From Syntrophobacterales bacterium Delta_02 (GTDB lineage: Bacteria; Desulfobacterota; Syntrophorhabdia; Syntrophorhabdales; Syntrophorhabdaceae): a stretch of DNA of 64,000 nt. The position numbers and the translations under genes were made by a program. Shown here piece by piece: positions 1 to 64,000 of the stretch (positions are counted from its first letter, which is position 1; the number at the start of each line of letters is the position of its first letter). The notes under the pieces were generated by a model that was not told where the DNA came from, ran no database searches, and saw nothing but the letters and a program-made list of their open reading frames with translations. The stretch spans positions 1-64,000 of the forward strand of contig LVAA01000011.1 of NCBI GenBank assembly GCA_001603955.1, written 5' to 3'.

Positions 1-145
1 CCCATAATGGCGTATCGCCTGGATTTTGAGTGACTAATTACTTCACCTCCTTTGGAACGATTTTTTTTTATATTTTAACTGAGGCTTGTTAATGAATTCA
101 CGTATTATTTTCGACAGATTAAACGTCCTTTGTCAAGAAATATCG
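1..145. other. Left edge: possible minus-strand gene start and upstream region
   Basis: No complete gene lies here. On the minus strand a strong Shine-Dalgarno (AAAGGAGGTGAA, about 44-55) stands upstream of bases 1-38, implying a gene that starts here and runs off the left edge. There is no ATG, GTG or TTG at the right distance. An ATT at 36-38 is 7 bases from GGAGG and opens a frame to the edge, reading ISHSKSRRYAIMG. ATT starts are known for infC, but this short peptide cannot identify the gene. A TTGACA hexamer lies at 131-136 on the minus strand, without a well-spaced -10. The interval is AT-rich, with a T-run at 61-69. Low confidence. Confidence 0.25.
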
Positions 146-1459
146 TTACAGAACGCTACCTGATGCCAGGAAATCCACGATGGTCCGGCAGCCTTCGAGT
201 CCTTCACTTATATTCTCGAGAGATATCCTCTCGTCCTTGGCGTGCATTCTCATGTGTTCTTCCTTCGTCAACGTCACGGGGAAGAAACCGTAGGAAGGGA
301 TCCCGATGTCCCTGAAATATCTGAGGTCCGTAGCACCAGTCGTGACAAAGGGCAGAACGGGGACCTGTCCCTTCAGGGAAGTGATGCAGTTTCTTATACC
401 TTGAAAGTAGACCGTATTATACCGCGAAGGACCGGGCCCGCTCACCTTCTCCCCGATACGTTCTATGACAACATCTTCACCGGCCAACTGCCGCACTTTC
501 TTGAAGAATCTTTCATGGGTTTCGGTGGGAAGAAGCCTGGCGTCGAAGGTCGCAGAGGACTCGGCCGGTATGACGTTCACCTTTTCGCCTCCTCTAAGTA
601 TGGTGAGCGTCACCGTGTTCCTGAGTATGGCGCTGTAGATCTCGTTGCCCTCGAGGAGGCGTTTCCACCCCGGTATCTTCAGGGCCTCCTTCAGCCCGGG
701 GAATTTCGCCTGCCCTATCCTTCTGCCCTCGAGTATGTTCCCGAGATAGGCCGAGGTTACCGGGGTCGCCTTGAAGGGCCACCTGTGGGACAGTATCCGG
801 TGCGAGGCCTCCACTATCTTTTCATTGGCGCTGTCTCCATGGGGCATGGATCCATGTCCTCCCCTGCCCTTCGCCTTCACGATGAACTGCGACAGCTTCT
901 TTTCCGTCACGGACACCTGGGCATGAACGAGCCCGTCCTCATCGATGAGGTTGCCGCCTTCGCTCAGGACAAAGGACGCGTCTCCAAGTTCCGGTAACTT
1001 GCGGAGCATGAACTCCATCCCCTGAGCTCCGCCGACCTCTTCGTCACAGGTTGCGAGAAAGATCATGTCTCTCTTCGGGACGACGCCCCGGTGCGCCAGA
1101 TCGATAAAGGCAAGGAGCTGGCATATCACCTGTGCCTTCATGTCGATCGCCCCCCTGCCGTACACATAACCGTCCTTCACGTCGCCGCTGAAGGGGTGGA
1201 CCGTCCATTCCTCCTCCCGGGCAGGGACGACATCGGTATGGCCGAGAAGAATGATGGGTTTTCCCTTCTCCCTGCCCTTTATCCGGGAGATGATGTTCGC
1301 CCTTCTTGGAGCGCCCGCGTGTATCTCGGCGTCGAGCCCCTCCCTCGTGAGGATGTCCTCGAGGAACAGGGCTGCCGCCTCCTCGTTGCCCGGTGGGTTT
1401 GTCGTGTCTATGCGCAGAAATTCCCTGATAAGTGAAACCGCGTCATTAAAGGTCTTCAT
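146..1459 (-). CDS. M20 family metallopeptidase (ArgE/DapE/CPG2-like)
   Basis: This is a 437-residue cytoplasmic zinc amidohydrolase of the M20 family, which cleaves acyl or peptide bonds of amino acid derivatives. The two-metal site is visible: H74 and D76 in LLGHTDVVP, bridging D106 in GRGAIDMK, the catalytic glutamate and next ligand in DEE (139-141), and E167 in LSEGG. A dimerisation lid follows (about 190-310), and a C-terminal histidine occurs in EEHMRMH. The length is normal for the longer carboxypeptidase or desuccinylase-like members. The start overlaps the end of the upstream GGDEF gene by 14 bases, so translation is probably coupled. The substrate cannot be read from sequence; acyl-amino acid deacylase or dipeptidase are equally open. 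Confidence 0.9.
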   Translation of the reverse strand: MKTFNDAVSLIREFLRIDTTNPPGNEEAAALFLEDILTREGLDAEIHAGAPRRANIISRIKGREKGKPIILLGHTDVVPAREEEWTVHPFSGDVKDGYVYGRGAIDMKAQVICQLLAFIDLAHRGVVPKRDMIFLATCDEEVGGAQGMEFMLRKLPELGDASFVLSEGGNLIDEDGLVHAQVSVTEKKLSQFIVKAKGRGGHGSMPHGDSANEKIVEASHRILSHRWPFKATPVTSAYLGNILEGRRIGQAKFPGLKEALKIPGWKRLLEGNEIYSAILRNTVTLTILRGGEKVNVIPAESSATFDARLLPTETHERFFKKVRQLAGEDVVIERIGEKVSGPGPSRYNTVYFQGIRNCITSLKGQVPVLPFVTTGATDLRYFRDIGIPSYGFFPVTLTKEEHMRMHAKDERISLENISEGLEGCRTIVDFLASGSVL

Positions 1460-2804
1460 GGTATGTCCTGTTCTTTCCCTCTCCCTTGGCGAGATAAAGC
1501 TTATCGTCGGCTTCCTTGATGAGGTCCTTCTCCAGCCGGCCCGGGGTATAGGAAGCCAATCCCGCGCTCACCGTCACACGGATGTCATCGCCGCCGCCCT
1601 CAATGACCATATTGCCAACGGCGAGGCGCAAGCGCTCCGCAACCACAAAAGCCTTGTCGGGACCGGTTTCCGGGAGGATCACAAGGAACTCCTCTCCCCC
1701 GTACCTGCCCACCTTGTCGATTTTCCTCAGGTTGTCCTTCATGCTCCGGGTGATGCCCTTCAGCACCTGGTCGCCAGCCAGGTGGCCATAACGGTCGTTG
1801 ACGAGCTTGAAGTCATCCACATCGAAGATAATGACCGAGAAGGGGGAATCGTAGCGCCTGGCCCGCTCGATCTCGGCCGCAAGTTCGCCCACGATACAGG
1901 CGTGGTTGAAAGCACCCGTCAGCCCGTCATGCCGCGACAGGGTCCTGATCTCTTCGAAAAGGCTTATCTTTTCCAGCGTAAGGGCTATGTGCGAGCAGAA
2001 ACGGCTGAATATCGACGTCTCTTCCTCGTTGAACGACGCCTGGCGGTAGAGCGCCGCGTACCCGTAAAGACGGTTTGTCGTCCTGAGCTCCGAGACCACT
2101 GACGCAAGGGGGATACCGTCCCGGCTTTGAGTGGTACCGTCGCCGGCAAGTACCGAGACCATCGACCGCCGCAGTTCCGGACCGCCCCCTGACTCCGGAA
2201 AGATGTGTACATCCGCTTCCTCCCCGCCCATGAGCATCGTGCCGAAGAACTCGAACTCGAGGAAACTCCCGAGCAGTGTGTGTGCATTCCTGAGCACGGA
2301 TGCAGGGTCCTCGGTCTCGCCGATCATGCGCTGGAGGTTCTTGAGGAATTCGAGTTCCAGGATATTGATCTTTTCCCGGCGGAAACGCTCTTCGACCTGC
2401 GCCGTGAGCTCCTCGGTCCTGAGCACTTCCCTGTAATGGTCCATGCTGTTATTGACGATGTGGTAGAGTTCCTCGAAGCTCTTGAAGGGCTTTGTAAGCA
2501 GGGCATAAGCACCGTTGCTCAACGATTCGAGCCTCTCCTTTTCCTCCGCGTAGCCCGTCATCATTATCACCGGCAAGCGGCGGTCAAGCCTCTTTATTTC
2601 CTTGAGAATCTCTATTCCCGACATGCCGGGGAGGACAATGTCGCACAGAACGGCGTGTGGTTTCTTGTCCTCGAGCTCCCTGCGGAGGTCGGGCATGCTC
2701 TCGTAAGTGAAGACCTCCAGACCGAACTGCTGCAGAAACTCCTGGAGCACAGCGAGCAGGGTTACTTCGTCATCTATGATGATCAGGCGCTTTTCAGGCG
2801 ACAT
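1446..2804 (-). CDS. Response regulator with GAF-like linker and GGDEF diguanylate cyclase domain
   Basis: This 452-residue signalling protein has three parts. The N-terminal receiver (about 5-120) has the phospho-acceptor in AVLCDIVLPG and the conserved lysine in LLTKPF. A helical linker and GAF-like middle follow (about 150-280). The GGDEF domain (about 290-450) has its active-site loop as RYGGEEF, and GGEEF is a functional variant for making cyclic di-GMP. By family knowledge, phosphorylation of the receiver would control dimerisation and c-di-GMP synthesis. No inhibitory-site RxxD is visible just before GGEEF. It follows the NifU-like gene by about 60 bases in the same direction and precedes the peptidase gene. 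Its partner kinase is not adjacent. Confidence 0.92.
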   Translation of the reverse strand: MSPEKRLIIIDDEVTLLAVLQEFLQQFGLEVFTYESMPDLRRELEDKKPHAVLCDIVLPGMSGIEILKEIKRLDRRLPVIMMTGYAEEKERLESLSNGAYALLTKPFKSFEELYHIVNNSMDHYREVLRTEELTAQVEERFRREKINILELEFLKNLQRMIGETEDPASVLRNAHTLLGSFLEFEFFGTMLMGGEEADVHIFPESGGGPELRRSMVSVLAGDGTTQSRDGIPLASVVSELRTTNRLYGYAALYRQASFNEEETSIFSRFCSHIALTLEKISLFEEIRTLSRHDGLTGAFNHACIVGELAAEIERARRYDSPFSVIIFDVDDFKLVNDRYGHLAGDQVLKGITRSMKDNLRKIDKVGRYGGEEFLVILPETGPDKAFVVAERLRLAVGNMVIEGGGDDIRVTVSAGLASYTPGRLEKDLIKEADDKLYLAKGEGKNRTYHEDL

Positions 2805-2864
2805 TCTCAGCCGGCGCTTTCAGGTCCTTCCGTTCAGCCTTCGTATGATGTGTCCCTGGAATGT

Positions 2865-3083
2865 TCAAACGGGAACGACCTCTTTCACCTCCGGGATCTC
2901 CTGTTTAAGTTGTTTTTCGACGCCCATCTTCAGGGTCATCATGCTCATCGGACAGCTTCCGCAGGCGCCCTGGAGCTTGACCTTCACGACTCCATCGACA
3001 ACATCGATAAGTTGGATGTCGCCCCCGTCCCTCTGCAAAAGGGGTCTGATCTTCTCGAGTACCTGTTCGACCTTCTCTTTCAT
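2865..3083 (-). CDS. NifU C-terminal-like iron-sulfur scaffold protein
   Basis: A 72-residue stand-alone NifU-type domain of the NfuA/NifU C-terminal family. The cluster-binding CxxC is present in GACGSCPMS (about residues 40-48), preceded by the typical RDGGDIQL segment. Such proteins carry or deliver [4Fe-4S] clusters to apo-enzymes in the cytoplasm. The start ATG overlaps the stop of the small heat-shock gene (ATGA), indicating coupled translation. The window encodes several radical SAM proteins and an iron-sulfur-type PurF that could be clients, but no specific link is shown. Confidence 0.93.
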   Translation of the reverse strand: MKEKVEQVLEKIRPLLQRDGGDIQLIDVVDGVVKVKLQGACGSCPMSMMTLKMGVEKQLKQEIPEVKEVVPV

Positions 3084-3583
3084 GTCTTTTTCCTCCGTTG
3101 ACTGGCGCGCGCCGGTGTCCCGGGCGACCCCGCCTCCTGTACGCTGACCTTTATCTCTCTCGCCTCCGGCCTCTGTGACTTGGGCACCGTGATCGTGAGC
3201 ACTCCCCCGTCGTACGTGGCCGAAGCCCTCTCTCCGATGACCCCTGCCGGAAGCTGAATGCTCCTCAGGAAGGATCCATGCACCCTTTCGGAGCGGTAAT
3301 AGTCCTCCTCGCGGAACCTCTCCTCCCGTTTTCGTTCTCCCTCGACGGTCAGCTTGTCCTCGAGGATGGTTATCTTCATTTCCCTGGGGTCTATCGCCGG
3401 TATGTCCATGATAACGACTATGTTGCCTTCCGTTTCCACGAGGTCAACGGCGGGAAGCCAATCGGCCTCACGAAGCGTGGGAAACCCGGCCTCGCCGAAG
3501 AATTCCTCGAACACGCGGTCCATCTCTTCCCGCAGGGAGGGAAATTTCGTCTCCCACATAGATTTCCACGGCGTCAAAGGCAT
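3080..3583 (-). CDS. Hsp20 family small heat-shock protein
   Basis: A 167-residue alpha-crystallin-type holdase chaperone. The N-terminal segment WETKFPSLREEMDRVFEEFF is followed by the crystallin domain (about 45-145), with the family hallmark DGGVLTITVPK. The ATG at 3583 is preferred because it has an AGGAGGT ribosome site about 5 bases upstream and begins the recognisable family sequence. The same frame is open 92 codons further upstream, but that part is antisense to the overlying gene. A lysine-arginine-rich tail replaces the usual IXI end. It lies 13 bases after the DUF4177-like gene and overlaps the NifU-like gene. Confidence 0.93.
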   Translation of the reverse strand: MPLTPWKSMWETKFPSLREEMDRVFEEFFGEAGFPTLREADWLPAVDLVETEGNIVVIMDIPAIDPREMKITILEDKLTVEGERKREERFREEDYYRSERVHGSFLRSIQLPAGVIGERASATYDGGVLTITVPKSQRPEAREIKVSVQEAGSPGTPARASQRRKKT

Positions 3584-3596
3584 TGTGTACCTCCTG

Positions 3597-3869
3597 TTAA
3601 GACTCGTCCCGGGCGGCGGTCTCTCTCTTCCAGAAGCTGACGATGCCTGACTGATGGAAAACAAGCTCCACCAGCTCCCACCCCGATGCTCCCATTTCAT
3701 TGAGCAGACCGGAAAGATTGTCAAGCTGCTCGGCCCCGACGTCGTGGACTTCGCACTCGCCCCCGGGCCTGCAGGCGTAAACGATGCTGTTCTCCTCCTC
3801 GATATCGACACCGCTCCGCTTGAGCTCTTCCATGGAGTAGATCTTGACGATATATTCAAATTTCTTCAC
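3597..3869 (-). CDS. DUF4177-like small protein
   Basis: A 90-residue hypothetical protein. It begins MKKFEYIVKI, and near the end has LNEMGASGWELVEL followed by an FWKRE end. This pattern (strand, then a GWELV motif, then a final FKR-type strand) is typical of DUF4177 proteins, whose function is unknown. The start is a GTG at 3869 with AGAGGT about 7 bases upstream. It is the first gene of the minus-strand run ending with the peptidase, and a TATAAT on the minus strand (3902-3907) is a plausible promoter element. No signal peptide or membrane segment. Confidence 0.75.
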   Translation of the reverse strand: MKKFEYIVKIYSMEELKRSGVDIEEENSIVYACRPGGECEVHDVGAEQLDNLSGLLNEMGASGWELVELVFHQSGIVSFWKRETAARDES

Positions 3870-3892
3870 GGGTCTACCTCTTGCCCTGCGTC

Positions 3893-3913
3893 GTTTACTC
3901 TATTATAGTAAAC
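3893..3913. promoter_or_regulatory. Perfect inverted repeat with minus-strand TATAAT between divergent genes
   Basis: Arms GTTTACT (3893-3899) and AGTAAAC (3907-3913) flank a 7-base centre. The minus-strand hexamer TATAAT (3902-3907) lies within it and could serve the gene starting at 3869. The plus-strand reading TATTAT (3901-3906) could serve the gene starting at 3939. The position between divergent genes fits an operator overlapping both promoters. No clear -35 was found for either direction. Confidence 0.45.
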
Positions 3914-3938
3914 CATTGTGTGATATTTTTAAAGTGTC

Positions 3939-4850
3939 ATGACCGATTTTCCATCCTATTTGGGATCCTATGCTGAGGGATTGATCGACGAGCGGTTGGA
4001 GGAGATCCTCTGCCTCGCATCTCCCTGCATGCTCTGCCCCAGGCAATGCATGGCCGACAGAATGGGCGACGACAGGGGTTATTGCCAGGCTCCGTATGGT
4101 CTTAAGATATCCTCCGCCTCGCCCCATTTCGGTGAGGAGGAGCCCCTCGTGGGCACGGGCGGTTCGGGAACGATCTTCATGACACACTGCAACCTCAGAT
4201 GCGTCTTCTGCCAAAACTACGACATCAGCATCCGCGGGGAAGGTGTGAGCTGTTCGGCTGAGGCCCTTGCGGATATCATGATGGATCTCCAGGGAAAGGG
4301 CTGTCACAATATCAACTTTGTGACCCCTACCCACTACGTGCACCAGATCGTCAAGGCCCTTCCCTCCGCCATAGAGAAGGGTCTCAACATTCCCCTCGTC
4401 TACAATAGTGGAGGATATGATTCCCTCGAGACGCTCAGGCTCCTCGACGGTATCTTTGACATCTATATGCCCGACATAAAGTTCCTCGACCCTGCACTTG
4501 CAGCGCGGTACTGCCAGGCTGAGGACTACCCTTCGGTTGCATGGGAGGCTGTCAAGGAGATGTATCGGCAGGTGGGGGACCTCGTCACCGATGAGAGGGG
4601 AATAGCAAGGCGGGGGCTCATCATCCGGCACCTGGTCATGCCCGGGGCGGCGCAGGACACGCGCAGGGTCCTTGACCGCATAGCCGCCGAGCTTTCACCC
4701 GGTTCCTACGTCAACATCATGGCGCAGTATTATCCATGTCACAGGGCCGCCGAATTTCCCGAGATATCACAAAGGCTTGCCGCGGGGGAACACGAGGACG
4801 CGATCAGGTACGCGCGGTCCATAGGACTCACTCGGGCTTCCCGCCATTGA
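3939..4850 (+). CDS. Radical SAM protein of the PflA-like COG1313 type
   Basis: A 303-residue radical SAM enzyme. The [4Fe-4S] motif CxxxCxxC is in HCNLRCVFCQNYDIS (about residues 85-100), preceded by a glycine-rich stretch VGTGGSGTIF. An extra N-terminal cysteine pair, CMLCPRQC (about 29-36), may bind a second metal site, as is usual in this branch. Family members resemble pyruvate-formate-lyase activating enzymes, but most lack an assigned substrate. No glycyl-radical enzyme is adjacent. The ribosome site is weak (AAAGTG). The 3' end overlaps the convergent lipoprotein gene by 23 bases. Confidence 0.88.
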   Translation: MTDFPSYLGSYAEGLIDERLEEILCLASPCMLCPRQCMADRMGDDRGYCQAPYGLKISSASPHFGEEEPLVGTGGSGTIFMTHCNLRCVFCQNYDISIRGEGVSCSAEALADIMMDLQGKGCHNINFVTPTHYVHQIVKALPSAIEKGLNIPLVYNSGGYDSLETLRLLDGIFDIYMPDIKFLDPALAARYCQAEDYPSVAWEAVKEMYRQVGDLVTDERGIARRGLIIRHLVMPGAAQDTRRVLDRIAAELSPGSYVNIMAQYYPCHRAAEFPEISQRLAAGEHEDAIRYARSIGLTRASRH

Positions 4851-5121
4851 TCCTTCTGCCAAGAGCAGCATCCGCCCTGATGATCTCCTGGGGGTCCTTG
4901 CCCGTGATCTCCCATGAGCAGGCCCCCTTTCCGTCCCTGCGGAGCCTTATCCTGATGTCGCCCCTCAGGCTCTTCCTTATCTCCTCCAGTTCCTTCCCGT
5001 ACGGCACATCCGGTTGCGCCTTCGCCTTCCCTGTCTGCCCGATATCTCCAGGCCGGGCGCATCCGCACAGTACGGCACACAAAATGACCGGGAGCACAAC
5101 ACTCTTTCCAATGTCCATCAT
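4828..5121 (-). CDS. Small predicted lipoprotein
   Basis: A 97-residue protein with an export signal: charged start MMDIGK, hydrophobic VVLPVILCAVL, then a lipobox-like LCGC with the lipidated cysteine at residue 21. The mature part is short, basic and without a recognised domain. The start at 5121 is chosen because AAGGAG lies about 7 bases upstream; a longer frame upstream lacks signal features. It is convergent with and slightly overlaps the radical SAM gene. Function unknown; the location would be a membrane facing the periplasm. Confidence 0.65.
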   Translation of the reverse strand: MMDIGKSVVLPVILCAVLCGCARPGDIGQTGKAKAQPDVPYGKELEEIRKSLRGDIRIRLRRDGKGACSWEITGKDPQEIIRADAALGRRINGGKPE

Positions 5122-5273
5122 CCATCGACTCCTTGCGAGCGTATCCTCAGGTCCCTGGGACCGGGGAGATATTACTTCTCTCACAGAGAAATGGTCCCGC
5201 TTCCCGCCAGGAAAACACTTTTGGGTTTTGAAACTCATGATTCATGGTGTATCTTTTTGACGGAGGCGTTGCC

Positions 5274-5717
5274 ATGACAATATCTGTGAGATTCTCAGTC
5301 ACCCCCGAAAAGGAAAGGTCGCTCCGTGAGAGGATGGAGCGATTGGGAATAGAGGAAAAGGACATCGTGGAAAAGTTCGTGCGTTCCCGCGGCCACGGCG
5401 GGCAGAACGTGAACAAGACCTCGACGTGTGTGTACCTGAAGCACATACCGTCAGGGATCGAGGTGAAGTGCCAGCGAGAGCGTTCCCAGGCCCTGAACCG
5501 ATTCCTCGCAAGGCGCATCCTCGCGGACAAGATCGAGGATATCACCCTGGGAGACGAAAGCAGGGAACGGCAACTGCGGGAGAAGATACGCCGTCAAAAG
5601 AGAAAGCGCTCGAAAAGGGCCAAGGAAAAGGTCCTTCATTTCAAACATCTCACGGGAGAAAAGAAAAGGTCCCGTTCCTTCCGGCCGGACCACTCCGAGT
5701 ATGCCGGCGATGATTGA
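5274..5717 (+). CDS. Release-factor-like GGQ domain protein
   Basis: A 147-residue protein with a peptide-chain-release-factor class I domain. The motif RGHGGQNVNKTSTCVYL carries GGQ, the tripeptide that triggers peptidyl-tRNA hydrolysis in the ribosome. The codon-recognition domains of RF1 and RF2 are absent, and a very basic tail (RRQKRKRSKRAKEK) follows. That architecture resembles stalled-ribosome rescue factors such as ArfB/ICT1 and the C12orf65 group, so a rescue role is inferred. The start at 5274 has GGAGG 7 bases upstream; an in-frame ATG at 5244 lacks one. It stands alone between a divergent lipoprotein gene and the cyclase gene. Confidence 0.88.
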   Translation: MTISVRFSVTPEKERSLRERMERLGIEEKDIVEKFVRSRGHGGQNVNKTSTCVYLKHIPSGIEVKCQRERSQALNRFLARRILADKIEDITLGDESRERQLREKIRRQKRKRSKRAKEKVLHFKHLTGEKKRSRSFRPDHSEYAGDD

Positions 5718-5727
5718 CAGCCCCCGT

Positions 5728-5754
5728 TAAGGTTTACCCCCCTCCTGCCGATAA
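5728..5754 (+). promoter_or_regulatory. Sigma-28 (FliA)-type promoter before the nucleotidyl cyclase gene
   Basis: TAAGGTTT (5728-5735), 11 bases, then GCCGATAA (5747-5754). This matches 15 of 16 positions of the FliA consensus TAAAGTTT-N11-GCCGATAA as established in enterobacteria. The expected start of transcription is near 5761, only about 7 bases before the ATG at 5768, so the message would have almost no leader. Two weaker elements of the same pattern precede the chemotaxis units. Confidence 0.7.
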
Positions 5755-5767
5755 ACAGTAGTAAGCC

Positions 5768-8458
5768 ATGAGCCTGAATGCCGCCTCCAAGGAAAAACCC
5801 GTTCAGAACTTCCTCACGTCCCTTATAGAAGCATACCCGGACGCGTCCATGCGGAATATCGCCGTACTGTTCACCGACGTCGTGGGTTCCACGACCTTCT
5901 TCAAGACGCATGGCGACATTCGCGGCAGGGAGATGCTCAGGACCCACCATCATATGGCCATGTCCATAGTCGAGGAGTACGGAGGGTCTCTCATAAAGGA
6001 AGTGGGCGACTCTGTCCTGGTCTACTTTCCCGATCCCGTGGAGGCACTCAACGCCGCGATGAAGATGCAGCAGAAATTTCTCCTTCACAACCGGCAAAGC
6101 GGTCCTGAAGACAAGATCCACGTGAGGGTCGGACTGCACTACGGCAAGGTGATAGTCGAAGAAAAGGACATCTACGGAGACGTGGTCAATGTTGCAGCCA
6201 AGCTGACGAACCTGGCCGGCGGAGACCAGATATTCGTTTCCCATGAACTCTATGAATCGACGAGGGACAATCCCCTGGTGCAATTCGAACGCATCGATTT
6301 TTGGAATTTGAAGAACGTCCCCGACGGCCTGAGCATATACAAGGTCATATGGGAGACTGCCGAGGTCCCCGCTCCGTCGAGGAGGGTTCTCATGGTCCTC
6401 GTGCCTGATCCGTTCCATCCGGAGATCCGGGGCATCGTGGACGCGGCCGACCTGTGCCGCGGTGAGAAGGACGATCCTCCGGAAGACGAGTGCCTTTCGA
6501 TCAAGCGGTCGCAAGGCGACGAACCGGTCTTCACATACGCCACGGCGCCCGCGGCGATCCAGGCATCGAAGAGGGCGCTCTCGAGGCTCGCCCGGAGGAG
6601 TGCGGCTTCGCCGGACACGGTCCTGCCCGTAAAGATCTTCATAACCGGAGCCTCCGCCCGGGAGGAGGAGGAGATCCTGGCAAATGGCCCGGGTTCCGAC
6701 CTTGATCCCCTGCCCTACGGAGCCGTCTATGCCGCCGCAGAGGTATGTCAACACATGCGAAGCCACTACCGTACCGGCGGCGGCGCCGTCGTGACCTTCG
6801 AACCCGCGGGCCGGCTCTTCAGGATATCGGACTCGGAGGTGGCGGCACCGGTGCCGACCGGCGCACCGGCGGCTGAAAGCCCCGTTCACTCCCCGCAGGG
6901 CAGCCATGCCCCCTGTTTCTATTGTGGGAGCACACACCACAAGGTCACTCACTGTCCTTCCCGGGAGCTGACCGACCTCAGTAAATCCGTCCAGCATCTC
7001 GGATATCTTCCGATGCAAAGCATCGAGGCGCTCGCTATCTCCTTGGAAGGATCGCTCGGGGATATCCGGGCGCCTGCAAGCCCTTCTTCGGCGGAAGGGC
7101 CGATCAACGAAAAGGAGCTGGCCGCGCTCGCTTTCTTTGACATTCGATGGGCCTATCAGCTTCGTTTCCTGAGAGTGCTCTGGAACAGCGGAGCGGATTC
7201 GTGGGACTCACTCCGCTCGGCGGTCACGGAGAACGAAGGCGGCTTCGCCTGGCTGGCACAGGATTCGCTCCGTGTGTGTAATTACGACAAGGCGCGGTCC
7301 TTCCTCAAGCTTGCCCTCGAAAGAAAACCCAAGGACTACAAGTCCTGGTGCGTTTCGGGGTTTCTGAACATGGAGCTTGGTGATGTTCCGGCTGCGATCT
7401 CGGACCTTAAGAAAGCGCTCGAATTCGCTGGATCGAACGTCCATAAGATCTATGCCTCCCTCATTCTCGCCAGACTTTACAAACTGTCCGGGGATACCAT
7501 GAGGTTCAGGCATATGCTCGCCGAGGTTAATCGCCTTGATGGAGACTGCCGTGAAGCCATCTACGAGGATGTCCTCTTCCGACTTGAGGAGAAGGACGAG
7601 AAGGGAGGCGTCAAAAAGCTCGTGAAGCTCGTCAGGGACAATCCCGACTTCTTCGTCATCGCACTTCTGGATCCCCGGCTCGCACCCCACAGGAACACCA
7701 TCTACGCCCACCTGACAGAGCTCATGGCGGAAGCAAAAGGCGAGGCCCTCTCCCATCTTGGAGAGGTAAAGAAGGAATTCGGCCGGTGTCGTCCCCTCCT
7801 GCCCGTATCGGCATTAAAGACCATTGAGCCCGTCCTTCAGGAGATCGAGGGATCGATACGGTCGGAAAGCTACCTCGGCTGCCTCGACGTTCCCCACCGG
7901 TGCAGTTCCATCAGGCTCATGTACAAGAACGCCATCGATGGGCAGTCACAGGCGATAACGGAGACGGTCAAAGACCTGCGTATCCGTCTCGGCAATGCCG
8001 AGGCTTTCCTGAAGGCTTATCGCTACTCCCATCTGGCGGAGAAACACCGTGTCCGCCTGAACTATTTGAGGCGGGCCCTCGAACAGATAGGCGACGTCCG
8101 CTATTTCGAATCCTCGAGGGAATTCGAGAGCTGTTACCAGATGTGCCGGGAAATATCGGACCAGCTCGGTTCCGTGGAGAAGAGGCTGGAGGTACTCGAC
8201 CTCTCGTCGAATCTCATCCAGATGTGCCTGAGATTCCTCAAGTACTCCTCCATTTTCTTTTCCATCGTCTTCTTCTTCGGCATGTTCATCTTTCCCCTCC
8301 TGTCAGAACAGGTGAACACCGTGCTCGCGCGAATGGACATCTCGCTTTTTTCCAGTATCTGGTCGCTGCAGAAGGCATTCCTCATCTTCGGTGGCGTAAC
8401 GAGTCTCGTCGCAGCATTCCTGATGACCATCAGGCAGGTGCTTACCGGAGACAAATAA
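5768..8458 (+). CDS. Class III adenylate/guanylate cyclase with zinc knuckle, TPR-like region and C-terminal membrane segments
   Basis: An 896-residue multidomain protein. The N-terminal cyclase (about 29-190) has metal-binding aspartates D37 in LFTDVVGS and D81 in KEVGDSV. K77 stands at the adenine-contact position, and YGDVVNVAAKL matches the VN.A.R segment, but with lysine for the usual transition-state arginine. A central region of low similarity contains CFYCGSTHHKVTHC (383-396), an exact CX2CX4HX4C zinc knuckle. TPR-like helices follow (about 495-580), then a helical region. Hydrophobic segments near 820-845 and 868-888 suggest C-terminal membrane anchoring. The likely product is cAMP or cGMP. 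A near-consensus sigma-28 promoter precedes it, linking it to motility control. Confidence 0.88.
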   Translation: MSLNAASKEKPVQNFLTSLIEAYPDASMRNIAVLFTDVVGSTTFFKTHGDIRGREMLRTHHHMAMSIVEEYGGSLIKEVGDSVLVYFPDPVEALNAAMKMQQKFLLHNRQSGPEDKIHVRVGLHYGKVIVEEKDIYGDVVNVAAKLTNLAGGDQIFVSHELYESTRDNPLVQFERIDFWNLKNVPDGLSIYKVIWETAEVPAPSRRVLMVLVPDPFHPEIRGIVDAADLCRGEKDDPPEDECLSIKRSQGDEPVFTYATAPAAIQASKRALSRLARRSAASPDTVLPVKIFITGASAREEEEILANGPGSDLDPLPYGAVYAAAEVCQHMRSHYRTGGGAVVTFEPAGRLFRISDSEVAAPVPTGAPAAESPVHSPQGSHAPCFYCGSTHHKVTHCPSRELTDLSKSVQHLGYLPMQSIEALAISLEGSLGDIRAPASPSSAEGPINEKELAALAFFDIRWAYQLRFLRVLWNSGADSWDSLRSAVTENEGGFAWLAQDSLRVCNYDKARSFLKLALERKPKDYKSWCVSGFLNMELGDVPAAISDLKKALEFAGSNVHKIYASLILARLYKLSGDTMRFRHMLAEVNRLDGDCREAIYEDVLFRLEEKDEKGGVKKLVKLVRDNPDFFVIALLDPRLAPHRNTIYAHLTELMAEAKGEALSHLGEVKKEFGRCRPLLPVSALKTIEPVLQEIEGSIRSESYLGCLDVPHRCSSIRLMYKNAIDGQSQAITETVKDLRIRLGNAEAFLKAYRYSHLAEKHRVRLNYLRRALEQIGDVRYFESSREFESCYQMCREISDQLGSVEKRLEVLDLSSNLIQMCLRFLKYSSIFFSIVFFFGMFIFPLLSEQVNTVLARMDISLFSSIWSLQKAFLIFGGVTSLVAAFLMTIRQVLTGDK

Positions 8459-8460
8459 CC

Positions 8461-8492
8461 CCGTCTCCTCCAACGTTCGACGGCGTTTTTTT
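8461..8492 (+). terminator. Possible intrinsic terminator after the cyclase gene
   Basis: CCGTC (8461-8465) can pair with GACGG (8479-8483) across a 13-base loop, followed by CG and seven T (8486-8492). The stem is short, so this is a moderate-to-weak candidate. It lies directly after the cyclase stop codon. Confidence 0.4.
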
Positions 8493-8495
8493 CTA

Positions 8496-8530
8496 ACCTG
8501 GAACCCTGAACCTGAAACCTTGAACACCTT
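8496..8530. repeat. Intergenic CTGAAAC-type repeat (family A), degenerate copy
   Basis: The stretch contains CCTGGAACCCTGAACCTG followed by AAACCTTGAAC, a run of degenerate 7-8 base units. Similar units occur at 10735-10909 and 18414-18455. It lies between the cyclase gene and the next gene. Confidence 0.6.
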
Positions 8531-8567
8531 CTTGTGCATATTGCCCTTTACTCTCCACGTGAACACT

Positions 8568-8576
8568 TGCTATACT
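8568..8576 (+). promoter_or_regulatory. Extended -10 promoter giving a leaderless message
   Basis: TGCTATACT is an extended -10 (TG, one base, TATACT at 8571-8576). The following gene starts at 8585, eight bases after the hexamer, so the message would begin at or next to the start codon. No Shine-Dalgarno precedes that ATG, which agrees. No good -35 is seen, as expected for extended -10 promoters. Confidence 0.45.
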
Positions 8577-8584
8577 AGTGCCCG

Positions 8585-9262
8585 ATGGATGTGTTGAGCC
8601 TTAACGAACTTGCCGAACTCCTTCTTGCCGCACTGTACGAGGAGATGCAGAACCTGAGGCATACGAATTATTTCCTCTCTGTCGACGACATTACGGCCAA
8701 CCTGGGTGTCGAAGACCGGGAACAGGTTGTTGAGGCATGCCATCTGCTCGAAGAAAAGAGCTACATTCTCCTGACCTATGACCACGTGACATCCTTGAGC
8801 GCCTTTATCACCCCGATCGGGGAGAACTTTGTGCGAGAAGGAGGAGAAACGGGGATCATTGCCCAATACCAGCGGTATAGAGCGGCCGCTGGCGGCAACG
8901 CGACCGATGCGGGCGGCTCTGGTACCGGGCCTGAACCGCCTGTTGCATCGTCTTTTCAGCCACCTCCGTTACGCACGTCTCCCCCGTCGGCGCCTTCAGC
9001 CCCGGAGCAACAAGTGGGGACACTTTCCGGAGATGCTGCCCGCCATATCATCGCCAGTATGGAACTCATCGTCCGCAATGATCCGTCATTGTCGGAAGGC
9101 ACGAAGAATGACCTCGTGGTGGATTTGAGAACGCTTGAGCTTCAGATGTCGAAAGACTCCACCAGGAGGTCTGTGGTGGATGCCGTCTCCGCAGAGCTCA
9201 GGATGGTACCCGCGCTCATACCCCTTATCGACTTTTTGCTGACAATGAAGAAGGTCGGTTGA
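8585..9262 (+). CDS. Hypothetical protein with winged-helix-like N-terminus
   Basis: A 225-residue protein not assigned to a named family. The first about 85 residues (MDVLSLNELAELLLAAL to FITPIGENFV) have the helix-helix-strand pattern of a small winged-helix fold. A low-complexity linker rich in Gly, Ala, Pro and Ser follows (about 95-140). The C-terminal about 80 residues are helical and end in a hydrophobic VPALIPLIDFLLTMKKVG. The length of the linker suggests two independent modules. It lacks a ribosome site and seems to be read from a leaderless message. It sits between two signalling genes. Confidence 0.7.
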   Translation: MDVLSLNELAELLLAALYEEMQNLRHTNYFLSVDDITANLGVEDREQVVEACHLLEEKSYILLTYDHVTSLSAFITPIGENFVREGGETGIIAQYQRYRAAAGGNATDAGGSGTGPEPPVASSFQPPPLRTSPPSAPSAPEQQVGTLSGDAARHIIASMELIVRNDPSLSEGTKNDLVVDLRTLELQMSKDSTRRSVVDAVSAELRMVPALIPLIDFLLTMKKVG

Positions 9263-9310
9263 TCCTTTTTCTCGACCGGCGGGCCGACCGGAGCCCCCGG
9301 AGATTCTTGA

Positions 9311-9340
9311 TTGACATCTCTTCGTCTTGTGCTGTATCAT
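9311..9340 (+). promoter_or_regulatory. Sigma-70-type promoter of the NtrC-family regulator
   Basis: Perfect TTGACA (9311-9316), 18-base spacer, then TATCAT (9335-9340), one mismatch from TATAAT. Predicted transcription starts near 9347. This excludes the in-frame TTG at 9327 as a start and leaves ATG 9354 or ATG 9366, with a leader of under 20 bases. Confidence 0.65.
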
Positions 9341-9353
9341 CATTGAAAAGATT

Positions 9354-10733
9354 ATGTTTTCCGAGATGACAACGCCTCAGAAGATCCTCATAATCGATGA
9401 CGACCGGTCGGTGCGGTTGGTCCTGGGTACCTTGCTGAGGAAGAACGGTTTTGTGCCGGTCGAAGCGCCGGGGGGCGAGCAGGGTATCTCCTCCCTCAGG
9501 AACGAACATCCCCGGTGCGTTCTTCTCGACCTCAAGATGCCGGGCATGGACGGCATAGAGACGCTTCACGCCCTCAAGAAGATAGACCAGTTTGTTCCCG
9601 TCATCATCATAACCGGTTACGCTGACATTCCCACGGCCGTCCAGACGATCAAGCTCGGCGCCTACGATTTCCTGACGAAGCCTCCGCAGGTCGACAAGCT
9701 CATTCTCACCATCAAGCGTGCTATCGAGGCCTATTCCCTGCAGGAGGCGCTCAACCAGCTCGATGATACCATGCTGGGTTCCCTTGAATCGCTTTTCGGC
9801 AGGAGCGACTCGATGAAGGGCGTTATCCATCACATACGCCAGGTATCCAAGACGGACTTCTCCGTTATCATACAGGGAGACACGGGAACGGGCAAATCGG
9901 TGGTGGCCCAGACCATACACGATCTGAGCAAGAGGGCGAGGAACCCTTTCCAGTCTGTCGACGTCGGGGTGATACCGGAGAACCTCATAGAGAGCGAGCT
10001 CTTCGGCCATGAGAAAGGGGCATTCACAGGCGCCGACAGGAAGAAAACGGGTTTCTTCGAAATAGCACACAAGGGAACGCTCTTCATCGACGAGCTGGAG
10101 AACACGCCCCCCGTTCTGCAGAACAAGCTTCTCAGGGCCGTCGAGGAGAAAAGGATCTACCCCATCGGGAGCACAAGACCGGTCGATATCGATGTCCGGA
10201 TCATTGCGGCATCCAACGCGGACATCAAGAACGCCGTTCGGGAGAAGAGGTTCCGGGAAGACCTTTTCTTCCGGCTCAGCGAGTATATGATAACCATGCC
10301 GCGGCTGCGTGACCGGCCCTCGGACATACCCTTCCTTGCAACGAAACTCATGAGCGCCGCCTCCAACGAGCTGGAAAAGCAGATGCGCGAACTGACACCC
10401 GAAGCCGCGGAACTGCTCATGACATATCCATGGCCCGGCAACATCCGGGAGCTGAAGAACGTGATCCGGAGGGCGGTCCTCACCTGTCGAGACGGGGTCA
10501 TCAGGCCTGAAGACATCGAGTTCATCGTCGGCGACTCGCTATCCCGTCAGGACAATGGTTCCTTCCTCATGCCCCTCAAGCAGGTTGCGCTGCAGGCGAC
10601 ACGCGATGCGGAATCGGAGGTGATCAAACGGGCGCTCACGATCACCGGCGGCAACAAATCCCGCGCTGCAAAACTCCTCGAGGTCGATTACAAGACCCTT
10701 CTCACCAAGATCAAGGACTACAGAATATCCTAA
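9354..10733 (+). CDS. NtrC-family sigma-54-dependent response regulator
   Basis: A 459-residue enhancer-binding protein with the classic order. The receiver (about 5-125) has DDD and the phospho-acceptor in VLLDLKMPG. The AAA+ domain (about 140-380) has Walker A GDTGTGKS, the sigma-54-contacting loop GAFTGA inside ELFGHEKGAFTGADR, Walker B LFIDELEN and an arginine finger region. The C-terminal Fis-type helix-turn-helix is GGNKSRAAKLLEVDYKTLLTK. It activates sigma-54 RNA polymerase when phosphorylated. The start may instead be ATG 9366 (MTTPQKIL); neither has a good ribosome site. Downstream lie matching palindromes and a sigma-54 promoter leading to a hybrid kinase gene, a likely target and partner. 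Confidence 0.95.
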   Translation: MFSEMTTPQKILIIDDDRSVRLVLGTLLRKNGFVPVEAPGGEQGISSLRNEHPRCVLLDLKMPGMDGIETLHALKKIDQFVPVIIITGYADIPTAVQTIKLGAYDFLTKPPQVDKLILTIKRAIEAYSLQEALNQLDDTMLGSLESLFGRSDSMKGVIHHIRQVSKTDFSVIIQGDTGTGKSVVAQTIHDLSKRARNPFQSVDVGVIPENLIESELFGHEKGAFTGADRKKTGFFEIAHKGTLFIDELENTPPVLQNKLLRAVEEKRIYPIGSTRPVDIDVRIIAASNADIKNAVREKRFREDLFFRLSEYMITMPRLRDRPSDIPFLATKLMSAASNELEKQMRELTPEAAELLMTYPWPGNIRELKNVIRRAVLTCRDGVIRPEDIEFIVGDSLSRQDNGSFLMPLKQVALQATRDAESEVIKRALTITGGNKSRAAKLLEVDYKTLLTKIKDYRIS

Positions 10734-10734
10734 A

Positions 10735-10909
10735 GACCGTTTCAGGTCTCAAGTTTCAGGTCTCAGGCAAAAGAAGAAGAAGAAAACACACAGCCCCCCT
10801 CTGAACCGCGCCTCTCGTTCCTTTGCTTCTTAGGCCTTTAACTTGAAACGTGAAACTTGAAACCTGAAACGGTCTTCTATCCCTGAAACTTGAGACCTGA
10901 GGCCGTTTT
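10735..10909. repeat. Fold-back cluster of CTGAAAC-type repeats (family A)
   Basis: Several exact inverted pairs nest here. CAGGTCTCAAGTTTCAGG (10743-10760) is the perfect complement of CCTGAAACTTGAGACCTG (10882-10899). GACCGTTTCAGGT (10735-10747) matches ACCTGAAACGGTC (10862-10874). The units are variants of GTTTCAGGT or CTTGAAAC. The element begins two bases after the stop codon of the sigma-54 activator and ends in a T-run (10904-10911), so it may also terminate transcription. No transposase and no uniform spacers were seen. Confidence 0.8.
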
Positions 10910-10926
10910 TTCTGTGACTTTTGGTA

Positions 10927-10960
10927 TGGAATCCATTCCATAATTATGGTGGCCATTCCA
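10927..10960 (+). promoter_or_regulatory. Paired upstream activator sites for an enhancer-binding protein
   Basis: TGGAATCCATTCCA (10927-10940, perfect 6-bp arms around CC) and TGGTGGCCATTCCA (10947-10960) share the form TGG-N8-CCA. Their centres are exactly 20 bp apart, two helical turns, on the same face of the DNA. They lie about 85-105 bp upstream of the expected start of the sigma-54 promoter, the usual place for NtrC-type binding. That the upstream gene's product binds them is an inference. Confidence 0.6.
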
Positions 10961-11011
10961 CAATAATTAACGTTCGTATTTGTGTCCCATCAATGATATC
11001 AAGACGTTACG

Positions 11012-11028
11012 AGTTGGCACAGTTATTG
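11012..11028 (+). promoter_or_regulatory. Sigma-54 (-24/-12) promoter
   Basis: TTGGCACAGTTATTGCT fits the consensus TTGGCAC-N5-TTGCW completely, with GG at 11014-11015 and GC at 11026-11027 in the required 12-bp register. Transcription would start near 11039-11040, directed at the receiver and hybrid kinase genes from 11339. A sigma-54 activator gene lies immediately upstream. Confidence 0.8.
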
Positions 11029-11272
11029 CTATAGGGAATGTCATGGTTGATCCTTATGCCACATGTGACTTAATATTGACCTCCACCGGCGAAGCTTCTT
11101 GTGCGCAGGGATTGGGAGACATCCCCGTTTCCCATCTTAAACTCGCCATTAGCAACGGAAGACAGGTAGATCATGCCCCCCAATACGTCTACCGTATTTT
11201 CCCCCTGTCACAGAAGCTTCGCCACCCCCCAATAGACGTCAGACCGACCGGTTGTATACACGTGGCTATCCA

Positions 11273-11328
11273 AGAGGAGGATGTTTCCGGCACGAGCATC
11301 CTTGATGAGACAACCAACATCCTCCTCT
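11273..11328 (+). promoter_or_regulatory. Leader hairpin with Shine-Dalgarno-like arm
   Basis: AGAGGAGGATGTT (11273-11285) is the perfect complement of AACATCCTCCTCT (11316-11328), with a 30-base loop. The left arm contains AGGAGG followed by ATG, a strong ribosome site for a short alternative frame. The right arm is its anti-Shine-Dalgarno and is followed by CCTTTTCT just before the start codon at 11339. It could act as an attenuator or translational switch; a plain terminator is also possible. Confidence 0.5.
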
Positions 11329-11338
11329 CCTTTTCTGT

Positions 11339-12031
11339 ATGACCTCCCCCGGAAAGAGAAGCAGGACCGTCATGTTGCGGAAGGACCATGTCGGCGGGAG
11401 CCCCCAGGTGCCGCGAGGCGCTGCGGCCCGGATCCTCATAGCGGCAGACGACGGCTCGACCATGCATTTTCTGGAATCCTCCATCGACAGCTGGGGTTAT
11501 GAGACCATGGTTGTTTTCAACGACAGGGAACTCCTGTATCGCATGGAACGGGAAAAACACCCTCCCCTCGTCATCCTCGACGGTTCCATGCAGGGGGTGG
11601 ACGGTCTGGCCCTGTGCAGGCGTATTCGCTTGTCTCCCGACCTGCCGCGGCCTTATATCATCCTCCTCACACCTGATGGGACCTTTAAACGGTTACTTCC
11701 GGATCCCGTCTGGGGGCCCGACGACCTCCTTCCCCGGCCCTGCACGAGAACGGAGCTCCACGCCCGCGTCAGGACCGGCATGCGCGTCATAGACCTTGAG
11801 ACCGAGGTGACGCAGCTGGTTGCCGATCTTGCGCGTGCCGCCAGCAAGATCATGAAGCTCGGCGGACTCCTGCCCATATGCTCCCATTGCAAGAAGATAC
11901 GCGATGACTCGGGATACTGGAACGAATTGGAGAAGTACATCAGCGATCACTCCGACGCCGAATTCAGCCACGCCATTTGCCCCAGTTGCCTTGCCAAATA
12001 CTACCCGGATGTGAAAGATGAATGCCTGTGA
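11339..12031 (+). CDS. Response-regulator receiver protein with C-terminal cysteine module
   Basis: A 230-residue protein. The receiver domain (about 30-150) has the phospho-acceptor aspartate in LVILDGSMQGVDG. After a short coiled segment there is CSHCKKIRDDSGYWNELEKY, followed by a second pair CPSC. This CxxC...CxxC tail recurs at the ends of bacterial PAS and receiver proteins and probably binds zinc; its role is not established. The start is uncertain: no ribosome site precedes 11339, and the first about 28 residues do not belong to the receiver fold, so ATG 11372 is an alternative. Its end overlaps the kinase gene by 14 bases. Confidence 0.82.
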   Translation: MTSPGKRSRTVMLRKDHVGGSPQVPRGAAARILIAADDGSTMHFLESSIDSWGYETMVVFNDRELLYRMEREKHPPLVILDGSMQGVDGLALCRRIRLSPDLPRPYIILLTPDGTFKRLLPDPVWGPDDLLPRPCTRTELHARVRTGMRVIDLETEVTQLVADLARAASKIMKLGGLLPICSHCKKIRDDSGYWNELEKYISDHSDAEFSHAICPSCLAKYYPDVKDECL

Positions 12032-13955
12032 CGTACTGAAGAAGGAAGATGCCGTCCACGGCACCATATCTCCGGAACTCCTCGGTGAAACGGCGCTCGC
12101 CCTCATCAACGCCACCGATGAACTGGTGGTCCTTGCCGGGGGGAACGGCAACATCATAGCCCTCAACAACAAGTTTGCCGCCAGGTACGAGACCGGGGAC
12201 GAGTCGCTCGTCGGTTCCTGTGTCTACGAAGTTCTCACCGGAGACCTCGCGGCCAAGACAAGGGATGTGGTCCTCAAGGTTCTCAGGGATGGAAAGACCG
12301 CGAAATTCGAGGCGAAGGCCAACGGCGCATGGATGGAAGTGAAACTCTATCCCATCCGGGACAATCAGGACAACATCGGGAAAGTCGCCATCTTCATGAG
12401 GGATGTCACAAGGGAGCGCCGGTACGAGGAAGCCCTTCGGGAAAGCGAAAAGAAGTACCGTCAGATCGTCAACACGGCGAGCGAAGGCATCTGCGTAGCC
12501 GACGAGGAGTTCAGGATCACCTTCGTCAATGTTCAGGCCGAGAAGATGTTCGGTTACTCCGAAGAGGAGATGCTCGGGAAGTCCCTGGACGATTTCATAG
12601 CCGACGAGGATCTGGAGGACCAGTCCGACAAAAAACAGCGCAGGCAGGAAGGACTCTCGGACCAGTACGAACGCCGTTTCAGGAGGAAGGACGGGCAGTC
12701 CCTCTGGGTCAACGTATCCGCCAGTCCCATCCTGAACAGGAAGAACCGTTTTGCGGGCTGTATATCCCTTTTCACCGATATCACGGCACGCAAACAGATG
12801 GAGAACGAACTCCTCAATTTCAGGAAGCTTGAGTCCGTGGGCATCCTTGCCGGGGGCATTGCCCATGACTTCAATAACCTCCTCATGTCCATGCTGGGAT
12901 ACATCTCGCTCGCAAAGATGTACCTGCCGGAGACCGAATCAAGGGCCCGTGACAAGCTCGGCGAGGCCGAGAAGACCATCGACAGGGCCAAGGAACTGAC
13001 CACTCAGCTCCTCACGTTCTCGAAGGGCGGAAGTCCCCTCAAGAAGACCCTCCATCTCCAGCGCATCGTCCGCGAGGTCTCGAGGATATCCCTGTCCGGG
13101 TCACGGATCAAGTGCAGGTACAGCATCCAGGAAAATGTGTGGCCTGTTGAGGCCGATGAGACGCAGATCCGGCAGGTCATTCATCAGCTCGTGCGGAATG
13201 CCCGGGAGGCCATGCCCGAACACGGTGGTTCCGTTTCCATCTCTGTCCGGAACAGAACGCTTCAGGCCGAGCCCGGAACGTTTGTGCCCACAGGGGACTA
13301 CGTCGAGCTGTCGATCTCGGATACGGGCAAGGGAATCGCGAAAGAGCACCTCTCGCAGATCTTCGATCCCTATTTCACCACGAAGGACTTCGGTCCGCAG
13401 AAAGGCATGGGACTCGGTCTGGCCGTGTGCTATTCCATCATAAGGAAACATGGCGGCCAGATAGAGGTGGAATCACAGGCAGGTGAAGGGGCGACGTTCC
13501 ACGTCTATCTCCCGGCGCGCAGGGCGGAGACATTCCGGGAGGAATCCGAACCGGTCAAGGCCGAACGCGGGAACGAGACCTGTCACAGGGTGCTCATTGC
13601 CGACGACGAACAATCCATCCTTCAGACGACAACGATGCTGTTGACGCACCTCGGCCATGCTGCGACGGGCGTGGCCGACGGCAGACAAGCCATCGACCTT
13701 TATCGCACATCGAAGGAGTCGGGCGTGCCTTTTGATGTGGTCATTCTGGACCTCATCTCTCCCGGCGGGCCTGACGGCGTTCAGATACTCCAGGAACTGC
13801 TCCGCATAGATCCCGATGTTTCGGCCATCCTGTCGAGCGGCTATCCCAACGACCCCCAGATAGTCAACCACAAGGAATACGGTTTCAAGGGTGTCCTCGT
13901 AAAACCATACAGGATAGAAGACCTGAACGAGGCATTGAAAAAAGCGAGAAAATAA
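12018..13955 (+). CDS. Hybrid sensor histidine kinase (PAS-PAS-HisKA-HATPase-REC)
   Basis: A 645-residue soluble kinase with no membrane segments. Two PAS domains (about 25-135 and 145-260) precede the HisKA domain with the phospho-accepting H283 in GGIAHDFNNLL, the form typical of NtrB-like kinases. The ATPase domain (about 370-500) shows the N box, SDTGKGI and GMGLGL glycine motifs. A C-terminal receiver (about 525-645) has VVILDLISPGGPDG. It probably senses a cytoplasmic or redox signal and feeds a phosphorelay. Position suggests the receiver protein just upstream and the sigma-54 activator at 9354 as partners, which is an inference. Confidence 0.94.
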   Translation: MNACDVLKKEDAVHGTISPELLGETALALINATDELVVLAGGNGNIIALNNKFAARYETGDESLVGSCVYEVLTGDLAAKTRDVVLKVLRDGKTAKFEAKANGAWMEVKLYPIRDNQDNIGKVAIFMRDVTRERRYEEALRESEKKYRQIVNTASEGICVADEEFRITFVNVQAEKMFGYSEEEMLGKSLDDFIADEDLEDQSDKKQRRQEGLSDQYERRFRRKDGQSLWVNVSASPILNRKNRFAGCISLFTDITARKQMENELLNFRKLESVGILAGGIAHDFNNLLMSMLGYISLAKMYLPETESRARDKLGEAEKTIDRAKELTTQLLTFSKGGSPLKKTLHLQRIVREVSRISLSGSRIKCRYSIQENVWPVEADETQIRQVIHQLVRNAREAMPEHGGSVSISVRNRTLQAEPGTFVPTGDYVELSISDTGKGIAKEHLSQIFDPYFTTKDFGPQKGMGLGLAVCYSIIRKHGGQIEVESQAGEGATFHVYLPARRAETFREESEPVKAERGNETCHRVLIADDEQSILQTTTMLLTHLGHAATGVADGRQAIDLYRTSKESGVPFDVVILDLISPGGPDGVQILQELLRIDPDVSAILSSGYPNDPQIVNHKEYGFKGVLVKPYRIEDLNEALKKARK

Positions 13956-14049
13956 AGGGACCAGGTAATGGGTCATAGGTAATAGGTACGGCCTTCAAGT
14001 CTTTCCCATCACCTATTACCCATCACCCATTACCCATTACCTGGTCCCT
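13956..14049. repeat. GGGTAAT-type inverted repeat between convergent genes (family B)
   Basis: AGGGACCAGGTAATGGGT with following units (13956-13987) is matched by the complement of 14011-14049, which ends ATTACCTGGTCCCT. The right arm has one extra 8-base unit. Units are variants of GGGTAATG or GGTAATAG. The whole forms a long hairpin between the 3' ends of the hybrid kinase gene and cheB, so it may serve as a terminator for both. Related units occur at 24683-24745. Confidence 0.8.
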
Positions 14050-14055
14050 CTCTTT

Positions 14056-15129
14056 CTACCCGCTCTCTCTCATCACGATACCGGCTATGTGGCCGAGGGG
14101 GGCGACGGTTTTCACGGCGCCCAGCTTGATAGCCTCCTTGGGCATGCCGAAAACGATGCATGTTGCCTCGTCCTGGGCCACCGTGTAAGCGCCGGCATCC
14201 TTCATTTCGACCATCCCCTTCGCCCCGTCGTCGCCCATGCCTGTCATGATGACGCCAACGGCGTTCTTTCCGGCGTAGCGTGCCGCAGACCGGAAGAGAA
14301 CGTCGACGGAAGGCCTGTGGCGTGATACCAGCGGTCCGTCCTTTACCTCGACATAGTACCTCGCGCCGCTTCTCTTGAGGAGCGTATGCTTGTTCCCCGG
14401 GGCGATAAGGGCCCGTCCCCGGACAACAGTATCATCATTCCGGGCCTCCTTGACCGAAACGCGGCATATACCGTCGAGCCTCCTGGCGAAGGCGGCAGTG
14501 AAATGTTCCGGCATGTGCTGGACAATGACCATGCCCGGCGCGTCAAGGGGAAGGGCCTCGAGAAAGGACTTGAGGGCCTCTGTCCCACCCGTCGACGCCC
14601 CGACTACCACGACCCGCTCCGTTGTCTGTATCATGGCGCGGGAATTTGGCTTCTCGATGACGGCGTCAGCTGTGAGCTTTGGCTCCACCTTTATGAAGCC
14701 GTTGTTCTTTCTGGCGCGGCCGATACGGGCCTCAGCCGCCGCCCTCACGGTATCGCAGATGATGACCTTCGATTCTTCGAGATACTGCTTCACACCCATT
14801 CGCGGTTTCTCTATGATCTCCACCGCACCGTATTCCAGCGCCTTCATCGCCGTCTCGGAGTTTTTCTCCGTGAGGCTCGAGCACATGACCACGGGAATCG
14901 GCCTCTGGGTCATGATCTTGTGAAGGAAGGTGATCCCATCCATCCGCGGCATTTCCACGTCGAGGGTTATGACATCGGGAACAACGCGCTTCATGATGTC
15001 GGCCGCGACGAAGGGGTCCCTGGCGGAACCGACCACCTCCAATGCCGGATCGGAATGGAAGACCTCTTCCAGGACCTGTCTTACCACTGCTGAATCATCG
15101 ACGATCAGTACCTTGATCTTCTGAGCCAT
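14056..15129 (-). CDS. cheB: CheB chemotaxis protein-glutamate methylesterase
   Basis: A 357-residue protein. The receiver (about 4-120) has [14 protein letters not shown], and a linker leads to the methylesterase domain (about 165-350). The catalytic triad is visible: serine in [12 protein letters not shown], histidine in IVQHMPEHF, aspartate in [11 protein letters not shown]. It removes methyl groups from, or deamidates, chemoreceptors to reset sensitivity. The ATG at 15129 is chosen for its GGAGG site and because the receiver starts there; the longer open frame is spurious. It is the last gene of the MCP-like, cheY, cheR, cheB unit, 26 bases after cheR. Confidence 0.96.
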
Positions 15130-15155
15130 GAAACCTCCCCACGCACCATCGTCCG

Positions 15156-16067
15156 TTACTGTCTCCTCAGGGTGCTCGTAATTCTCGTCTTTTTGTATAC
15201 CGTCGGCGCAACCTGTCCGAGGGGAAGGTCCATACCGAAGAGCGTCTCTGAATGGCCCATGAAGATGTACCCATCCGGTTTCAGGCACCTGCAAAACTTG
15301 TTAAGAAGCTTCTCCTGCACGGTCTTGTCAAAATAGATGATCACGTTTCTGCAGAAAATGATGTCTATCTTCTCACGGAAGCCGAAATCGCCATCCATGA
15401 AATTGAGCCTCCGAAAGGATACACGGGACCGTATCTCGGGGGCGACCCTGAAGAGACCCGCCCCGGGGTTCTTGCTCTTCAAGAGGAATTTCTTCTTGAT
15501 CGCCGTCGGGATGGGCTCCACCTTGTCTTCTTCATAGATGGCCCTTTCACCCTTTTCCAGAACACGCCGGGAAATGTCTGTCGCGATGATCTGGAAAGGT
15601 AGCGGATCCCCGTTGGTCCCATCCGCAAAATCCTTTACCACCATGGCGATGGTGTAGGGTTCCTCTCCGCTCGAACAACCCGCGCTCCAGATGGTCAGCT
15701 TGTTCGAGACGGTGAATCTCTCACCTTTCAGGAGTGTCGGAAGCACCCTTGAGGTAAGGTAATTGAAATGAGCCGGTTCGCGGAAGAAATCCGTCTTGTT
15801 CGTTGTCACCTCGTCGATCATGTTCGTGAGCTCGCTGCTTCGCCCTTCATCGCTGAAGAGATACTTGCAGTACTCATCGAAGGATCTCATCCCGAGTTTG
15901 CGCAATCTTTTCTGCAGTCTCCCCTCGAGCATGACCTTCTTGACGGGGGTGATCTTGATCCCCACTTGGTCACGGATGAAAACGGTCAGTTCATCGAAAA
16001 GCCTGCTCGAAAGCCTGATGGAGCCATAATCGGCGTTGTGGCCTCGTGCATCGTCGGGGCGCGCCAT
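15156..16067 (-). CDS. cheR: CheR chemotaxis protein methyltransferase
   Basis: A 303-residue SAM-dependent O-methyltransferase that methylates receptor glutamates. The N-terminal helical domain (about 20-85) precedes the catalytic domain with [10 protein letters not shown], the SAM loop [16 protein letters not shown] and [10 protein letters not shown], all typical of CheR. The start has a GGAGG site. It works against CheB, encoded immediately downstream. A short N-terminal extension (about 18 residues) is not conserved in the family. Confidence 0.96.
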
Positions 16068-16079
16068 GACCCGTACCTC

Positions 16080-16442
16080 CTAACCCAGGACTTTTTTTAC
16101 GACCGCCAGGAGTTGGTCCGGCTTGAAGGGTTTTACTATCCAACCCGTGGCGCCGGCGCTCTTCCCCTCCTGCTTCTTGCTGTCCTGGGATTCCGTCGTC
16201 AGCATGATGATGGGTATGAACTTGTACTCTGTTTTGCTCCGGACTTCCCTGATCAGTCCTATTCCGTCCAGATTGGGCATGTTGAGGTCCGTCACGATCA
16301 TATGGACCCCGCCGTTCAGCTTGGACAGCGCGTCCTGTCCGTCGCTTGCCTCAACGGTCTCATACCCCGCGTTCTTGAGGGTAAAACTGACCATCTGCCT
16401 GACACTGACGGAATCATCGACAGTCATGATACGTTTCGTCAC
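16080..16442 (-). CDS. CheY-like single-domain response regulator
   Basis: A 120-residue receiver. It carries the acidic pair and phospho-acceptor (DDS; MIVTDLNMPNLDG), a conserved T (MLTTES) and the lysine in WIVKPFKPDQ. The sequence is nearest to CheY and adaptation receivers found in gene clusters with MCPs. The start is GTG with AGGAGG upstream. It may bind the flagellar switch or act as a phosphate sink; a second CheY-like gene at 19069 shares the cluster. Confidence 0.93.
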   Translation of the reverse strand: MTKRIMTVDDSVSVRQMVSFTLKNAGYETVEASDGQDALSKLNGGVHMIVTDLNMPNLDGIGLIREVRSKTEYKFIPIIMLTTESQDSKKQEGKSAGATGWIVKPFKPDQLLAVVKKVLG

Positions 16443-16494
16443 CGTATTCCTCCTTGTGCATCAAGATACAGATTTAGACCCACGGTGTTTATCA

Positions 16495-18312
16495 TCAAAA
16501 GAGCTCCACGTTGTCGCCAAGATCGTCATTGCAGGCGACATCGGTCTCCACCGGGTCCCCGACCGTCTCTTCCCTGTCCCTGCCGGCGAAGGGAATGACG
16601 TTCGATGCCACGCTCTGGTGGATGATCCGCTCTTGTTGCATCGTGTATTTGCTTTCGATATACTCCAGGGACAGACCCCGGGCGCGCTCGAGTTCCTCAC
16701 GGGAAACGGCCTGTCTTGCCATGGCGATGACCTCGTCGAAGCGCGTGGCAAGGCCGGAGACCTCCCGCTTGAGGTCCCTGTGAACGGTTATGCTGTCGAT
16801 CGTCTCCTCGATCAGACCGGAAAGGCTTCGACTTCCTCCCTCTATCTCCTTCACAAGGCCGATGACAGCATCGTTCATGCCCTTGAGCTCGTTAAGGAGC
16901 CCCGACAGCTCACCGATGATGCTGCGGCTGTCAGAGTTCCCGTCACCGGTTCCCTGTCTCACGGCGGCCTGAAGGCCCTCGGTCGCCACGACGACCCTTC
17001 TGAGGAGTTCGGAGATGGTGGTCTTCTGTGACGTGGCGTCTATGGAAAGGTGCCATATCGCCTCGGCTATGACTCCCAGCGGCGCTCCCTCAACCCCGGT
17101 GTGGGCGGACTTGACGCGGGCGTTGACGGCGATGAGCTCGATCTCCTCGCCTATCTCCTCGATATCGTCAACAAGGCCGGAGATGGTCGACACGGCCGAG
17201 GAAAGCTCTCCCATGGCATCGACGAATTCACTTTCCGCCCGGCCTGTGTCTTCCAGCCTGCCGATGACGGCCGTCGTTCCCGATTCGATGTTGGACAAAA
17301 AGGTGCTCGCGATGAGGTCCGTTCCCCCGGTGATCTTCTGGATGTCGTCAATTATCCTGAAGACGTTCTTGACGACACCGCGGAGGTTGTCGACGATCGC
17401 ATCCACGGCGTGGATGAACTTGTTCTCGGCATCGGCAAGCTGGGCCTTCTGCAGCTCGCAGGCGACGGCAGCCTCGGCCACCACCTCGGCCGCCGGCGGT
17501 GCGGCATCTGCCTGGCCCTCGGTTGTTCCTTCCCCTGAAGGGCGGAGCTTGCCCTCCATCGCAACCAGGACGTCCCTGATATGCTCCACCTGCTGGCGGG
17601 TTATATCGTGGAACTGCATGGACATGACGACCTCGCCGACCTGTTTGGAGGTCGCATTGAACCGGTTCAACATCGAATCGGCGGCTGCGAAGGAAAGGTC
17701 GTGCCTGCTCTCGAGCAGCTCGATGCTCGACCGTATGTTCCCGAGGACCTCGCTGATGTAACCCCTGCTTTTTTCGTTGATGGCGACGATGCGCGTGAGA
17801 GTCGCCTCGGCCAGGGACATGAGCGAGCGCCGGTGACTCTCGATGCCTGCGGATTTATCGTGGATGAGGGCCGAAAGCTGCTCCACGTCACCTGCAAGGT
17901 TGATGAAGTCGCTCTCCATCTTCTTCAGCTGGGCGCTCTCTATCTTCGTGGATATGGCGAGTATTTTCAGCGTCTTGACGATCTTGCGAAAGTTGGCAAG
18001 AGGGTCGCCGACGTGGGAAACCGAGGTGAGAACGTCATTGAGGGCGGCCATGCCCGAGGCAAACCTGCTATCGGATCCTCCGATGTGCCTGTCCATCTTT
18101 TCGAGGATCACGCGAAAGCGGCCTATTGTTTCCTTCATGACGGAGCTGTCGAGCATCCCCACCAGGGATGACGCCTGCCGCGATATCTTTTCGACCTCCG
18201 TGTATACCTCGTTCAGCCGGGAGCCTATGAGGAGGAACTGTTCCTCCGTTCCCGGGATAAGTCCGCTCACCAGGGTCGCCAGTTCCTCGATCCCACTTCT
18301 GATGTCATCCAT
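16495..18312 (-). CDS. Soluble MCP-like chemotaxis protein with atypical signalling hairpin
   Basis: A 605-residue, almost wholly helical protein with no signal peptide or membrane segment. One half (about 1-235) ends with MQFHDITRQQVEHI, a motif recurring in soluble chemotaxis helper proteins. The second half has DIEEIGEEIELIAVNARVKS, which aligns with the MCP tip (...IA.QTNLLALNAAIEAARAGE) but lacks several tip residues. Whether it can still bind CheA and CheW is uncertain. It heads the unit with cheY, cheR and cheB. Possible roles are a cytoplasmic receptor or a receptor-like scaffold. Own sigma-28-like promoter at 18385-18411. Confidence 0.75.
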   Translation of the reverse strand: MDDIRSGIEELATLVSGLIPGTEEQFLLIGSRLNEVYTEVEKISRQASSLVGMLDSSVMKETIGRFRVILEKMDRHIGGSDSRFASGMAALNDVLTSVSHVGDPLANFRKIVKTLKILAISTKIESAQLKKMESDFINLAGDVEQLSALIHDKSAGIESHRRSLMSLAEATLTRIVAINEKSRGYISEVLGNIRSSIELLESRHDLSFAAADSMLNRFNATSKQVGEVVMSMQFHDITRQQVEHIRDVLVAMEGKLRPSGEGTTEGQADAAPPAAEVVAEAAVACELQKAQLADAENKFIHAVDAIVDNLRGVVKNVFRIIDDIQKITGGTDLIASTFLSNIESGTTAVIGRLEDTGRAESEFVDAMGELSSAVSTISGLVDDIEEIGEEIELIAVNARVKSAHTGVEGAPLGVIAEAIWHLSIDATSQKTTISELLRRVVVATEGLQAAVRQGTGDGNSDSRSIIGELSGLLNELKGMNDAVIGLVKEIEGGSRSLSGLIEETIDSITVHRDLKREVSGLATRFDEVIAMARQAVSREELERARGLSLEYIESKYTMQQERIIHQSVASNVIPFAGRDREETVGDPVETDVACNDDLGDNVELF

Positions 18313-18384
18313 ATAACCCGACCTTTCCTCGCTTCATCGGTTCATTCCTTCCATGGTAGACCTCTGACGCTTCCACACCTTAGA

Positions 18385-18411
18385 TTGTCGCTGTTCCGGG
18401 GGATAACTTAA
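18385..18411 (-). promoter_or_regulatory. Sigma-28-like promoter of the MCP-like/cheYRB unit
   Basis: On the minus strand: TTAAGTTA (18404-18411), 11 bases, AGCGACAA (18385-18392). It shares 6 of 8 and 5 of 8 bases with the FliA consensus halves. Its -35 half is identical to that of the cheY-cheX promoter at 19495-19521, which supports the call. Transcription would start near 18378, 66 bases before the gene. Confidence 0.45.
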
Positions 18412-18413
18412 GG

Positions 18414-18455
18414 ATTCAGAACAAGGTTTCAGGTTTAAAGTTTCAGGTTTCAAGG
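18414..18455. repeat. CTGAAAC-type intergenic repeat (family A)
   Basis: A stretch of GTTTCAGGTTTAAAGTTTCAGGTTTCAAG-like units (units of 7-8 bases) lies between the chemotaxis terminator and the MCP-like gene's promoter. It belongs to the same family as 8496-8530 and 10735-10909. It is single-orientation here, so it does not itself form a long hairpin. Confidence 0.65.
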
Positions 18456-18502
18456 GAAAGATACAGGGGCCTTTTGAAGACAAACTCACCGGGCAAAAGA
18501 AC

Positions 18503-18540
18503 GGGGCTCGGGAGGGGATTTCCGTCTCCTTCCGAGCCCC
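18503..18540 (-). terminator. Intrinsic terminator after cheX
   Basis: GGGGCTCGG (18503-18511) pairs perfectly with CCGAGCCCC (18532-18540) around a 20-base loop that can extend the stem in part. Read on the minus strand it is followed by CGTTCTTTTG, a short T-rich tail. It lies 35 bases past the cheX stop codon and separates the two chemotaxis units. Confidence 0.75.
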
Positions 18541-18575
18541 GGGAACCGTCTCTTCCTGTTGCCTATCCGTTTCCT

Positions 18576-19049
18576 TTATTCAAAGGAGAAGTCGAGGAAC
18601 ATTACTTCCTGGGTGCCGTTGCCTACGGAGAAATTGAAGGGGAGCTGGACTATGGGGAGGGTGGTGATGAAATTGAGTTCGATCTCCTTGCCTACGATGA
18701 CCATGGGGATGGCTGCCTTCAGGTTGATCCCGGCCTTCTCGAACTCCTTGCGCGCCTGGCCCGATATGATGTTCGTCAGCTCGCCGATGGCATCGACCAC
18801 ATCGGAGTTGATGGCCGTCGATTCGTCTCCGATGAGGGTCTTGTATATGAAGAGAGCCCCCTTGTCCTGGAAACTGATCGTGATCGTTCCCTTCCTGTCT
18901 CCCACAAGACCCATTATTCCCGTCACCTCGCCCGAGGTCGTGCGGCTCGTCTTGATGACCGGTTTGCTCAGCGTTACCTCGATGCCCAGCATAGTCCTGA
19001 AGACTGACTGTGCCGCCATGATAAAAGGATTTATGTACTTGACATCCAT
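18576..19049 (-). CDS. cheX: CheX-family CheY-P phosphatase
   Basis: A 157-residue protein of the CheC/CheX/FliY class, which dephosphorylates CheY-P to end the signal. The family's active-site pattern ExxN is seen in GELTNIISGQARKEFEKAG (about residues 90-108). CheX has a single such site, as here. The start has GGAGG about 6 bases upstream. It is 19 bases after the cheY gene and shares its promoter, a natural pairing of enzyme and substrate. Confidence 0.92.
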   Translation of the reverse strand: MDVKYINPFIMAAQSVFRTMLGIEVTLSKPVIKTSRTTSGEVTGIMGLVGDRKGTITISFQDKGALFIYKTLIGDESTAINSDVVDAIGELTNIISGQARKEFEKAGINLKAAIPMVIVGKEIELNFITTLPIVQLPFNFSVGNGTQEVMFLDFSFE

Positions 19050-19068
19050 GCGTGCCTCCGGAGCTGTA

Positions 19069-19443
19069 TTATTTACCGACCTTGGCTTTCGCCTTGTCTA
19101 TCGCTTCCCTGAGTTTATCAGGAGTGAAGGGTTTTACGATGTAGTTGTCCACACCCGACTTGATGGCTTCCATGATGTTGTCCTTCTGGGCCTCCGCCGT
19201 CACCATTATGAAGGGGATCTTTTTGATATTCTCATCGCCCTTGCATGCCTTCAGGAACTCGATACCCGTCATTTCCGGCATTATCCAGTCGCTTATTATG
19301 AGATCGACCTCTTCCGTACCGAGAACGCTGAGGGCATGTTTACCGTTCTCCGCTTCGAGAACATTCTCGATGCTTATCTGCTTCAGAACATTCTTGATGA
19401 TCTTCCTCATCGTCGCAAAATCGTCAACAACGAGCACTTTCAT
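19069..19443 (-). CDS. cheY: CheY chemotaxis response regulator
   Basis: A 124-residue receiver of the CheY type. It has DDFATMRKIIKNVLKQ at the start, the phospho-acceptor in LIISDWIMPEMTG, the conserved threonine/alanine in MVTAEA and lysine in YIVKPFTP. These closely follow motor-binding CheY proteins. GGAGG precedes the start. It heads a two-gene unit with cheX under a sigma-28-like promoter, and is probably the true motor-binding CheY of the two in this window. Confidence 0.95.
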   Translation of the reverse strand: MKVLVVDDFATMRKIIKNVLKQISIENVLEAENGKHALSVLGTEEVDLIISDWIMPEMTGIEFLKACKGDENIKKIPFIMVTAEAQKDNIMEAIKSGVDNYIVKPFTPDKLREAIDKAKAKVGK

Positions 19444-19494
19444 TTATGACCTCCGTTGCTTGTTGGGTTTGATTCCATTCTAAACTAATTATAG

Positions 19495-19521
19495 TTATCG
19501 TGCAAAGGTGAATTAACTTAA
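19495..19521 (-). promoter_or_regulatory. Sigma-28-like promoter of cheY-cheX
   Basis: On the minus strand: TTAAGTTA (19514-19521), 11 bases, CACGATAA (19495-19502). Each half matches 6 of 8 positions of the FliA consensus. Transcription would begin near 19488, leaving a 45-base leader with a GGAGG site. A minus-strand TATAAT at 19488-19493 lacks a good -35 and is the alternative. Confidence 0.55.
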
Positions 19522-19573
19522 TGGATGATGTATCATCCCGTTGGAAATAATAAGACTTCTCATGCGAATGCAA

Positions 19574-19603
19574 TTGTCATGGGGGCCTCGTATCCTGTAT
19601 ACT
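19574..19603 (+). promoter_or_regulatory. Sigma-70-type promoter of the UDP-sugar pyrophosphorylase gene
   Basis: TTGTCA (19574-19579), 18-base spacer, TATACT (19598-19603). Each hexamer has one mismatch to consensus. The expected start is near 19610, about 40 bases before the likely ATG at 19649. Confidence 0.5.
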
Positions 19604-19648
19604 TGAAATCAACATTCTCTGCACAATACGCTCTTGACGGATGGTGAT

Positions 19649-21034
19649 ATGACGGAACAGGACCTCCTGAAGACCCTCGAGAACTACGGCCAGTACCACA
19701 TTCTTGACCACTACCGGACTTTGGCCCCCCACCAGAGGCAGGTTTTCCTTGAAACCAACCGGGAACTCGACCTTCGCCTCGTCTTCGACCTCTTCAGGCA
19801 ATTCAGCAAGAAAGGCCATGCCGGGCACGCCCGGACGACAGACATCGGGCCGCCCCGCATCGTCTGCATACCCCGAAGCGCCTGCGAACACGATGACGCC
19901 CTCCGGGCACGGTCCATCGGCGAATCCCTCCTTGAACGTCAGAAGGTCGCCGTTCTCATTGTGGCCGGCGGACAGGGTTCACGCCTTGGTTTTGAGGGCC
20001 CCAAGGGCACATTCCCGCTTTCGCCCGTCAGAGGAAAGACGCTCTTTCAGCTTTTTGCCGAGCAGGTGCGGGCCCTCTCAGCGCGTTTTGGCGTGACCAT
20101 ACCCCTTCTCATAATGACAAGCGGCGACAATCACGAGGACACCGTACGCTTCTTCCACGGGAACCGCCATTTCGGCCTTGCCCCCGACTCGGTACGTTTC
20201 TTCTCCCAGGGAGTTCTGCCGGCTATCTCTCCCGACGGCAGGCTCATCCTCCGGGATGAGGTCCATTTCTATACGAACCCGAACGGGCACGGGGGCTCGC
20301 TGAAGGCTCTCTCAGACAGCGGTCTCCTGGCAAGGCTCATCGCCGGCGGCTACGAGGAGCTGTTCTACTGCCAGGTCGACAATCCCCTCGTGAGGATCGC
20401 CGACCCTGTCTTTCTCGGCCATCACTCGATGATGGACGCCCAGGTATCGACGAAGGTCGTGCGGCGCAGGAGCGTGGAGGAGAAGGTTGGGGTTTATCTG
20501 GACGTCGACGGAAGACAGGCCGTTATCGAGTACAGCGACCTCGACGAGGATCACATGAGGGCCCTTGACGATCAGGGCGGGATACTCTACTGGGCCGGCA
20601 ACACGGCCATCCACATCTTTTCCCTTTCATTCATCAGGGACCTCAACAGCGACGGTTTTGCCCTGCCCTACCATTGTGCGAAGAAATCCGCCTACGTCGT
20701 CTCTTCGGACTGGGAGCCGGCGAGCATCGACGTGTGGAAGTTCGAAACCTTCGTCTTCGACGCCGTACCGCTCGCACAAAGAGCCTGCTGCATGGAGGTC
20801 GCCCGGGAGGAGGAATTCGCGCCCGTAAAGAACAAGGAAGGTCCCGATTCCCCCGACACGGCCCGGAGGGCTCTCATCGATTTGCACCGGACCTGGCTTG
20901 AAAAGGCCGGCGTCGAGGTCCCGCCCGACACAAAGGTGGAGATCAGCCCGCTCTTTGCCCTCACCCCGGAAGAAACGGCTGAGAAGCTGCGCAACAGGCA
21001 AGTGGCCATTTCCCCGGAGGTATATATAGAATAG
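19649..21034 (+). CDS. UDPGP-family UDP-sugar (UDP-GlcNAc/UDP-glucose) pyrophosphorylase
   Basis: A 461-residue nucleotidyltransferase of the family that includes eukaryotic UAP1/AGX. It joins UTP with a hexose- or N-acetylhexosamine-1-phosphate. The nucleotide loop VAGGQGSRLGFEGPKG (LGxxxPKG) and the central QVDNPL motif are clear, and the length matches the AGX branch. The ATG at 19649 is chosen; TTG 19634 is in frame but weaker. By family knowledge either UDP-GlcNAc or UDP-glucose/galactose is possible; the GFEGPKG form favours the UAP1-like group. It could feed UDP-GlcNAc to the polysaccharide cluster further right. Faces convergently toward pyk. Confidence 0.88.
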   Translation: MTEQDLLKTLENYGQYHILDHYRTLAPHQRQVFLETNRELDLRLVFDLFRQFSKKGHAGHARTTDIGPPRIVCIPRSACEHDDALRARSIGESLLERQKVAVLIVAGGQGSRLGFEGPKGTFPLSPVRGKTLFQLFAEQVRALSARFGVTIPLLIMTSGDNHEDTVRFFHGNRHFGLAPDSVRFFSQGVLPAISPDGRLILRDEVHFYTNPNGHGGSLKALSDSGLLARLIAGGYEELFYCQVDNPLVRIADPVFLGHHSMMDAQVSTKVVRRRSVEEKVGVYLDVDGRQAVIEYSDLDEDHMRALDDQGGILYWAGNTAIHIFSLSFIRDLNSDGFALPYHCAKKSAYVVSSDWEPASIDVWKFETFVFDAVPLAQRACCMEVAREEEFAPVKNKEGPDSPDTARRALIDLHRTWLEKAGVEVPPDTKVEISPLFALTPEETAEKLRNRQVAISPEVYIE

Positions 21035-21071
21035 AGGTCATGGGTCATGGGGATAAGACCCCGGCCGCCCC

Positions 21072-21098
21072 AACGGTTCTAACGGTTCTAACGGTTCA
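21072..21098. repeat. Three 9-bp direct repeats over the pyk stop codon
   Basis: AACGGTTCT occurs at 21072-21080 and 21081-21089, then AACGGTTCA at 21090-21098. The last unit contains the stop codon of pyk (minus strand, 21096-21098). The flanking bases 21037-21054 hold a short direct repeat of GGTCATGG. Slippage-type expansion next to a gene end is likely. Confidence 0.75.
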
Positions 21099-22529
21099 AG
21101 CCGTCTTCTCCCCCACCCTGTGCAGCTTCATAACGTTCGTTCTGCTTTTCGCGGCTATTGGATGGCCCGCAACGAGAACGATAACATCCCCTTCCTTCGC
21201 AAAGCCGGTGTCCAGCATGAACCTGTCCATCTCCTCGATCATTCTGTCCGTATTTACCAGTTTCCTGACCTGGTAGGGGATAACGCCCCGGTACAGTTTC
21301 ATTCGCTTCACCACCGAAGCGTCGGGAGACAGCGCTATGATAGGCGTATCAGGTCTGAACTTGGAGATGAGCAGCGCTGTGAAGCCCGTCATGGTGAAGG
21401 CCACGATGCATCGGGCACCCGTTTGCCCCGCGGCATGGGAGGCAGCTTCCGCGATGGCGCCCGGGAAGTCGAAGGATGAATATTGCCGGGACGGGGAACG
21501 GGTGGATTCCCGCGTTGATCCTGCGCGGTCTTCCGTAAAGGAAATGATCCGGTCCATGACCTCCACGGCATCGAAGGGGTACTGGCCGGCCGATGTCTCG
21601 GCCGAGAGCATGAGCGCGTCGGTGCCGTCGAGCACGGCATTGGCCACATCCGTCGTCTCCGCCCGCGTGGGACGGGAATGGTGCGTCATGGATTCGAGCA
21701 TCTGCGTGGCGGTTATGACGGTCTTTCTCGCCTCGTTCGCCTTGCTTATGAGCATCTTCTGGTAGACGGGCACCTCTTCGAGCGGCATCTCCACACCCAG
21801 GTCCCCCCGCGCCACCATTATTCCGTCAACCTCGGAGAGGATCCTGTCGATGTCGCCAATCGCCTCCTCCTTCTCTATCTTTGCTATGAGAGGCACCTTC
21901 ACCCCCCGGGCAGCCATCCAGGACTTGACCTCCTTCACGTCATCGGCGCTCCTGACGAAAGACAGGGCGACATAGTCCACGCCCATGGATATACCGAACT
22001 CGAGGTCGGCCCTGTCCTTTTCCGTGAAAAAGGGGGCGCTCACTTTCATTCCGGGCAGATTCACCCCCTTGTGTTCCTTGAGGACTCCGCCTTCGACGAC
22101 TGTCGCGGCGATGGAATCCCCCGAGGCGCTCCCGACCTCGAGCTGGATGAGCCCGTCATCGAGGAGGATCCTGTCGCCGGGGCGCGCGTCCTGTATGAGC
22201 CAGGGATAGTCGATGTATATGCGCCGTCCGTCTCCCCTGTCCGCGCCCGCCCGTATCTCAATAGACTGACCCGTGGTCAGGGTCACCTTACCCCCCTCGA
22301 GGGACCCGACCCTGATCTTGATGCCCTGCAGGTCCTGAAGGATGGCGACGGGCTTGCCGAGCCTCTTCTCCACGGCCCGTATCTTCCTGATGAGAGATCC
22401 GTGCGACCCGTGGTCCCCGTGGGAGAAATTGAGGCGCGCAACATCCATCCCTTTCTGCACGAGCGACTCCACCGCCCTTGCCGTCTGTGTTGGCGGTCCC
22501 AGTGTACAAACGATCCTCGCTTTTCTCAT
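21096..22529 (-). CDS. pyk: Pyruvate kinase
   Basis: A 477-residue glycolytic enzyme that converts phosphoenolpyruvate and ADP to pyruvate and ATP. Seen are the N-terminal RKARIVCTLGPPTQ, the substrate region MDVARLNFSHGDH, the signature LIAKIEKEEAI with the catalytic lysine, VARGDLGVEMP and the C-terminal allosteric-type domain. The start at 22529 has a GGGGGG-rich site and the family's usual N-terminus. Length is standard. It lies 25 bases from recG in the same direction. Confidence 0.97.
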   Translation of the reverse strand: MRKARIVCTLGPPTQTARAVESLVQKGMDVARLNFSHGDHGSHGSLIRKIRAVEKRLGKPVAILQDLQGIKIRVGSLEGGKVTLTTGQSIEIRAGADRGDGRRIYIDYPWLIQDARPGDRILLDDGLIQLEVGSASGDSIAATVVEGGVLKEHKGVNLPGMKVSAPFFTEKDRADLEFGISMGVDYVALSFVRSADDVKEVKSWMAARGVKVPLIAKIEKEEAIGDIDRILSEVDGIMVARGDLGVEMPLEEVPVYQKMLISKANEARKTVITATQMLESMTHHSRPTRAETTDVANAVLDGTDALMLSAETSAGQYPFDAVEVMDRIISFTEDRAGSTRESTRSPSRQYSSFDFPGAIAEAASHAAGQTGARCIVAFTMTGFTALLISKFRPDTPIIALSPDASVVKRMKLYRGVIPYQVRKLVNTDRMIEEMDRFMLDTGFAKEGDVIVLVAGHPIAAKSRTNVMKLHRVGEKTA

Positions 22530-22554
22530 ACTGCCCCCTTCCTGATCGATTTTG

Positions 22555-24654
22555 TCAGGCGATGGCCGAGAGGTCCCTCTCATCCACGAACCTGTCGCCT
22601 ATGTGCCTCATGAGCCTCGCCATTTCACCTTCGGAAATACCGGCCGTCAACTCCTCAGCCATCTTGCGGGCCTCGATCATGACGTCTATATCCCTTACGA
22701 TGTCCCCGATCCTGAAGGCCGGCATGCCTGACTGCCTGACCCCCAGCATGTCGCCCACACCGCGTATCTTCAGGTCTTCCTCGGCAATGGCAAAGCCATC
22801 GCTCGTCTTTTCCATGATCCTGAGCCGTTTCGTTGCCAGATGGGTCCGTTTTGTGGAGGCGAGGAGGATGCACCGGGAGCGCTCCCTTCCCCTGCCCACC
22901 CTGCCCCGGAGCTGGTGGAGCTGCGACAGGCCGAACCGTTCGGCGTTCTCTATGACGATCATCGTGGCCCGGGGCACGTCTATGCCCACCTCTATCACCG
23001 TGGTGCACACGAGGACGTTCAACTCCCCTTCCCGGAAACGGGCCATTACGTCTTCCTTGTCCCTCGCACTCATCTTCCCATGGAGAAGCCCTACCCTGTA
23101 TTCGGGGAAAACGCGGTGCTGCAGCTCCGCGGCCATGCTCTTTGCGTCCCGCACGGGATTGTTCCCGGATTCCTCGATCAGGGGGTAAACAACGAAGACG
23201 CCGCGTCCGGCGGCAACCTCCTCCCTCATCATCGCCTGCGCCCGTTCCCTGTCGTCATCAGAGAGGACCTTCGTCGCCACCTTCTGCCTGCCTGCGGGCA
23301 TCTCGTCGATGACGGAGACATCGAGGTCACCGTAGACGACCATGGAAAGGGTCCTCGGGATGGGGGTTGCGGTCATGCTCAGGACGTCGGGGAACCGCGA
23401 TTTGTCCTTGAGCCTCTTGCGCTGTTCCACGCCGAAGCGATGCTGTTCGTCTATGACGACAAGGCCGAGTTTGTGGAATTCCACGTCCCCCTGGATCACG
23501 GCGTGCGTGCCGATCGCGATGGGCGTGGCACCCGTCCGTATCCCTTCGAGGACATCCCGCCGCTCGCGCCCCATTCCGCCCTTGAGCAGCGCCACGGGGA
23601 TACCAAGCTCGGCGAACCACCGGTGGACGTTAAGGTAATGCTGTTCGGCCAGGATCTCGGTGGGCGCCATGAAGGCGGCCTGGAAACCGTTATCGATGGC
23701 AACGCAGGCCGAGGCGACGGCGCACACGGTCTTTCCCGAGCCGACATCTCCCTGGAGGAGCCTGTTCATGGGGATGTCCCGGCCCATATCGGAGATGATC
23801 TGGCTTGTGGCCCGCGACTGCGCCCCGGTAAGCTCAAACCCCAGGTTTCCCAGGAACGCGCGGTAGAGGGGACCATCCGTTGAGAAAGCTATACCCCGTT
23901 CGCAGCGGGCCTTTCTCTTCCTCGACATGAGTGTTACCTGGAAATGGAGGTATTCCTCGAGGATAAGCCTTCGTATGCCTTCGTTCCCCCTGTCTTCCCT
24001 GAAATCCCCTCCATTCGCCACGTGGACGTACCGCACGGCGTCGTTGAAGCCCATGATGCCGAAGCGCTCCTCCGCATCGCGCGGCAAAATGCCCCCCGGC
24101 GAGGGATCGAGAACATTCAGGGCCTCGGAGATGATGTTGCGGATGGATCCCTGTTTCACCCCGTCCACCTGGGAATAGAGGGGGATGACCCTGCGCGTCG
24201 CCTCCGGGTTCTCATCATCGCCAAGTACAGCCACCTCGGGATGGACGATCTGCAGGATCCCTCCAAAATTCCCCACCTTGCCCGAAAGAAAAAGAACCGT
24301 TCCCTTTCGGCAGATCTTCTGGAGATATCCTTTCGACCACTGGAACCATTTTAGGGAAAGGAACCCCGTTCCATCAGTAACGACGGCCTCGAAACCCTTC
24401 TTCCTGGCATGCCTGAAGAACATGGAGCGGTAGGAATCGACGGAGGCGACGACACAGGCATCCTCACCGGCCTCGAGCTCCGAGATCCTCCTCACCGTTC
24501 CCCTGTCGAGCCAGCGAATGGGAACGAAGTAGAAGAGATCGTCGACACGTTCTATCCCCTTTTTCGCCATCCCCTTCGCGATCACCGGCCCCACACCCTT
24601 GAGGGATGTAAGCGGCATCCGGCGATCCACAGGGCCCTTTTCCTTTTCGGACAT
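22555..24654 (-). CDS. recG: ATP-dependent DNA helicase RecG
   Basis: A 699-residue branched-DNA helicase that reverses stalled forks and processes recombination intermediates. The N-terminal wedge region starts with LTSLKGVGPVIAKGMAKKGI. Helicase motifs follow in order: Walker A GDVGSGKT, DEQH box VVIDEQHRFG, SMTATPIPRTL, LLHGKMSARDKE and QLRGRVGRG. The C-terminal part is complete. The start is ATG 24654 or the GTG next to it at 24657; a TATTAT lies just upstream, so the message may be nearly leaderless. Typical length. Confidence 0.97.
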   Translation of the reverse strand: MSEKEKGPVDRRMPLTSLKGVGPVIAKGMAKKGIERVDDLFYFVPIRWLDRGTVRRISELEAGEDACVVASVDSYRSMFFRHARKKGFEAVVTDGTGFLSLKWFQWSKGYLQKICRKGTVLFLSGKVGNFGGILQIVHPEVAVLGDDENPEATRRVIPLYSQVDGVKQGSIRNIISEALNVLDPSPGGILPRDAEERFGIMGFNDAVRYVHVANGGDFREDRGNEGIRRLILEEYLHFQVTLMSRKRKARCERGIAFSTDGPLYRAFLGNLGFELTGAQSRATSQIISDMGRDIPMNRLLQGDVGSGKTVCAVASACVAIDNGFQAAFMAPTEILAEQHYLNVHRWFAELGIPVALLKGGMGRERRDVLEGIRTGATPIAIGTHAVIQGDVEFHKLGLVVIDEQHRFGVEQRKRLKDKSRFPDVLSMTATPIPRTLSMVVYGDLDVSVIDEMPAGRQKVATKVLSDDDRERAQAMMREEVAAGRGVFVVYPLIEESGNNPVRDAKSMAAELQHRVFPEYRVGLLHGKMSARDKEDVMARFREGELNVLVCTTVIEVGIDVPRATMIVIENAERFGLSQLHQLRGRVGRGRERSRCILLASTKRTHLATKRLRIMEKTSDGFAIAEEDLKIRGVGDMLGVRQSGMPAFRIGDIVRDIDVMIEARKMAEELTAGISEGEMARLMRHIGDRFVDERDLSAIA

Positions 24655-24682
24655 CACCTTGTATAATACAACAAGAGAAGTG

Positions 24683-24805
24683 GTAATGAGAAGCGGGTAA
24701 TGGGTAATAAATGCCGGGTGATGGGTAATAGGTCATAGGTGATAGGAAAGAATGGGGCCTGAGGGAAATGTCCGCTTTTGCCTTACCCATAACCCACAAC
24801 CTGGT
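24683..24805. repeat. GGGTAAT-type repeats (family B) upstream of recG and the macro gene
   Basis: Units such as GGGTAATGGGTAATAA and GGTGATGGGTAATAGG fill 24683-24745. A short opposite copy, TTACCCATAACCCACAACCT, lies at 24783-24802, followed by GGT. The opposite copy resembles the right arm at 14011-14047. The two halves could fold back around about 40 bases. They lie between divergent genes, so any hairpin would sit in upstream DNA rather than after a gene. Confidence 0.7.
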
Positions 24806-24828
24806 TTTTTACCATTGCATGGTAAAAA
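24806..24828. promoter_or_regulatory. Palindromic operator candidate before the macro-purF-pyrE unit
   Basis: Arms TTTTTACCAT (24806-24815) and ATGGTAAAAA (24819-24828) are perfect complements around TGC. The site is 24 bases before the start codon at 24852 and would overlap the promoter or early transcript. A repressor operator is the simplest reading. A short AT-rich hairpin is possible, but the stem is poor in G-C pairs. Confidence 0.5.
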
Positions 24829-24851
24829 CGGTTTGTATAGGAGGACCGGTC

Positions 24852-25397
24852 ATGGAAATACTGAGAGAACTGGATTTTCAGGGCGTCGTTTTGCGTGTTG
24901 TCAGGGATGACCTCACGGAAAGCGATGTTGATGCCATCGTCAACGCTGCCAATTCCTACCTGCGGCACGGGGGTGGGGTGGCGGGGGCGATCGTCCGCAA
25001 GGGCGGGACCATTATCCAGGAGGAGAGCGACAGGATCGGGTTTGTCCCCGTGGGGTCCGCTGCGTTGACCAGCGGTGGAAAACTCAGGGCCCGCCACGTC
25101 ATCCATGCCGTGGGTCCCATGTGGGGCGAGGGCGACGAAGAGAACAAGCTCAAGAACGCGGTCCGGAGCATCCTTGCGCTCGCCTCGCGGGAAGGGTTCT
25201 CCTCCATCTCCATGCCTGCCATCAGCGCAGGCATCTTCGGTTTCCCGAAGAAGCGCTGCGCCGAGATCATTGTCGGCGAGACGGCGGGGTTTCTCAAGGA
25301 GAGCCCCACATCCCTCAAGAGCGTATCCTTCTGTCTCATGGATGCGGGGATCATCGATTTTTTTGTAGAGGAGCTCGGCCTGCTCGAAGGAAGATAG
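24852..25397 (+). CDS. Macro-domain protein (ADP-ribose binding/hydrolysing)
   Basis: A 181-residue stand-alone macro domain. The ADP-ribose-binding motifs are present: IVNAANSYLRHGGGVAGAI near the N-terminus and the second loop MPAISAGIFGFPKKRCA. Members remove ADP-ribose or acetyl-ADP-ribose groups, or hydrolyse ADP-ribose-1''-phosphate. The start at 24852 has AGGAGG at the right distance; longer open sequence upstream runs into repeats. It is five bases upstream of purF, so it is probably co-transcribed with nucleotide-synthesis genes. Confidence 0.93.
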   Translation: MEILRELDFQGVVLRVVRDDLTESDVDAIVNAANSYLRHGGGVAGAIVRKGGTIIQEESDRIGFVPVGSAALTSGGKLRARHVIHAVGPMWGEGDEENKLKNAVRSILALASREGFSSISMPAISAGIFGFPKKRCAEIIVGETAGFLKESPTSLKSVSFCLMDAGIIDFFVEELGLLEGR

Positions 25398-25402
25398 ACA
25401 CG

Positions 25403-26791
25403 ATGTGCGGCATATTCGGGATATACAACCACAGGGACGCGGCCAATCTCACCTATCTTGGCCTTCACGCCCTTCAGCACAGGGGCCAGGAAAGCGCGGG
25501 CATATCATGTACGGACGGGGAGATCATGAGGACCCATCGCGAGATGGGGCTCGTCTCGGATATCTTTGATGCCCGCGTATTGTCACAACTCCCGGGCAGG
25601 TCCGCCATAGGCCACGTGAGGTATTCCACGGCAGGTTCGAGCACCATCGGGAACGCCCAGCCGCTCATGGTCGAATACTCCCGGGGTTACCTGGCGATGG
25701 CCCACAACGGCAACCTGACAAACGCGAAGATCGTGAAGGACGAGCTCCAGAACTACGGCTCCATCTTCCAGTCCTCCTCCGACACGGAAGTATTGATCCA
25801 CCTCATGGCCCTCGCCCACGAGGACTCGACCGTGAAGCGCCTTATCAGCGCGCTCAGGAGAATGGAAGGCTCCTACTCCATCGTGGCCCTCACGAACCAT
25901 GAGCTCGTGGCCGTCCGTGACCCCCATGGTTTCAGACCCCTCTGTCTCGGCAAGATGAGGGACGGTTATGCCATATCGAGTGAGAACTGTGCCTTCGACC
26001 TCATCGGCGCCAGGTATGTCCGTGAGATCGAGCCGGGGGAGATCCTCGTCGTTGATCAGAACGGCCTCACGTCATACAAGCCCTTCAAGGAGACGACCCA
26101 TCACCATTGCATCTTCGAGTTCATCTACTTCGCCCGGCCCGACAGCCACATGTTCGGCAAGACCGTGTACAGCGTGAGGAAGGCATTGGGCAGGCAGCTC
26201 GCCAGGGAGAGCGCCGTGGAGGCGGACATGGTCATTCCCATACCCGATTCGGGGATAAGCGCCGCCATCGGCTATTCCCAGCAGACGGGCGTCCCTTTCG
26301 AGATGGGCCTCATCAGGAACCATTATGTTGGCCGCACCTTCATAGAGCCACGGGACTCGATACGGCATTTCGGCGTAAAGTTGAAATTGAACGCACTGCG
26401 TGATATCGTAAAAGGCAAACGCATCGTCGTTATCGACGACTCCATCGTCAGGGCGACCACGGGCAGAAAGATCATCAAGATGCTCAGGCAATACGGCGCG
26501 AAGGAGATACACTTCCGGGTGAGCTCACCGGCTACGATGTATCCCTGTTTCTATGGTATCGATACGCCTTCCCGCTCGCAGCTGATCGCCGCATCGCACA
26601 CCCTGGAGGAGATCAACAGGTACATGGGTTCCGATTCCCTTCACTACCTGACGATAGAGAGCATGCGCAAGGCCCTTGGTAAGGGCGACTACACGTACTG
26701 CGATGCCTGTTTTTCCGGTTCATATCCTTCACGGTTCCCCTGGGGTATGGAACTGGAACAGATGGAGCTTTTCGCCAAAGGAGAGAAATGA
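25403..26791 (+). CDS. purF: Amidophosphoribosyltransferase
   Basis: A 462-residue enzyme for the first committed step of purine synthesis (PRPP plus glutamine to phosphoribosylamine). The glutaminase nucleophile is Cys2 of MCGIFGIYN. The PRPP site is VVIDDSIVRATTG. Four cysteines at places equivalent to the [4Fe-4S] ligands of the Bacillus enzyme are visible: in HHCIFEF, MYPCFYG and YCDACF. Unlike the Bacillus enzyme there is no propeptide before the nucleophile. The start is fixed by the required Met-Cys and by AAGGAAG upstream. The gene overlaps pyrE by 4 bases. Confidence 0.97.
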   Translation: MCGIFGIYNHRDAANLTYLGLHALQHRGQESAGISCTDGEIMRTHREMGLVSDIFDARVLSQLPGRSAIGHVRYSTAGSSTIGNAQPLMVEYSRGYLAMAHNGNLTNAKIVKDELQNYGSIFQSSSDTEVLIHLMALAHEDSTVKRLISALRRMEGSYSIVALTNHELVAVRDPHGFRPLCLGKMRDGYAISSENCAFDLIGARYVREIEPGEILVVDQNGLTSYKPFKETTHHHCIFEFIYFARPDSHMFGKTVYSVRKALGRQLARESAVEADMVIPIPDSGISAAIGYSQQTGVPFEMGLIRNHYVGRTFIEPRDSIRHFGVKLKLNALRDIVKGKRIVVIDDSIVRATTGRKIIKMLRQYGAKEIHFRVSSPATMYPCFYGIDTPSRSQLIAASHTLEEINRYMGSDSLHYLTIESMRKALGKGDYTYCDACFSGSYPSRFPWGMELEQMELFAKGEK

Positions 26792-27348
26792 TGTCAGACG
26801 ATCGCGCAGCGCTCCTCGCCATCCTCAAGACGCTATCATACGAGGAGGGGGAATTCACCCTCGTCAGCGGCAAGAAGAGCAGTTTCTACATCGATGCCAA
26901 GGAGACCACCCTGAACCCCGAGGGCATGTACCTCGTGGGCAGGATGATGTACAGGATGGCCCGGGAGATCCCCGGCGTGGACGCCGTAGGCGGCGTCAGC
27001 ATCGGGGGCGACCCCCTGGTATCCTCGGTTGTGCTAGCGGCTTACCTGGAGAAGGACGATCTGAAGGGTTTTCTGATCCGGAAGGAACCCAAGGGGCACG
27101 GAACGAACCGGTGGGTCGAAGGCGGGAAGAATCTGAAGAAGGGGATGAACGTGGTGATCCTGGAGGATGTGATAACCACCGGCGGGTCCTCATTGAAGGC
27201 GATCGAGGCCGTCGAGAAGGAAGGCTACAAAGTGAAGGGTGTCATCGCGCTCCTTGACCGCCTTGATGGAGGACAAGAAGCCATAGAATCCAATGGTTAC
27301 ACCTTCAAGGCTATATTCAACCTCAAAGATGTAAGGACTTCTTCTTGA
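26788..27348 (+). CDS. pyrE: Orotate phosphoribosyltransferase
   Basis: A 186-residue pyrimidine-synthesis enzyme that makes orotidine-5'-phosphate from orotate and PRPP. FTLVSGKKSSFYIDAK near the N-terminus and the PRPP motif VVILEDVITTGGSS are diagnostic. Its ATG overlaps the purF stop (ATGA), so purine and pyrimidine steps that both use PRPP are translated together. The unit ends here, six bases from the convergent engB gene. Confidence 0.96.
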   Translation: MMSDDRAALLAILKTLSYEEGEFTLVSGKKSSFYIDAKETTLNPEGMYLVGRMMYRMAREIPGVDAVGGVSIGGDPLVSSVVLAAYLEKDDLKGFLIRKEPKGHGTNRWVEGGKNLKKGMNVVILEDVITTGGSSLKAIEAVEKEGYKVKGVIALLDRLDGGQEAIESNGYTFKAIFNLKDVRTSS

Positions 27349-27354
27349 TATAGC

Positions 27355-27972
27355 TCAAGATATCGAATCAGAATCTTCGCCATGCAGCACCTGGCGGATG
27401 TGTATGAGGAGTTCTTTCTTGCCGTATCCCGTTCGGGATGAAAAGAGGTGCGCCCTGGCACCGTCGACGAACGCCTCGAAGGAACGCCTCTTTCTCGCAA
27501 TGTTCCCCTGGGTCTCCTTGTCGACCTTCGTGAGCACCGGTGAAAAGGGGAGCCCCTTCGCGATGAACCATTCCACGAGCATGCGGTCGAGGTCGTCGGG
27601 GTCCCGCCTCACGTCGAAGAGCCATATCACGCGCCTGATCCGGTCGTTTGTCAGAAGGTATCCTTCGACCATTCTGCGCCAATCCCGGGCCATCTCCCGG
27701 GAGACCCTGGCGTAACCGAAACCGGGAAAATCCGAGAAGATGACCCAATCACGCCTTCCCTTCGATTCATAGAGAACCTTGTAAATGTTGATCATCTTCG
27801 TGGCGCCCGGCCGGGAGCTGGTCCTGGCCACGCGCTGCGCCGCGAGGGCATTGATGAGCGACGATTTGCCGACGTTGGACCTGCCCACAAAGCAGATCTC
27901 GGGGAGTTCTCCCACCTCCGCATCCTCTGGTGTGCGGACGCTCTTGAGGTACCTGGCGTCTATTATCCTCAT
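27355..27972 (-). CDS. engB: Ribosome biogenesis GTPase EngB/YsxC
   Basis: A 205-residue TRAFAC GTPase needed for large-subunit assembly. G1 GRSNVGKSSL, G2 region TSSRPGATK, G3 DFPGFG, G4 TKVDK and the C-terminal FSSRTGYG (G5) are all visible. The start at 27972 matches the family (short N-terminus before FVGRSNVGK). It is 7 bases downstream of the CapD-like gene in the same direction, and the last gene of the minus-strand run. Confidence 0.96.
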   Translation of the reverse strand: MRIIDARYLKSVRTPEDAEVGELPEICFVGRSNVGKSSLINALAAQRVARTSSRPGATKMINIYKVLYESKGRRDWVIFSDFPGFGYARVSREMARDWRRMVEGYLLTNDRIRRVIWLFDVRRDPDDLDRMLVEWFIAKGLPFSPVLTKVDKETQGNIARKRRSFEAFVDGARAHLFSSRTGYGKKELLIHIRQVLHGEDSDSIS

Positions 27973-27979
27973 ATCGGTC

Positions 27980-29836
27980 CTATTTCTGTCCGCCGGGAGT
28001 CTCTGCCGTACACGATTTGATGAGGGTGTTGAGGGTATCGAGTATAAGGGCGGCGTCATCACTCCTGATGCCGAGGACCTTCTCCTCGATGTCCTTCCTG
28101 AGACCCGGCCAGTCAACGAGCGGGGATTTCACCATGGTGATCTTGCCGTGCATTGTCCGAACTGACTCCTCCTCGCAGGAGACGAGCTCTTCATGGAGTT
28201 TCTCCCCCGGCCTTAAGCCCGTGAAGACGATATCAACGTCGTCCCCGATCTTGAGACCCATGAGACGGATCATGTCATGGGCAAGGTCGAGTATCTTCAC
28301 CGGCTCTCCCATGTCGAGAACGAATATCTCTCCGCCCTTCCCCATGGCCCCCGCCTGCATGACGAGCTGGGCCGCCTCGGGTATGCTCATGAAGTAGCGT
28401 GTCATCTCGGCGTGGGTCACCGTCACGGGGCCCCCGCGCAGGATCTGCTCCTGGAAGAGGGGGATGACGCTGCCGGCGCTGCCGAGGACATTGCCGAACC
28501 TGACGGCGATGAACCTGGTGCCGCCCTGCCCGTTCATGCCCTGGCAGATAAGCTCCGCAACTCGCTTCGTGGCTCCCATGACGTTGGCCGGACTTACCGC
28601 CTTGTCGGTGGAGATGAGTACGAACTTCTCGACCCCGGAGCTGAGCGACGCCTTGACCACGTTGTACGTGCCCTGGATGTTGTTCTTGAGCGCCTCGAGG
28701 GGATGAGACTCCATGATGGGGACGTGCTTGTAGGCAGCGGCGTGGAACACGACCTGGGGCCTAAAGCTCTCCATGACGCTCCCCAGCCTGTCCGTGTCGA
28801 GGATATCCCCGAGGATCATGGCGTAGGGTTTCCCATCATACACCTGACTGAACTCCATATCGATTCGGTAAAGCTCGTTCTCCACCCTTTCATAGAGGAT
28901 GAGCTGTTCCGGTTCCATCTTCATGATCTGCCGGCAAAGCTCGGAGCCGATGGAGCCGGCGGCACCCGTGACCAGCACCCGCTTCCCCGTGAGGTACTCC
29001 CTTATCTGCTCCCTGTTGAGCTCGACGTGTTCCCTCCCCAGGACGTCCTCTATCCGGATCTCCCGTATCTGGTTGACGTGAACGCTGCCGTTCAGGATAT
29101 CGCTTATGGCCGGGACGGTCTTGCAGGTGATCCCCGCCTCGTCACAGAGCCTGACAATACGCCTCATCTCCTTGCCCGTCAGCGACGGTATGGCGATCAC
29201 GGCCTCCTGCGCCTCTTTCTTGACGGCGATCTTTACGAGGTCGTCGATCTTTCCGAGGACGGAGACACCATGGATCCTCTGCCCTTTCTTCGCCCGGTCG
29301 TCATCCAGGAATCCGACAGGTTCGTAGCCGATCTGGGTGCTCTGGTTCATCTCACGGAGTATCATCTCCCCTGCCCTTCCGGCGCCGATGATAAGGACCT
29401 TCTTCCGCGACCGTGTCGAGCGCACGGGATAGAACTCCCTGAACAACCTGTACAGGAAGCGGGACCCCCCCACAAGGGTAAGGATGATGAACCAGTCTAT
29501 GACGAAGACAGACCGGGGGAAATCGATGAAGTGGTAGACGAAGCCGACATAGACGGAAAAAAGCAGGGAACTGAGGACCGTCGCCTTCAGGATGCGGATG
29601 AGGTCGTTCATCGAGGCATACCGCCAGACGCCGCTGTACAGCCCGAAGACGAAGAAACAGGCGACGCGCAACACGATGAGAACGGGCAGCGTATTCAGAA
29701 ACATCGCGAAGTTGATCTTCGGAATATCGAAGTTGAAACGCAGGTAGTACGCGAACCAGTAAGCCAGGGCGGTAACGCCCACATCGCTCGTGAGAACGAT
29801 GAGCCTTTTGGCGCCTCCTATGAGCCGAGTCTTCAT
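27980..29836 (-). CDS. CapD/WbpM/FlaA1-type membrane nucleotide-sugar 4,6-dehydratase
   Basis: A 618-residue protein. About four N-terminal membrane helices (about 10-130) are followed by a CoA-binding-like domain (KVLIIGAGRAGE) and the C-terminal SDR domain, with VTGAAGSIGSELCRQI for NAD. The active site reads ISTDKAVSPANVMGATKR: the usual Tyr of YxxxK is Met (MGATK), as in the long WbpM-type enzymes with an S-M-K triad. These convert UDP-GlcNAc to UDP-4-keto-6-deoxy sugars, an entry to QuiNAc, FucNAc or bacillosamine. A neighbouring PglD-like acyltransferase fits. A 214-base repeat-containing gap precedes it, with an extended -10 at 29858-29866. Confidence 0.92.
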   Translation of the reverse strand: MKTRLIGGAKRLIVLTSDVGVTALAYWFAYYLRFNFDIPKINFAMFLNTLPVLIVLRVACFFVFGLYSGVWRYASMNDLIRILKATVLSSLLFSVYVGFVYHFIDFPRSVFVIDWFIILTLVGGSRFLYRLFREFYPVRSTRSRKKVLIIGAGRAGEMILREMNQSTQIGYEPVGFLDDDRAKKGQRIHGVSVLGKIDDLVKIAVKKEAQEAVIAIPSLTGKEMRRIVRLCDEAGITCKTVPAISDILNGSVHVNQIREIRIEDVLGREHVELNREQIREYLTGKRVLVTGAAGSIGSELCRQIMKMEPEQLILYERVENELYRIDMEFSQVYDGKPYAMILGDILDTDRLGSVMESFRPQVVFHAAAYKHVPIMESHPLEALKNNIQGTYNVVKASLSSGVEKFVLISTDKAVSPANVMGATKRVAELICQGMNGQGGTRFIAVRFGNVLGSAGSVIPLFQEQILRGGPVTVTHAEMTRYFMSIPEAAQLVMQAGAMGKGGEIFVLDMGEPVKILDLAHDMIRLMGLKIGDDVDIVFTGLRPGEKLHEELVSCEEESVRTMHGKITMVKSPLVDWPGLRKDIEEKVLGIRSDDAALILDTLNTLIKSCTAETPGGQK

Positions 29837-29857
29837 TGTCTGGTCAAACCCCTAAAA

Positions 29858-29866
29858 CTTATATCA
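29858..29866 (-). promoter_or_regulatory. Extended -10 element upstream of the CapD-like gene
   Basis: The minus-strand sequence TGATATAAG has TG one base before TATAAG. The predicted transcription start is about 15 bases before the ATG. No convincing -35 is seen. It could give the CapD-like gene and engB a promoter separate from the rest of the cluster. Confidence 0.35.
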
Positions 29867-29964
29867 GCATAGCGTTGCATTTTCTACGATTTTCTTGCCC
29901 GAGTACACCCCACATCCGTCCAAAACAGATCTATGGCAATGGACAGGCAAACCCCGGGGGGAAA

Positions 29965-30063
29965 GAATGACCAATGACCAAAGGGAGGGGCAAAACGGAC
30001 TGCCTGTATCATTTTGGTTATTGTCTGTTTATCTGGTTATTGGAATTTGGTCATTCGTCATTC
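29965..30063. repeat. Inverted repeat of GGTCATT units reaching into a coding end (family C)
   Basis: GAATGACCAATGACCAA (29965-29981) is the complement of TTGGTCATTCGTCATTC (30047-30063) with one mismatch. Between them is a 65-base AT-richer stretch with GGTTATTG units. The right arm covers the last four codons and the stop of the acyltransferase gene (30051-30063, minus strand). The remaining part of 29837-30050 shows no gene. Confidence 0.75.
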
Positions 30064-30704
30064 TCTCTCTGCCTGGTTACTGGAATGCCGTGTTCCTTCG
30101 CGATCCTTGCCGGCACGCCGACAGCGGTGACGTGTGCGGGAATATCGCTTGTTACGGCCCCGCCGGCCCCTATGATGCTCCAGGCGCCGACCTTTTTCCC
30201 GACGATGACCACGGAACCTATCCCCAGGAAGGCGCCCTCTCCAACCGAGACCTCTCCGGCAAGGCATGCCCCCGGGGCAATGTGGCAATAATCGCCCACG
30301 GAGCAATCATGGTCGATGGACGCACCTGAGTTGACGATGCAGTGCCTGCCGATGACGGTGCCGGGCTGAACTACCGAGCCCGCAAAGACGACCGTCCCCG
30401 CCCCAAGCGTGACCGAAGGATGGACCCACGCATGGGGATGCACCACGGTCTTCCAGACGACACCGGGGAACCTCTTCTCGAAACCCTCTCGCGTCCGGTT
30501 GTCCCCGATGGCAATGACGCCGCGACGCCCTGCCAGGTCCTCTTCCGCATCGCAGCCGGTAACGGGAATACCCAGGATACTCTTGCCCCATTTCCCCCGG
30601 TCGTCGTCGACTATCGCGGCCACCCGCATTCCTGCTGCCACGAGAGTGCTCACCACGACCTTCGCGTGGCCTCCGGCCCCAAATACGATGACCCCATCAT
30701 TCAT
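30051..30704 (-). CDS. PglD/NeuD-like sugar O/N-acyltransferase
   Basis: A 217-residue acyl-transferase. The N-terminal Rossmann-like part starts with [17 protein letters not shown], the family signature. The rest (about 85-205) is a left-handed beta-helix of hexapeptide repeats, with the active-site histidine region in [22 protein letters not shown]. By family knowledge it acetylates an amino-sugar nucleotide, such as the UDP-4-amino sugar made after a CapD-type dehydratase; that pairing with the next gene is an inference. The last residues ENDE lie inside a repeat arm. It overlaps the upstream fusion gene by 8 bases. Confidence 0.92.
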
Positions 30705-32463
30705 GATCTTCTCCCCGTCTCTGAGACCCTTTGAACTCGGGCGTGGTCTCGAAGCCCTCGGCGGAAATGCCCTGTCTCTTCACCACGTTAACAACGGTCA
30801 GCCAGATGATCTTAAGGTCGAGAGAAAAACTCCCGTGGTCCACGTACCAGACATCAAGGTCGAACTTCTCTTCCCACGAGATGGCATTCCTGCCGTTGAC
30901 CTGTGCCCAACCGGTGATACCCGGCCTTACATCGTGGCGCCTCGCCTGGTGCTCGTTGTACAGGGGCATGTACTGCATGAGGAGCGGCCTTGGCCCCACA
31001 AAGCTGAGATCACCCAGCAGGACATTGAACAACTGGGGCAGTTCGTCGAGGCTCAGCGCCCGGACGATCCTTCCCACGGCCATCAATCGCAACCCATCGG
31101 GCAGGAGATCCCCCGCAGCATTCCTTTCCTCCGTCATGGTGCGGAACTTCATGATCGAGAACGGCCTCCCGCGGTAGCCGGGACGCATCTGCCTGAAGAG
31201 CACGGGGCTGCCCATGGACATGTAGACAGCGAGGGCGATGACCAGCATGGGGATACCGAGGACAACGAGCCCGACGAGGGAGAGGAGAATGTCGAATGCC
31301 CTCTTCGCGAAGGACAGTTGCGGACGGCGGCCAAGCGCCCTGTAGTAATCCACCATGGCGGCGGTGACCTTCTCGCGGGAGAACGTGGCAAGGGCAAAGG
31401 CGCGCGCGCGCTTTCCCATCCTTCCCGCCAGGGATGGGTCCTCGACGAACTTCATCATCTTGAGCATCAGGTCGTGGTGGGAACCCATCTCGAAAAGCAA
31501 GCCCGTGACGCCCTCCTCGATGGCATCGGTGACACCGTATATCCTCGACCCTATGGAGGGAATACCCACAGCTGCCGCCTCTATGACGACAAGTCCGAAT
31601 CCCTCACGGTAGCTCGGCAGGCACAGGACGTCCGCCGCCGACATGAGCCTCTCGGGGGTGTCCGTGTGGCCCGTGAAATGCACCCTGTCGGCACACCGAG
31701 AGCATATGTCGAGGACCTTCTCCTTAATGTTCTCCTCGTCGGGACCGGCGAGGAGAAGACGGGTCTTTACAGGGCTTGAAGCGCACACCCCGGCGAATGC
31801 CCGGGCAAGGTCAAGGACACCCTTATCCCTGTTCAGTCGTCCCAGGAAAAAAAAGACCATCTCATCGGGACCGATACCCCGCTCCCCCCTGAAGGTGTTT
31901 CTCGCCTCTTCGTCGAAATGGAACCTCCGGGGGTCGACACCGCACATGGACCCGTCCCCTATGACCGCCGACCTGTCGCGTCCCACTATACCTTCGGCAA
32001 TGAGGAACTCCCTCTGCGAAGGACTGTCGACGAGGACCTCCGTGGCGCAGCCGACGAGCACCCTGTCCATTATCTTGAGGATGAACCGGTTGAGACCCCT
32101 CATGTTCTTCCATACCTGTCCCGTGAAGGTATGCACCCTGGTGCGCACACGCGCGGCGAAGGCGGCCGTCATGGCGAGAAGCCCCGACTTGGGCATGATG
32201 GAATGCACTATGTCGAAACGTTCCTCCCTGAATATCCTGAATAGCGCAAGGAGCGCCTTCACGTCGTTGACAGGCGATATGTCCCGCGGGATGGACAGGG
32301 GGATGACCTTCGCCCTGATGCCACGGGCCTCAAGGAACCGCGGGTCGTCGGTGGAACAGACGACGGAAAGTTCGAAGTCGTCCTGCAGGAGTTCCATGTG
32401 GTCAACGAGAAAGGCCTTGACGGACATCTCGAGGGTGGCGACGAAACAAACCTTCTTTCTCAT
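30697..32463 (-). CDS. Fusion: GT4-type glycosyltransferase plus monotopic phosphoglycosyl transferase
   Basis: A single 588-residue frame joins two enzymes. Residues 1-375 are a GT-B glycosyltransferase ([12 protein letters not shown]..., donor site [18 protein letters not shown] with the EX7E motif). Residues about 384-585 are a PglC/WcaJ-type transferase: a hydrophobic re-entrant segment (about 388-410), [20 protein letters not shown], and the catalytic Asp-Glu in [12 protein letters not shown] followed by FVGPRP. The second part loads a sugar phosphate on undecaprenyl phosphate; the first would add the next sugar. The start at 32463 is where family similarity begins; ATG 32490 is also open. 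Order in the frame is glycosyltransferase first. Confidence 0.9.
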
Positions 32464-32498
32464 CCTCACGCTCTCCGCCTTCCCTCCCATACCTCGCT

Positions 32499-33308
32499 TC
32501 AGCGGTTTCCCTCCTTCCGCCCGAAGGCCCTCCTGTGATGCATGAATAGCAGCGACGGGGGGACGAGACCGAGAAACAGGGGCCTTGCCATGTAGATGAA
32601 AGCGTACCATTCGCCCGTCAATCTCTTTGCTATCCTGTACTTGACCCGAGCCTCTCCCCATCGGGCCGAAAACCCTTTCCTGCCGTAGCTCGAGGTGTCC
32701 CACCGGACCCCGTAGAGGAATTCCGGCACCGTGACAACCTTGCGGCCCCGGGCTACCAATCTCGTGAAGAGGTCATAGTCTTCCGCTATCCTCATGTCCT
32801 CGTCGTACAGGCCGGCATCCTTCAGGTCTCCCTTTCTGAACATGACCGAGGCATGGATGACCTGGGAGCCTTTCAACCAATCCTTCATTTCCGGCTCCCT
32901 CGGAACCCTCAATTCCCCCCATGGAGTCCCGTCGCCATCAAGCAGCCGCGCGAAGCTTCCCACGGCGCAAACATCCGGGTGCGCGTCGAGATACCCCGCC
33001 TGACTCTGAAGTCTTTCGGGCATGGAGACATCATCGGCGTCCTGAACAGCTATGAGCTCGCCACGCGCCTTCCCGATACACCGGTTCCGGGAATATGCCG
33101 GGCCCCTGTTCGTCTCGTTCCTGATGAGGAGAAACCTCTCATCCCCGCCCACGAGGTCCTGGAGCACCTCCCATGTACCGTCCCGGGATGCGTCGTCACA
33201 GATGATGCATTCCCAGTCCGTCAGGGTCTGCGCCCTGATGGAAGCAACGGCCGACGATACGATGGCCGCGCCATTGAAGACACAGGTGACGACGCTCACG
33301 CGGACCAT
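32499..33308 (-). CDS. Family 2 glycosyltransferase
   Basis: A 269-residue GT-A enzyme. [20 protein letters not shown] opens the nucleotide-binding fold, [10 protein letters not shown] follows, and [13 protein letters not shown] holds the metal-binding DxD-like aspartates. The probable base is in RIAEDYDLF (ED motif). It ends with a short hydrophobic stretch ([12 protein letters not shown]) that may touch the membrane. The donor and acceptor are unknown. ATG 33308 is chosen; a GTG two codons upstream is possible. Confidence 0.92.
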
Positions 33309-33356
33309 TGACACCGCGTCTTCCCGGCAACGGCTCCCGCTTGCGCGCAGCGCACC

Positions 33357-34859
33357 TTATCTGCGTATCCTGTAAACGGCAAAGGAGTACTCCTTATAGT
33401 CCCGGAATTCCGGAAGATCCACCCTTTCCAGGCCCAGGTCGGCCGCGTGGTCCCTGAATCCCCTGACGCATTCATCGATGGTCCTTTCGTCAACGACAAG
33501 GAAGCTGGCGCCGGAGGTCTTCAAAAAGGGGCCCAGCGCCGAATGATCGATGCCCGGTGGGATGTTGATGAAGTCCCCACCCTTGTAAAAGGTCAACCGG
33601 TTGATCCTCGGCTCCACGACAAAAGTTTCCTCTGAATATCCCGCTCGCTTGAGATAGACCCCGGCCGTTTTCAGCTCCATCTTGCCCCGGTCAGCTGACT
33701 GAAGCGTCTTGGGGATGATCGACAGGCAAACAAGAACAAGGAGCCAGACACCAACATGATGGGTGAGTTTCGGGTTCCAGCCCCTTTTCGCTGAGAGCCT
33801 TTCCACCCGCGAACTGAGCTCCCAGAAACCGATCGAAACCCACAGCAGCGAGGGGATCCCCATGAGAAGCCCATGCCTCGTACTCACATAGGAAACCTTG
33901 AAGGCGTACGAGAGTGTCAGGAGAAGATACACGCAGAACCATATCACGAAGAGTATCTCCTTTTCTGTATAGGGGATGACCTTCCTTCTGACCATCCCGA
34001 AGAAAAGGAGCACGATCAAGACGACGTGAAAGGACCTGAAATATTTACAGGAGGTTTCCCAAAGGGAAGAAACATAGCGGTTGTTCGCGACCCGGGCGAA
34101 GAGCGACTTTCCTTCCCGTGAAGCCTTGGCGGCGTCCGCGGACGTTGCGCGGTGACTTTTTTCCAGCAGATCTGGTATCTTTGTCCCTATTTGCCCGAAT
34201 TCCCACTGCCCTGTCTTGCTCTTGACGAAATGCAGGGGCGCCATGAAGATGGCCGGGAAGGATACGAGGAAGACCACGAGGAGACCAAGACACCACAGAA
34301 CCTTTCTTTCGCGGTAAAGGAGGGTCCATGCCATCCAGAGGATGATGATCGGTATGAGGGCGAGGCCTTCCGTGCGGGTGAACGAGGCGAGTCCCGCAAA
34401 GAGGCTCGCAAGGACGATGAAGATCCATTTCCGTCCCTCTATACCCCTCCAGGCCGCCCAGAGGGACGCCAGGGAACAGCACCAGAAGAGAGGCTCCCTG
34501 AGGACGTCCGAGGAATACTGGACGATACGCGGGCTCAATATGAAGAAAACCGACGCCACGACGGCGATCTTGACGTCGAAGATGCGCCTCAGGAGAAAGT
34601 AAAAGGGCAGGACCGCGAGCGAACCCAGGACCGCCGATGCCATCCTGCCCGCCGTTTCCCAATCGTGAAAGACCTTCTGGAACAGCAGGATGATGAAAGG
34701 GTACGTGCTATAAAAGCCGTCCTCGTAGACGGCCTTCCAGTTCCCGGCACCGATCAGCCTGGCTATCTTTATGTACAGGAGGCCATCGGGTGTGATCACG
34801 TCGGCCGTCACGACCATGTACACCCGCACGGCAAGGGCAAAGAGGAACAGGCACAGCAC
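33357..34859 (-). CDS. GT-C type membrane glycosyltransferase (ArnT/PMT-like)
   Basis: A 500-residue integral membrane protein with about 10 hydrophobic helices. The first loop carries ADVITPDGLLYIKIARLIGAG, including the acidic residue typical of polyprenyl-phosphate-sugar-dependent GT-C enzymes. Later loops include SPRIVQYSSDVLREP, resembling the second acidic motif. A soluble C-terminal part (about 400-500) follows. Such enzymes act at the outer face of the inner membrane, adding a sugar from a lipid carrier. The start is a GTG with a poor ribosome site, so the N-terminus may differ by some residues. Confidence 0.85.
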   Translation of the reverse strand: MLCLFLFALAVRVYMVVTADVITPDGLLYIKIARLIGAGNWKAVYEDGFYSTYPFIILLFQKVFHDWETAGRMASAVLGSLAVLPFYFLLRRIFDVKIAVVASVFFILSPRIVQYSSDVLREPLFWCCSLASLWAAWRGIEGRKWIFIVLASLFAGLASFTRTEGLALIPIIILWMAWTLLYRERKVLWCLGLLVVFLVSFPAIFMAPLHFVKSKTGQWEFGQIGTKIPDLLEKSHRATSADAAKASREGKSLFARVANNRYVSSLWETSCKYFRSFHVVLIVLLFFGMVRRKVIPYTEKEILFVIWFCVYLLLTLSYAFKVSYVSTRHGLLMGIPSLLWVSIGFWELSSRVERLSAKRGWNPKLTHHVGVWLLVLVCLSIIPKTLQSADRGKMELKTAGVYLKRAGYSEETFVVEPRINRLTFYKGGDFINIPPGIDHSALGPFLKTSGASFLVVDERTIDECVRGFRDHAADLGLERVDLPEFRDYKEYSFAVYRIRR

Positions 34860-34920
34860 TGTTCTGGCGCTCTGTCTTATCTCGCACCTCTTTGACGAAG
34901 CTTGAAGGGTTGCACGGGAC

Positions 34921-35670
34921 CTATCCTTTCCTCGCCTGAACGATTATGATCTCACCTTCCAGTACCTCCCGCGAGAATAGGTCCTTGTCGTCAGGCGCCT
35001 TTCCCCGCGTGTTCCTGACGATCATGCGTCTTACGAGGGGATACAGGATACTCCACCTGCGGGCGCTGACATACCGGTTCGTGTGCACCCCTGTCACTTG
35101 CATACCCGCCTTCTCGAGGGCGTATCTCAGTTCCGTGAAGGTCATGGGGTTTATGTGCTGGTGATCGTATTCGGGGTGTCCGTGACGGAACTCCCGGGGC
35201 AGTTTGATGAAGCGAAAGAAGTCATGATACCCGTAGAACAGGAACCGCGTCCTGCTCTTGATGGACATGATGTTCGGCGTCGTGATGACAAGGGTCCCGC
35301 CAGACTTCAAGACCCGCGCGAATTCCCTCACGCACAGGAAAGGGTTCTCGAGATGCTCGATGCCCTCCACGCAGCTCACATAGTCGAAGGAGGCCTCCCC
35401 GAAGGGGAGGACCCCGTTCAGGTCGACCTTCTTGAAGGGTACCTGCCCGTGAAGTCTGAAGAAATCCTCGTCGAGATCGACGGCCGTGATCTCGTGAACG
35501 CCCATCAGCTGCTGCACCAGCACCCCCTCGCCGGCAGGGGCGTCAAGGAGCCTGCCACGGGGCATCCCCGCGAGGATCGAGACAACCTTTTCCTGGGTAC
35601 CGGGAGCGTTCTTGTCGACGAGCTGCGCTCCCTGACCATCCAACCGCGTTTTCTCAGTATCTTTCATCAC
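34921..35670 (-). CDS. SAM-dependent methyltransferase
   Basis: A 249-residue class I methyltransferase. GRLLDAPAGEGVLVQQL forms the SAM motif I, ITAVDLDEDFF the acidic loop, FDYVSCVEGIEHLENP motif II and LKSGGTLVITTPN the next strand. Most such enzymes in polysaccharide loci methylate a sugar or are terminators of chain growth; no specific target can be named. The start is GTG 35670 or ATG 35667, with AAAGG just upstream. It begins 3 bases after the preceding glycosyltransferase stop. Confidence 0.9.
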   Translation of the reverse strand: MMKDTEKTRLDGQGAQLVDKNAPGTQEKVVSILAGMPRGRLLDAPAGEGVLVQQLMGVHEITAVDLDEDFFRLHGQVPFKKVDLNGVLPFGEASFDYVSCVEGIEHLENPFLCVREFARVLKSGGTLVITTPNIMSIKSRTRFLFYGYHDFFRFIKLPREFRHGHPEYDHQHINPMTFTELRYALEKAGMQVTGVHTNRYVSARRWSILYPLVRRMIVRNTRGKAPDDKDLFSREVLEGEIIIVQARKG

Positions 35671-35673
35671 CTT

Positions 35674-36780
35674 TCATCCTTTACTCGCGTGCTCCCTGAT
35701 GATCCCTTCCAGCTGCCTGCCCACGTTGCCAAGTCTGTACCGCGCCGACACCTCGAAACCCCTTTTGACCAATGCTGCCCGCAACGCGGGGTCGCCGGCG
35801 ATATCCATGATCCCCTGCGCGATCGCCTGCGGTCTGTGCACATCGACAAAATAAGCGAAATCGTGGACATCATCAAAGGCGAAAAAGGGCGAGATCCTCG
35901 TCAGGATGACGGGGGTCCCCGTGCTCATCGCCTCGACGGGGGGCAGGCCGAAACCCTCTATCTCCGTCGAGGCGGCGACGAGGACATGGCTCTCCCGGTA
36001 GAGGTCAGCCATCTCGGCCTCGGAGATCCTCACGAGGAACCTGTCTACGACGTTCTCACTCTTCTCTTTCTCGCCGATGTCCGCCGGCGAGACCCGGGTG
36101 AGGTGGACCTTTCCACCCTGCCCTTTCAGAATGCGGACCGCCTCGAGGACGTCAGGTATCGCCTTGTACTCGATATTGTAGTTCCCTACCGACAGTATCT
36201 TCAAGGTACCGCCATAATCCAGGTCCCTCTCCTTCGGGCGGAAAACGTCCTGATCTATCCCGTTGGGCAGGAGGTAACAGGAGGTGTGGTACCGGTTCTC
36301 GACGCCCCGTACGAGGTGAGGGGCGATCGCTATCTTCACCGTGGGAAGCTCGTAGAGCCTATCGAACCTCTTGAGCCTCGCCTTCCATTCCCTCTTCTTG
36401 TACCGGTACTTGAGTTTCGAAAGGATACCGCTGCCGCGGAAACGTTCGGGGATAACGGAGCCGTTGATCCGTTCCAGGACATAATCGGGCTCGAAACCCT
36501 GGAGAAAGTGGAAAAGAGGGATGCCCCTGCCCCTGGCCACGTCCCAGAGTTCCTCCACATCCTTGGGGGTTGTCACGACGATGCCGTCCGCCTCGGGGAT
36601 GGTCTTCTCATCGAAGGCGGGCACGACCTCCGGTTTCACCCGGAAACCCCATTCCTCATCGATGAACCGGGTGAGCAAATGGACCGTATGACCCATGTTC
36701 CTCAAAAGCTCGACATGCTGGAAGAAGACCTTGACACCTCCTGTCATCCCCACATGCCGTATCGCGTAGACCAGTTTCAT
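35674..36780 (-). CDS. Family 4-like glycosyltransferase
   Basis: A 368-residue GT-B glycosyltransferase. MKLVYAIRHVGMTGGVKVFF is the glycine-rich N-terminal loop. ILSVGNYNIEYKAIPDVLEA begins the donor half, and VLVAASTEIEGFGLPPVEAM holds the EX7E-type donor motif. The start at 36780 is the beginning of similarity; a longer frame upstream is antisense-like sequence. It lies 19 bases after wecB. Donor sugar unknown. Confidence 0.92.
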   Translation of the reverse strand: MKLVYAIRHVGMTGGVKVFFQHVELLRNMGHTVHLLTRFIDEEWGFRVKPEVVPAFDEKTIPEADGIVVTTPKDVEELWDVARGRGIPLFHFLQGFEPDYVLERINGSVIPERFRGSGILSKLKYRYKKREWKARLKRFDRLYELPTVKIAIAPHLVRGVENRYHTSCYLLPNGIDQDVFRPKERDLDYGGTLKILSVGNYNIEYKAIPDVLEAVRILKGQGGKVHLTRVSPADIGEKEKSENVVDRFLVRISEAEMADLYRESHVLVAASTEIEGFGLPPVEAMSTGTPVILTRISPFFAFDDVHDFAYFVDVHRPQAIAQGIMDIAGDPALRAALVKRGFEVSARYRLGNVGRQLEGIIREHASKG

Positions 36781-36799
36781 ACCTTTCCCGTTCTCTCCC

Positions 36800-37966
36800 T
36801 CACGCCGGACCGCCACCGTCCGCCGCGGCGTTCGAGGCAAGGATGTCGGCTATCCTCCGGGCGGCCTTACCGTCGCCATAGGGATTCATCGCCTCTGCCA
36901 TTCTCCTGTACGTGGCTCCGTCGTCCAGAAGCTCCGTCACTGAGGTCACGATCTTGTCCCTGTCGGTCCCGACCAATCTCACGACGCCCGCCTCGACCCC
37001 TTCAGGCCTTTCCGTCACCTCCCTCATGACGAGGACCGGTTTGCCCAGGGACGGTGCCTCTTCCTGCACGCCCCCCGAATCGGTGAGGATCAGGTAGGAC
37101 CTGTTCATGAGGAAGATGAACTGCTCGTACTCCACGGGCTCGATGAGGTGTATATTGGGGACGCCGCTTAAGATCTCCCTCACCGGACGCTGGACGCTGG
37201 GGTTGAGATGGACCGGATATATGATGTCCACATCGGGTCTCTCCCCGGCAATGGCCTTGAGGGCCATGCAGATATTCCGGAAGCCCGCCCCGAAGTTCTC
37301 GCGCCTGTGGCCCGTGACGAGAACCACCCTCCTGCCTTCGGGGAACCCGATACCCCACCGCTCCCTGAAACCCTCCATCAGCGCCGTCCTTGCCGGCTCC
37401 GCCTCCTGCCTGTCCTTTATCATCATGAGTGCGTCGATGACGGTGTTCCCCGTCACCCATATCCTCTTCGGGTCCGTACCCTCCCCGATGAGGTTCGAAC
37501 GGCTCCATTCGGTGGGAGCGAAATGGAAATCGGCGACAACGCTCAGGAGTCTCCTGTTCACTTCCTCGGGAAAAGGGCTGTACTTGTTCCAGGTCCTCAA
37601 GCCCGCCTCGATGTGGCCGACGGGTATCCTGAGGTAATACGCGGCCAGGCCCGCGACGAATGCCGTCGTGGTATCGCCCTGGACAAGTACGACATCCGGC
37701 GCCGTCTCCTCCAGGACCTCCCTGAGTCCCGTCAGCGCATGCGCCGTGATATCGAAGAGGTTCTGGTTGTCCCTCATGATATCGAGATCGTACCGGGGGC
37801 GGATATCGAATATGGACAGCACCTGGTCGAGCATGCGCCGGTGCTGCGCCGTTACGCAGGAGATCGTCGTGAACTGTGCCGGGCGCCCTTCCAGTTCCTT
37901 GATGACGGGGGCCATCTTGATGGCCTCCGGCCGGGTCCCGAATACGACTAGAACGGTGTGCGTCAT
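36800..37966 (-). CDS. wecB: UDP-N-acetylglucosamine 2-epimerase (non-hydrolysing)
   Basis: A 388-residue enzyme interconverting UDP-GlcNAc and UDP-ManNAc. VVFGTRPEAIKMAPVI at the N-terminus, VQGDTTTAFVAGLAAYY, HIEAGLRTWNKYSPFPEE and TDSGGVQEEAPSLGKPVLVMR are diagnostic. Non-hydrolysing members of this length are catalytic in the cytosol. Product ManNAc could be used directly, or after oxidation, by the left part of the cluster; no wecC-like dehydrogenase was recognised in the window. It starts one base before the stop of the preceding glycosyltransferase gene is complete (adjacent genes without gap). Confidence 0.96.
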   Translation of the reverse strand: MTHTVLVVFGTRPEAIKMAPVIKELEGRPAQFTTISCVTAQHRRMLDQVLSIFDIRPRYDLDIMRDNQNLFDITAHALTGLREVLEETAPDVVLVQGDTTTAFVAGLAAYYLRIPVGHIEAGLRTWNKYSPFPEEVNRRLLSVVADFHFAPTEWSRSNLIGEGTDPKRIWVTGNTVIDALMMIKDRQEAEPARTALMEGFRERWGIGFPEGRRVVLVTGHRRENFGAGFRNICMALKAIAGERPDVDIIYPVHLNPSVQRPVREILSGVPNIHLIEPVEYEQFIFLMNRSYLILTDSGGVQEEAPSLGKPVLVMREVTERPEGVEAGVVRLVGTDRDKIVTSVTELLDDGATYRRMAEAMNPYGDGKAARRIADILASNAAADGGGPA

Positions 37967-38875
37967 CTACCTCGCTCCTTTTCGGAAAAGGAAGGGTGCC
38001 ATCGCCATGAGGCAGCATACGGGGACAAGGGCAAGGGATTTCAACCGTATCGTCCTCGTGCCCGATCTTGCCGAGGCAAGGAAGAGCCTGAGCGCCTGCC
38101 CCACCGACCCCGTCCTCTGCCTTATCCTGCCCGTGATGTAATCCCTCTGCGCTGCGGCCTTCCTCCTGTCCTTCTCATCGAGCATGCCGAGATACTTGTC
38201 GAAGATATAGTGCACGCAATGGATATGCCTCTCGTTGAAGGTGGAGAGGTTTCCCTCCCCAACCCAGTACGCACCGAGCCTTTCCCTGACGTAGACAAAC
38301 CTCTCCGTCACCCTTGATATCTTGAGCCAGAGCTCGGCGTCCTCCATGGTATTGAGCGTGCTGTCCTCGGTGAGGCCCCCCACCCTCTCGAGGATGGCCT
38401 TTCGCACAGCGACCCCCGAGTTCGGCAGTGTGTTCCAGTTGACCATGAGGTCCACGAAGACGGGACGGGCAAGCTGCCTCCTCCAGTCCCTCATACCCTC
38501 CTTCCTGCCCTCGACGGAATGGATGTCGAGGTCATGGTAGATGACGTCGGCATCGGCGGTATGGGACCGGATCTCCTCGAGCTTGCGGGGATACCACCAG
38601 TCGTCGGAATCGAGGAAGGCAACGAACTCGCCCCGCGAGCGCCTGATACCCTCATTCCGGGAGGCGGCGATGATGCCGTTGTTCCTGAAGTTGACGAGAT
38701 GGATGCGGTCGTCATGGAAGCCCTCGACGACTTCGACGGTGTTGTCCCCGGAGTAGTTGTTGACGACGATGGCCTCCCAGTCCGTGAAGGATTGGCCAAG
38801 GACCGAGGACAGGCATCTTCCGATGAGGTGACCGTGGTTGTACGTGGGTATGACGACGGAGAAAAGAGGGTCCAT
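37967..38875 (-). CDS. Family 2 glycosyltransferase
   Basis: A 302-residue GT-A enzyme. MDPLFSVVIPTYNHGHLIGR opens the fold, IVVNNYSGDNT follows, and FVAFLDSDDWWYPRKLEE has the DxD metal motif. EDAELWLKISR is the probable catalytic-base region. The C-terminus ends in a hydrophobic segment (LALVPVCCLMAMAPFLF) that may anchor it. The start at 38875 is where the family begins. The gene follows the SDR gene by 2 bases. Confidence 0.93.
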   Translation of the reverse strand: MDPLFSVVIPTYNHGHLIGRCLSSVLGQSFTDWEAIVVNNYSGDNTVEVVEGFHDDRIHLVNFRNNGIIAASRNEGIRRSRGEFVAFLDSDDWWYPRKLEEIRSHTADADVIYHDLDIHSVEGRKEGMRDWRRQLARPVFVDLMVNWNTLPNSGVAVRKAILERVGGLTEDSTLNTMEDAELWLKISRVTERFVYVRERLGAYWVGEGNLSTFNERHIHCVHYIFDKYLGMLDEKDRRKAAAQRDYITGRIRQRTGSVGQALRLFLASARSGTRTIRLKSLALVPVCCLMAMAPFLFRKGAR

Positions 38876-38877
38876 CT

Positions 38878-39846
38878 TCACCCTTCTTCCCTGCGGCCGA
38901 AATGTGCCGCGCAGAACCGCAGGGTCGAGTCTATTTCCCCTTCCGCGTCTCCCGTCAGCGAGAAGCCGGTCTCCTTTATCCTGTCTATCCGGTATTCGAG
39001 GTCCTCGGCCCTTTCTCCCGGGGCCGGATTGGGCCTCTCGAGGGGAGGCGTGTACCCGAGGGTAACCTCGCACCTTCTCGCTATGAGGTTCGCCATGTCC
39101 AGTATCGAAATAGGGTTCTCGCCGCCGAGGTTGAAAAGGCCATCCCCGCAATCCGGCGCCGCAACTCCCAGCATGTGGGCCACGGCGCGAGCGGTATCGT
39201 GGAGCGTTATGAAATCGCGCCTCTGCAGACCCGATGTCTTCAGGACCAGCCGTCCCGCTGCCACCGCCTGGCGGCACAGGTCATTGACGACGAGGGTCCA
39301 TCTGTCCGCATCGGGCGAGGCCGGCGCCCCGAAGCCATTCGACAGTCGCAGCACGATCCCTGTCAGCCTCCCCGTGTCGTGGGCGGCAAGGACGAAGTCC
39401 TCGGCCACCCTGTGGGTTATCGCGTAAGGGTGCCGGGATCTCGGAAGCGTCCCCTCCGTTATCACCCCGGCAAGCGGGCTGCCGTAGATGTGTATCGTGG
39501 AGAGGTAGATGAACCGCCTGACATTTCTCGTCCGGGCTGCCTCGAGGAGCCGCAAGGTCCCGAGACCGTTTACCTCGAGGGCTCTCTGCGGGTCCGAGGC
39601 GCTTTCCCCCTCGTTGACGGCAGCGAGGTGGACAACAGCGTCCATACCCCGGCAAGCATCGTCAAGGGAGAGGCGGGAGCCAAGATCCATGGCCGTCACC
39701 TTTCCCTCCCCGATCCATTCGGGGGGTTTTCTCCGTTCGTCACGGGTCCCGAGGTGGATGATGGCATCCGGATCCCGGGCCAGCAGTTTCGCGATCCTGC
39801 CGCCGAGGTATCCGAAGGCGCCTGTGATGAGGATATTCTTCTTCAT
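38878..39846 (-). CDS. SDR-family nucleotide-sugar epimerase/reductase with altered active site
   Basis: A 322-residue extended SDR. The NAD(P) loop is ITGAFGYLGGRIAKLL; the active-site serine/threonine is in IYLSTIHIYG (about S116). The YxxxK pair appears as Y141-A-I-T-H145, so the usual catalytic lysine is histidine. Position right after rfbF, rfbG and a cupin epimerase suggests a reductase or epimerase for a CDP-4-keto-6-deoxyhexose, but the changed residue leaves activity in doubt. Starts inside the stop of the cupin gene (ATGA overlap). Confidence 0.8.
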   Translation of the reverse strand: MKKNILITGAFGYLGGRIAKLLARDPDAIIHLGTRDERRKPPEWIGEGKVTAMDLGSRLSLDDACRGMDAVVHLAAVNEGESASDPQRALEVNGLGTLRLLEAARTRNVRRFIYLSTIHIYGSPLAGVITEGTLPRSRHPYAITHRVAEDFVLAAHDTGRLTGIVLRLSNGFGAPASPDADRWTLVVNDLCRQAVAAGRLVLKTSGLQRRDFITLHDTARAVAHMLGVAAPDCGDGLFNLGGENPISILDMANLIARRCEVTLGYTPPLERPNPAPGERAEDLEYRIDRIKETGFSLTGDAEGEIDSTLRFCAAHFGRREEG

Positions 39847-40292
39847 CCGTGTACAATGGCCCAGTCATAGGGGATAGACGGGTCCGCCGGATCGAGCCTC
39901 TCTATCTCCGTCGGGTCATGGGCGATGGTCGCACAGTTCGCCACGATGGCCGTCTGTGTCCCTATGCCCTTGAACCCGTTCCAGATCATGGGAGGTATCG
40001 TAACGAGACAGTAGTTGTCGGGACCGAGGAAGATCTCCTGAACCTCGCCCCTCGTCGGGCTGCCCTCGCGGCCGTCGTAGAGGACGAGCTTTATGTTGCC
40101 CTGGGGGACGGCATAGTTGAGGGTCATGCGCTTGTGTATGTGCCACGCCTTCACTGCCCCCGGATAAACACAGGAGAAGTATATCTCCCCGAAGCCGATG
40201 AACGCCTCGGCGTCGCTCCTGAGCATGTGCATGACCTTTCCCCGTTCGTCGGGTATCTGCCTCAAGGGACTCACCTTCACACCGTCTATCAC
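39843..40292 (-). CDS. RmlC-like cupin (dTDP/CDP-4-keto-6-deoxyhexose epimerase-like)
   Basis: A 149-residue cupin resembling dTDP-4-keto-rhamnose 3,5-epimerase and related CDP-sugar epimerases. KVMHMLRSDAEAF, KAWHIHKRMTLNYAVPQG and IKLVLYDGREGSPTRGE follow the family layout, with the likely catalytic histidine in AWHIH. It is shorter than standard RmlC (about 180). The start is taken as GTG 40292: GGAGGT lies 7 bases upstream, and the codon begins directly after the rfbG stop (TGAC-GTG). Context suggests it inverts C3 and/or C5 of the product of RfbG. Confidence 0.85.
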   Translation of the reverse strand: MIDGVKVSPLRQIPDERGKVMHMLRSDAEAFIGFGEIYFSCVYPGAVKAWHIHKRMTLNYAVPQGNIKLVLYDGREGSPTRGEVQEIFLGPDNYCLVTIPPMIWNGFKGIGTQTAIVANCATIAHDPTEIERLDPADPSIPYDWAIVHG

Positions 40293-40293
40293 G

Positions 40294-41373
40294 TCACTCA
40301 CCTCCCATGTAGGCCGTGATCTGTTCCCTCGTCTTCGGAAGGGCCGGTTGCCCCCGCCAGACATCCCTGTACCACACTGTGGTCTCGGCAACCGTCCTCT
40401 CGAAGTCCCATCTCGGATGCCAGTCAAGGCTGTAGAATGCCTTGTCGCAATTGAGATGGAGGAGTTTCGATTCGTAAGGTCCCTCGCTGCCGACGGCGGT
40501 TTCTATCCTCCCGTCCCCCCAGTGGGATATGATCCTCTCGGCAAGGTCGCGCACCGTGTTGACGGCGTTCCTGTCGGGCCCGAAGTTCCACGAACCCGAG
40601 TATGCCTTCGGCGAGGCGTGCAGCTTCGCCGCGAGGAGCATGTAGCCGGACAGGGGCTCCAGCACGTGCTGCCAGGGCCGCGTCGACGAGGGGTTGCGCA
40701 GGAAGATCGGCTCCCCTCTCTGGAGGGCCTTGATGGAATCGGGCACTATCCTGTCCTCCGACCAGTCTCCCCCGCCTATGACATTCCCCGCCCGGACACT
40801 CCCTATGCCCACGTCTTCCCTGTCCTTGAAGAACGCCTGCATATACCCGAAAAAGACCATCTCCGCGGCCGCCTTCGACGCGCTGTAGGGATCCCTCCCC
40901 CCGAGTTCGTCGGATTCCCGGTATCCCCACGTCCATTCCTTGTTGAGGTAACACTTGTCCGAAGTCACACAGATGACAGACCGCAGCTTCGGCAGGCACC
41001 GCGCCACCTCGAGGACATTCACGAACCCTCCCACGTTGGTGTCGAAGGTATTTTTCGGCTCCTCGTAGGAGAGCCGCACCAGTGCCTGGGCGGCCAGGTG
41101 GAATACGATCTCGGGGTCGAAATCGCTGAAGACCTTCCGCATCCCTTCGAAATCCCTCACATCACCGTCGACGTGCCGGATGACACCCTTGAGGCCGATG
41201 AGGTTGTAATGGTCGTTGTCGCGCTTTGGCGGCAGGGCGTAGCCCAAAACCTCGGCCCCGCACATGGACAGCCACAGGGCGAGCCATGACCCCTTGAAGC
41301 CGGTATCGCCCGTGACGACGACCCTCCGGCCGGCAAACAGGGAAAGATGGTCGCTCTCTACCATTTTACCCAT
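40294..41373 (-). CDS. rfbG: CDP-glucose 4,6-dehydratase
   Basis: A 359-residue extended SDR turning CDP-glucose into CDP-4-keto-6-deoxyglucose. RRVVVTGDTGFKGSWLALWL is the NAD loop in the form typical of RfbG; VTSDKCYLN carries the active-site Thr/Asp/Lys region, and DPYSASKAAAE the YxxxK. WGYRESDELGGRDPYS is characteristic of the CDP-glucose enzyme. It overlaps rfbF by 16 bases. An rfbH-type dehydrase for 3-deoxygenation was not found in the window. Confidence 0.96.
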   Translation of the reverse strand: MGKMVESDHLSLFAGRRVVVTGDTGFKGSWLALWLSMCGAEVLGYALPPKRDNDHYNLIGLKGVIRHVDGDVRDFEGMRKVFSDFDPEIVFHLAAQALVRLSYEEPKNTFDTNVGGFVNVLEVARCLPKLRSVICVTSDKCYLNKEWTWGYRESDELGGRDPYSASKAAAEMVFFGYMQAFFKDREDVGIGSVRAGNVIGGGDWSEDRIVPDSIKALQRGEPIFLRNPSSTRPWQHVLEPLSGYMLLAAKLHASPKAYSGSWNFGPDRNAVNTVRDLAERIISHWGDGRIETAVGSEGPYESKLLHLNCDKAFYSLDWHPRWDFERTVAETTVWYRDVWRGQPALPKTREQITAYMGGE

Positions 41374-42140
41374 GGCGCTTCCCCCTTTTCATAGAGCTCG
41401 TTGAGCAGTACGTATTCCCTGTTCGTATCCATGGGCTGCCAGAAACCGTCGTGTTCGTAGACCATCATCTGACCGTCCCTGACAAGGTCCCGCATGGGTC
41501 TTCTCTCGAACACGAGCCCTTCGGCGTCATCGAGGTAATCGAATATCTCCCTTCGGCAAACGAAAAAGCCTCCCGATATCCTGCCACCCGAGGCCTGGGG
41601 TTTCTCGTTGAACTCGACAACCTTTCCTGATGGATCGTTCATCAGCTCTCCGAACCTTCCCGGCGGGCGCACACCCGTTACCGTCAGTATCCTGCCATGG
41701 GACCTGTGGTAATCGATGAGCCTGTCAATATCCACGTCGCCGACCCCGTCCCCGTAGGTGAGCATGAAGTTCTCCTCACCGGCCAGGTATTTCTGCACCC
41801 TTTTCACCCGGGCCCCCGTCATCGCGTTGAGCCCCGTCTCGGCCAGCGTCACCTGCCAGTCCGATTCCGGATGCTCGTTGTGGTACTGGATCTTCTTATC
41901 CCTCCCCAGCGTAATGGTGAAGTCGTTCGTGTTCGCCTCGTAGTTGAGGAAGAAGTCCTTGATCACGTCCCCTTTATATCCGAGGCACAGGACGAACTGT
42001 TTCACCCCGTACTCGGCGTAGTATTTCATGATATGCCAGAGAATGGGTTTGGCCCCGATGGGGATCATGGGTTTGGGCATATTGTCGGCCACATCGCGAA
42101 TGCGCGTGCCGTAGCCTCCGCACAAGATTGCAAGCTTCAT
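41358..42140 (-). CDS. rfbF: Glucose-1-phosphate cytidylyltransferase
   Basis: A 260-residue nucleotidyltransferase making CDP-glucose from CTP and glucose-1-phosphate. MKLAILCGGYGTRIRDVADN, followed by MPKPMIPIG, is the diagnostic N-terminus; LTYGDGVGDVDID holds metal-binding aspartates; EFNEKPQASGGRISGGFFV is also typical. Standard length. It begins inside the stop of the upstream glycosyltransferase (ATGA overlap) and feeds rfbG. Confidence 0.97.
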   Translation of the reverse strand: MKLAILCGGYGTRIRDVADNMPKPMIPIGAKPILWHIMKYYAEYGVKQFVLCLGYKGDVIKDFFLNYEANTNDFTITLGRDKKIQYHNEHPESDWQVTLAETGLNAMTGARVKRVQKYLAGEENFMLTYGDGVGDVDIDRLIDYHRSHGRILTVTGVRPPGRFGELMNDPSGKVVEFNEKPQASGGRISGGFFVCRREIFDYLDDAEGLVFERRPMRDLVRDGQMMVYEHDGFWQPMDTNREYVLLNELYEKGEAPWVKW

Positions 42141-43387
42141 GCTCTCTCTCCTTGAGCCAAAAGTTTTTCGTACAGCAATTCGTAGTTCCTGACGGAGGTC
42201 CGCGCCGAGAAAGCGTGCGTGAACTTCTGTCCCGCCCGCGCTCCAAGGGACTGCCTGAGGTCCCCGTCCGTCGCAACGGACCTTATGGCATGGGCGAGGC
42301 TCACCGCGCTGCCGGGCTCGACCAGGATCCCGTCGTTCATGTGGTCGATCTGCTCCGGTATGCCCGCGATGGTGCTTGCGATGACGGGCTTGCCAAGGCT
42401 CATCGCCTCGAGGACGACGTTGGGGAAATCCTCCTGCCCGATGGAGGGCAGCACCATGATATCGACGGCGTTCATGAAATTGAAGACGTTCCCTTCACTT
42501 CCCAGGAAACGCACGTTACCCTGGAGCCCGCCATCATGCACGAGCCTTTTGAGCGCCTCCAGCTCGACCCCCTCACCCTCGATGAGGACGAGGGGAAGGC
42601 CGCCGGCCGGCATCTCCTCCTTCAGCATTCTCATCGCCTCGATGAGGACGGCGTGTCCCTTGCGCCTCTCCAGGACGGCGACGACACCGACGAGGATCCG
42701 CCCCTCACTCACGCCCAGGCGCCGGAGGGTCTGCTCCCTCGTTTCGGTGACCCCTCGGGGCTGTATCCCGTTGAAGATATTGACCGTCTTCACGGGGTCC
42801 AGCTTGAGGGCATTGACGAGCATGCCCTTCGCGTACGAAGACCCGGTGACGAACAACGATACGGCCCGCGTGACGATCATGTCGTAGGGGATGTCCGGCC
42901 AGCGCCAGGCGGGCCGGTGTGAATGGGCTATGTTGTTAACGACGTAGACGATGCGCCCTATCCCGCAAAGCCGGGCCGCGATGACAGCGGCGGTGCACGA
43001 GTAGGCCCCGGGATACCCGCCGTTGTTGACGTGAAGTATGTCGACGGACTCTTTTCTGAACACGAGAAAGAGTCGCACGATGTCCCAGATGATGAAAAGG
43101 TGCTTCAACACGACATGGCAGAAGGCCAGAACCACGAGACGGAGGAAGGGCGGAAGCCCACTGATACGGTCAAAGATGGCACTGAGATCGGGAAGCCTCA
43201 GGCCGACGGTCCGAAAACCCCGCGTCACCCTCTGCCTGAAACCGGTCTCGTATTGGCCGGAATACCTGTAAAAGAAGCTCACCTTGTAGCGTCTCATGAA
43301 CTCTTCGTCCTGAAAGAAGTTGACGAGCATATTCTCGCAGCCGGCGAAGAAGGGACAGTCCGAGTAGAAAAGGATGTTTTTCCTCAC
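42137..43387 (-). CDS. Family 4-like glycosyltransferase
   Basis: A 416-residue GT-B glycosyltransferase. VRKNILFYSDCPFFAGCENM forms the N-terminal loop. The donor half has LVGVVAVLERRKGHAVLIEAM and MVLPSIGQEDFPNVVLEAMSLGKPVIAS with the E-x7-E motif. The start is GTG 43387, overlapping the stop of the epimerase gene (GTGA). The longer open frame upstream is not similar to the family. Donor sugar unknown; the location next to CDP-sugar genes suggests it may use their product. Confidence 0.92.
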   Translation of the reverse strand: MRKNILFYSDCPFFAGCENMLVNFFQDEEFMRRYKVSFFYRYSGQYETGFRQRVTRGFRTVGLRLPDLSAIFDRISGLPPFLRLVVLAFCHVVLKHLFIIWDIVRLFLVFRKESVDILHVNNGGYPGAYSCTAAVIAARLCGIGRIVYVVNNIAHSHRPAWRWPDIPYDMIVTRAVSLFVTGSSYAKGMLVNALKLDPVKTVNIFNGIQPRGVTETREQTLRRLGVSEGRILVGVVAVLERRKGHAVLIEAMRMLKEEMPAGGLPLVLIEGEGVELEALKRLVHDGGLQGNVRFLGSEGNVFNFMNAVDIMVLPSIGQEDFPNVVLEAMSLGKPVIASTIAGIPEQIDHMNDGILVEPGSAVSLAHAIRSVATDGDLRQSLGARAGQKFTHAFSARTSVRNYELLYEKLLAQGERA

Positions 43388-44334
43388 TTGTCCTCTCGCC
43401 GAAGAAAGGAGGCTATCGTGCGTCTCACCCCCTCCTCGAGAGCGACCTTCGGCTGCCATCCCATCAAGCTCTTCGCCTTTGACGTGTCCACGCGATAATC
43501 CATGATCTCGTCGGGCCGGTAATCCCTGCCCCCCACCCGCACGAGACCTCGCCTGTCGAGAAGTCTCTCCACCATACCGACAAGCTCGAGGAGTCTCACG
43601 GCGCTCCCGCCGCCGATGTTCATCACCTCTCCCGCCGCCCCTTTGGCCCGGGAAGCCCGTATCATGGCGTCAACAAGGTCGGTAATGTACACGAAGTCCC
43701 GCGTCTGCTGTCCCGCCGTCATAACAAACTCCCTTCCTTCCATGAGGGACCGTATGAGGGAAGGCAGGAACATGCCCGTCTCCTGTCCAGGGCCGTAGGC
43801 GAGCGTCGGCCGGAGCACGACGACGGGAAGCCCGTACAGGCCGTGAAACATTCCTGAGAGGTTCGTGACGCACAGCTTCGAGTAGGAATAGGCCGTGACG
43901 GGTGCCTCGCGCATCGACTCGGTAAAGGGACTCTCATTCTTCCCGTATTCCTCCGCCGTACCGAGAACCACGACGGATGCGACACCCCCCTGTTTGATGA
44001 GGGCGGAAAAAAGGTTCAGAGAACCGATCACGTTGACGCCCACGGCCTTGTAGAAATCGTCCACGTCCGACGAGCGCTCCTTGAAGGCGGCAAGGTGAAA
44101 CACGACGTCCGGCTTGCACCCGCCAACGCACTCTTCGACGAAGGCCCTGTCCCCGATATCTCCGGTACAGAGGGTGAGACCCACCGCTCCCCCGTCAGGC
44201 ACGGCCATGTCGAGCGCAGTGACGGCGGCCTTCTCCGCGATGAGCGTATCCACCAGGCTGCGCCCTATGAATCCCCGTGCTCCCGTCACAAGGACCCTTT
44301 TTCCCTCAAGCAAAGGTCGAACCTCGTCGCTCAC
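43384..44334 (-). CDS. SDR-family NAD-dependent sugar epimerase/dehydratase
   Basis: A 316-residue extended SDR. LLEGKRVLVTGARGFIGRSL is the NAD loop; VVVLGTAEEYGKN holds the active-site Thr region, and AYSYSKLCVTNL the YxxxK. The rest resembles GalE/RmlB-like and GDP/UDP-hexose 4-epimerase or reductase enzymes, but the substrate is not clear. The start is GTG 44334, which overlaps the methyltransferase stop (GTGA); the longer open frame upstream is unlikely. RBS-less coupling is expected. Confidence 0.9.
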   Translation of the reverse strand: MSDEVRPLLEGKRVLVTGARGFIGRSLVDTLIAEKAAVTALDMAVPDGGAVGLTLCTGDIGDRAFVEECVGGCKPDVVFHLAAFKERSSDVDDFYKAVGVNVIGSLNLFSALIKQGGVASVVVLGTAEEYGKNESPFTESMREAPVTAYSYSKLCVTNLSGMFHGLYGLPVVVLRPTLAYGPGQETGMFLPSLIRSLMEGREFVMTAGQQTRDFVYITDLVDAMIRASRAKGAAGEVMNIGGGSAVRLLELVGMVERLLDRRGLVRVGGRDYRPDEIMDYRVDTSKAKSLMGWQPKVALEEGVRRTIASFLRREDK

Positions 44335-44873
44335 TTGATCACCCTGAGATAATAGGTCAGCGAGTTGAGCGGGAAGAGATGAGACAGTCTGACCTCGTAC
44401 GAATAGGGACGCCTCTCGGCAAACCTCACGACAAGGCGGTGAAGAATGCCCATTCTTCCGTCCTTGAACTCCCTGTCGAACTCGAGCCCCTCCGTCCGGA
44501 ACCGGGCACTCGTGTAACCGTAGCGCTCGTGGAAGGAATGGGAGGGGTCGAAATAGCAGAACCACCAGACGCCGAAGAAGTTCCTGTGCGTCGGATCGAT
44601 GGTAGCGTAGCAGCTCCTGAAATAGGGGACCCTGACAACCACCGCCGCACCATCCGCACTGATGCGGTGCACCTCTTCCATGACCTTCAGGGGTTCTTTC
44701 ACGTGCTCCAGGATGTTGTCCATCCAGACATTCCCGGCCGAACCATCCTCGAAGGGATAGGGAAACACATCGAGGTCGTGGACGATGTCTACACCGGGAA
44801 GCGCCAGGGCGTCGACACCGACATACCCTTCCCTCTTCCTCTGCCCGCACCCGAGATCGATGTTGAGGCTCAT
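44331..44873 (-). CDS. Small SAM-dependent methyltransferase
   Basis: A 180-residue class I methyltransferase. MSLNIDLGCGQRKREGYVGVD is SAM motif I; VWMDNILEHVKEPLKVMEEV is motif II with the following helix; DGAAVVVRVPYF is the next strand. The pattern resembles the SAM-binding methyltransferases found in O-antigen loci. Target unknown. It follows the B12-type radical SAM gene by 31 bases. Confidence 0.9.
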   Translation of the reverse strand: MSLNIDLGCGQRKREGYVGVDALALPGVDIVHDLDVFPYPFEDGSAGNVWMDNILEHVKEPLKVMEEVHRISADGAAVVVRVPYFRSCYATIDPTHRNFFGVWWFCYFDPSHSFHERYGYTSARFRTEGLEFDREFKDGRMGILHRLVVRFAERRPYSYEVRLSHLFPLNSLTYYLRVIK

Positions 44874-44904
44874 TGAGACATCTCCTGTTTTGCCACCCCT
44901 GTCT

Positions 44905-46437
44905 TCATATCTCCGGACGCCTGCCTCCCCTGCGGGACCAAAAGAAATGTGATACTGACTTGAGAAAGCGGGCTGGAGTCACAACGTTATCCTTCAAAAG
45001 ATACCACAAATACCTGGAACGGTGCCGCGAGTTCAGCAGATGGGTCCAGTATCTCCCATCAGCCCGAAAGAAACTCACTTCAAAGGGCGTTATGATCCCG
45101 TACCGCAACTGCCAGGAAAAGAGCAGTCTGTGAAGGTCCAGGCGATGATCGCTCAGCCTGAACTTCGGCGACGGGAGCAGGCGGCTCATCTGACAATATT
45201 CCTCTCGCCCCACGGGCTCAGCGAGATTCCGGAAAATCTCGGTCCCAGGATATGGCTGCGTCACCCCCACGGAAACATAGGTCGGCTGAATCTTGCTGAG
45301 AAGACGTCTGGTCGCCCTCAGATCTTCCTCGTTCTCCGTGGGAAGGTTCACAAGTATGTTGGCAAAGGTCCGTACACCATGTTGACGGCACAGATCGAAG
45401 GCCCGGACGGTCTCTTCCACGGTATTGAGCTTTCGAATTTCCTTGAGGAGCCGGTCGGACCCTGTTTCCACGCCAAAATCCAGTTGAATACAACCTGATC
45501 CCTTCAGAAGCCTGACGACATGTTCTTTCTGAATGCACCGGACTCTTGTCTCTGCGGCCCAGAGCATCTTCAACCCACTTTTTCGGTAGGCCGTGCAGAA
45601 CTCCACTATATCCCTCTCTATGACGCCGAAGGTATCGTCGAGAATGTAGAAAAAATCGAACCCATAACGCTCCTGAAGCATACGCAAGTCCTCTATCACC
45701 TGCTCCATCGGGCGTTTGCGCACGACCGGCCTGCCGGGAGCCTTGTCATTTGCCTGCCAGACACTGTTCGAAGCACAGAAAGTGCAACGAAAGGGACAAC
45801 CGCGGCCTATATAGATGACTGCTGCAACGGCAGCCAGTCTGCGTATTACGACCTTTCTCGGCTCCGTATACCAGGTCATGTCGATCTTGTGGTATGCGGG
45901 CATCCCGCATTCACTGAGATCCATCAATTCCCGGTTCGGGGTCTGCACCACCTGCCCGTCCATTCGATAGGCGATTCCCCTGATATGCTTCCCGTCTACC
46001 CCGGGTTTGTAGCTCGCGAGCAGTTCTCTAACCGTCAACTCACCCTCTCCGCGAACCACCAGGTCGAAGGGGCTGCCCTCGAACAAAAAGTCTTCCGGGG
46101 ATATGGAAGCGTGGGCATTGCCAACCACGATGGTACCGTCATATTCCCGGCGTATCCTTCCGGCGAGGTCAACGAGGATGTCGTAATCGGTTACAAAAGC
46201 GGCCAGACCAACGAACCTGGGCTGATAGCGCCGCACGTCGTTGAGAATGTGATCAACGTTATCATTGAACCCAACATGATGGGGATTGGATATTTCTGCC
46301 GTGAAGCCATGCTTTTCAAGATATCCCGCGAGATAAAGATAATAGTACGGCATGTAGGCTTCTCTGGCGTTCGTAGGGGACACGACGAAGAGGATATCTA
46401 CCTGCGCTCCATCACCCATGTTCACATTACCCGCCAC
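44905..46437 (-). CDS. B12-binding-domain radical SAM protein
   Basis: A 510-residue protein. The N-terminal about 150 residues have a B12-binding-type fold (DILFVVSPTNAREAYMPYYY... VVGNAHASISPEDFL). The radical SAM domain (about 190-400) has the cluster motif GRGCPFRCTFCASNS (CxxxCxxC) and GVETGSDRLLKEIRK. Family members do methyl transfer, ring contraction and similar reactions. The GTG at 46437 has AAAGGA 6 bases upstream; ATG 46419 is an alternative. This gene and the next one (46427-48214) have visibly lower GC than their neighbours. Confidence 0.88.
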   Translation of the reverse strand: MAGNVNMGDGAQVDILFVVSPTNAREAYMPYYYLYLAGYLEKHGFTAEISNPHHVGFNDNVDHILNDVRRYQPRFVGLAAFVTDYDILVDLAGRIRREYDGTIVVGNAHASISPEDFLFEGSPFDLVVRGEGELTVRELLASYKPGVDGKHIRGIAYRMDGQVVQTPNRELMDLSECGMPAYHKIDMTWYTEPRKVVIRRLAAVAAVIYIGRGCPFRCTFCASNSVWQANDKAPGRPVVRKRPMEQVIEDLRMLQERYGFDFFYILDDTFGVIERDIVEFCTAYRKSGLKMLWAAETRVRCIQKEHVVRLLKGSGCIQLDFGVETGSDRLLKEIRKLNTVEETVRAFDLCRQHGVRTFANILVNLPTENEEDLRATRRLLSKIQPTYVSVGVTQPYPGTEIFRNLAEPVGREEYCQMSRLLPSPKFRLSDHRLDLHRLLFSWQLRYGIITPFEVSFFRADGRYWTHLLNSRHRSRYLWYLLKDNVVTPARFLKSVSHFFWSRRGGRRPEI

Positions 46438-48214
46438 TGCTTATTCCTTTCAGCTCCCTCGTCCATTCATCGATTGCATTTTCAGACCTCTTCCCGAACC
46501 GCCCCATGAACCTCCTGACCGCTTTCCGCCGCGCGTCGTCAGCCCACCACCCGTCGACGTTCTCGTAAACACGGTTGACCTCTTTGGCTGCGTCCACGGG
46601 ACTGTCAAAAAGTATGCCAGCCAGTCGGAGGTCTCTGAAATATCCTTCAGCGTCCGGATGTAGCGTGTTCGCGCTGAGAGAGGGATCGCAAAACAGTATG
46701 GTGGGTTTGTCAATATGCAAAGCCTCGATGAATGTGGTTGAATACATCGGATGACCGCAGAGGAAGAGACAGCAATTATCCAAGCTCCTTGCGAAAGGCA
46801 CGTCCCAGGTCTCTATGCGGATATTACCCGGAAATGCGTCTCTCAGCCTTTCCCGTACATCCCATCCCATATCCTCCCTGTGGGGTCTGAGTCTCAAGTT
46901 GCATCTTACCTTTGCCGACAGGTTTTCCGCGAACAGGTTCACATCTTCAAAGTAACGCTGCCAGTAACCCGTTGTGAGAGGAAACTGTATCAGACATCTC
47001 AACCAAACAGCCAGGTCATAGAGTACATCCGGGATATCTCGCCGCCTTCGCGTCTTCCTTCTTCCCATCAGCTTCGTTGGAGCCAGGGGTTTCACGACGG
47101 CCCCGGCGCCATCTCTTGTCCACCCCCATGAATAAAACCTGTCTACGATGGAGAGCTCGTGCCTTTCCTGCAGAAAGTACCTGATGATGCCGTAATTGCC
47201 TCCGTGCTGGAGACCGACAAGGAGGCTGCCCTTTTCGGCCTGAGAGCCGGCCCATATCTTGAACACATCGTTGTAATGCCAGGACGTCGCACTCATGAGA
47301 GCAACGGCTTTATGGCGATACAATCCGTTTATCGTCTCCTTTATATCTTTGTACCCCTCCACGAACGTGACAGGCAATTCTTCGGAGATAAGGTCAAACA
47401 GTATTCCCTCGAATTCACTCTCGCCGAACGACACGGTCTTTATGATCTGTCGTGATGCTTCATGGCCCGCGTATCCCGTAAAGTCGACATCGGGATAGAA
47501 AAAAGGTGACAGCGCAAATCCGGTCCGCAACAGGAGTCGCACCTCCGCGCTTCTTGGAAGATATGCGTTGTGGTAGAACACCTTTCTTTCCCTGGCGCCC
47601 AGAGACGAAACGAACTTTGCCAGGCTCCTTTTCACGAATGAGACTCCCCTGCTTGGAAGAACCTTCTGTACGGATACCTGCACATACCGCGTGCGATCCA
47701 CCTTCATTGTGGGGAAAGAGCCTTTAAATTGGCCCATGATCCTGCTGAATAACTGAAGATTATACAGATCTCCTTTTAAGAGCTCCATGAAATCAATCGT
47801 CGAACCCGGCGTTTGAAAAGAGGCCTTGTCCAGGCACAGCGTCGTCAGCTCCGGGTATGACCGCAGGGCCTTCGTGATATGGAGGTATCTGTCATATACC
47901 ACGTGAATGAAATGGAGAAGCCAGGTACCGACCAATATCCTCCAGTATTTTTCCGAATGACGGACCCCGTGAACGACGTTGAGTCTTCCCGAGAGAACAG
48001 GGAGGGTCCTCTCGTAGAGGTCGTCGACATAGGAAAAGATCCCGGGGACCTCGGCATCTGTATAAGGGGGGTCGAGCGCTATCGTGTCGAGGGATTCCAG
48101 GTACTCTTTCCTGCTGTACCGACGGCACCACTCTCCCAGGATGAGCAGCGTTCCCGAAGTGTCCCAGAACTCTTCGATGGATGTCGTCGCGAGGAATATC
48201 TTCTTGTCGGCCAA
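46427..48214 (-). CDS. LIC12162-family surface-polysaccharide transferase
   Basis: A 595-residue protein whose N-terminus (KIFLATTSIEEFWDTSGTLL, ILGEWCRRYS) matches what is recalled of the TIGR04331/LIC12162 family, a putative transferase found in Leptospira O-antigen clusters and some others. It also contains LLVGLQHGGNYGIIRYFLQE and LFLCGHPMYSTTFIEALHID, GT-B-like donor motifs. A glycosyl- or glycerophosphate-type transfer to a surface glycan is plausible; the reaction is unknown. The start is TTG 48214 with AGGAAAA upstream. Lower GC than neighbours, consistent with transfer. Confidence 0.82.
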   Translation of the reverse strand: MADKKIFLATTSIEEFWDTSGTLLILGEWCRRYSRKEYLESLDTIALDPPYTDAEVPGIFSYVDDLYERTLPVLSGRLNVVHGVRHSEKYWRILVGTWLLHFIHVVYDRYLHITKALRSYPELTTLCLDKASFQTPGSTIDFMELLKGDLYNLQLFSRIMGQFKGSFPTMKVDRTRYVQVSVQKVLPSRGVSFVKRSLAKFVSSLGARERKVFYHNAYLPRSAEVRLLLRTGFALSPFFYPDVDFTGYAGHEASRQIIKTVSFGESEFEGILFDLISEELPVTFVEGYKDIKETINGLYRHKAVALMSATSWHYNDVFKIWAGSQAEKGSLLVGLQHGGNYGIIRYFLQERHELSIVDRFYSWGWTRDGAGAVVKPLAPTKLMGRRKTRRRRDIPDVLYDLAVWLRCLIQFPLTTGYWQRYFEDVNLFAENLSAKVRCNLRLRPHREDMGWDVRERLRDAFPGNIRIETWDVPFARSLDNCCLFLCGHPMYSTTFIEALHIDKPTILFCDPSLSANTLHPDAEGYFRDLRLAGILFDSPVDAAKEVNRVYENVDGWWADDARRKAVRRFMGRFGKRSENAIDEWTRELKGISSGG

Positions 48215-48219
48215 TTTTC

Positions 48220-49044
48220 CTACCAGCAGCTCCTGCCCCCGTCAATGACGACCACGGCGCCGTTCATATAGGAGGACGCGTCGGAGGCGAGGAAGATTAT
48301 CGCGCCTTCCAGCTCGTCGGGCCTCGCCATCCTTCCCAGGGGTATCAGCTTGTTCAGCCGGACGAGGAAGTCCTCACCCTGGTTGTTGTAGACACCACCC
48401 GGACAAAGGGCATTACACCTCACGCCCCTGTCCGCCCAGTACGTGGCCAGGTAGCGGGTAAGGCCGATGAGCCCTGTCTTGACGACGGAATAGGTCACGG
48501 GTTTCACGTTCTGCATCTCCTCGGGGACCCCTTCCGTCCTGTAAAGCCTCTGGTCCGGCGCGATGACTCCGAGGTCGGAGGAGATATTGATGATGCTGCC
48601 CCCTTTCTTTCCTGCCATTGCCTTACCAAAGTGTTTCGCGCACAGGAACGACCCCGTGAGGCCGACGGCCAGGTCCTGCTCCCAGACGGTCAGGGGGAAG
48701 TTCTCGAGACGCGAGGAGTTCGTGAGGGTGTTCGACGTGTCGACGACGGGGTTGTTCGCCGCGTTATTGATCAGCACGTCGACGCGCCCGTACTTCCTGA
48801 GGACTTTCCCGCACGCGCCTGCCACTTCCTCTTCCCGCGTGATGTCCACATGGTAACCGCACGCCCCCGTGCCGTACCTGCCGTTCAGTTCATCGACGAA
48901 GGCGTCAATGGGCTTCTTCTTCAGGTCGAGAATGACGGGCACGCCGCCTCCATCCGCGATGATCGAGGCATGTCTCTTCCCGAGAAAACCCGTCCCGCCC
49001 GTGATCACGACAACCTTTCCCTTTATGTCGAATACGTTCTTCAT
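48220..49044 (-). CDS. SDR-family oxidoreductase
   Basis: A 274-residue classical SDR. KGKVVVITGGTGFLGKRHAS is the cofactor loop (TGGxxxLG), VLINNAANNPV the NNAA motif, and YSVVKTGLIGLTRYL the YxxxK. An insert after the NNAA region (about 100-165) is longer than in FabG, as in sugar oxidoreductases such as PtmA. It follows the next SDR gene by 2 bases. Together they may do successive oxidation and reduction on a keto-sugar, but the substrate is unknown. Confidence 0.92.
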   Translation of the reverse strand: MKNVFDIKGKVVVITGGTGFLGKRHASIIADGGGVPVILDLKKKPIDAFVDELNGRYGTGACGYHVDITREEEVAGACGKVLRKYGRVDVLINNAANNPVVDTSNTLTNSSRLENFPLTVWEQDLAVGLTGSFLCAKHFGKAMAGKKGGSIINISSDLGVIAPDQRLYRTEGVPEEMQNVKPVTYSVVKTGLIGLTRYLATYWADRGVRCNALCPGGVYNNQGEDFLVRLNKLIPLGRMARPDELEGAIIFLASDASSYMNGAVVVIDGGRSCW

Positions 49045-49046
49045 GG

Positions 49047-49823
49047 TCAATAGAGTGTCGCTGTCTGCCCGCCATCCACGATGAGACAGGCACCCGTGAT
49101 AAAGGAAGCTCGCGGGGAAGACAGGAAGAGTATGGCATCGGCTATCTCCGCAGGGTCCGCGAACCGCTTCATGGGGACCGTCGATTCTATGATGCCCCTG
49201 ACACGTTCCGGGTCGTCCTTCAGCTTCATGTCCCAGCTGCCTCCTTCAAAATAGACGTTTCCCGGGGCAACGCAGTTCACGCGCACTCCCTGGTCCGCCG
49301 CCTTTCGGGCAAGGTTCTTCGAAAAGGCGATGACCGCCGTTTTTGCGACGGAGTAATCGACGGGCGCTCCGAATGCCTCCACACCGGCTATGGATGACAC
49401 GAAGACGATGCTTCCCTTCGATGCCGCAACGAGGGGAAAGAACTCACGGGCCGAATCAATGGCGCTGTGGAGGTTCTGGGCAAACACCTCTTCCACATGT
49501 TCCCTTTCCGGTATGGGATCGGGCACGCTGACCCCATAACCCACGTTCGCGACAAGGACATCAAGACCCTCCCAAGACGAAGTGATGAACTCCCTCAACG
49601 CCCTTATATCCCCGTGGGACCTGAAATCGCAGGCACGGCAGAGTACATCCGATGCCGCATGCCACGAGGCGAGCTCGTCTCTCACTTTCCTCAGCTCCGC
49701 CTCGCCGCGCCCCGTCAGGACCACCCTGGCGCCTTCCTCCAGGAAGTGCTCCGCCGTCGCCCGGCCTATCCCCCGCGTCGACCCCGTGACAAGAACCCGT
49801 TTTCCCTTGAGCTCAAGGTCCAC
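49047..49823 (-). CDS. SDR-family oxidoreductase
   Basis: A 258-residue classical SDR. KGKRVLVTGSTRGIGRATAE is the cofactor loop, DVLVANVGYGV the strand-4 motif (ANVG in place of NNAG), SIVFVSSIAGVEAF the serine, and DYSVAKTAVIAFSKNLARK the YxxxK. All catalytic residues are present. Standard FabG-like length. Located between a methyltransferase and another SDR gene, probably the partner of the latter. Confidence 0.93.
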   Translation of the reverse strand: MDLELKGKRVLVTGSTRGIGRATAEHFLEEGARVVLTGRGEAELRKVRDELASWHAASDVLCRACDFRSHGDIRALREFITSSWEGLDVLVANVGYGVSVPDPIPEREHVEEVFAQNLHSAIDSAREFFPLVAASKGSIVFVSSIAGVEAFGAPVDYSVAKTAVIAFSKNLARKAADQGVRVNCVAPGNVYFEGGSWDMKLKDDPERVRGIIESTVPMKRFADPAEIADAILFLSSPRASFITGACLIVDGGQTATLY

Positions 49824-49825
49824 TC

Positions 49826-50509
49826 TTACTCTCCTTTTCCATCATTCCCGGGCTTTACGCCGTAACCGACAAGCATGAGCTCCCTCGACCACCTCAAGGC
49901 CTTCACCTTTGTCCGCACCGGGACGAAGGGTGCCACGGCACGGCACAGGTAATTGAGGACCGGGTATTTCCACACCAGCGGTAACTGCCTGAACCTGGAC
50001 ACCTCGATATCGATGAACCCGTGCATCTCGTAGATATCTCTGAGTGAAACCACCGAGAAGGGGCTTTTGTGCGTATGGTCGTCAAAGTATATCTTGTAGC
50101 ACGATTCCCAGTCGGGGACGAGGGTAATGAGCATGCCTCCCGTCTTGAGGACCCTTCTGGCCTCTTCCATGTAACGCTCGGGGTCGTGAAAATGCTCGAG
50201 CACGGACTTGGAATAGACTACGTCGAAGGTATTGTCATCGTAAGGAATCCCTTCCCTCTCGATGTCGGAGACCCTGACGGGGATATCGGGGCTCAGGGCC
50301 GGCGCCTTCTCGGAGATATCGACACCGCAGGCATCGAGTCCCAGGTCCCGGAAGCCTTTCAGAAACTCGCCCCTGCCACACCCCGCTTCGAGAAACGCCA
50401 TGCCCGGGACCATCCGGAAACGCTGGAAAAGATGAAGACATAGCTCAACCGGATAGCCTGTGTAGGGACGCTCCTTTTCGCTGTACACCACCTCGAGGTA
50501 GTCGGCCAT
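49826..50509 (-). CDS. SAM-dependent methyltransferase
   Basis: A 227-residue class I methyltransferase. MAFLEAGCGRGEFLKGFRDL is SAM motif I; DACGVDISEKAP the acidic loop; FDVVYSKSVLEHFHDPERYM motif II; LKTGGMLITLVPDW the next strand. Substrate unknown, but the position near other sugar-acid genes suggests a sugar. It starts 7 bases after the B12-type radical SAM gene. Confidence 0.92.
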   Translation of the reverse strand: MADYLEVVYSEKERPYTGYPVELCLHLFQRFRMVPGMAFLEAGCGRGEFLKGFRDLGLDACGVDISEKAPALSPDIPVRVSDIEREGIPYDDNTFDVVYSKSVLEHFHDPERYMEEARRVLKTGGMLITLVPDWESCYKIYFDDHTHKSPFSVVSLRDIYEMHGFIDIEVSRFRQLPLVWKYPVLNYLCRAVAPFVPVRTKVKALRWSRELMLVGYGVKPGNDGKGE

Positions 50510-50516
50510 TATCGAC

Positions 50517-51977
50517 TCACAAACTCCTTCTCTTGTGCTCCAGGCTATCGTCGCTCCTTGCGCCCCGGAAGGTCGTTATCTCCCCGGCATAGAGCTGCCT
50601 GAACTTCTCTATGAGACCGGTCGCGGCCGCCATGTCCCCGCTTGTATGTTTGAAATGGTCTGTTATGAGACGCCTGTTCGCGTCAAGCAGGAGCTCGTAG
50701 CACCGCTTGTCGGGAATCCCCGTGAAATTGACAGTCAGAAGATCGGAGTTCACAAACCTTTCGAAAAAGTCTTCGGGGCCTTTGAGGAGCCCCATCTCGA
50801 TCGCGTCGTAGTACAGATCGCATCCCGGGTAGGGTGTTACGGGCCGTATGGTGCGTATCTGGTCATAAAGGTTGTACTTCATTATGAAGTCCACGTTGCT
50901 TCTCAAGGTCTCCTCGTCATCGCCGGGCTCGCCCCATATGCAGTTGAGGCCGACCCCGATACCCATCGATTTCGTGATCTCCGCCGCCCGGTAGTTTTGC
51001 TCTACCGTCACGTTCTTGTGCATCCTGTCAAGGACGCGCTGCGAGGTCGACTCGAAGCCGATGTTGATGAATACGCACCCTATCTCCTTGAGCGTCTCGG
51101 CAATCTCTTCGTCGAAAACATCGACGCGGCTTTCGACATTCAGCATGGCCTTTATGCCGCTCTCCTTCAACGCCTTTCCGAAGTCCCGCACCCTCTTCTT
51201 CGAGTAAACGAAAAGTTCATCAATGAAGAAGAAGTAGGTGATCCCGTACGTATCCTGGAGCGTTCTCATCTCCTCGATGATGCCCGGAATGCTCCTCCCC
51301 CTGATGCCCTTCTCGAGACGGTAGCAGAAATTGCAGCGGTTGACGCACCCCCTGTTGGAAAGCACGGCAAAGGCGCGGTCGCTCTGAGACATGCCGGAGA
51401 GCTTGAGGCACGTCGTGTACTCCTCCATGGGAAAAAGGTCCCATGCCGGCGACCCGAGCGCGTCCAGGTCCCGAACCGGTTTGTTTCTCTCATTGATGCA
51501 CACGTCACCGTTCAGCCGGTAGGCAATGCCCTTGACGTCAGCCAGGTCACCGCCGTCCACCTTGCACCGCGCAAGCTCCACGATCGTCAACTCCGCCTCA
51601 CCGATCGCCGCCACGTCCGCTCCTGTCATCTTGAGAACATATTCGGCGATGGGTGAGGGGCCATGGCCCCCGAGGACGTACCAGGCATCCTTCTTGTGGG
51701 CATTGACGGTGTCAGACAGGCCAAGTATCGTCTCCTTGAAGCGGGCGGCAAGAAAACCGCAGCATATGAGGTCGTACTGTGACGAATCGAGGTGATTCGC
51801 CAGCTGATCGTTGGTGTAATGGAAGACATCCATTGCGTAGACCTCGACATCGCACCCGGCCCTCCGGAGGGCCGCCGTGAGATAACCGGGACCCATGGGG
51901 AAGAAATTGTCCTCCTGGTAGACATCGTGTATGATGAAGAGCACCCGTGGTCTCTTCGCAGTCGTTATTACATCCAT
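50517..51977 (-). CDS. B12-binding-domain radical SAM protein
   Basis: A 486-residue protein. The N-terminal B12-binding-like domain (about 1-150, RVLFIIHDVYQEDNFFPMGPG, CGFLAARFKET, VLGGHGPSPIAEY) is followed by the radical SAM core with CVNRCNFCYRLEKG (CxxxCxxC) and INIGFESTSQRVLDRMHKN. This is the second such enzyme in the cluster (the other at 44905). Possible jobs are C-methylation or a carbon-skeleton change of a sugar; not assigned. Its start overlaps nothing. Confidence 0.9.
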   Translation of the reverse strand: MDVITTAKRPRVLFIIHDVYQEDNFFPMGPGYLTAALRRAGCDVEVYAMDVFHYTNDQLANHLDSSQYDLICCGFLAARFKETILGLSDTVNAHKKDAWYVLGGHGPSPIAEYVLKMTGADVAAIGEAELTIVELARCKVDGGDLADVKGIAYRLNGDVCINERNKPVRDLDALGSPAWDLFPMEEYTTCLKLSGMSQSDRAFAVLSNRGCVNRCNFCYRLEKGIRGRSIPGIIEEMRTLQDTYGITYFFFIDELFVYSKKRVRDFGKALKESGIKAMLNVESRVDVFDEEIAETLKEIGCVFINIGFESTSQRVLDRMHKNVTVEQNYRAAEITKSMGIGVGLNCIWGEPGDDEETLRSNVDFIMKYNLYDQIRTIRPVTPYPGCDLYYDAIEMGLLKGPEDFFERFVNSDLLTVNFTGIPDKRCYELLLDANRRLITDHFKHTSGDMAAATGLIEKFRQLYAGEITTFRGARSDDSLEHKRRSL

Positions 51978-51999
51978 TCGCTCGTTACACTCCTTGAGA

Positions 52000-52443
52000 T
52001 CATTTCTTGAGCTCCTCCACGAGCTCCACTATGATGCCGTCGGGGTCGTGGCAGTACATAACCTTGACGAGCCCGTCGGGCGACGGCTCAGGCGGGTTAT
52101 TGCAGTGAAAACCACGGGCCTCGAGTGTCCTGTACATGTCTTCTATGTCAAGCACCGTGAAGGCCACGTGAGAGAAACCTCGCCGGTAAGCGCCCGCATT
52201 CCCGGGGCCTTCAGCGCAAACCATACCTTTCTTGTACTCTATGAGCTCGACCAGGGACCCTTCCGGGCACTCCAGCTTGGCCCATTCAAGGACGGCCCCG
52301 GGAATCCCGACAACCCTCTCGATGTACTCCCCCGATTCGGTCATCCGCGCGCGGACCTTGAGCCCGATGATGTCCCTGTAAAAGGCGAGCGACCTCTCGA
52401 GATCCCTTACGACGAGGCCCGCGTGGCGCATCGAGAGAGCCAC
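52000..52443 (-). CDS. VOC-family (glyoxalase/methylmalonyl-CoA epimerase-like) protein
   Basis: A 147-residue protein of the vicinal-oxygen-chelate fold with two beta-alpha-beta modules. MRHAGLVVRDLERSLAFYRDI begins the first; FSHVAFTVLDIEDMYRTLEA and YCHDPDGIIVELVE form the second, with metal-binding-type His and Glu residues. The family includes isomerases, epimerases and dioxygenases. The start is taken as GTG 52443, which begins one base after the aminotransferase stop. Its role in this cluster is unknown; an isomerase or epimerase step is plausible. Confidence 0.85.
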   Translation of the reverse strand: MALSMRHAGLVVRDLERSLAFYRDIIGLKVRARMTESGEYIERVVGIPGAVLEWAKLECPEGSLVELIEYKKGMVCAEGPGNAGAYRRGFSHVAFTVLDIEDMYRTLEARGFHCNNPPEPSPDGLVKVMYCHDPDGIIVELVEELKK

Positions 52444-52444
52444 G

Positions 52445-53827
52445 TCACCTCCCCTCGAGGCATTCGGAAATCGCTTCCGCGAGCACTTCAACGCCTTCCA
52501 GCAGCGCCTCCTCACTGATGGTCAGGGGCGGAGCCAGCTTTATCGTCTCCCTTCCCGTATGGACGACGAGAAGCCCCTTCCGCATGGCCCTTTCGCTCAC
52601 CCGGGTCGCAAGGTCCGAAAGGGGATCGCCATTGTTGTCATTGAAATGAAGGGCCGCCAGAAGGCCCTTGCCCAGCACGTAATTGATCACGTCAGGGAAC
52701 CTGTTCTTTATCGCGTTCAGCCTTGCATGGAACAGCTCCCCCAGGACCCGCGACCTGTCGATGAGATCTTCCTCTATTATGTACCGCATGTTCGCAAGAC
52801 CGGCGGCGCACACCACGGGGTTGGCCGAGTGGGTGGAACTCATCGACCCGATCTCGGGGAGGTCCATGATCTCCCGGCTACCGAGGACGATCGACAGGGG
52901 AAGGCTGGAACTGGCCCCCTTCCCGCAGCACAGGATGTCCGGCTCGACACCGTAATGCATGTACCCAAAGAGTTCACCCGTCCTGCCGAAGCCGGCCTGC
53001 ATCTCGTCGAAGGCGATGAGCATGCCGTGTTCTCTCGCGAACCGCTGGAGCGCCTTGACGAAGGCGACAGGGTAGAATGCCGCGCTCCATCCCTGAAAGG
53101 TCTCTATCATGAACCCGCACAGGTCCTCGTCCGCCGACAAACCCTGTGTCCTCATGAGGTCTTCGATGTTCTCATAGAAGTATCCCTCGGGGTCTTCCAC
53201 GGCCTTCGGCCTCCACGGGTACGGAAAGGGAACATGGAAAATGTTCGGGTCCAGGTACCCTATCCACTCCTTCTGCGCCGGGTTGTAGCTCATCATCTGG
53301 GCACCCATCGTACGGCCGTGCCAGTTGCCCTCGAAGCCGATGATGCCCGGTCTTTTCTTGCCCTGCTTAAAGCCATTCATCCGCATCAGCTTGATCCCGC
53401 ATTCCGTCGCTTCCGTGCCGGCGGACAGCAAAAAGGCCTTCTCGAACTGCTCCGGTGTGTTGTCCACGAGATACTTTATGTAATTTACCCTCTCCCGCGA
53501 CGCGTAGGTATACGTGTGAAGAAGCGGTCTGTCGACGACGGACCGTATGGCGTCCCGTATCCTTTCGTTGCCGTGCCCCGCGTTGGTGACGAATATGGTG
53601 CTCGAAAAATCGAGCCACTTGTTGCCCCAGGCGTCATAGACCTGGAATCCTTCGGCCCTGTCCCAGAAGACGGGAAGCTGGCCGTGCATGGAAACCGACT
53701 CGAACCGTTCGAGGTCCTCGAAGACGGGGACCGATTCGGGCACGGGGATCATCGTCGCGATGCGGCGGTATTTCGTGTCGACCTTCGGTACATCTTCGGG
53801 AACGAGAGAGAAGCGGGAACCTGCCAT
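52445..53827 (-). CDS. Class III aminotransferase (glutamate-1-semialdehyde aminomutase-like)
   Basis: A 460-residue PLP enzyme of the class III fold. YDAWGNKWLDFSSTIFVTNA, LLSAGTEATECGIKLMRM, FEGNWHGRTMGAQMM, LIAFDEMQAGFGRTGELFGY and the Schiff-base lysine in CCGKGASSSLPLSIV are all in place. It transfers an amino group to an aldehyde or ketone, or migrates it. The N-terminal about 45 residues are longer than usual. The ATG at 53827 has GGAGG upstream. Its place between a CMP-sugar synthetase and a VOC protein suggests an amino-sugar step, in a family more often used on small amines or semialdehydes. Confidence 0.93.
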   Translation of the reverse strand: MAGSRFSLVPEDVPKVDTKYRRIATMIPVPESVPVFEDLERFESVSMHGQLPVFWDRAEGFQVYDAWGNKWLDFSSTIFVTNAGHGNERIRDAIRSVVDRPLLHTYTYASRERVNYIKYLVDNTPEQFEKAFLLSAGTEATECGIKLMRMNGFKQGKKRPGIIGFEGNWHGRTMGAQMMSYNPAQKEWIGYLDPNIFHVPFPYPWRPKAVEDPEGYFYENIEDLMRTQGLSADEDLCGFMIETFQGWSAAFYPVAFVKALQRFAREHGMLIAFDEMQAGFGRTGELFGYMHYGVEPDILCCGKGASSSLPLSIVLGSREIMDLPEIGSMSSTHSANPVVCAAGLANMRYIIEEDLIDRSRVLGELFHARLNAIKNRFPDVINYVLGKGLLAALHFNDNNGDPLSDLATRVSERAMRKGLLVVHTGRETIKLAPPLTISEEALLEGVEVLAEAISECLEGR

Positions 53828-53856
53828 TATTCCTCCAGTATCAGCTCGCATGCCTG

Positions 53857-54594
53857 TCAGGCGCGGGCACGCCCCAGGTGGTCGCACAAGGGGTGCCCCT
53901 TCGCCGTGATGACGTACTCAAGATATTCGAACTCCTCCATGCGGTCTATCTCAACGATGACGGGCGTGACAAAGGCCTTGACCCTGGGGCCGAAGAGCCC
54001 CTCGCCGCCCCGCACGAAATCGGTCTTGATGATCTCCACATACCCGTTGGGATGGTAGGCCGGAGGGAAGGTCTGACGGGGAAGGTTGTAGTACTCGGGC
54101 CTGGGATCGTTGGGAAAGAAACCGTCGAGGAGCCCATCGTTTATGCACATCATCTTCTGCGGCGGCTCAGGCAACTCCTGAACGGACCTCAAAGATGTCA
54201 CGTCACCGAAGGAGGACCCGATCACTCTTATCGCGTCGGAGATGACCTCCGGGTCCCGTAAAGGAGTTGTCGGAAGGAGCTGGACGAGTATATCGGGTTC
54301 GACACCCTCATTGGCCTTGAACCAGTCGAGGGCATGGAGAATGAATTCTATGTTCGGCGACGTGTCGACGGCCAGTTCGGCGGGCCTCATGAAAGGAACC
54401 TCTGCCCCGTAGCTCCTGGCGATATCGGCTATCTCGGGGGAGTCCGTGGAGACAACGACCCGTTCGATGTCCCTGCACAGGAGCCCCGCGGCTATGGAAT
54501 AGGCGATGAGCGGATACCCGGCAAGTGGTTTGATGTTCTTCTTCGGAACACCCTTCGAGCCACCCCGCGCGGGGATAATAGCATACGTTTTCAT
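53857..54594 (-). CDS. CMP-sugar synthetase (NeuA/PseF/KdsB-type cytidylyltransferase)
   Basis: A 245-residue cytidylyltransferase. MKTYAIIPARGGSKGVPKKN with the following IKPLAGYPLIAYSI is the CTP-binding signature of CMP-nonulosonate synthetases; VVVSTDSPEIADIARSYG and LLPTTPLRDPEVISDAI are also typical. By family knowledge it makes a CMP-activated 3-deoxy-ulosonic acid such as sialic, legionaminic or pseudaminic acid. It is close to two NeuB-like genes, which supports this. The exact sugar is not determined by sequence. A 155-base repeat-containing gap separates it from the upstream TIM-barrel gene. Confidence 0.93.
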   Translation of the reverse strand: MKTYAIIPARGGSKGVPKKNIKPLAGYPLIAYSIAAGLLCRDIERVVVSTDSPEIADIARSYGAEVPFMRPAELAVDTSPNIEFILHALDWFKANEGVEPDILVQLLPTTPLRDPEVISDAIRVIGSSFGDVTSLRSVQELPEPPQKMMCINDGLLDGFFPNDPRPEYYNLPRQTFPPAYHPNGYVEIIKTDFVRGGEGLFGPRVKAFVTPVIVEIDRMEEFEYLEYVITAKGHPLCDHLGRARA

Positions 54595-54749
54595 GTGTGA
54601 TCCCTCGTTCGTTTCAAATTCATGACCTGGTGAGATAAACCACGCTCTGCCGTCATCCCGGCGAAGGCCGGGATCCAGGAAAAGAGTCTGGTCGCAGAAG
54701 CCTCATCCCGTTCAGGAGGACCGTCCAACCCACAAGCCTCAACATCATG
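54595..54749. repeat. Gap with REP-like palindrome
   Basis: No gene is seen. CCCGGC (54657-54662), GAAG, GCCGGG (54667-54672) make a perfect hairpin inside CGTCATCCCGGCGAAGG, and it is followed by ATCCAGG. This sequence is a widespread bacterial REP-type motif, often scattered between genes. It could add a pause or transcript-stability hairpin inside the long minus-strand unit. Confidence 0.75.
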
Positions 54750-55589
54750 TCATTTCGGCAACGCCAGCCTGTCCATCAACCACTCAAGCTGGGTCTTGAA
54801 AACTGCCACTCCTTCATCGTCCCTGTAAGCCTGCATGATGAGGGGACCATCATATCCGGTATCCGCGAGGAGGGCGAAGAAAGTATCGAAATCCGTGTCG
54901 CCCGTTCCCAGCATAACCGAACCACCACCCCGCACGCGATCCTTTATGTGGACGTCGGTGATCTTCTTTCCATAAGCGGCGAATTCCTCCCGCACATCAT
55001 AGCCGAGGGACGCGCTGTTACCCGTATCGTAATTGACCGAGAACACATCCGACCCCAGCCGCGCAAGAAGTTCCGCGAAGGGCCGAGGCGCCAGGTCTGT
55101 CTCGAGAGAGAACCGCACTCCCCTGTCGGCGGCGAGATCCGCAAGAGGCAGAATCTTACCCGCGAACCTCTCGACCTCCTCATCGCTTTTGAGGGATGAT
55201 TGGTCGACACAGGGTATCACGATATCCTTCACACCGAGAAAACGGCCCGCGTTCTCCGCAAGCCGCCGCAGCACCTCGACGCTCAAGGTGGAGACATCCG
55301 GAGAAGGACTGCTCAAGGGGGCCTCCATGAAATAGTCGGCGCATATGGAAACGACGCGCACCCCCGTTTCGTCCGAAAGGGCCTTGATCTGCCTTGCCCC
55401 TTCTTCCGACATGAGGGGGTTCAGTTCGAAATCGTTGTGATCGAGGATAAACTCGACATAGTCAAGGCCAGACCCCCTGGCAAGGGTGAACTCCTCCTGC
55501 CAGTATCCCAGCGGATGCGCCTGGTACCGCCCCATGTACTTGGGCAGGAGCCGCCCCTGCATGACACCGATCTTGTATCGAATGCTCAT
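54750..55589 (-). CDS. Sugar phosphate isomerase/epimerase (xylose-isomerase-like TIM barrel)
   Basis: A 279-residue TIM barrel of the AP-endonuclease 2 / IolE-type superfamily. Metal ligands lie in YVEFILDHNDF, VRFSLETDLA, NYDTGNSASLG and DVHIKDRVRGG. Family members isomerise or epimerise sugars and their derivatives through an enediol with a bound metal. Substrate unknown. It starts 4 bases before the end of the NeuB-like gene's upstream region and is followed by the repeat gap and the CMP-sugar synthetase, so it probably acts on the same sugar. Confidence 0.88.
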   Translation of the reverse strand: MSIRYKIGVMQGRLLPKYMGRYQAHPLGYWQEEFTLARGSGLDYVEFILDHNDFELNPLMSEEGARQIKALSDETGVRVVSICADYFMEAPLSSPSPDVSTLSVEVLRRLAENAGRFLGVKDIVIPCVDQSSLKSDEEVERFAGKILPLADLAADRGVRFSLETDLAPRPFAELLARLGSDVFSVNYDTGNSASLGYDVREEFAAYGKKITDVHIKDRVRGGGSVMLGTGDTDFDTFFALLADTGYDGPLIMQAYRDDEGVAVFKTQLEWLMDRLALPK

Positions 55590-55593
55590 TCAG

Positions 55594-56436
55594 CTAAAAG
55601 TCCGTATGGAAGTGCGCCCTCAGTTTCTTGCTGATGGGGACCTCCTTGGTCAGGACACTTATCACGCCATCGCCCATTGCCCTCTCTATCTTCCTTACGG
55701 CACCAACAAGGCTCTTCAGCCCCATAGGCTCCACGGAGGATGCCTGATCCGACCCGTACATCGCCCTCCCGAGGGTTATATGCCTCTCGAGAGAGGTTAT
55801 GCCCAGCGCGGCGGCTGCGTAGGAGACCGCCAAACCAACTTCATGGCCACTGTAACCGACGTCGCACTTGTAGCGCTCCCTGAGGGTATGGATGCAGTTG
55901 AGGTTTGCGTCCTCATCGTCCATGGGGTATGTGGAGATGCAGTGCATGAGCTCGAAAGGGCACCCGGCCTTGCGGAAGATCTCCACGGCACGGTCTATCT
56001 GTTCGAGGGTGCTCATGCCCGTCGATATGAACGTGTGCCTCTTCTCCGATGCCACCATCTCGAGAAGGGGCTCGTACGTCAGCATGGCCGACGCTACCTT
56101 GTTGTACTTGAGGTCGAACTGACTGAGGAACTTCTGGCTCTCCAGGTCCCAGGCGGATGCAAACCACTCTATCTCCATTTCCTTGCAGAAACGGTCTATC
56201 TCACTGTATTCCTCGAGTCCGAATTCGAGTGCTTCTTTTTGCGCCCTCTGTGTCGTTCCCCAGGGGCTTTCCCGGGGACTGTCAAGCAATTCCTTCGAAT
56301 ACACGAGTTCGACGGTGCGCTTCTGGAATTTGACGGCGTCACAATCCGCTTCCTTAGCCACCTTGATCAGGTCCTTCGCGATCCCGATATCACCGTTGTG
56401 ATTTATGCCTATCTCGGCAATGATGAAGATTGACAC
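55594..56436 (-). CDS. NeuB-family sugar-acid synthase lacking the C-terminal SAF domain (copy 1)
   Basis: A 280-residue enzyme of the sialic acid synthase family, which condenses phosphoenolpyruvate with an amino sugar or sugar-phosphate. EIGINHNGDIGIAKDLI, AVKFQKRT, VASAMLTYEPLLEMV, FISTGMSTLEQIDRAV, VGYSGHEVGL and LERHITLG are present; the metal-ligand histidines in SGH and RHIT are kept. The chain ends right after the barrel: the antifreeze-like SAF domain (about 60 residues), which completes the active site of standard NeuB dimers, is missing. The usual GYSDH is GYSGH here. A second copy occurs at 61113. Confidence 0.9.
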   Translation of the reverse strand: MSIFIIAEIGINHNGDIGIAKDLIKVAKEADCDAVKFQKRTVELVYSKELLDSPRESPWGTTQRAQKEALEFGLEEYSEIDRFCKEMEIEWFASAWDLESQKFLSQFDLKYNKVASAMLTYEPLLEMVASEKRHTFISTGMSTLEQIDRAVEIFRKAGCPFELMHCISTYPMDDEDANLNCIHTLRERYKCDVGYSGHEVGLAVSYAAAALGITSLERHITLGRAMYGSDQASSVEPMGLKSLVGAVRKIERAMGDGVISVLTKEVPISKKLRAHFHTDF

Positions 56437-56448
56437 CTGTTGCCCCCT

Positions 56449-57510
56449 TTATCCGGCTAGATTTTTTTCTATAATCTCGCAGATTATATGCGCGATTGCA
56501 ATATGAGCTTCCTGTATCCTCGGTGTCGAGCCCGAGGGCACGGATATGCAGTGGTCCGACAGAGCCCTGACAAGACATCCCTCATTGTTTCCCGTCATGC
56601 CTATCGTGGTTATACCCATGGATCTCGCGGTCTCAAGCACCCTGGTTATGTTCTTCGAATTCCCGCTCGTCGATATGGCGAAGAGAACGTCGCCCCTGTG
56701 CCCCCGCGCCTCGAGCTGCCGGGAAAAGACCTCGTCGAAGGAGGTGTCGTTCCCGACCGCAGTCAGGGTCGAGGTGTTGACGGTGAGCGCCTCTGCCGCC
56801 AGGGCCCGTCTCTTCAGCAGAAAACTGCTTACCATCTCCGTGGCGATATGCTGCGAATCCGCCGCGCTGCCGCCGTTGCCGCAAAAGAAAAGGGTCCCGT
56901 CTTGCCTGAGGGCCTCTGTCGCAACCTCGGCCGCAGCCGCTATCACTGCCAGCCGATCGGGGTCCTCGAGCAGTGCTTCCATTACTCTGTCGTGCTCCTT
57001 GAGCCGGTCCCTGACAAGCTCCGTGTCCCCGGCGGGTGTCCGGGCGCTCCCGGGTTTCTGAAGGACGTAACGGGCAACCTCGCAGATGACGCCGCAGCCG
57101 CGCTCAGCCTGTGTGACGAGCCCGGCGCACCTTCGCACTTCATCGTCGGCATCGCAGGGCGCGAAGCTGTACCGGAGGTATTCCAGAAGTTCCATGTCCT
57201 TCTTTGAATCACCAACGAAACAGACCTTCGATTCGTCGAATCCCTCCCTCCGTGACAGTTCCCGGAAAGAGGCCAGCTTGTCCTTAGTCCCCGCAACAAA
57301 ATAGTCCGGTGAGAATCTCTTTTTCACGAAGTCGGTGAACCTGTTGTTCTCCCCGGAGATGAACCCAATCTTTATCCCTGCTCTCTTGAGCTCGAAGATG
57401 GCGTCAATGTCCTTGAAGGCTATCCTCTTCGTTTCCTCGCCGTCGGGACCGATGTAGAGAGTGCCGTCTGTCAGGACACCGTCTATGTCAAAGAGAACGA
57501 CTTCGATCAC
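56449..57510 (-). CDS. Fusion: KdsC-like HAD phosphatase plus GmhA-like SIS isomerase
   Basis: A 353-residue protein. Residues about 1-155 are a C0-type HAD phosphatase: D8 and D10 in VVLFDIDGVLTDG, lysine in GTKDKLASF, acidic motif GDSKKDMELL. Residues about 165-353 are a SIS domain close to GmhA: CGNGGSAADSQHIATEMVSS with zinc-type His and Glu, AISTSGNSKNITRV, and TPRIQEAHIAIAHIICE with Gln and His ligands. GmhA isomerises sedoheptulose-7-phosphate; KdsC-like enzymes remove phosphate from 3-deoxy-ulosonate phosphates. GTG 57510 has AAGGAGG; a GTG nine codons upstream is weaker. Confidence 0.93.
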   Translation of the reverse strand: MIEVVLFDIDGVLTDGTLYIGPDGEETKRIAFKDIDAIFELKRAGIKIGFISGENNRFTDFVKKRFSPDYFVAGTKDKLASFRELSRREGFDESKVCFVGDSKKDMELLEYLRYSFAPCDADDEVRRCAGLVTQAERGCGVICEVARYVLQKPGSARTPAGDTELVRDRLKEHDRVMEALLEDPDRLAVIAAAAEVATEALRQDGTLFFCGNGGSAADSQHIATEMVSSFLLKRRALAAEALTVNTSTLTAVGNDTSFDEVFSRQLEARGHRGDVLFAISTSGNSKNITRVLETARSMGITTIGMTGNNEGCLVRALSDHCISVPSGSTPRIQEAHIAIAHIICEIIEKNLAG

Positions 57511-57547
57511 TGAGCTCCCTCCTTTTTCTGTCCGCACCGCCGCATAT

Positions 57548-59452
57548 TCAGTTCCACCACGTGCCCGTTGTGCAGAAATCCCCCGGGACGCCGTATTTCG
57601 CTCTGTATTCGGCCACCGCGTGCCCTATCGATGATTCACGGTCCCCGCCCTTCTCGAGAGCCCCCATGAAGGAGTCGATGAAGCTGCAGATCCTATCCTG
57701 GCCGTCGCTGTCGTCGAAGTAATTTATCCTCTTCCGCCAACGCGAAAGATCACCCACGCTGTCGTCACCTCTTGCGCTGAGCTTAATGGCCGCCTTCATG
57801 TCATCCACTGAACCGTAGATCACCTTCTGCTCTTTGTCCCTGTAGATGGGAAACTTGAGCCATCCCGTGCAGTCCCAGCACACAACCCTGCATCCGTGAA
57901 GCCCGGCGATGATACCCGCCGAATTGACGCCGCAGCACACGGCAAGGTCGGAACGCTTTGCGGCCGCGATGGGAGAGTATTCCCGATGATCGAGGAATAC
58001 CATCCTTTTCCCGGCGACGAGCGCCCTCATTCTGCGCACCACGTCGCCTCCGCCGGGAAAGGCAGCCAGGTCATCCATCTCATATGTCTTGCTCTTGATC
58101 ACCGCCCCCAGGCCCGGATCCTCCTCGAGGATCTCGACGATGCCCGTGTAAAAACGCGAAACGGTTTCGGGTGACTGGTAGAGGTCATACGCGGCACTGT
58201 CGTCGAAAACACTTATCCTGAAGGCCACCTGTGCCGAAAGGTCGATGGGCGGTGCCGTATGAGCACCCTCCTTTACCCACAGACCGCTTGGCAAAATATG
58301 GTCGATGGTGTTGCCTTTCCTCTGGAGGAGATCCCGGTGGGCCTCTCCCCACACGAAGAAGACGTTCTGGGGCGTCAGGTGCGTGGGATACACGTAGTTG
58401 AGGTAGTTGGACCAGTGCAGACCCAGCATCGCTCCACCCGCCTCAGCCAGGGCCTGTGCCTGTGCCTCCTGCATCCACGATACCTCCTGGTGCTGGATAA
58501 GGGCCTTCACGCTGAACGCCCGGAAAAGATCAAGATAAAGCCTTTTGGTGACAACGAAATCCAGCCGGAAGAGCGTGAGCCAGAACGGTTCCGAAAACCT
58601 TGCGCTGCCGAGGAGATCACGAAGGATACCTGCTGCGTCCCGGGGCGTAAGGCAGGAGTTTCTGAACCCGTGAAGGTCAATCCACTTGAACCCGATCCTC
58701 TCGAGGTTGGACGTCGTCTCCGGGGTAACGGGTGTATCGGTCCTATCGAGGTAGTAAACAACGGGATAGGCCGCGTTCCGTGCGCTCAGGAAACCCCTGA
58801 AATCCTTCCATACCCCATGCTGAGGCTCGTATTCTATCCACAATGAGTTCTCTTCCTCTCCCCGTCTGAGACTGCCAAACACATGATGCCCTCGCCAGCC
58901 TGCCAGAAGTCCCCGCATCAGGAGACGCAGCGGTTTGAGCGACAGCCTGAGGAATGATGTCACGGGAAAGAATTGTTTGAGCATCAGACCCTGGTCCCCG
59001 TAATATCCCTTCAGGATATAATTGGCGAAATGGTTCGCGGGGTATATCTCATGGGTGTGACCGGCCACCCCACCCATGCGCTTCCTCACCATCGTCACAA
59101 AGGTCACGCGCTGGTCGAGGAAGGACGAGAGATATGACGCGGTCATCTTCTTCATCCATTCAGGCTCTTCCCCCATGCGTGATCCGCAGAAAAGCCCGAC
59201 CGCCGCAGCGAGGTCATCGGCCCTCTGGTAATCGAGAGCGTAACCTTTATCGTCCGTGAGGTTGAGGACAAGACCGGCAGGGACGAACCCGCCGGCACAT
59301 CCGGCCTTTTTCATGGCACCAAGCATAAGCAGGGCGGATCGTGAAACGCTGTGCTCATTGAATCGTACCTCCACCGGGGAAAACACGGACCTGATCAGAA
59401 ACACCATGATGTGGAGTGCCGTCAACCTCTCCACCCAAGCTATCCTCTTCAC
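57548..59452 (-). CDS. Surface-carbohydrate biosynthesis protein of unknown family (possibly LIC13510-like)
   Basis: A protein of about 634 residues, mostly without strong family motifs. SLWIEYEPQHGVWKDFRGF, GIRGxx-type GT-B sections are not seen; LGLHWSNYLNYVYPTHLTPQ and LAVCCGVNSAGIIAGLHGCRVVCWD suggest a GT-B-like fold of surface-glycan transferases. It may belong to the LIC13510/TIGR04326 group seen in Leptospira O-antigen regions, from recollection only. The open frame extends further upstream, but the first about 140 codons are antisense to the neighbouring gene. Likely starts are GTG 59452 or TTG 59461, both after the upstream stop. Confidence 0.6.
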   Translation of the reverse strand: MKRIAWVERLTALHIMVFLIRSVFSPVEVRFNEHSVSRSALLMLGAMKKAGCAGGFVPAGLVLNLTDDKGYALDYQRADDLAAAVGLFCGSRMGEEPEWMKKMTASYLSSFLDQRVTFVTMVRKRMGGVAGHTHEIYPANHFANYILKGYYGDQGLMLKQFFPVTSFLRLSLKPLRLLMRGLLAGWRGHHVFGSLRRGEEENSLWIEYEPQHGVWKDFRGFLSARNAAYPVVYYLDRTDTPVTPETTSNLERIGFKWIDLHGFRNSCLTPRDAAGILRDLLGSARFSEPFWLTLFRLDFVVTKRLYLDLFRAFSVKALIQHQEVSWMQEAQAQALAEAGGAMLGLHWSNYLNYVYPTHLTPQNVFFVWGEAHRDLLQRKGNTIDHILPSGLWVKEGAHTAPPIDLSAQVAFRISVFDDSAAYDLYQSPETVSRFYTGIVEILEEDPGLGAVIKSKTYEMDDLAAFPGGGDVVRRMRALVAGKRMVFLDHREYSPIAAAKRSDLAVCCGVNSAGIIAGLHGCRVVCWDCTGWLKFPIYRDKEQKVIYGSVDDMKAAIKLSARGDDSVGDLSRWRKRINYFDDSDGQDRICSFIDSFMGALEKGGDRESSIGHAVAEYRAKYGVPGDFCTTGTWWN

Positions 59453-59477
59453 TGTCGCCAACGTATTGGATCCGATC

Positions 59478-60338
59478 CTATTCCTCTGAGCGCGAAAAGC
59501 TCGCGATGATCGTGTCGCAGCACCCGATCGATGCCAGTTGCTTCTCGTAAGCCGCGTGAAGCGCCTCGCTGTCGAGAAAACCCCAGGTCTTGTGACCGCC
59601 GGGTTTTCCCTTCGACAGCCAGTAGAGGTGGTTGGAGAGGGGGTATCTTTGCACCTGCTTGATGTAGTTGACCTTGAACCCCGCCTTCTTAGCCACCGCT
59701 TCCAGGGTGGGACCGGTGTAGAGGAAAAGGTGCGGGCTCCAGTAGGTGAACCTCGAAAAGGCCTCATTCTCATAAAGCGTGAGGAGCGCATCGCCCGCGT
59801 TGGGCACTTCCACAACAATGGACCCCGCGGGGGAAAGCCTCTCGAGGAGTCTCCCCAGCATGTCGATGGGATCGGCAATGTGCTCGAGCACGTGAAAGAG
59901 CGTTATGATATCAAAAGAGTCCACGACGCTGTCGATAGAGGCATGAACGGTAAGCCCCTGCTCCCTGAAGTAGGACTGCAGCCTCTCTTCCAGCTCTATT
60001 CCCTCGACCCGCCGTGCTTTCTTTCGGGCCCGTAAGAGAAACCCGCCGTTGCCGCACCCGAAATCGAGGACCGACCTGTTCTCCAGCAGGGTCTTCAGGA
60101 AGGCGAACCTCCTGTCATCGTCCCACGCGGTGTCGACCACCCAGGACGCTATGTCGACCTCGCCGTCATGCATCCCGGAGGATTCGTAGAAGTTGTCATG
60201 TATATGATCAAAGGATGAGAGAAAGACAAGGCCACAGGAACGGCACTCGTATACCTCGAGGTCAGGGTTGTCCCGGACCGAACCCGGTCTCTTCTTGTGG
60301 TCCCTCCCGCCGCAGAGATAGCAGGTCCTGTCGCTCAT
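59478..60338 (-). CDS. SAM-dependent methyltransferase with N-terminal zinc-ribbon-like cysteines
   Basis: A 286-residue protein. The N-terminal part has CYLCGG and YECRSCGLVF, four cysteines likely binding zinc, as in the methyltransferases seen in C-methylsugar and O-antigen loci. The SAM part has VLDFGCGNGGFLLRARKKA (motif I) and FDIITLFHVLEHIADPIDML (motif II). The ATG at 60338 begins one base after the upstream gene's stop (TGAC-ATG). The upstream gene is a cytidylyltransferase, so the methyl group may go on a sugar nucleotide. Target unknown. Confidence 0.9.
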   Translation of the reverse strand: MSDRTCYLCGGRDHKKRPGSVRDNPDLEVYECRSCGLVFLSSFDHIHDNFYESSGMHDGEVDIASWVVDTAWDDDRRFAFLKTLLENRSVLDFGCGNGGFLLRARKKARRVEGIELEERLQSYFREQGLTVHASIDSVVDSFDIITLFHVLEHIADPIDMLGRLLERLSPAGSIVVEVPNAGDALLTLYENEAFSRFTYWSPHLFLYTGPTLEAVAKKAGFKVNYIKQVQRYPLSNHLYWLSKGKPGGHKTWGFLDSEALHAAYEKQLASIGCCDTIIASFSRSEE

Positions 60339-60339
60339 G

Positions 60340-61110
60340 TCACGCATTCTCCTTCTTGATCACCAGCTTCGTCTTCTTCTTCTGGTTGTCCAGGTAGTCC
60401 TTCTGCCGCGCCGAGTTGATGGCGACTATCTCGGGATGGTCCTTCAGGAAACCCGTGATCTCCCTGAGAGGAACATCGTTATCGACACACCGGTAGTGTT
60501 CGAATATACGGTTGAAGAACTCGAAGTCCTCGGGGTAATCGAGGGTGAGCCTGATGTCGTCGCTGAAGAACGCCCGGTCCCCCACGATGAGGTCACTTAC
60601 CTTGAAGAGCCCCGTATCCTCGAAATACACCCACATCATCTCCGTGTCGGCGGTGTCCTTGATCTCACAGACCCTGTTGAGGGCGCTCACCCTGATGCAA
60701 TAGGTGAAGGAACCACATATGAGACCGGGCGGCGCCTTTATGTAATCGCAGCCGCTCTCTTCCATCTGTCTCACTCCGAGTTGAATGAGCTCCGGGTCGC
60801 ACAGGAGGTCATCGCCATCCATGGTCGCGAAGAGGTCTATGCCGTGGGCCTTCGCGGCGCCCTGCCACCTCAGCAGCTTGTCCTCGAGGCTCCCCCTGAA
60901 ATGCTTGATACCCTGTTTCCTGGCTATGTCGACGATGACGTCGTCGATGGGTCTTTCCGTCGTGCACAGAATGACATCATCGACACCATTGACCTGCTTT
61001 GCCCGGAGAATGACCATCTCTATCGTCGGCCTGCCCAGTATCTTCATGAGTGCCTTGTTCGGCAACCTGCTGGAATCCGACCGGACAGTGATGAATACCG
61101 CTTTCTTCAT
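60340..61110 (-). CDS. SpsF-like cytidylyltransferase family protein
   Basis: A 256-residue nucleotidyltransferase of the SpsF/CMP-KDO-synthetase-like group. MKKAVFITVRSDSSRLPNKA, followed by LMKILGRPTIEMVI, is the nucleotide-binding signature; FATMDGDDLLCDPELIQLGV has the metal aspartates. Unlike the enzyme at 53857 it has no PARGGSKG loop, so it belongs to a different subfamily, found with spore-coat and surface polysaccharide genes. It is placed between NeuB copy 2 (2 bases upstream) and the methyltransferase, so it may activate that product with CTP. Confidence 0.88.
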   Translation of the reverse strand: MKKAVFITVRSDSSRLPNKALMKILGRPTIEMVILRAKQVNGVDDVILCTTERPIDDVIVDIARKQGIKHFRGSLEDKLLRWQGAAKAHGIDLFATMDGDDLLCDPELIQLGVRQMEESGCDYIKAPPGLICGSFTYCIRVSALNRVCEIKDTADTEMMWVYFEDTGLFKVSDLIVGDRAFFSDDIRLTLDYPEDFEFFNRIFEHYRCVDNDVPLREITGFLKDHPEIVAINSARQKDYLDNQKKKTKLVIKKENA

Positions 61111-61112
61111 GA

Positions 61113-61994
61113 TCAGTAGCCCCTCAGTTTCTTTCTCACTTCCCTCTCTTTCTCTGTAACCCGTTTCACGCCGTCCCCGAGCATGACGTCCACCCCTTTT
61201 ATTCTCTTGTAAAGCATGTCCATCGCGTGGACCTCGAGGCTCGCGAAATGGTCGGAGCCCCACATTGAGTGGTCGAGGGTGATATGCCGCTCGATCACCT
61301 TTGCGCCGAGGGCCGCCGCTATCACGCTTGGCTCCAGGTCGTACTCGTGACCGCTGTAGCCCACAACACACCGGTATCTTTCGGCCAGGAATGGTATGGC
61401 CAGGAGGTTCAGCTCTTCCTGCGGAGCGGGGTAATTCGAATTCGTGTGCATCAGGACGTAATCGCCCTTCGAGTGTTTCTCCATGACCTCCACCGCGTGG
61501 TCGATTTCCTCGACGGAACTCATGCCCGTCGACAGGATGACAGGTTTCTGCGACCTGCAGGCCTCGGTAAGCAGCTCGTCCTCGGTCAGCTTCGCCGAGG
61601 GTATCTTGATGAAAGGGACGTCGTACTGGAGGATGAAGTGAAGACTTCCCATGTCCCACACCGAGGCCGTCCACGCTATCGGTTTTTCCCGGCTGTACCT
61701 GTCGACATAGTCATACTCGTCCTTCTCGAACTCGACCCTGTACCTGTACTCGAGGTACGTCATCCTTCCCCAGGGCGTGTCCCTCATCACGTTCTTCTGC
61801 TCTTCAGGCACGCAGACCGCCGGCGTCCTCTTCTGGAACTTCACGCAATGCCAGTTGCAGGCGAAAGCAGCATCAATGAGCTTCTTTGTTATTTCCACGC
61901 TACCGTTGTGGTTGAGGCCTATCTCGGCGATCATGTAGATGGGCTCTTTCTCGCCCACCAGCCTGCCGTCTATCTTTACCACTCTATTTGCCAT
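61113..61994 (-). CDS. NeuB-family sugar-acid synthase lacking the C-terminal SAF domain (copy 2)
   Basis: A 293-residue paralogue of the gene at 55594. EIGLNHNGSVEITKKLID, CVKFQKRTPAVCVPEE, PSAKLTEDELLTEA, ILSTGMSSVEEIDHAVEV, VVGYSGHEYDLEPS and IERHITLDHSMWGSDH are present; the SAF domain is again absent after the barrel. The GYSGH form and the KRT form of the QT loop are shared with copy 1, marking a common branch. Two synthases in one locus suggest two different sugar acids or two steps. Confidence 0.9.
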   Translation of the reverse strand: MANRVVKIDGRLVGEKEPIYMIAEIGLNHNGSVEITKKLIDAAFACNWHCVKFQKRTPAVCVPEEQKNVMRDTPWGRMTYLEYRYRVEFEKDEYDYVDRYSREKPIAWTASVWDMGSLHFILQYDVPFIKIPSAKLTEDELLTEACRSQKPVILSTGMSSVEEIDHAVEVMEKHSKGDYVLMHTNSNYPAPQEELNLLAIPFLAERYRCVVGYSGHEYDLEPSVIAAALGAKVIERHITLDHSMWGSDHFASLEVHAMDMLYKRIKGVDVMLGDGVKRVTEKEREVRKKLRGY

Positions 61995-62007
61995 CTCGAA
62001 CCCCTGG

Positions 62008-63069
62008 TCACACTGAAAAATAGTTCCCGATCAGCTTCATGTCACACTGAGCGGTGCACTTGATACCCTTCGTCAGGAGAAAATGGTCCATGCGCAGCTT
62101 CCTGTACCTCTCGCCGTTCCAGATGTCGGCAAGGCTCTCCTTCTTCGCGTCCCCGAGAACGATCTCGTTGTTGAAGTCCTCCATGCACATTGCGGCCTCT
62201 GCGTTCGACTTTATGGTCATGGACATCCACGGGTGCTTGCAGTATTCCGACCAGTGAACCGAATTGGTCCCGTGGTAATCCTGCCTGTACCATTGCTGGT
62301 CCTCACTCTTGAGGTATATGTAAACATCGAGGCCGTCGAAGGCCTTCTCCAGCAATTCGTAATCCTTCATCTGGTTCTGCCTGTTGAGGTTGAGCATGGT
62401 GATGATTATGGTCGTCTTGTAACCATTCTCCTTCTTGATCCTCAGCAGCTCCTGTATCTTCTCGTAGCTCTTCGAGAAATCCGAGGCCTTTCCCCTTATC
62501 TTCTTGTGGAGGACGTCGTCGACGGTCTCGATGGAATACTTGATATAGTCCAGACCGTTCTCGAACATGTTCCTCATCTTCTTTATGTTAATGTTGGAGG
62601 GATTGCAGCTGAAGTAGGAATGCATCCCCTTTTCCGAGAGTATCCTGACATATTCCGGCATGTTCTTGTCCAGAAGGGGGTCACCGTATCCGTGAAGCTG
62701 GATGACCTTCGGGATTATGTAGAGGAAGAAGTGGTTCTCGCTCATGTCCGTCTTCCTGACCCCGTATTCCGTCTCGACGAACCCTTCCCATTCCCGCCAC
62801 TGTGCCTCGTAGAAGGGCTCGAGCTGGTCGACGACCCCCAGGAAGGTCGCCCTGTCGATGGTTTCGATGGGCCGCGTCATCATTGTCGTTCTCGGGCACA
62901 TCTCGCACCGCATGTTGCAGGCATTCGTGGTCTCGATATTGTAGACCACGGGCTTCTTGTTCCTGAAACCCTCCATCGTGGCGATAAGCTCATCCCTGTC
63001 TATCTTCTCCCCCGCGTCAAGCCTCTTTCGCAGCGGATTCATCTTCATGTAAAAGTCTATGTCGAACAT
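62008..63069 (-). CDS. Radical SAM protein with SPASM-like C-terminal region
   Basis: A 353-residue enzyme. TNACNMRCEMCPRTTMMTRP gives the CxxxCxxC cluster motif. The C-terminal part has cysteines in EYCKHPWMSMTIKSNAEAAM, in AMCMEDFNNEIVLGD and in IKCTAQCD, in the spacing of auxiliary-cluster SPASM or Twitch domains. The family modifies peptides, sugars or cofactors; substrate not evident. It lies between the DegT-like aminotransferase and NeuB copy 2, so it may act on their sugar. Confidence 0.85.
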   Translation of the reverse strand: MFDIDFYMKMNPLRKRLDAGEKIDRDELIATMEGFRNKKPVVYNIETTNACNMRCEMCPRTTMMTRPIETIDRATFLGVVDQLEPFYEAQWREWEGFVETEYGVRKTDMSENHFFLYIIPKVIQLHGYGDPLLDKNMPEYVRILSEKGMHSYFSCNPSNINIKKMRNMFENGLDYIKYSIETVDDVLHKKIRGKASDFSKSYEKIQELLRIKKENGYKTTIIITMLNLNRQNQMKDYELLEKAFDGLDVYIYLKSEDQQWYRQDYHGTNSVHWSEYCKHPWMSMTIKSNAEAAMCMEDFNNEIVLGDAKKESLADIWNGERYRKLRMDHFLLTKGIKCTAQCDMKLIGNYFSV

Positions 63070-63096
63070 TACCTTCCTGCCTTTATGGTGTCAACA

Positions 63097-64000
63097 CTAC
63101 CCGGAGAACTTCTTTATGACCTTCTCCAGTACGAGCGCCTTCTTTTTCGCGAGGTCTATATCCCTGTAATTGGTCTTGAACTGCATCAGTTTCGGTTGCA
63201 CCGACTCGGCGACGGGGCACAGTCCTCTCTCGTATCCGACGTCTTTGTACACCCACGGACACCTCCCGGCGAACTGTCTCTGTTCCACCATGGGCTCCAG
63301 GTAGGGCACGCTCCACGCCCCGTAGATACCGTCGCCGCCTTCCCGGATATAGGCCTTCCTGAAATCCTGCCACGAAACCCCGATCGCCTCCCCGCCGTTG
63401 TAGATGACCCCGAGGGTGTAATAAGAGTTAGTGCGGTCGCCCGGTACCTTCTGGGGGGTAAGGTAGGTGCACCCGCTCATCACGTCCATGAATATCTCGG
63501 CGCTCTTCACCCTGAGGTCGACGAGCGTTTCCACTCTTTCGAGCTGCGCCAGGGCCACCGCGGCATTGAACTCGGAAAGTCTGTAGTTCCAGCCCAGGAC
63601 ATCGTGCCTCTTGTAGTCGGGGTCCTGGAAAACGTCCTGATTCAGCCGTATACGGCCCTCGGAGGCCTTCAGGTTCTTGAAGCCGTGACCGGCCACCTTT
63701 CTGGCCTTCTCGGCGTACTCCTCACTGTCCGTAACTATCATCCCGCCCTCACCGCACGAGATGTGTTTCGTGTTCTCGAAACTGTAGCTCGCCATGTGGC
63801 CTATCGTTCCCGCCATCCTCCCCTTGTAGGTACTCAACACGCACTGGGCGTTGTCCTCGATGACGACGAGACCGTGCTCCTTCGCTATCTCCATGATCTC
63901 ATCCATATCCGGGGGGAGGCCATAGAGCGCGACGGGGATGATCGCCTTCGTCCTGTCCGTTATCTTCCTCTTCACGTCGGCGGCGTCGATATTGAACGTC
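63097..64000 (-). CDS. DegT/DnrJ/EryC1/StrS aminotransferase (partial, runs off right edge)
   Basis: The 3' part of a PLP-dependent sugar aminotransferase; the frame is open to position 64000, so the start is outside the window. VIEDNAQCVLSTYKG, then SFENTKHISCGEGGMIVT with the Schiff-base lysine, and ENTK-type context are diagnostic of the DegT family. GWNYRLSEFNAAVALAQLER is the second typical block. It would add an amino group to a keto-sugar (nucleotide). First gene of the cluster seen here. Confidence 0.93.
   Translation of the reverse strand, partial: TFNIDAADVKRKITDRTKAIIPVALYGLPPDMDEIMEIAKEHGLVVIEDNAQCVLSTYKGRMAGTIGHMASYSFENTKHISCGEGGMIVTDSEEYAEKARKVAGHGFKNLKASEGRIRLNQDVFQDPDYKRHDVLGWNYRLSEFNAAVALAQLERVETLVDLRVKSAEIFMDVMSGCTYLTPQKVPGDRTNSYYTLGVIYNGGEAIGVSWQDFRKAYIREGGDGIYGAWSVPYLEPMVEQRQFAGRCPWVYKDVGYERGLCPVAESVQPKLMQFKTNYRDIDLAKKKALVLEKVIKKFSG

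Follow-up and report, generated by a model that had tools for sequence, protein, structure and literature searches.

The window, by which we mean the whole 64,000-nucleotide stretch of DNA analysed, contains a 14-kb block of minus-strand genes, parts of which are found again in bacteria of many phyla. This block (module A, 46427-60347, minus) comprises 13 genes in an order identical in two congeners, and is followed by a second group (module B, 60340-64323, minus). The genes of module A are:

46427..48214, minus, LIC12162-family transferase, predicted to be GT-B-like
48220..49050, minus, short-chain dehydrogenase SDR2 (PF13561, 143 bits)
49047..49823, minus, short-chain dehydrogenase SDR1 (PF13561, 176 bits)
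49826..50509, minus, SAM methyltransferase MT1 (PF08241)
50517..51977, minus, B12-binding radical SAM enzyme (PF02310 and PF04055)
52000..52515 (open frame; true start probably ~52431), minus, VOC/glyoxalase-like metalloprotein (PF00903)
52445..53827 (likely start 53827; open frame to 53887), minus, class III aminotransferase (PF00202, 275.6 bits)
53857..54594, minus, CytA, CMP-sugar synthetase-like cytidylyltransferase, PseF/NeuA-like (PF02348)
54750..55589, minus, TIM-barrel epimerase/isomerase-like enzyme, 4 bp after NeuB2 (PF01261, 108 bits)
55594..56436, minus, NeuB2, SAF-less NeuB-family synthase, 280 aa, GTG start (PF03102, 231.3 bits)
56449..57537, minus, fusion of a KdsC-type HAD phosphatase and a GmhA-type SIS isomerase, 362 aa, GTG start (PF13580 and HAD matches)
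57548..59407, minus, PFTS-motif polysaccharide biosynthesis protein, possible glycosyltransferase
59478..60347, minus, SAM methyltransferase MT2, upstream edge of the congener-shared block (PF13489)

Module B consists of:

60340..61110, minus, CytB, KdsB/SpsF-like cytidylyltransferase (PF02348, 59 bits)
61113..61994, minus, NeuB1, SAF-less synthase, 43% identical to NeuB2 (PF03102, 237.5 bits)
62008..63069, minus, radical SAM/SPASM enzyme (PF04055 and PF13186)
63097..64000, minus, running on to contig base 64323, DegT aminotransferase (PF01041, 270.6 bits; L004:98-1324)

A sequence-only reading had described two SAF-less NeuB synthases, two cytidylyltransferases, the fusion, two aminotransferases, a TIM-barrel enzyme and a SPASM enzyme between 53857 and 64000. 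Profile searches recovered every one of these on the minus strand, each with a Pfam match over its cut-off, but the first block reaches lower, to 46427. The DegT gene runs past position 64000, the last of the window, and the contig has all of it (408 aa). CytA scored 134 bits against TIGR03584 (cut-off 205.7) and the PFTS-motif protein 31 bits against TIGR04417 (cut-off 100). The nearest solved structure to the TIM-barrel enzyme is UlaE (3cqh), and the H/E/H/E ligands of the VOC protein are present in all 11 rows of its alignment. MT2 is 81% identical in the two loci L156 and L157, and relatives of SDR2 (51-62% identical) occur in 15 of 46 named loci.

Both synthases passed the PF03102 family test (231-238 bits, cut-off 22.1), and this is the sole Pfam match of each. 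Neither carries a C-terminal SAF domain, as the reading frames stop five (NeuB2) and one (NeuB1) codons past the barrel profile. Among 108 NeuBs measured in the fetched loci the length beyond the barrel is bimodal (0-27 versus at least 53 residues), so the SAF-less state is not a matter of chance. Both proteins also score below the equivalog cut-offs of TIGR03569 and TIGR03586 (399.65 and 340.25 bits), with 243 and 179 bits for NeuB2 and 235 and 173 for NeuB1. Several phyla have NeuB2 copies with identities of 70% or more, and 20 NeuB2 sequences are invariant at the positions aligned with E25, K53, Q55, K129, S132, H215, E234, H236 and D247 of Neisseria meningitidis NeuB, which we take to be its catalytic residues. 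The window NeuB2 has Met at the site aligned with E134, while R314 of the N. meningitidis enzyme presumably lies in the SAF domain that the window proteins lack.

Most SAF-less NeuBs are marked by a Lys-Arg pair following the catalytic Lys-x-Gln (the QKR motif); the structure 6ncs from Leptospira borgpetersenii differs in being SAF-less without this pair in the alignment. The motif tracks the neighbourhood: in a same-phylum sample, KdsC is a neighbour of 9 of the 25 NeuBs with the QKR motif and of 1 of the 37 without it (p 0.0007), and the lone exception has a QKR NeuB in the same locus. When KdsC or GmhA is counted as the neighbour, again within the phylum, the figures are 9 of 26 for NeuBs without SAF and 1 of 34 for those with it (Fisher p 0.0015); for GmhA alone they are 3 of 26 and 1 of 34.

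The Neu, Leg and Pse pathways use an unphosphorylated N-acyl sugar, a synthase with a SAF domain and nucleotide-sugar precursor genes. The block resembles them in NeuB-family chemistry and CMP activation but has neither SAF domain nor Pse set, since none of the scanned block proteins exceeded a PseB/C/F/G/I cut-off. The earlier impression that no Pse set is recognisable thus holds for the block, whereas the genome does encode PseB/C/F/G/I, all over NCBIfam cut-offs, on contig C250.

The KdsC half of the fusion has 3e81 as its nearest solved chain, which we take to be the KDN-9-P phosphatase BT1713, with Glu56 and Lys67 its presumed specificity residues; the known substrate of BT1713 is a nine-carbon acid. 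This half scored below cut-off for TIGR01670 (89.3 bits) and for NF058599, the KDN-9-P phosphatase family (83.9 of 180 bits). Glu occupies position 56 (BT1713 numbering) in 121 of 121 KdsC rows and in 29 of 29 loci, although the profile used was made from the fusion family, so that phosphatases unlike the fusion, Arg56 types included, could be under-detected and both the 29-of-29 figure and the neighbour counts are weakened. Position 67 is Lys or Arg in 120 of 121 rows (Arg in the window copy); the comparison KdsC 7t35 has Arg56 and Thr67. At position 56 the KdsC half has the Glu of the KDN-9-phosphatase type in place of the Arg found in the Kdo type.

For the GmhA half the nearest solved chains are the GmhA structures 2xbl and 2x3y. 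It reached 172.7 of the 209.45 bits of TIGR00441, a cut-off that 5 of 6 HldE-linked GmhAs likewise miss (185-209 bits). Of 17 distinct full-length GmhAs linked to NeuB, 16 retain the residues aligned with the metal and catalytic H, E, Q and H, and the NeuB2-linked copy of locus L030 is degenerate. The window half matches the HldE-linked GmhA of L112 at 12 of 13 tabulated metal/catalytic and phosphate-loop positions, and the thirteenth varies among HldE-linked copies too.

The fusion is a recurrent protein: each homologue among the 120 matches listed (of 5563) covers 96-98% of it. Other natural fusions join KdsC to NeuB2 (P0291, P0299 and P0340), NeuB2 to CytA (P0334), NeuB2 to the TIM-barrel enzyme (P0241), and a cytidylyltransferase to KdsC (L014 by Pfam; L013 and L016 by layout). 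Since isomerase, phosphatase, synthase, cytidylyltransferase and TIM barrel are all linked in this way, these five core enzymes likely act together. Subject to the profile bias above, 20 of the 46 named loci have KdsC and 19 have GmhA no further than 9 kb from the focal NeuB; 27 have at least one of the two, 12 have both and 19 have neither, some contigs being cut. Carriers include Syntrophorhabdus-type anaerobes, Omnitrophota, Lachnospiraceae, Spirulina, and relatives of Prochlorococcus and Pelagibacter.

What the sequences show is the set of genes and how well it is conserved, the fusions, intact catalytic residues, loss of the SAF domain, the Lys-Arg motif and a phosphatase residue of non-Kdo kind; from these we infer a substrate, a ten-carbon product and each intervening reaction. 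It is close to an even call that module A is an accessory pathway leading from sedoheptulose 7-phosphate to a CMP-activated ten-carbon ulosonic acid for a surface glycan. This reading is also favoured by the presence elsewhere in the source genome of KdsA, of HldE-like and GmhA-like genes (on C125) and of a Pse set, and by the Met aligned with E134 together with the missing SAF domain. Against it stand the 19 loci with neither neighbour, the weak phylum contrast for GmhA alone, the below-cut-off scores of both fusion halves, the HldE or GmhB matches in 18 of 22 genomes and the nine-carbon substrate of BT1713. The GmhA half would convert sedoheptulose 7-phosphate to an aldoheptose 7-phosphate, which NeuB2 would condense with phosphoenolpyruvate to a 3-deoxy-dec-2-ulosonic acid 10-phosphate. 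Dephosphorylation would be the task of the KdsC half, and CytA would then attach CMP to the free acid. The TIM-barrel enzyme, two SDRs, aminotransferase, VOC protein, radical SAM enzyme and methyltransferases would tailor precursor or product, and the LIC12162-family or PFTS-motif protein would be the transferase. Entry from sedoheptulose 7-phosphate, suggested by the earlier reading, is plausible, but its term nonulosonate would name the wrong size class, as a heptose precursor gives a ten-carbon acid. The broader generalisation, to be held slightly more tentatively, is that CMP-activated 3-deoxy-dec-2-ulosonic acids made from sedoheptulose 7-phosphate by a SAF-less, phosphate-reading NeuB branch may form an undescribed, phylogenetically broad class. 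We found no literature description of such a pathway.

The main alternative keeps the same five enzymes with a C9 product: the GmhA-like half would isomerise fructose 6-phosphate (or a related hexulose 6-phosphate), and NeuB2 would yield KDN-9-P or a stereoisomer for KdsC and CytA. KDN pathways of this logic (aldose phosphate, synthase, phosphatase, CMP activation) are known; that of Bacteroides thetaiotaomicron reportedly runs from Man6P and PEP through KDN-9-P and KDN to CMP-KDN, with BT1713 (3e81) as phosphatase. Module A resembles it in a putative phosphorylated aldose, a NeuB-family synthase, a Glu56 HAD phosphatase and CMP activation, and the kinship to 3e81, with the shared Glu56 and basic residue 67, favours this option. 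It differs in the GmhA fused to the phosphatase, in the missed KDN-9-P phosphatase cut-off and perhaps in its SAF-less synthase. The isomerase half moreover has the same set of residues as phosphoheptose isomerases linked to HldE, and because phosphomannose isomerase suffices for ordinary KDN, a dedicated GmhA would be left unexplained. We regard a C9 product as unlikely, if a serious competitor.

It is considerably less probable that the GmhA serves ADP- or GDP-heptose synthesis and sits near NeuB2 merely through shared surface-glycan clusters, with NeuB2 making an ordinary nonulosonic acid. This would fit the 19 loci without either neighbour and the 18 of 22 tested carrier genomes with some HldE or GmhB match. 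The GmhA-type isomerase is common to both systems, but here it is fused to KdsC, and the GmhA-KdsC and KdsC-NeuB2 fusions link the steps. In addition, the other 4 of the 22 genomes (L025, L037, L026 and the 1-Mb single-cell genome L036) matched neither HldE domain II nor GmhB. In all four GmhA immediately adjoins NeuB2, with the KdsC half in between in L025 and L037, which are near-identical and so represent one lineage; in three this GmhA is the sole GmhA-family match. Near module A, one sugar-1-P nucleotidyltransferase was examined, and it is RfbF, for CDP-glucose.

A second, analogous Kdo route, with the SIS half as arabinose-5-P isomerase, NeuB2 replacing KdsA and KdsC as Kdo-8-P phosphatase, would follow the KdsD-KdsA-KdsC-KdsB order of reaction types (isomerase, PEP condensation, HAD phosphatase, CMP activation), but is very improbable. 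The block differs from the Kdo pathway in synthase family and SIS type and has Glu56 in all rows compared rather than the Arg56 of Kdo-type KdsC, and the genome's one KdsA match, which is canonical, lies apart from the block on C193.

Equally improbable is the earlier proposal that both NeuBs serve one pathway and one acid. The two are adjacent on one strand here, but they belong to different clades, no NeuB was found in the 4.5-5 kb past module A in the two congeners, and each congener has one NeuB-profile match per whole genome (one genome being 66% complete). NeuB1, CytB, the SPASM enzyme and the DegT aminotransferase form a module of their own, which would use a phosphorylated sugar to make a second acid. 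The case for an undescribed sugar-acid pathway survives for module A, through its SAF-less NeuB, the lack of a Pse set in the block and the lack of any matching set, and is not supported as a single route for both synthases.

Acidic surface sugars such as sialic acids and Kdo influence phage attack, host recognition and biofilms. A C10 class, if real, would extend the C8 and C9 series, and would have been overlooked because its genes are annotated 'N-acetylneuraminate synthase' in source records. It would offer a single clear mass to seek (DMB adduct at m/z 415.13, hand-calculated), and would bear on SAF function, as the domain is missing in a branch for which the motif and the phosphatases nearby suggest a sugar phosphate.

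One published enzyme may be related. As described in PMC3438082, the Leptospira NulO synthase YP_002104 is a NeuB that carries an additional domain at its C-terminus, 'homologous to endonucleases', which the authors read as a phosphatase, leading them to propose a phosphorylated substrate, with Neu5Ac as product. From that description we infer the same NeuB-TIM (PF01261) fusion as in P0241.

The sugar-acid genes on which the sequence-only reading had been built were all found, on the minus strand of the window, and both NeuB-type synthases indeed lack the SAF domain, PF03102 being the sole Pfam match in each. NeuB2 (280 aa) and NeuB1 (293 aa) stop 5 and 1 codons past the barrel profile, respectively, and score well under the NCBIfam cut-offs for Neu5Ac and pseudaminic synthases.

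Sugar-acid features of the window and the pseudaminic set of the same genome
46427-60347, minus strand: module A, which includes the next four features
53857-54594, minus strand: CytA, a cytidylyltransferase
54750-55589, minus strand: TIM, a PF01261 barrel
55594-56436, minus strand: NeuB2, SAF-less
56449-57537, minus strand: KdsC-GmhA fusion
60340 to contig base 64323, minus strand: module B, with CytB (60340-61110), NeuB1 (61113-61994, SAF-less), SPASM and DegT
7491-13157 of locus L005 (contig C250): pseudaminic set with SAF-bearing synthase; PseB 532, PseC 480, PseF 309, PseG 229 and PseI 493 bits, all above cut-off

The genome (4.03 Mb in 285 contigs, the window being bases 1-64000 of a 95277-bp contig) contains a third NeuB, full-length in a 376-aa frame, within the pseudaminic set on C250, a canonical KdsA on C193 (377 bits), and HldE-like and GmhA-like genes that share contig C125; the window genes are distinct from all of these. 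Two congeners (L156 and L157) carry a block in the same order as the window, MT2-PFTS-KdsC/GmhA-NeuB2-TIM-CytA-AT3-VOC-rSAM/B12-MT1-SDR1-SDR2-LIC12162 transferase (MT, methyltransferase; AT3, class III aminotransferase; rSAM/B12, B12-binding radical SAM enzyme; SDR, short-chain dehydrogenase), the enzymes being 81-93% identical and the two transferase-like proteins 57-66%. No NeuB lies past MT2 in the 4.5-5 kb fetched there, and each congener has one NeuB-profile match in its whole genome (G323, 66% complete; G327, 97%). Because the congeners share the block and have one NeuB each, we divide the region into modules A and B, and the proposal that both NeuBs serve one pathway was not borne out. 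Module A is patchy, a NeuB2-grade match (~500 bits) occurring in 3 of the 12 genomes of the genus searched, own included, which fits an accessory, exchanged surface-glycan locus. Upstream of module B lies a NodU-type carbamoyltransferase (L004 7675-9495; contig 70674-72494), so a carbamoylated glycan is possible. Window positions 27980-29836 encode a polyprenyl glycosylphosphotransferase-like N-terminal part fused to a PseB-like 4,6-dehydratase domain.

For module A, we infer at every step, as the economical reading, a route from sedoheptulose-7-phosphate (S7P) to a CMP-C10 acid. GmhA would convert S7P to heptose-7-P, NeuB2 would use this with PEP to form a 3-deoxy-dec-2-ulosonate-10-P, KdsC would release the free acid and CytA would produce the CMP-acid. 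Stereochemistry could be set by TIM, SDR1 and SDR2, amino and methyl groups could come from AT3, VOC, rSAM/B12 and the methyltransferases, and the sugar could be transferred by the PFTS protein or by the LIC12162-family protein, which scores 434 bits (cut-off 225) and has a GT-B-like structure model. The sugar-acid pathway of the sequence-only reading is retained, its single pathway for both NeuBs is replaced by two modules, and its nonulosonate size gives way to C10 if heptose entry holds.

The strongest evidence for one pathway, independent of gene neighbourhood, comes from natural fusions. Those detected with NeuB2 and TIM end to end as query were each checked by domain search: P0241 is a NeuB2-TIM fusion (579 aa, 61% identity over 99%), P0291, P0299 and P0340 are KdsC-NeuB2 fusions, and P0334 joins NeuB2 to CytA. 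Cytidylyltransferase-KdsC fusions occur in L014 (by Pfam) and in L013 and L016 (by layout), and the 120 listed homologues of the KdsC-GmhA fusion, of 5563, each span 96-98% of it. Taken together, these fusions chain GmhA, KdsC, NeuB2, cytidylyltransferase and TIM. In one KdsC-GmhA fusion (L030 8898-9962), the GmhA half is without the glycine loop and catalytic residues.

The NeuB2 family has at least 8000 homologues, all at E 0.001 or better; the 120 listed (79-100% identity, 277-291 aa) include sources named Syntrophorhabdus, Nitrospirae, Brocadiaceae and Endomicrobiales. Searching named genomes with NeuB2 yielded 46 loci, with identities of at least 70% in Omnitrophota, Nitrospirae, Elusimicrobia, Scalindua, Neomarinimicrobiota, Spirochaetes, Lentisphaerae, several proteobacterial bins and Spirulina, 44-69% in Lachnospiraceae, Dehalococcoidia, Acidobacteria, Prochlorococcus, Pelagibacter and others, and 31% at one locus. 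The neighbours located up to 9 kb from the focal NeuB are a CytA-type cytidylyltransferase in 30 loci, KdsC in 20, GmhA in 19, SDR2 in 19, AT3, MT1 and MT2 in 16 each, TIM in 15, SDR1 in 14 and VOC in 13. Some paralogues will be included in the counts for SDR, aminotransferase, methyltransferase and cytidylyltransferase, for which generic profiles were used. At least one of KdsC and GmhA is nearby in 27 of the 46 loci, both in 12 and neither in 19 (several contigs being cut). An acetolactate-synthase-like TPP enzyme is present in eight NeuB loci (L006, L025, L027, L033, L037, L038, L040 and L041), and in every one except L006 it directly follows NeuB2 or KdsC(-GmhA); it may act in two-carbon branching. 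A nitrilase/amidase-family gene (L028 6534-7334) lies within a NeuB2 cluster, adjoining CytA and AT3. NeuB1-type synthases (L045 6015-7787 and L046 1914-3694; Bacteroidetes/Ignavibacteria bins) occur with CytB, an SDR2-like protein, an aminotransferase and a split transketolase pair.

The control for SAF loss drew on the window's phylum (297 genomes), where the 150 NeuB matches listed comprise 3 of the own genome, 26 short, 106 long and 15 left out (2 at contig ends, 13 others). We compared the 26 short NeuBs (0-27 residues after the barrel) with 34 full-length ones (at least 53) drawn at random from the 106, each taken with as much as 9 kb of flanking sequence. KdsC or GmhA is nearby for 9/26 short versus 1/34 full-length NeuBs (Fisher p 0.0015), a signal due to KdsC (8 versus 1; GmhA alone, 3 versus 1). 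Most SAF-less NeuBs group together in a tree built from 110 NeuBs, where the two window proteins were entered by hand with their tail taken as 7, and a few fall outside. A Lys-Arg pair directly after the catalytic Lys-x-Gln (KFQKR) is present in 66/71 short versus 4/38 SAF-bearing NeuBs, the latter four (L084, L097-L099) closely related to the SAF-less clade. In NeuB2 the pair is K39/R40. By motif, KdsC is nearby for 9/25 QKR NeuBs and 1/37 others (p 0.0007), and the sole exception has a QKR NeuB in its own locus. A caveat to these KdsC counts is that they were made with a profile derived from the KdsC-GmhA fusion family. Since KdsC is also near none of the five SAF-less NeuBs without the motif, the phosphatase goes with the motif more than with truncation, and we infer that the KR pair recognises a sugar phosphate. 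The residue roles used here are those in N. meningitidis NeuB, GmhA and the KDN-9-P phosphatase BT1713, with positions matched by alignment. The motif may predate SAF loss, as the SAF-bearing QKR NeuBs indicate; near one of them, L098, lie KdsC and a SIS protein. L069, L072, L074 and L075 form a separate SAF-less group with neither KR motif nor KdsC nearby.

The main weakness of the C10 reading is substrate size: with a C6 ketose phosphate as GmhA substrate, the products would instead be KDN-like C9 acids. As to other uses of GmhA, HldE domain II is matched in 17 of 22 carrier genomes (7 above cut-off) and GmhB in 14 (5 above cut-off). Neither is matched in L025 and L037 (near-identical Lachnospiraceae), L026 (Dehalococcoidia) or L036 (a Pelagibacteraceae single cell). 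GmhA directly adjoins NeuB2 in all four, is fused to KdsC in L025 and L037, and is the only GmhA-family match in L025, L037 and L036; no KdsA match exceeds the cut-off in L025 or L037, and cytidylyltransferases are present in all five genomes tested (L025, L037, L027, L033 and L036). That GmhA has no other visible use in the four carriers is only suggestive, because these genome records may be incomplete.

Repeated recruitment of GmhA was set aside as an argument, since the AU test rejects a single GmhA clade with 25 rows (p 6e-5) and does not without four unlabelled rows (p 0.30); of the 37 alignment rows, which exclude four short GmhA matches, the tree omits 6, the first AU test 12 and the second 16, these being degenerate, fragmentary, duplicate, non-isomerase or unlabelled. 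TIM keeps the metal ligands E, D and H, but an alignment of the window copy (54750-55589) with 12 relatives shows Gln as the fourth ligand in 11 of the 13 rows, for which reason we did not adopt a textbook 3-epimerase; judging from these residues, TIM may not be an ordinary one. A stand-alone SAF domain supplied in trans was rejected, as none was found in the ten NeuB2 neighbours scanned (six small ORFs and four others). Two of the small neighbours cluster together, L024:11549-11947, with a weak HAD match (PF25109, 22.4 versus a cut-off of 27.6 bits), and L039:10831-11142, without a family; that they stand in for KdsC is only a guess. An HddC-like heptose-1-P guanylyltransferase at 41358-42140 was ruled out, this PF00483 gene being RfbF (322 bits, cut-off 300) next to RfbG and so lending no support to GDP-heptose. 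The RfbF-RfbG pair (40294-42140; glucose-1-P cytidylyltransferase and CDP-glucose 4,6-dehydratase) constitutes a CDP-deoxysugar branch adjoining the block. TIM as a substitute for GmhA was dismissed, both co-occurring in many loci with no replacement pattern.

Judged from search listings, the open-licence literature yielded no description of the pathway or of deculosonic acids, and a term search of PMC7371886 and PMC13317340 gave no matches. The block appears to encode a pathway of NeuB/Kdo type in a form not described before in the literature found. In Ricaldi et al. 2012 (PMC3438082), DMB peaks at m/z 407 and 440 are left unassigned; we rejected both as a C10 acid, neither being the expected 415. 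The same paper describes a NulO synthase from Leptospira whose C-terminal domain is an endonuclease homologue; its authors inferred that the substrate is phosphorylated and that a phosphatase is fused to the synthase. Going by that description, the fusion layout of P0241 suggests that the "endonuclease" domain may be the PF01261 TIM barrel.
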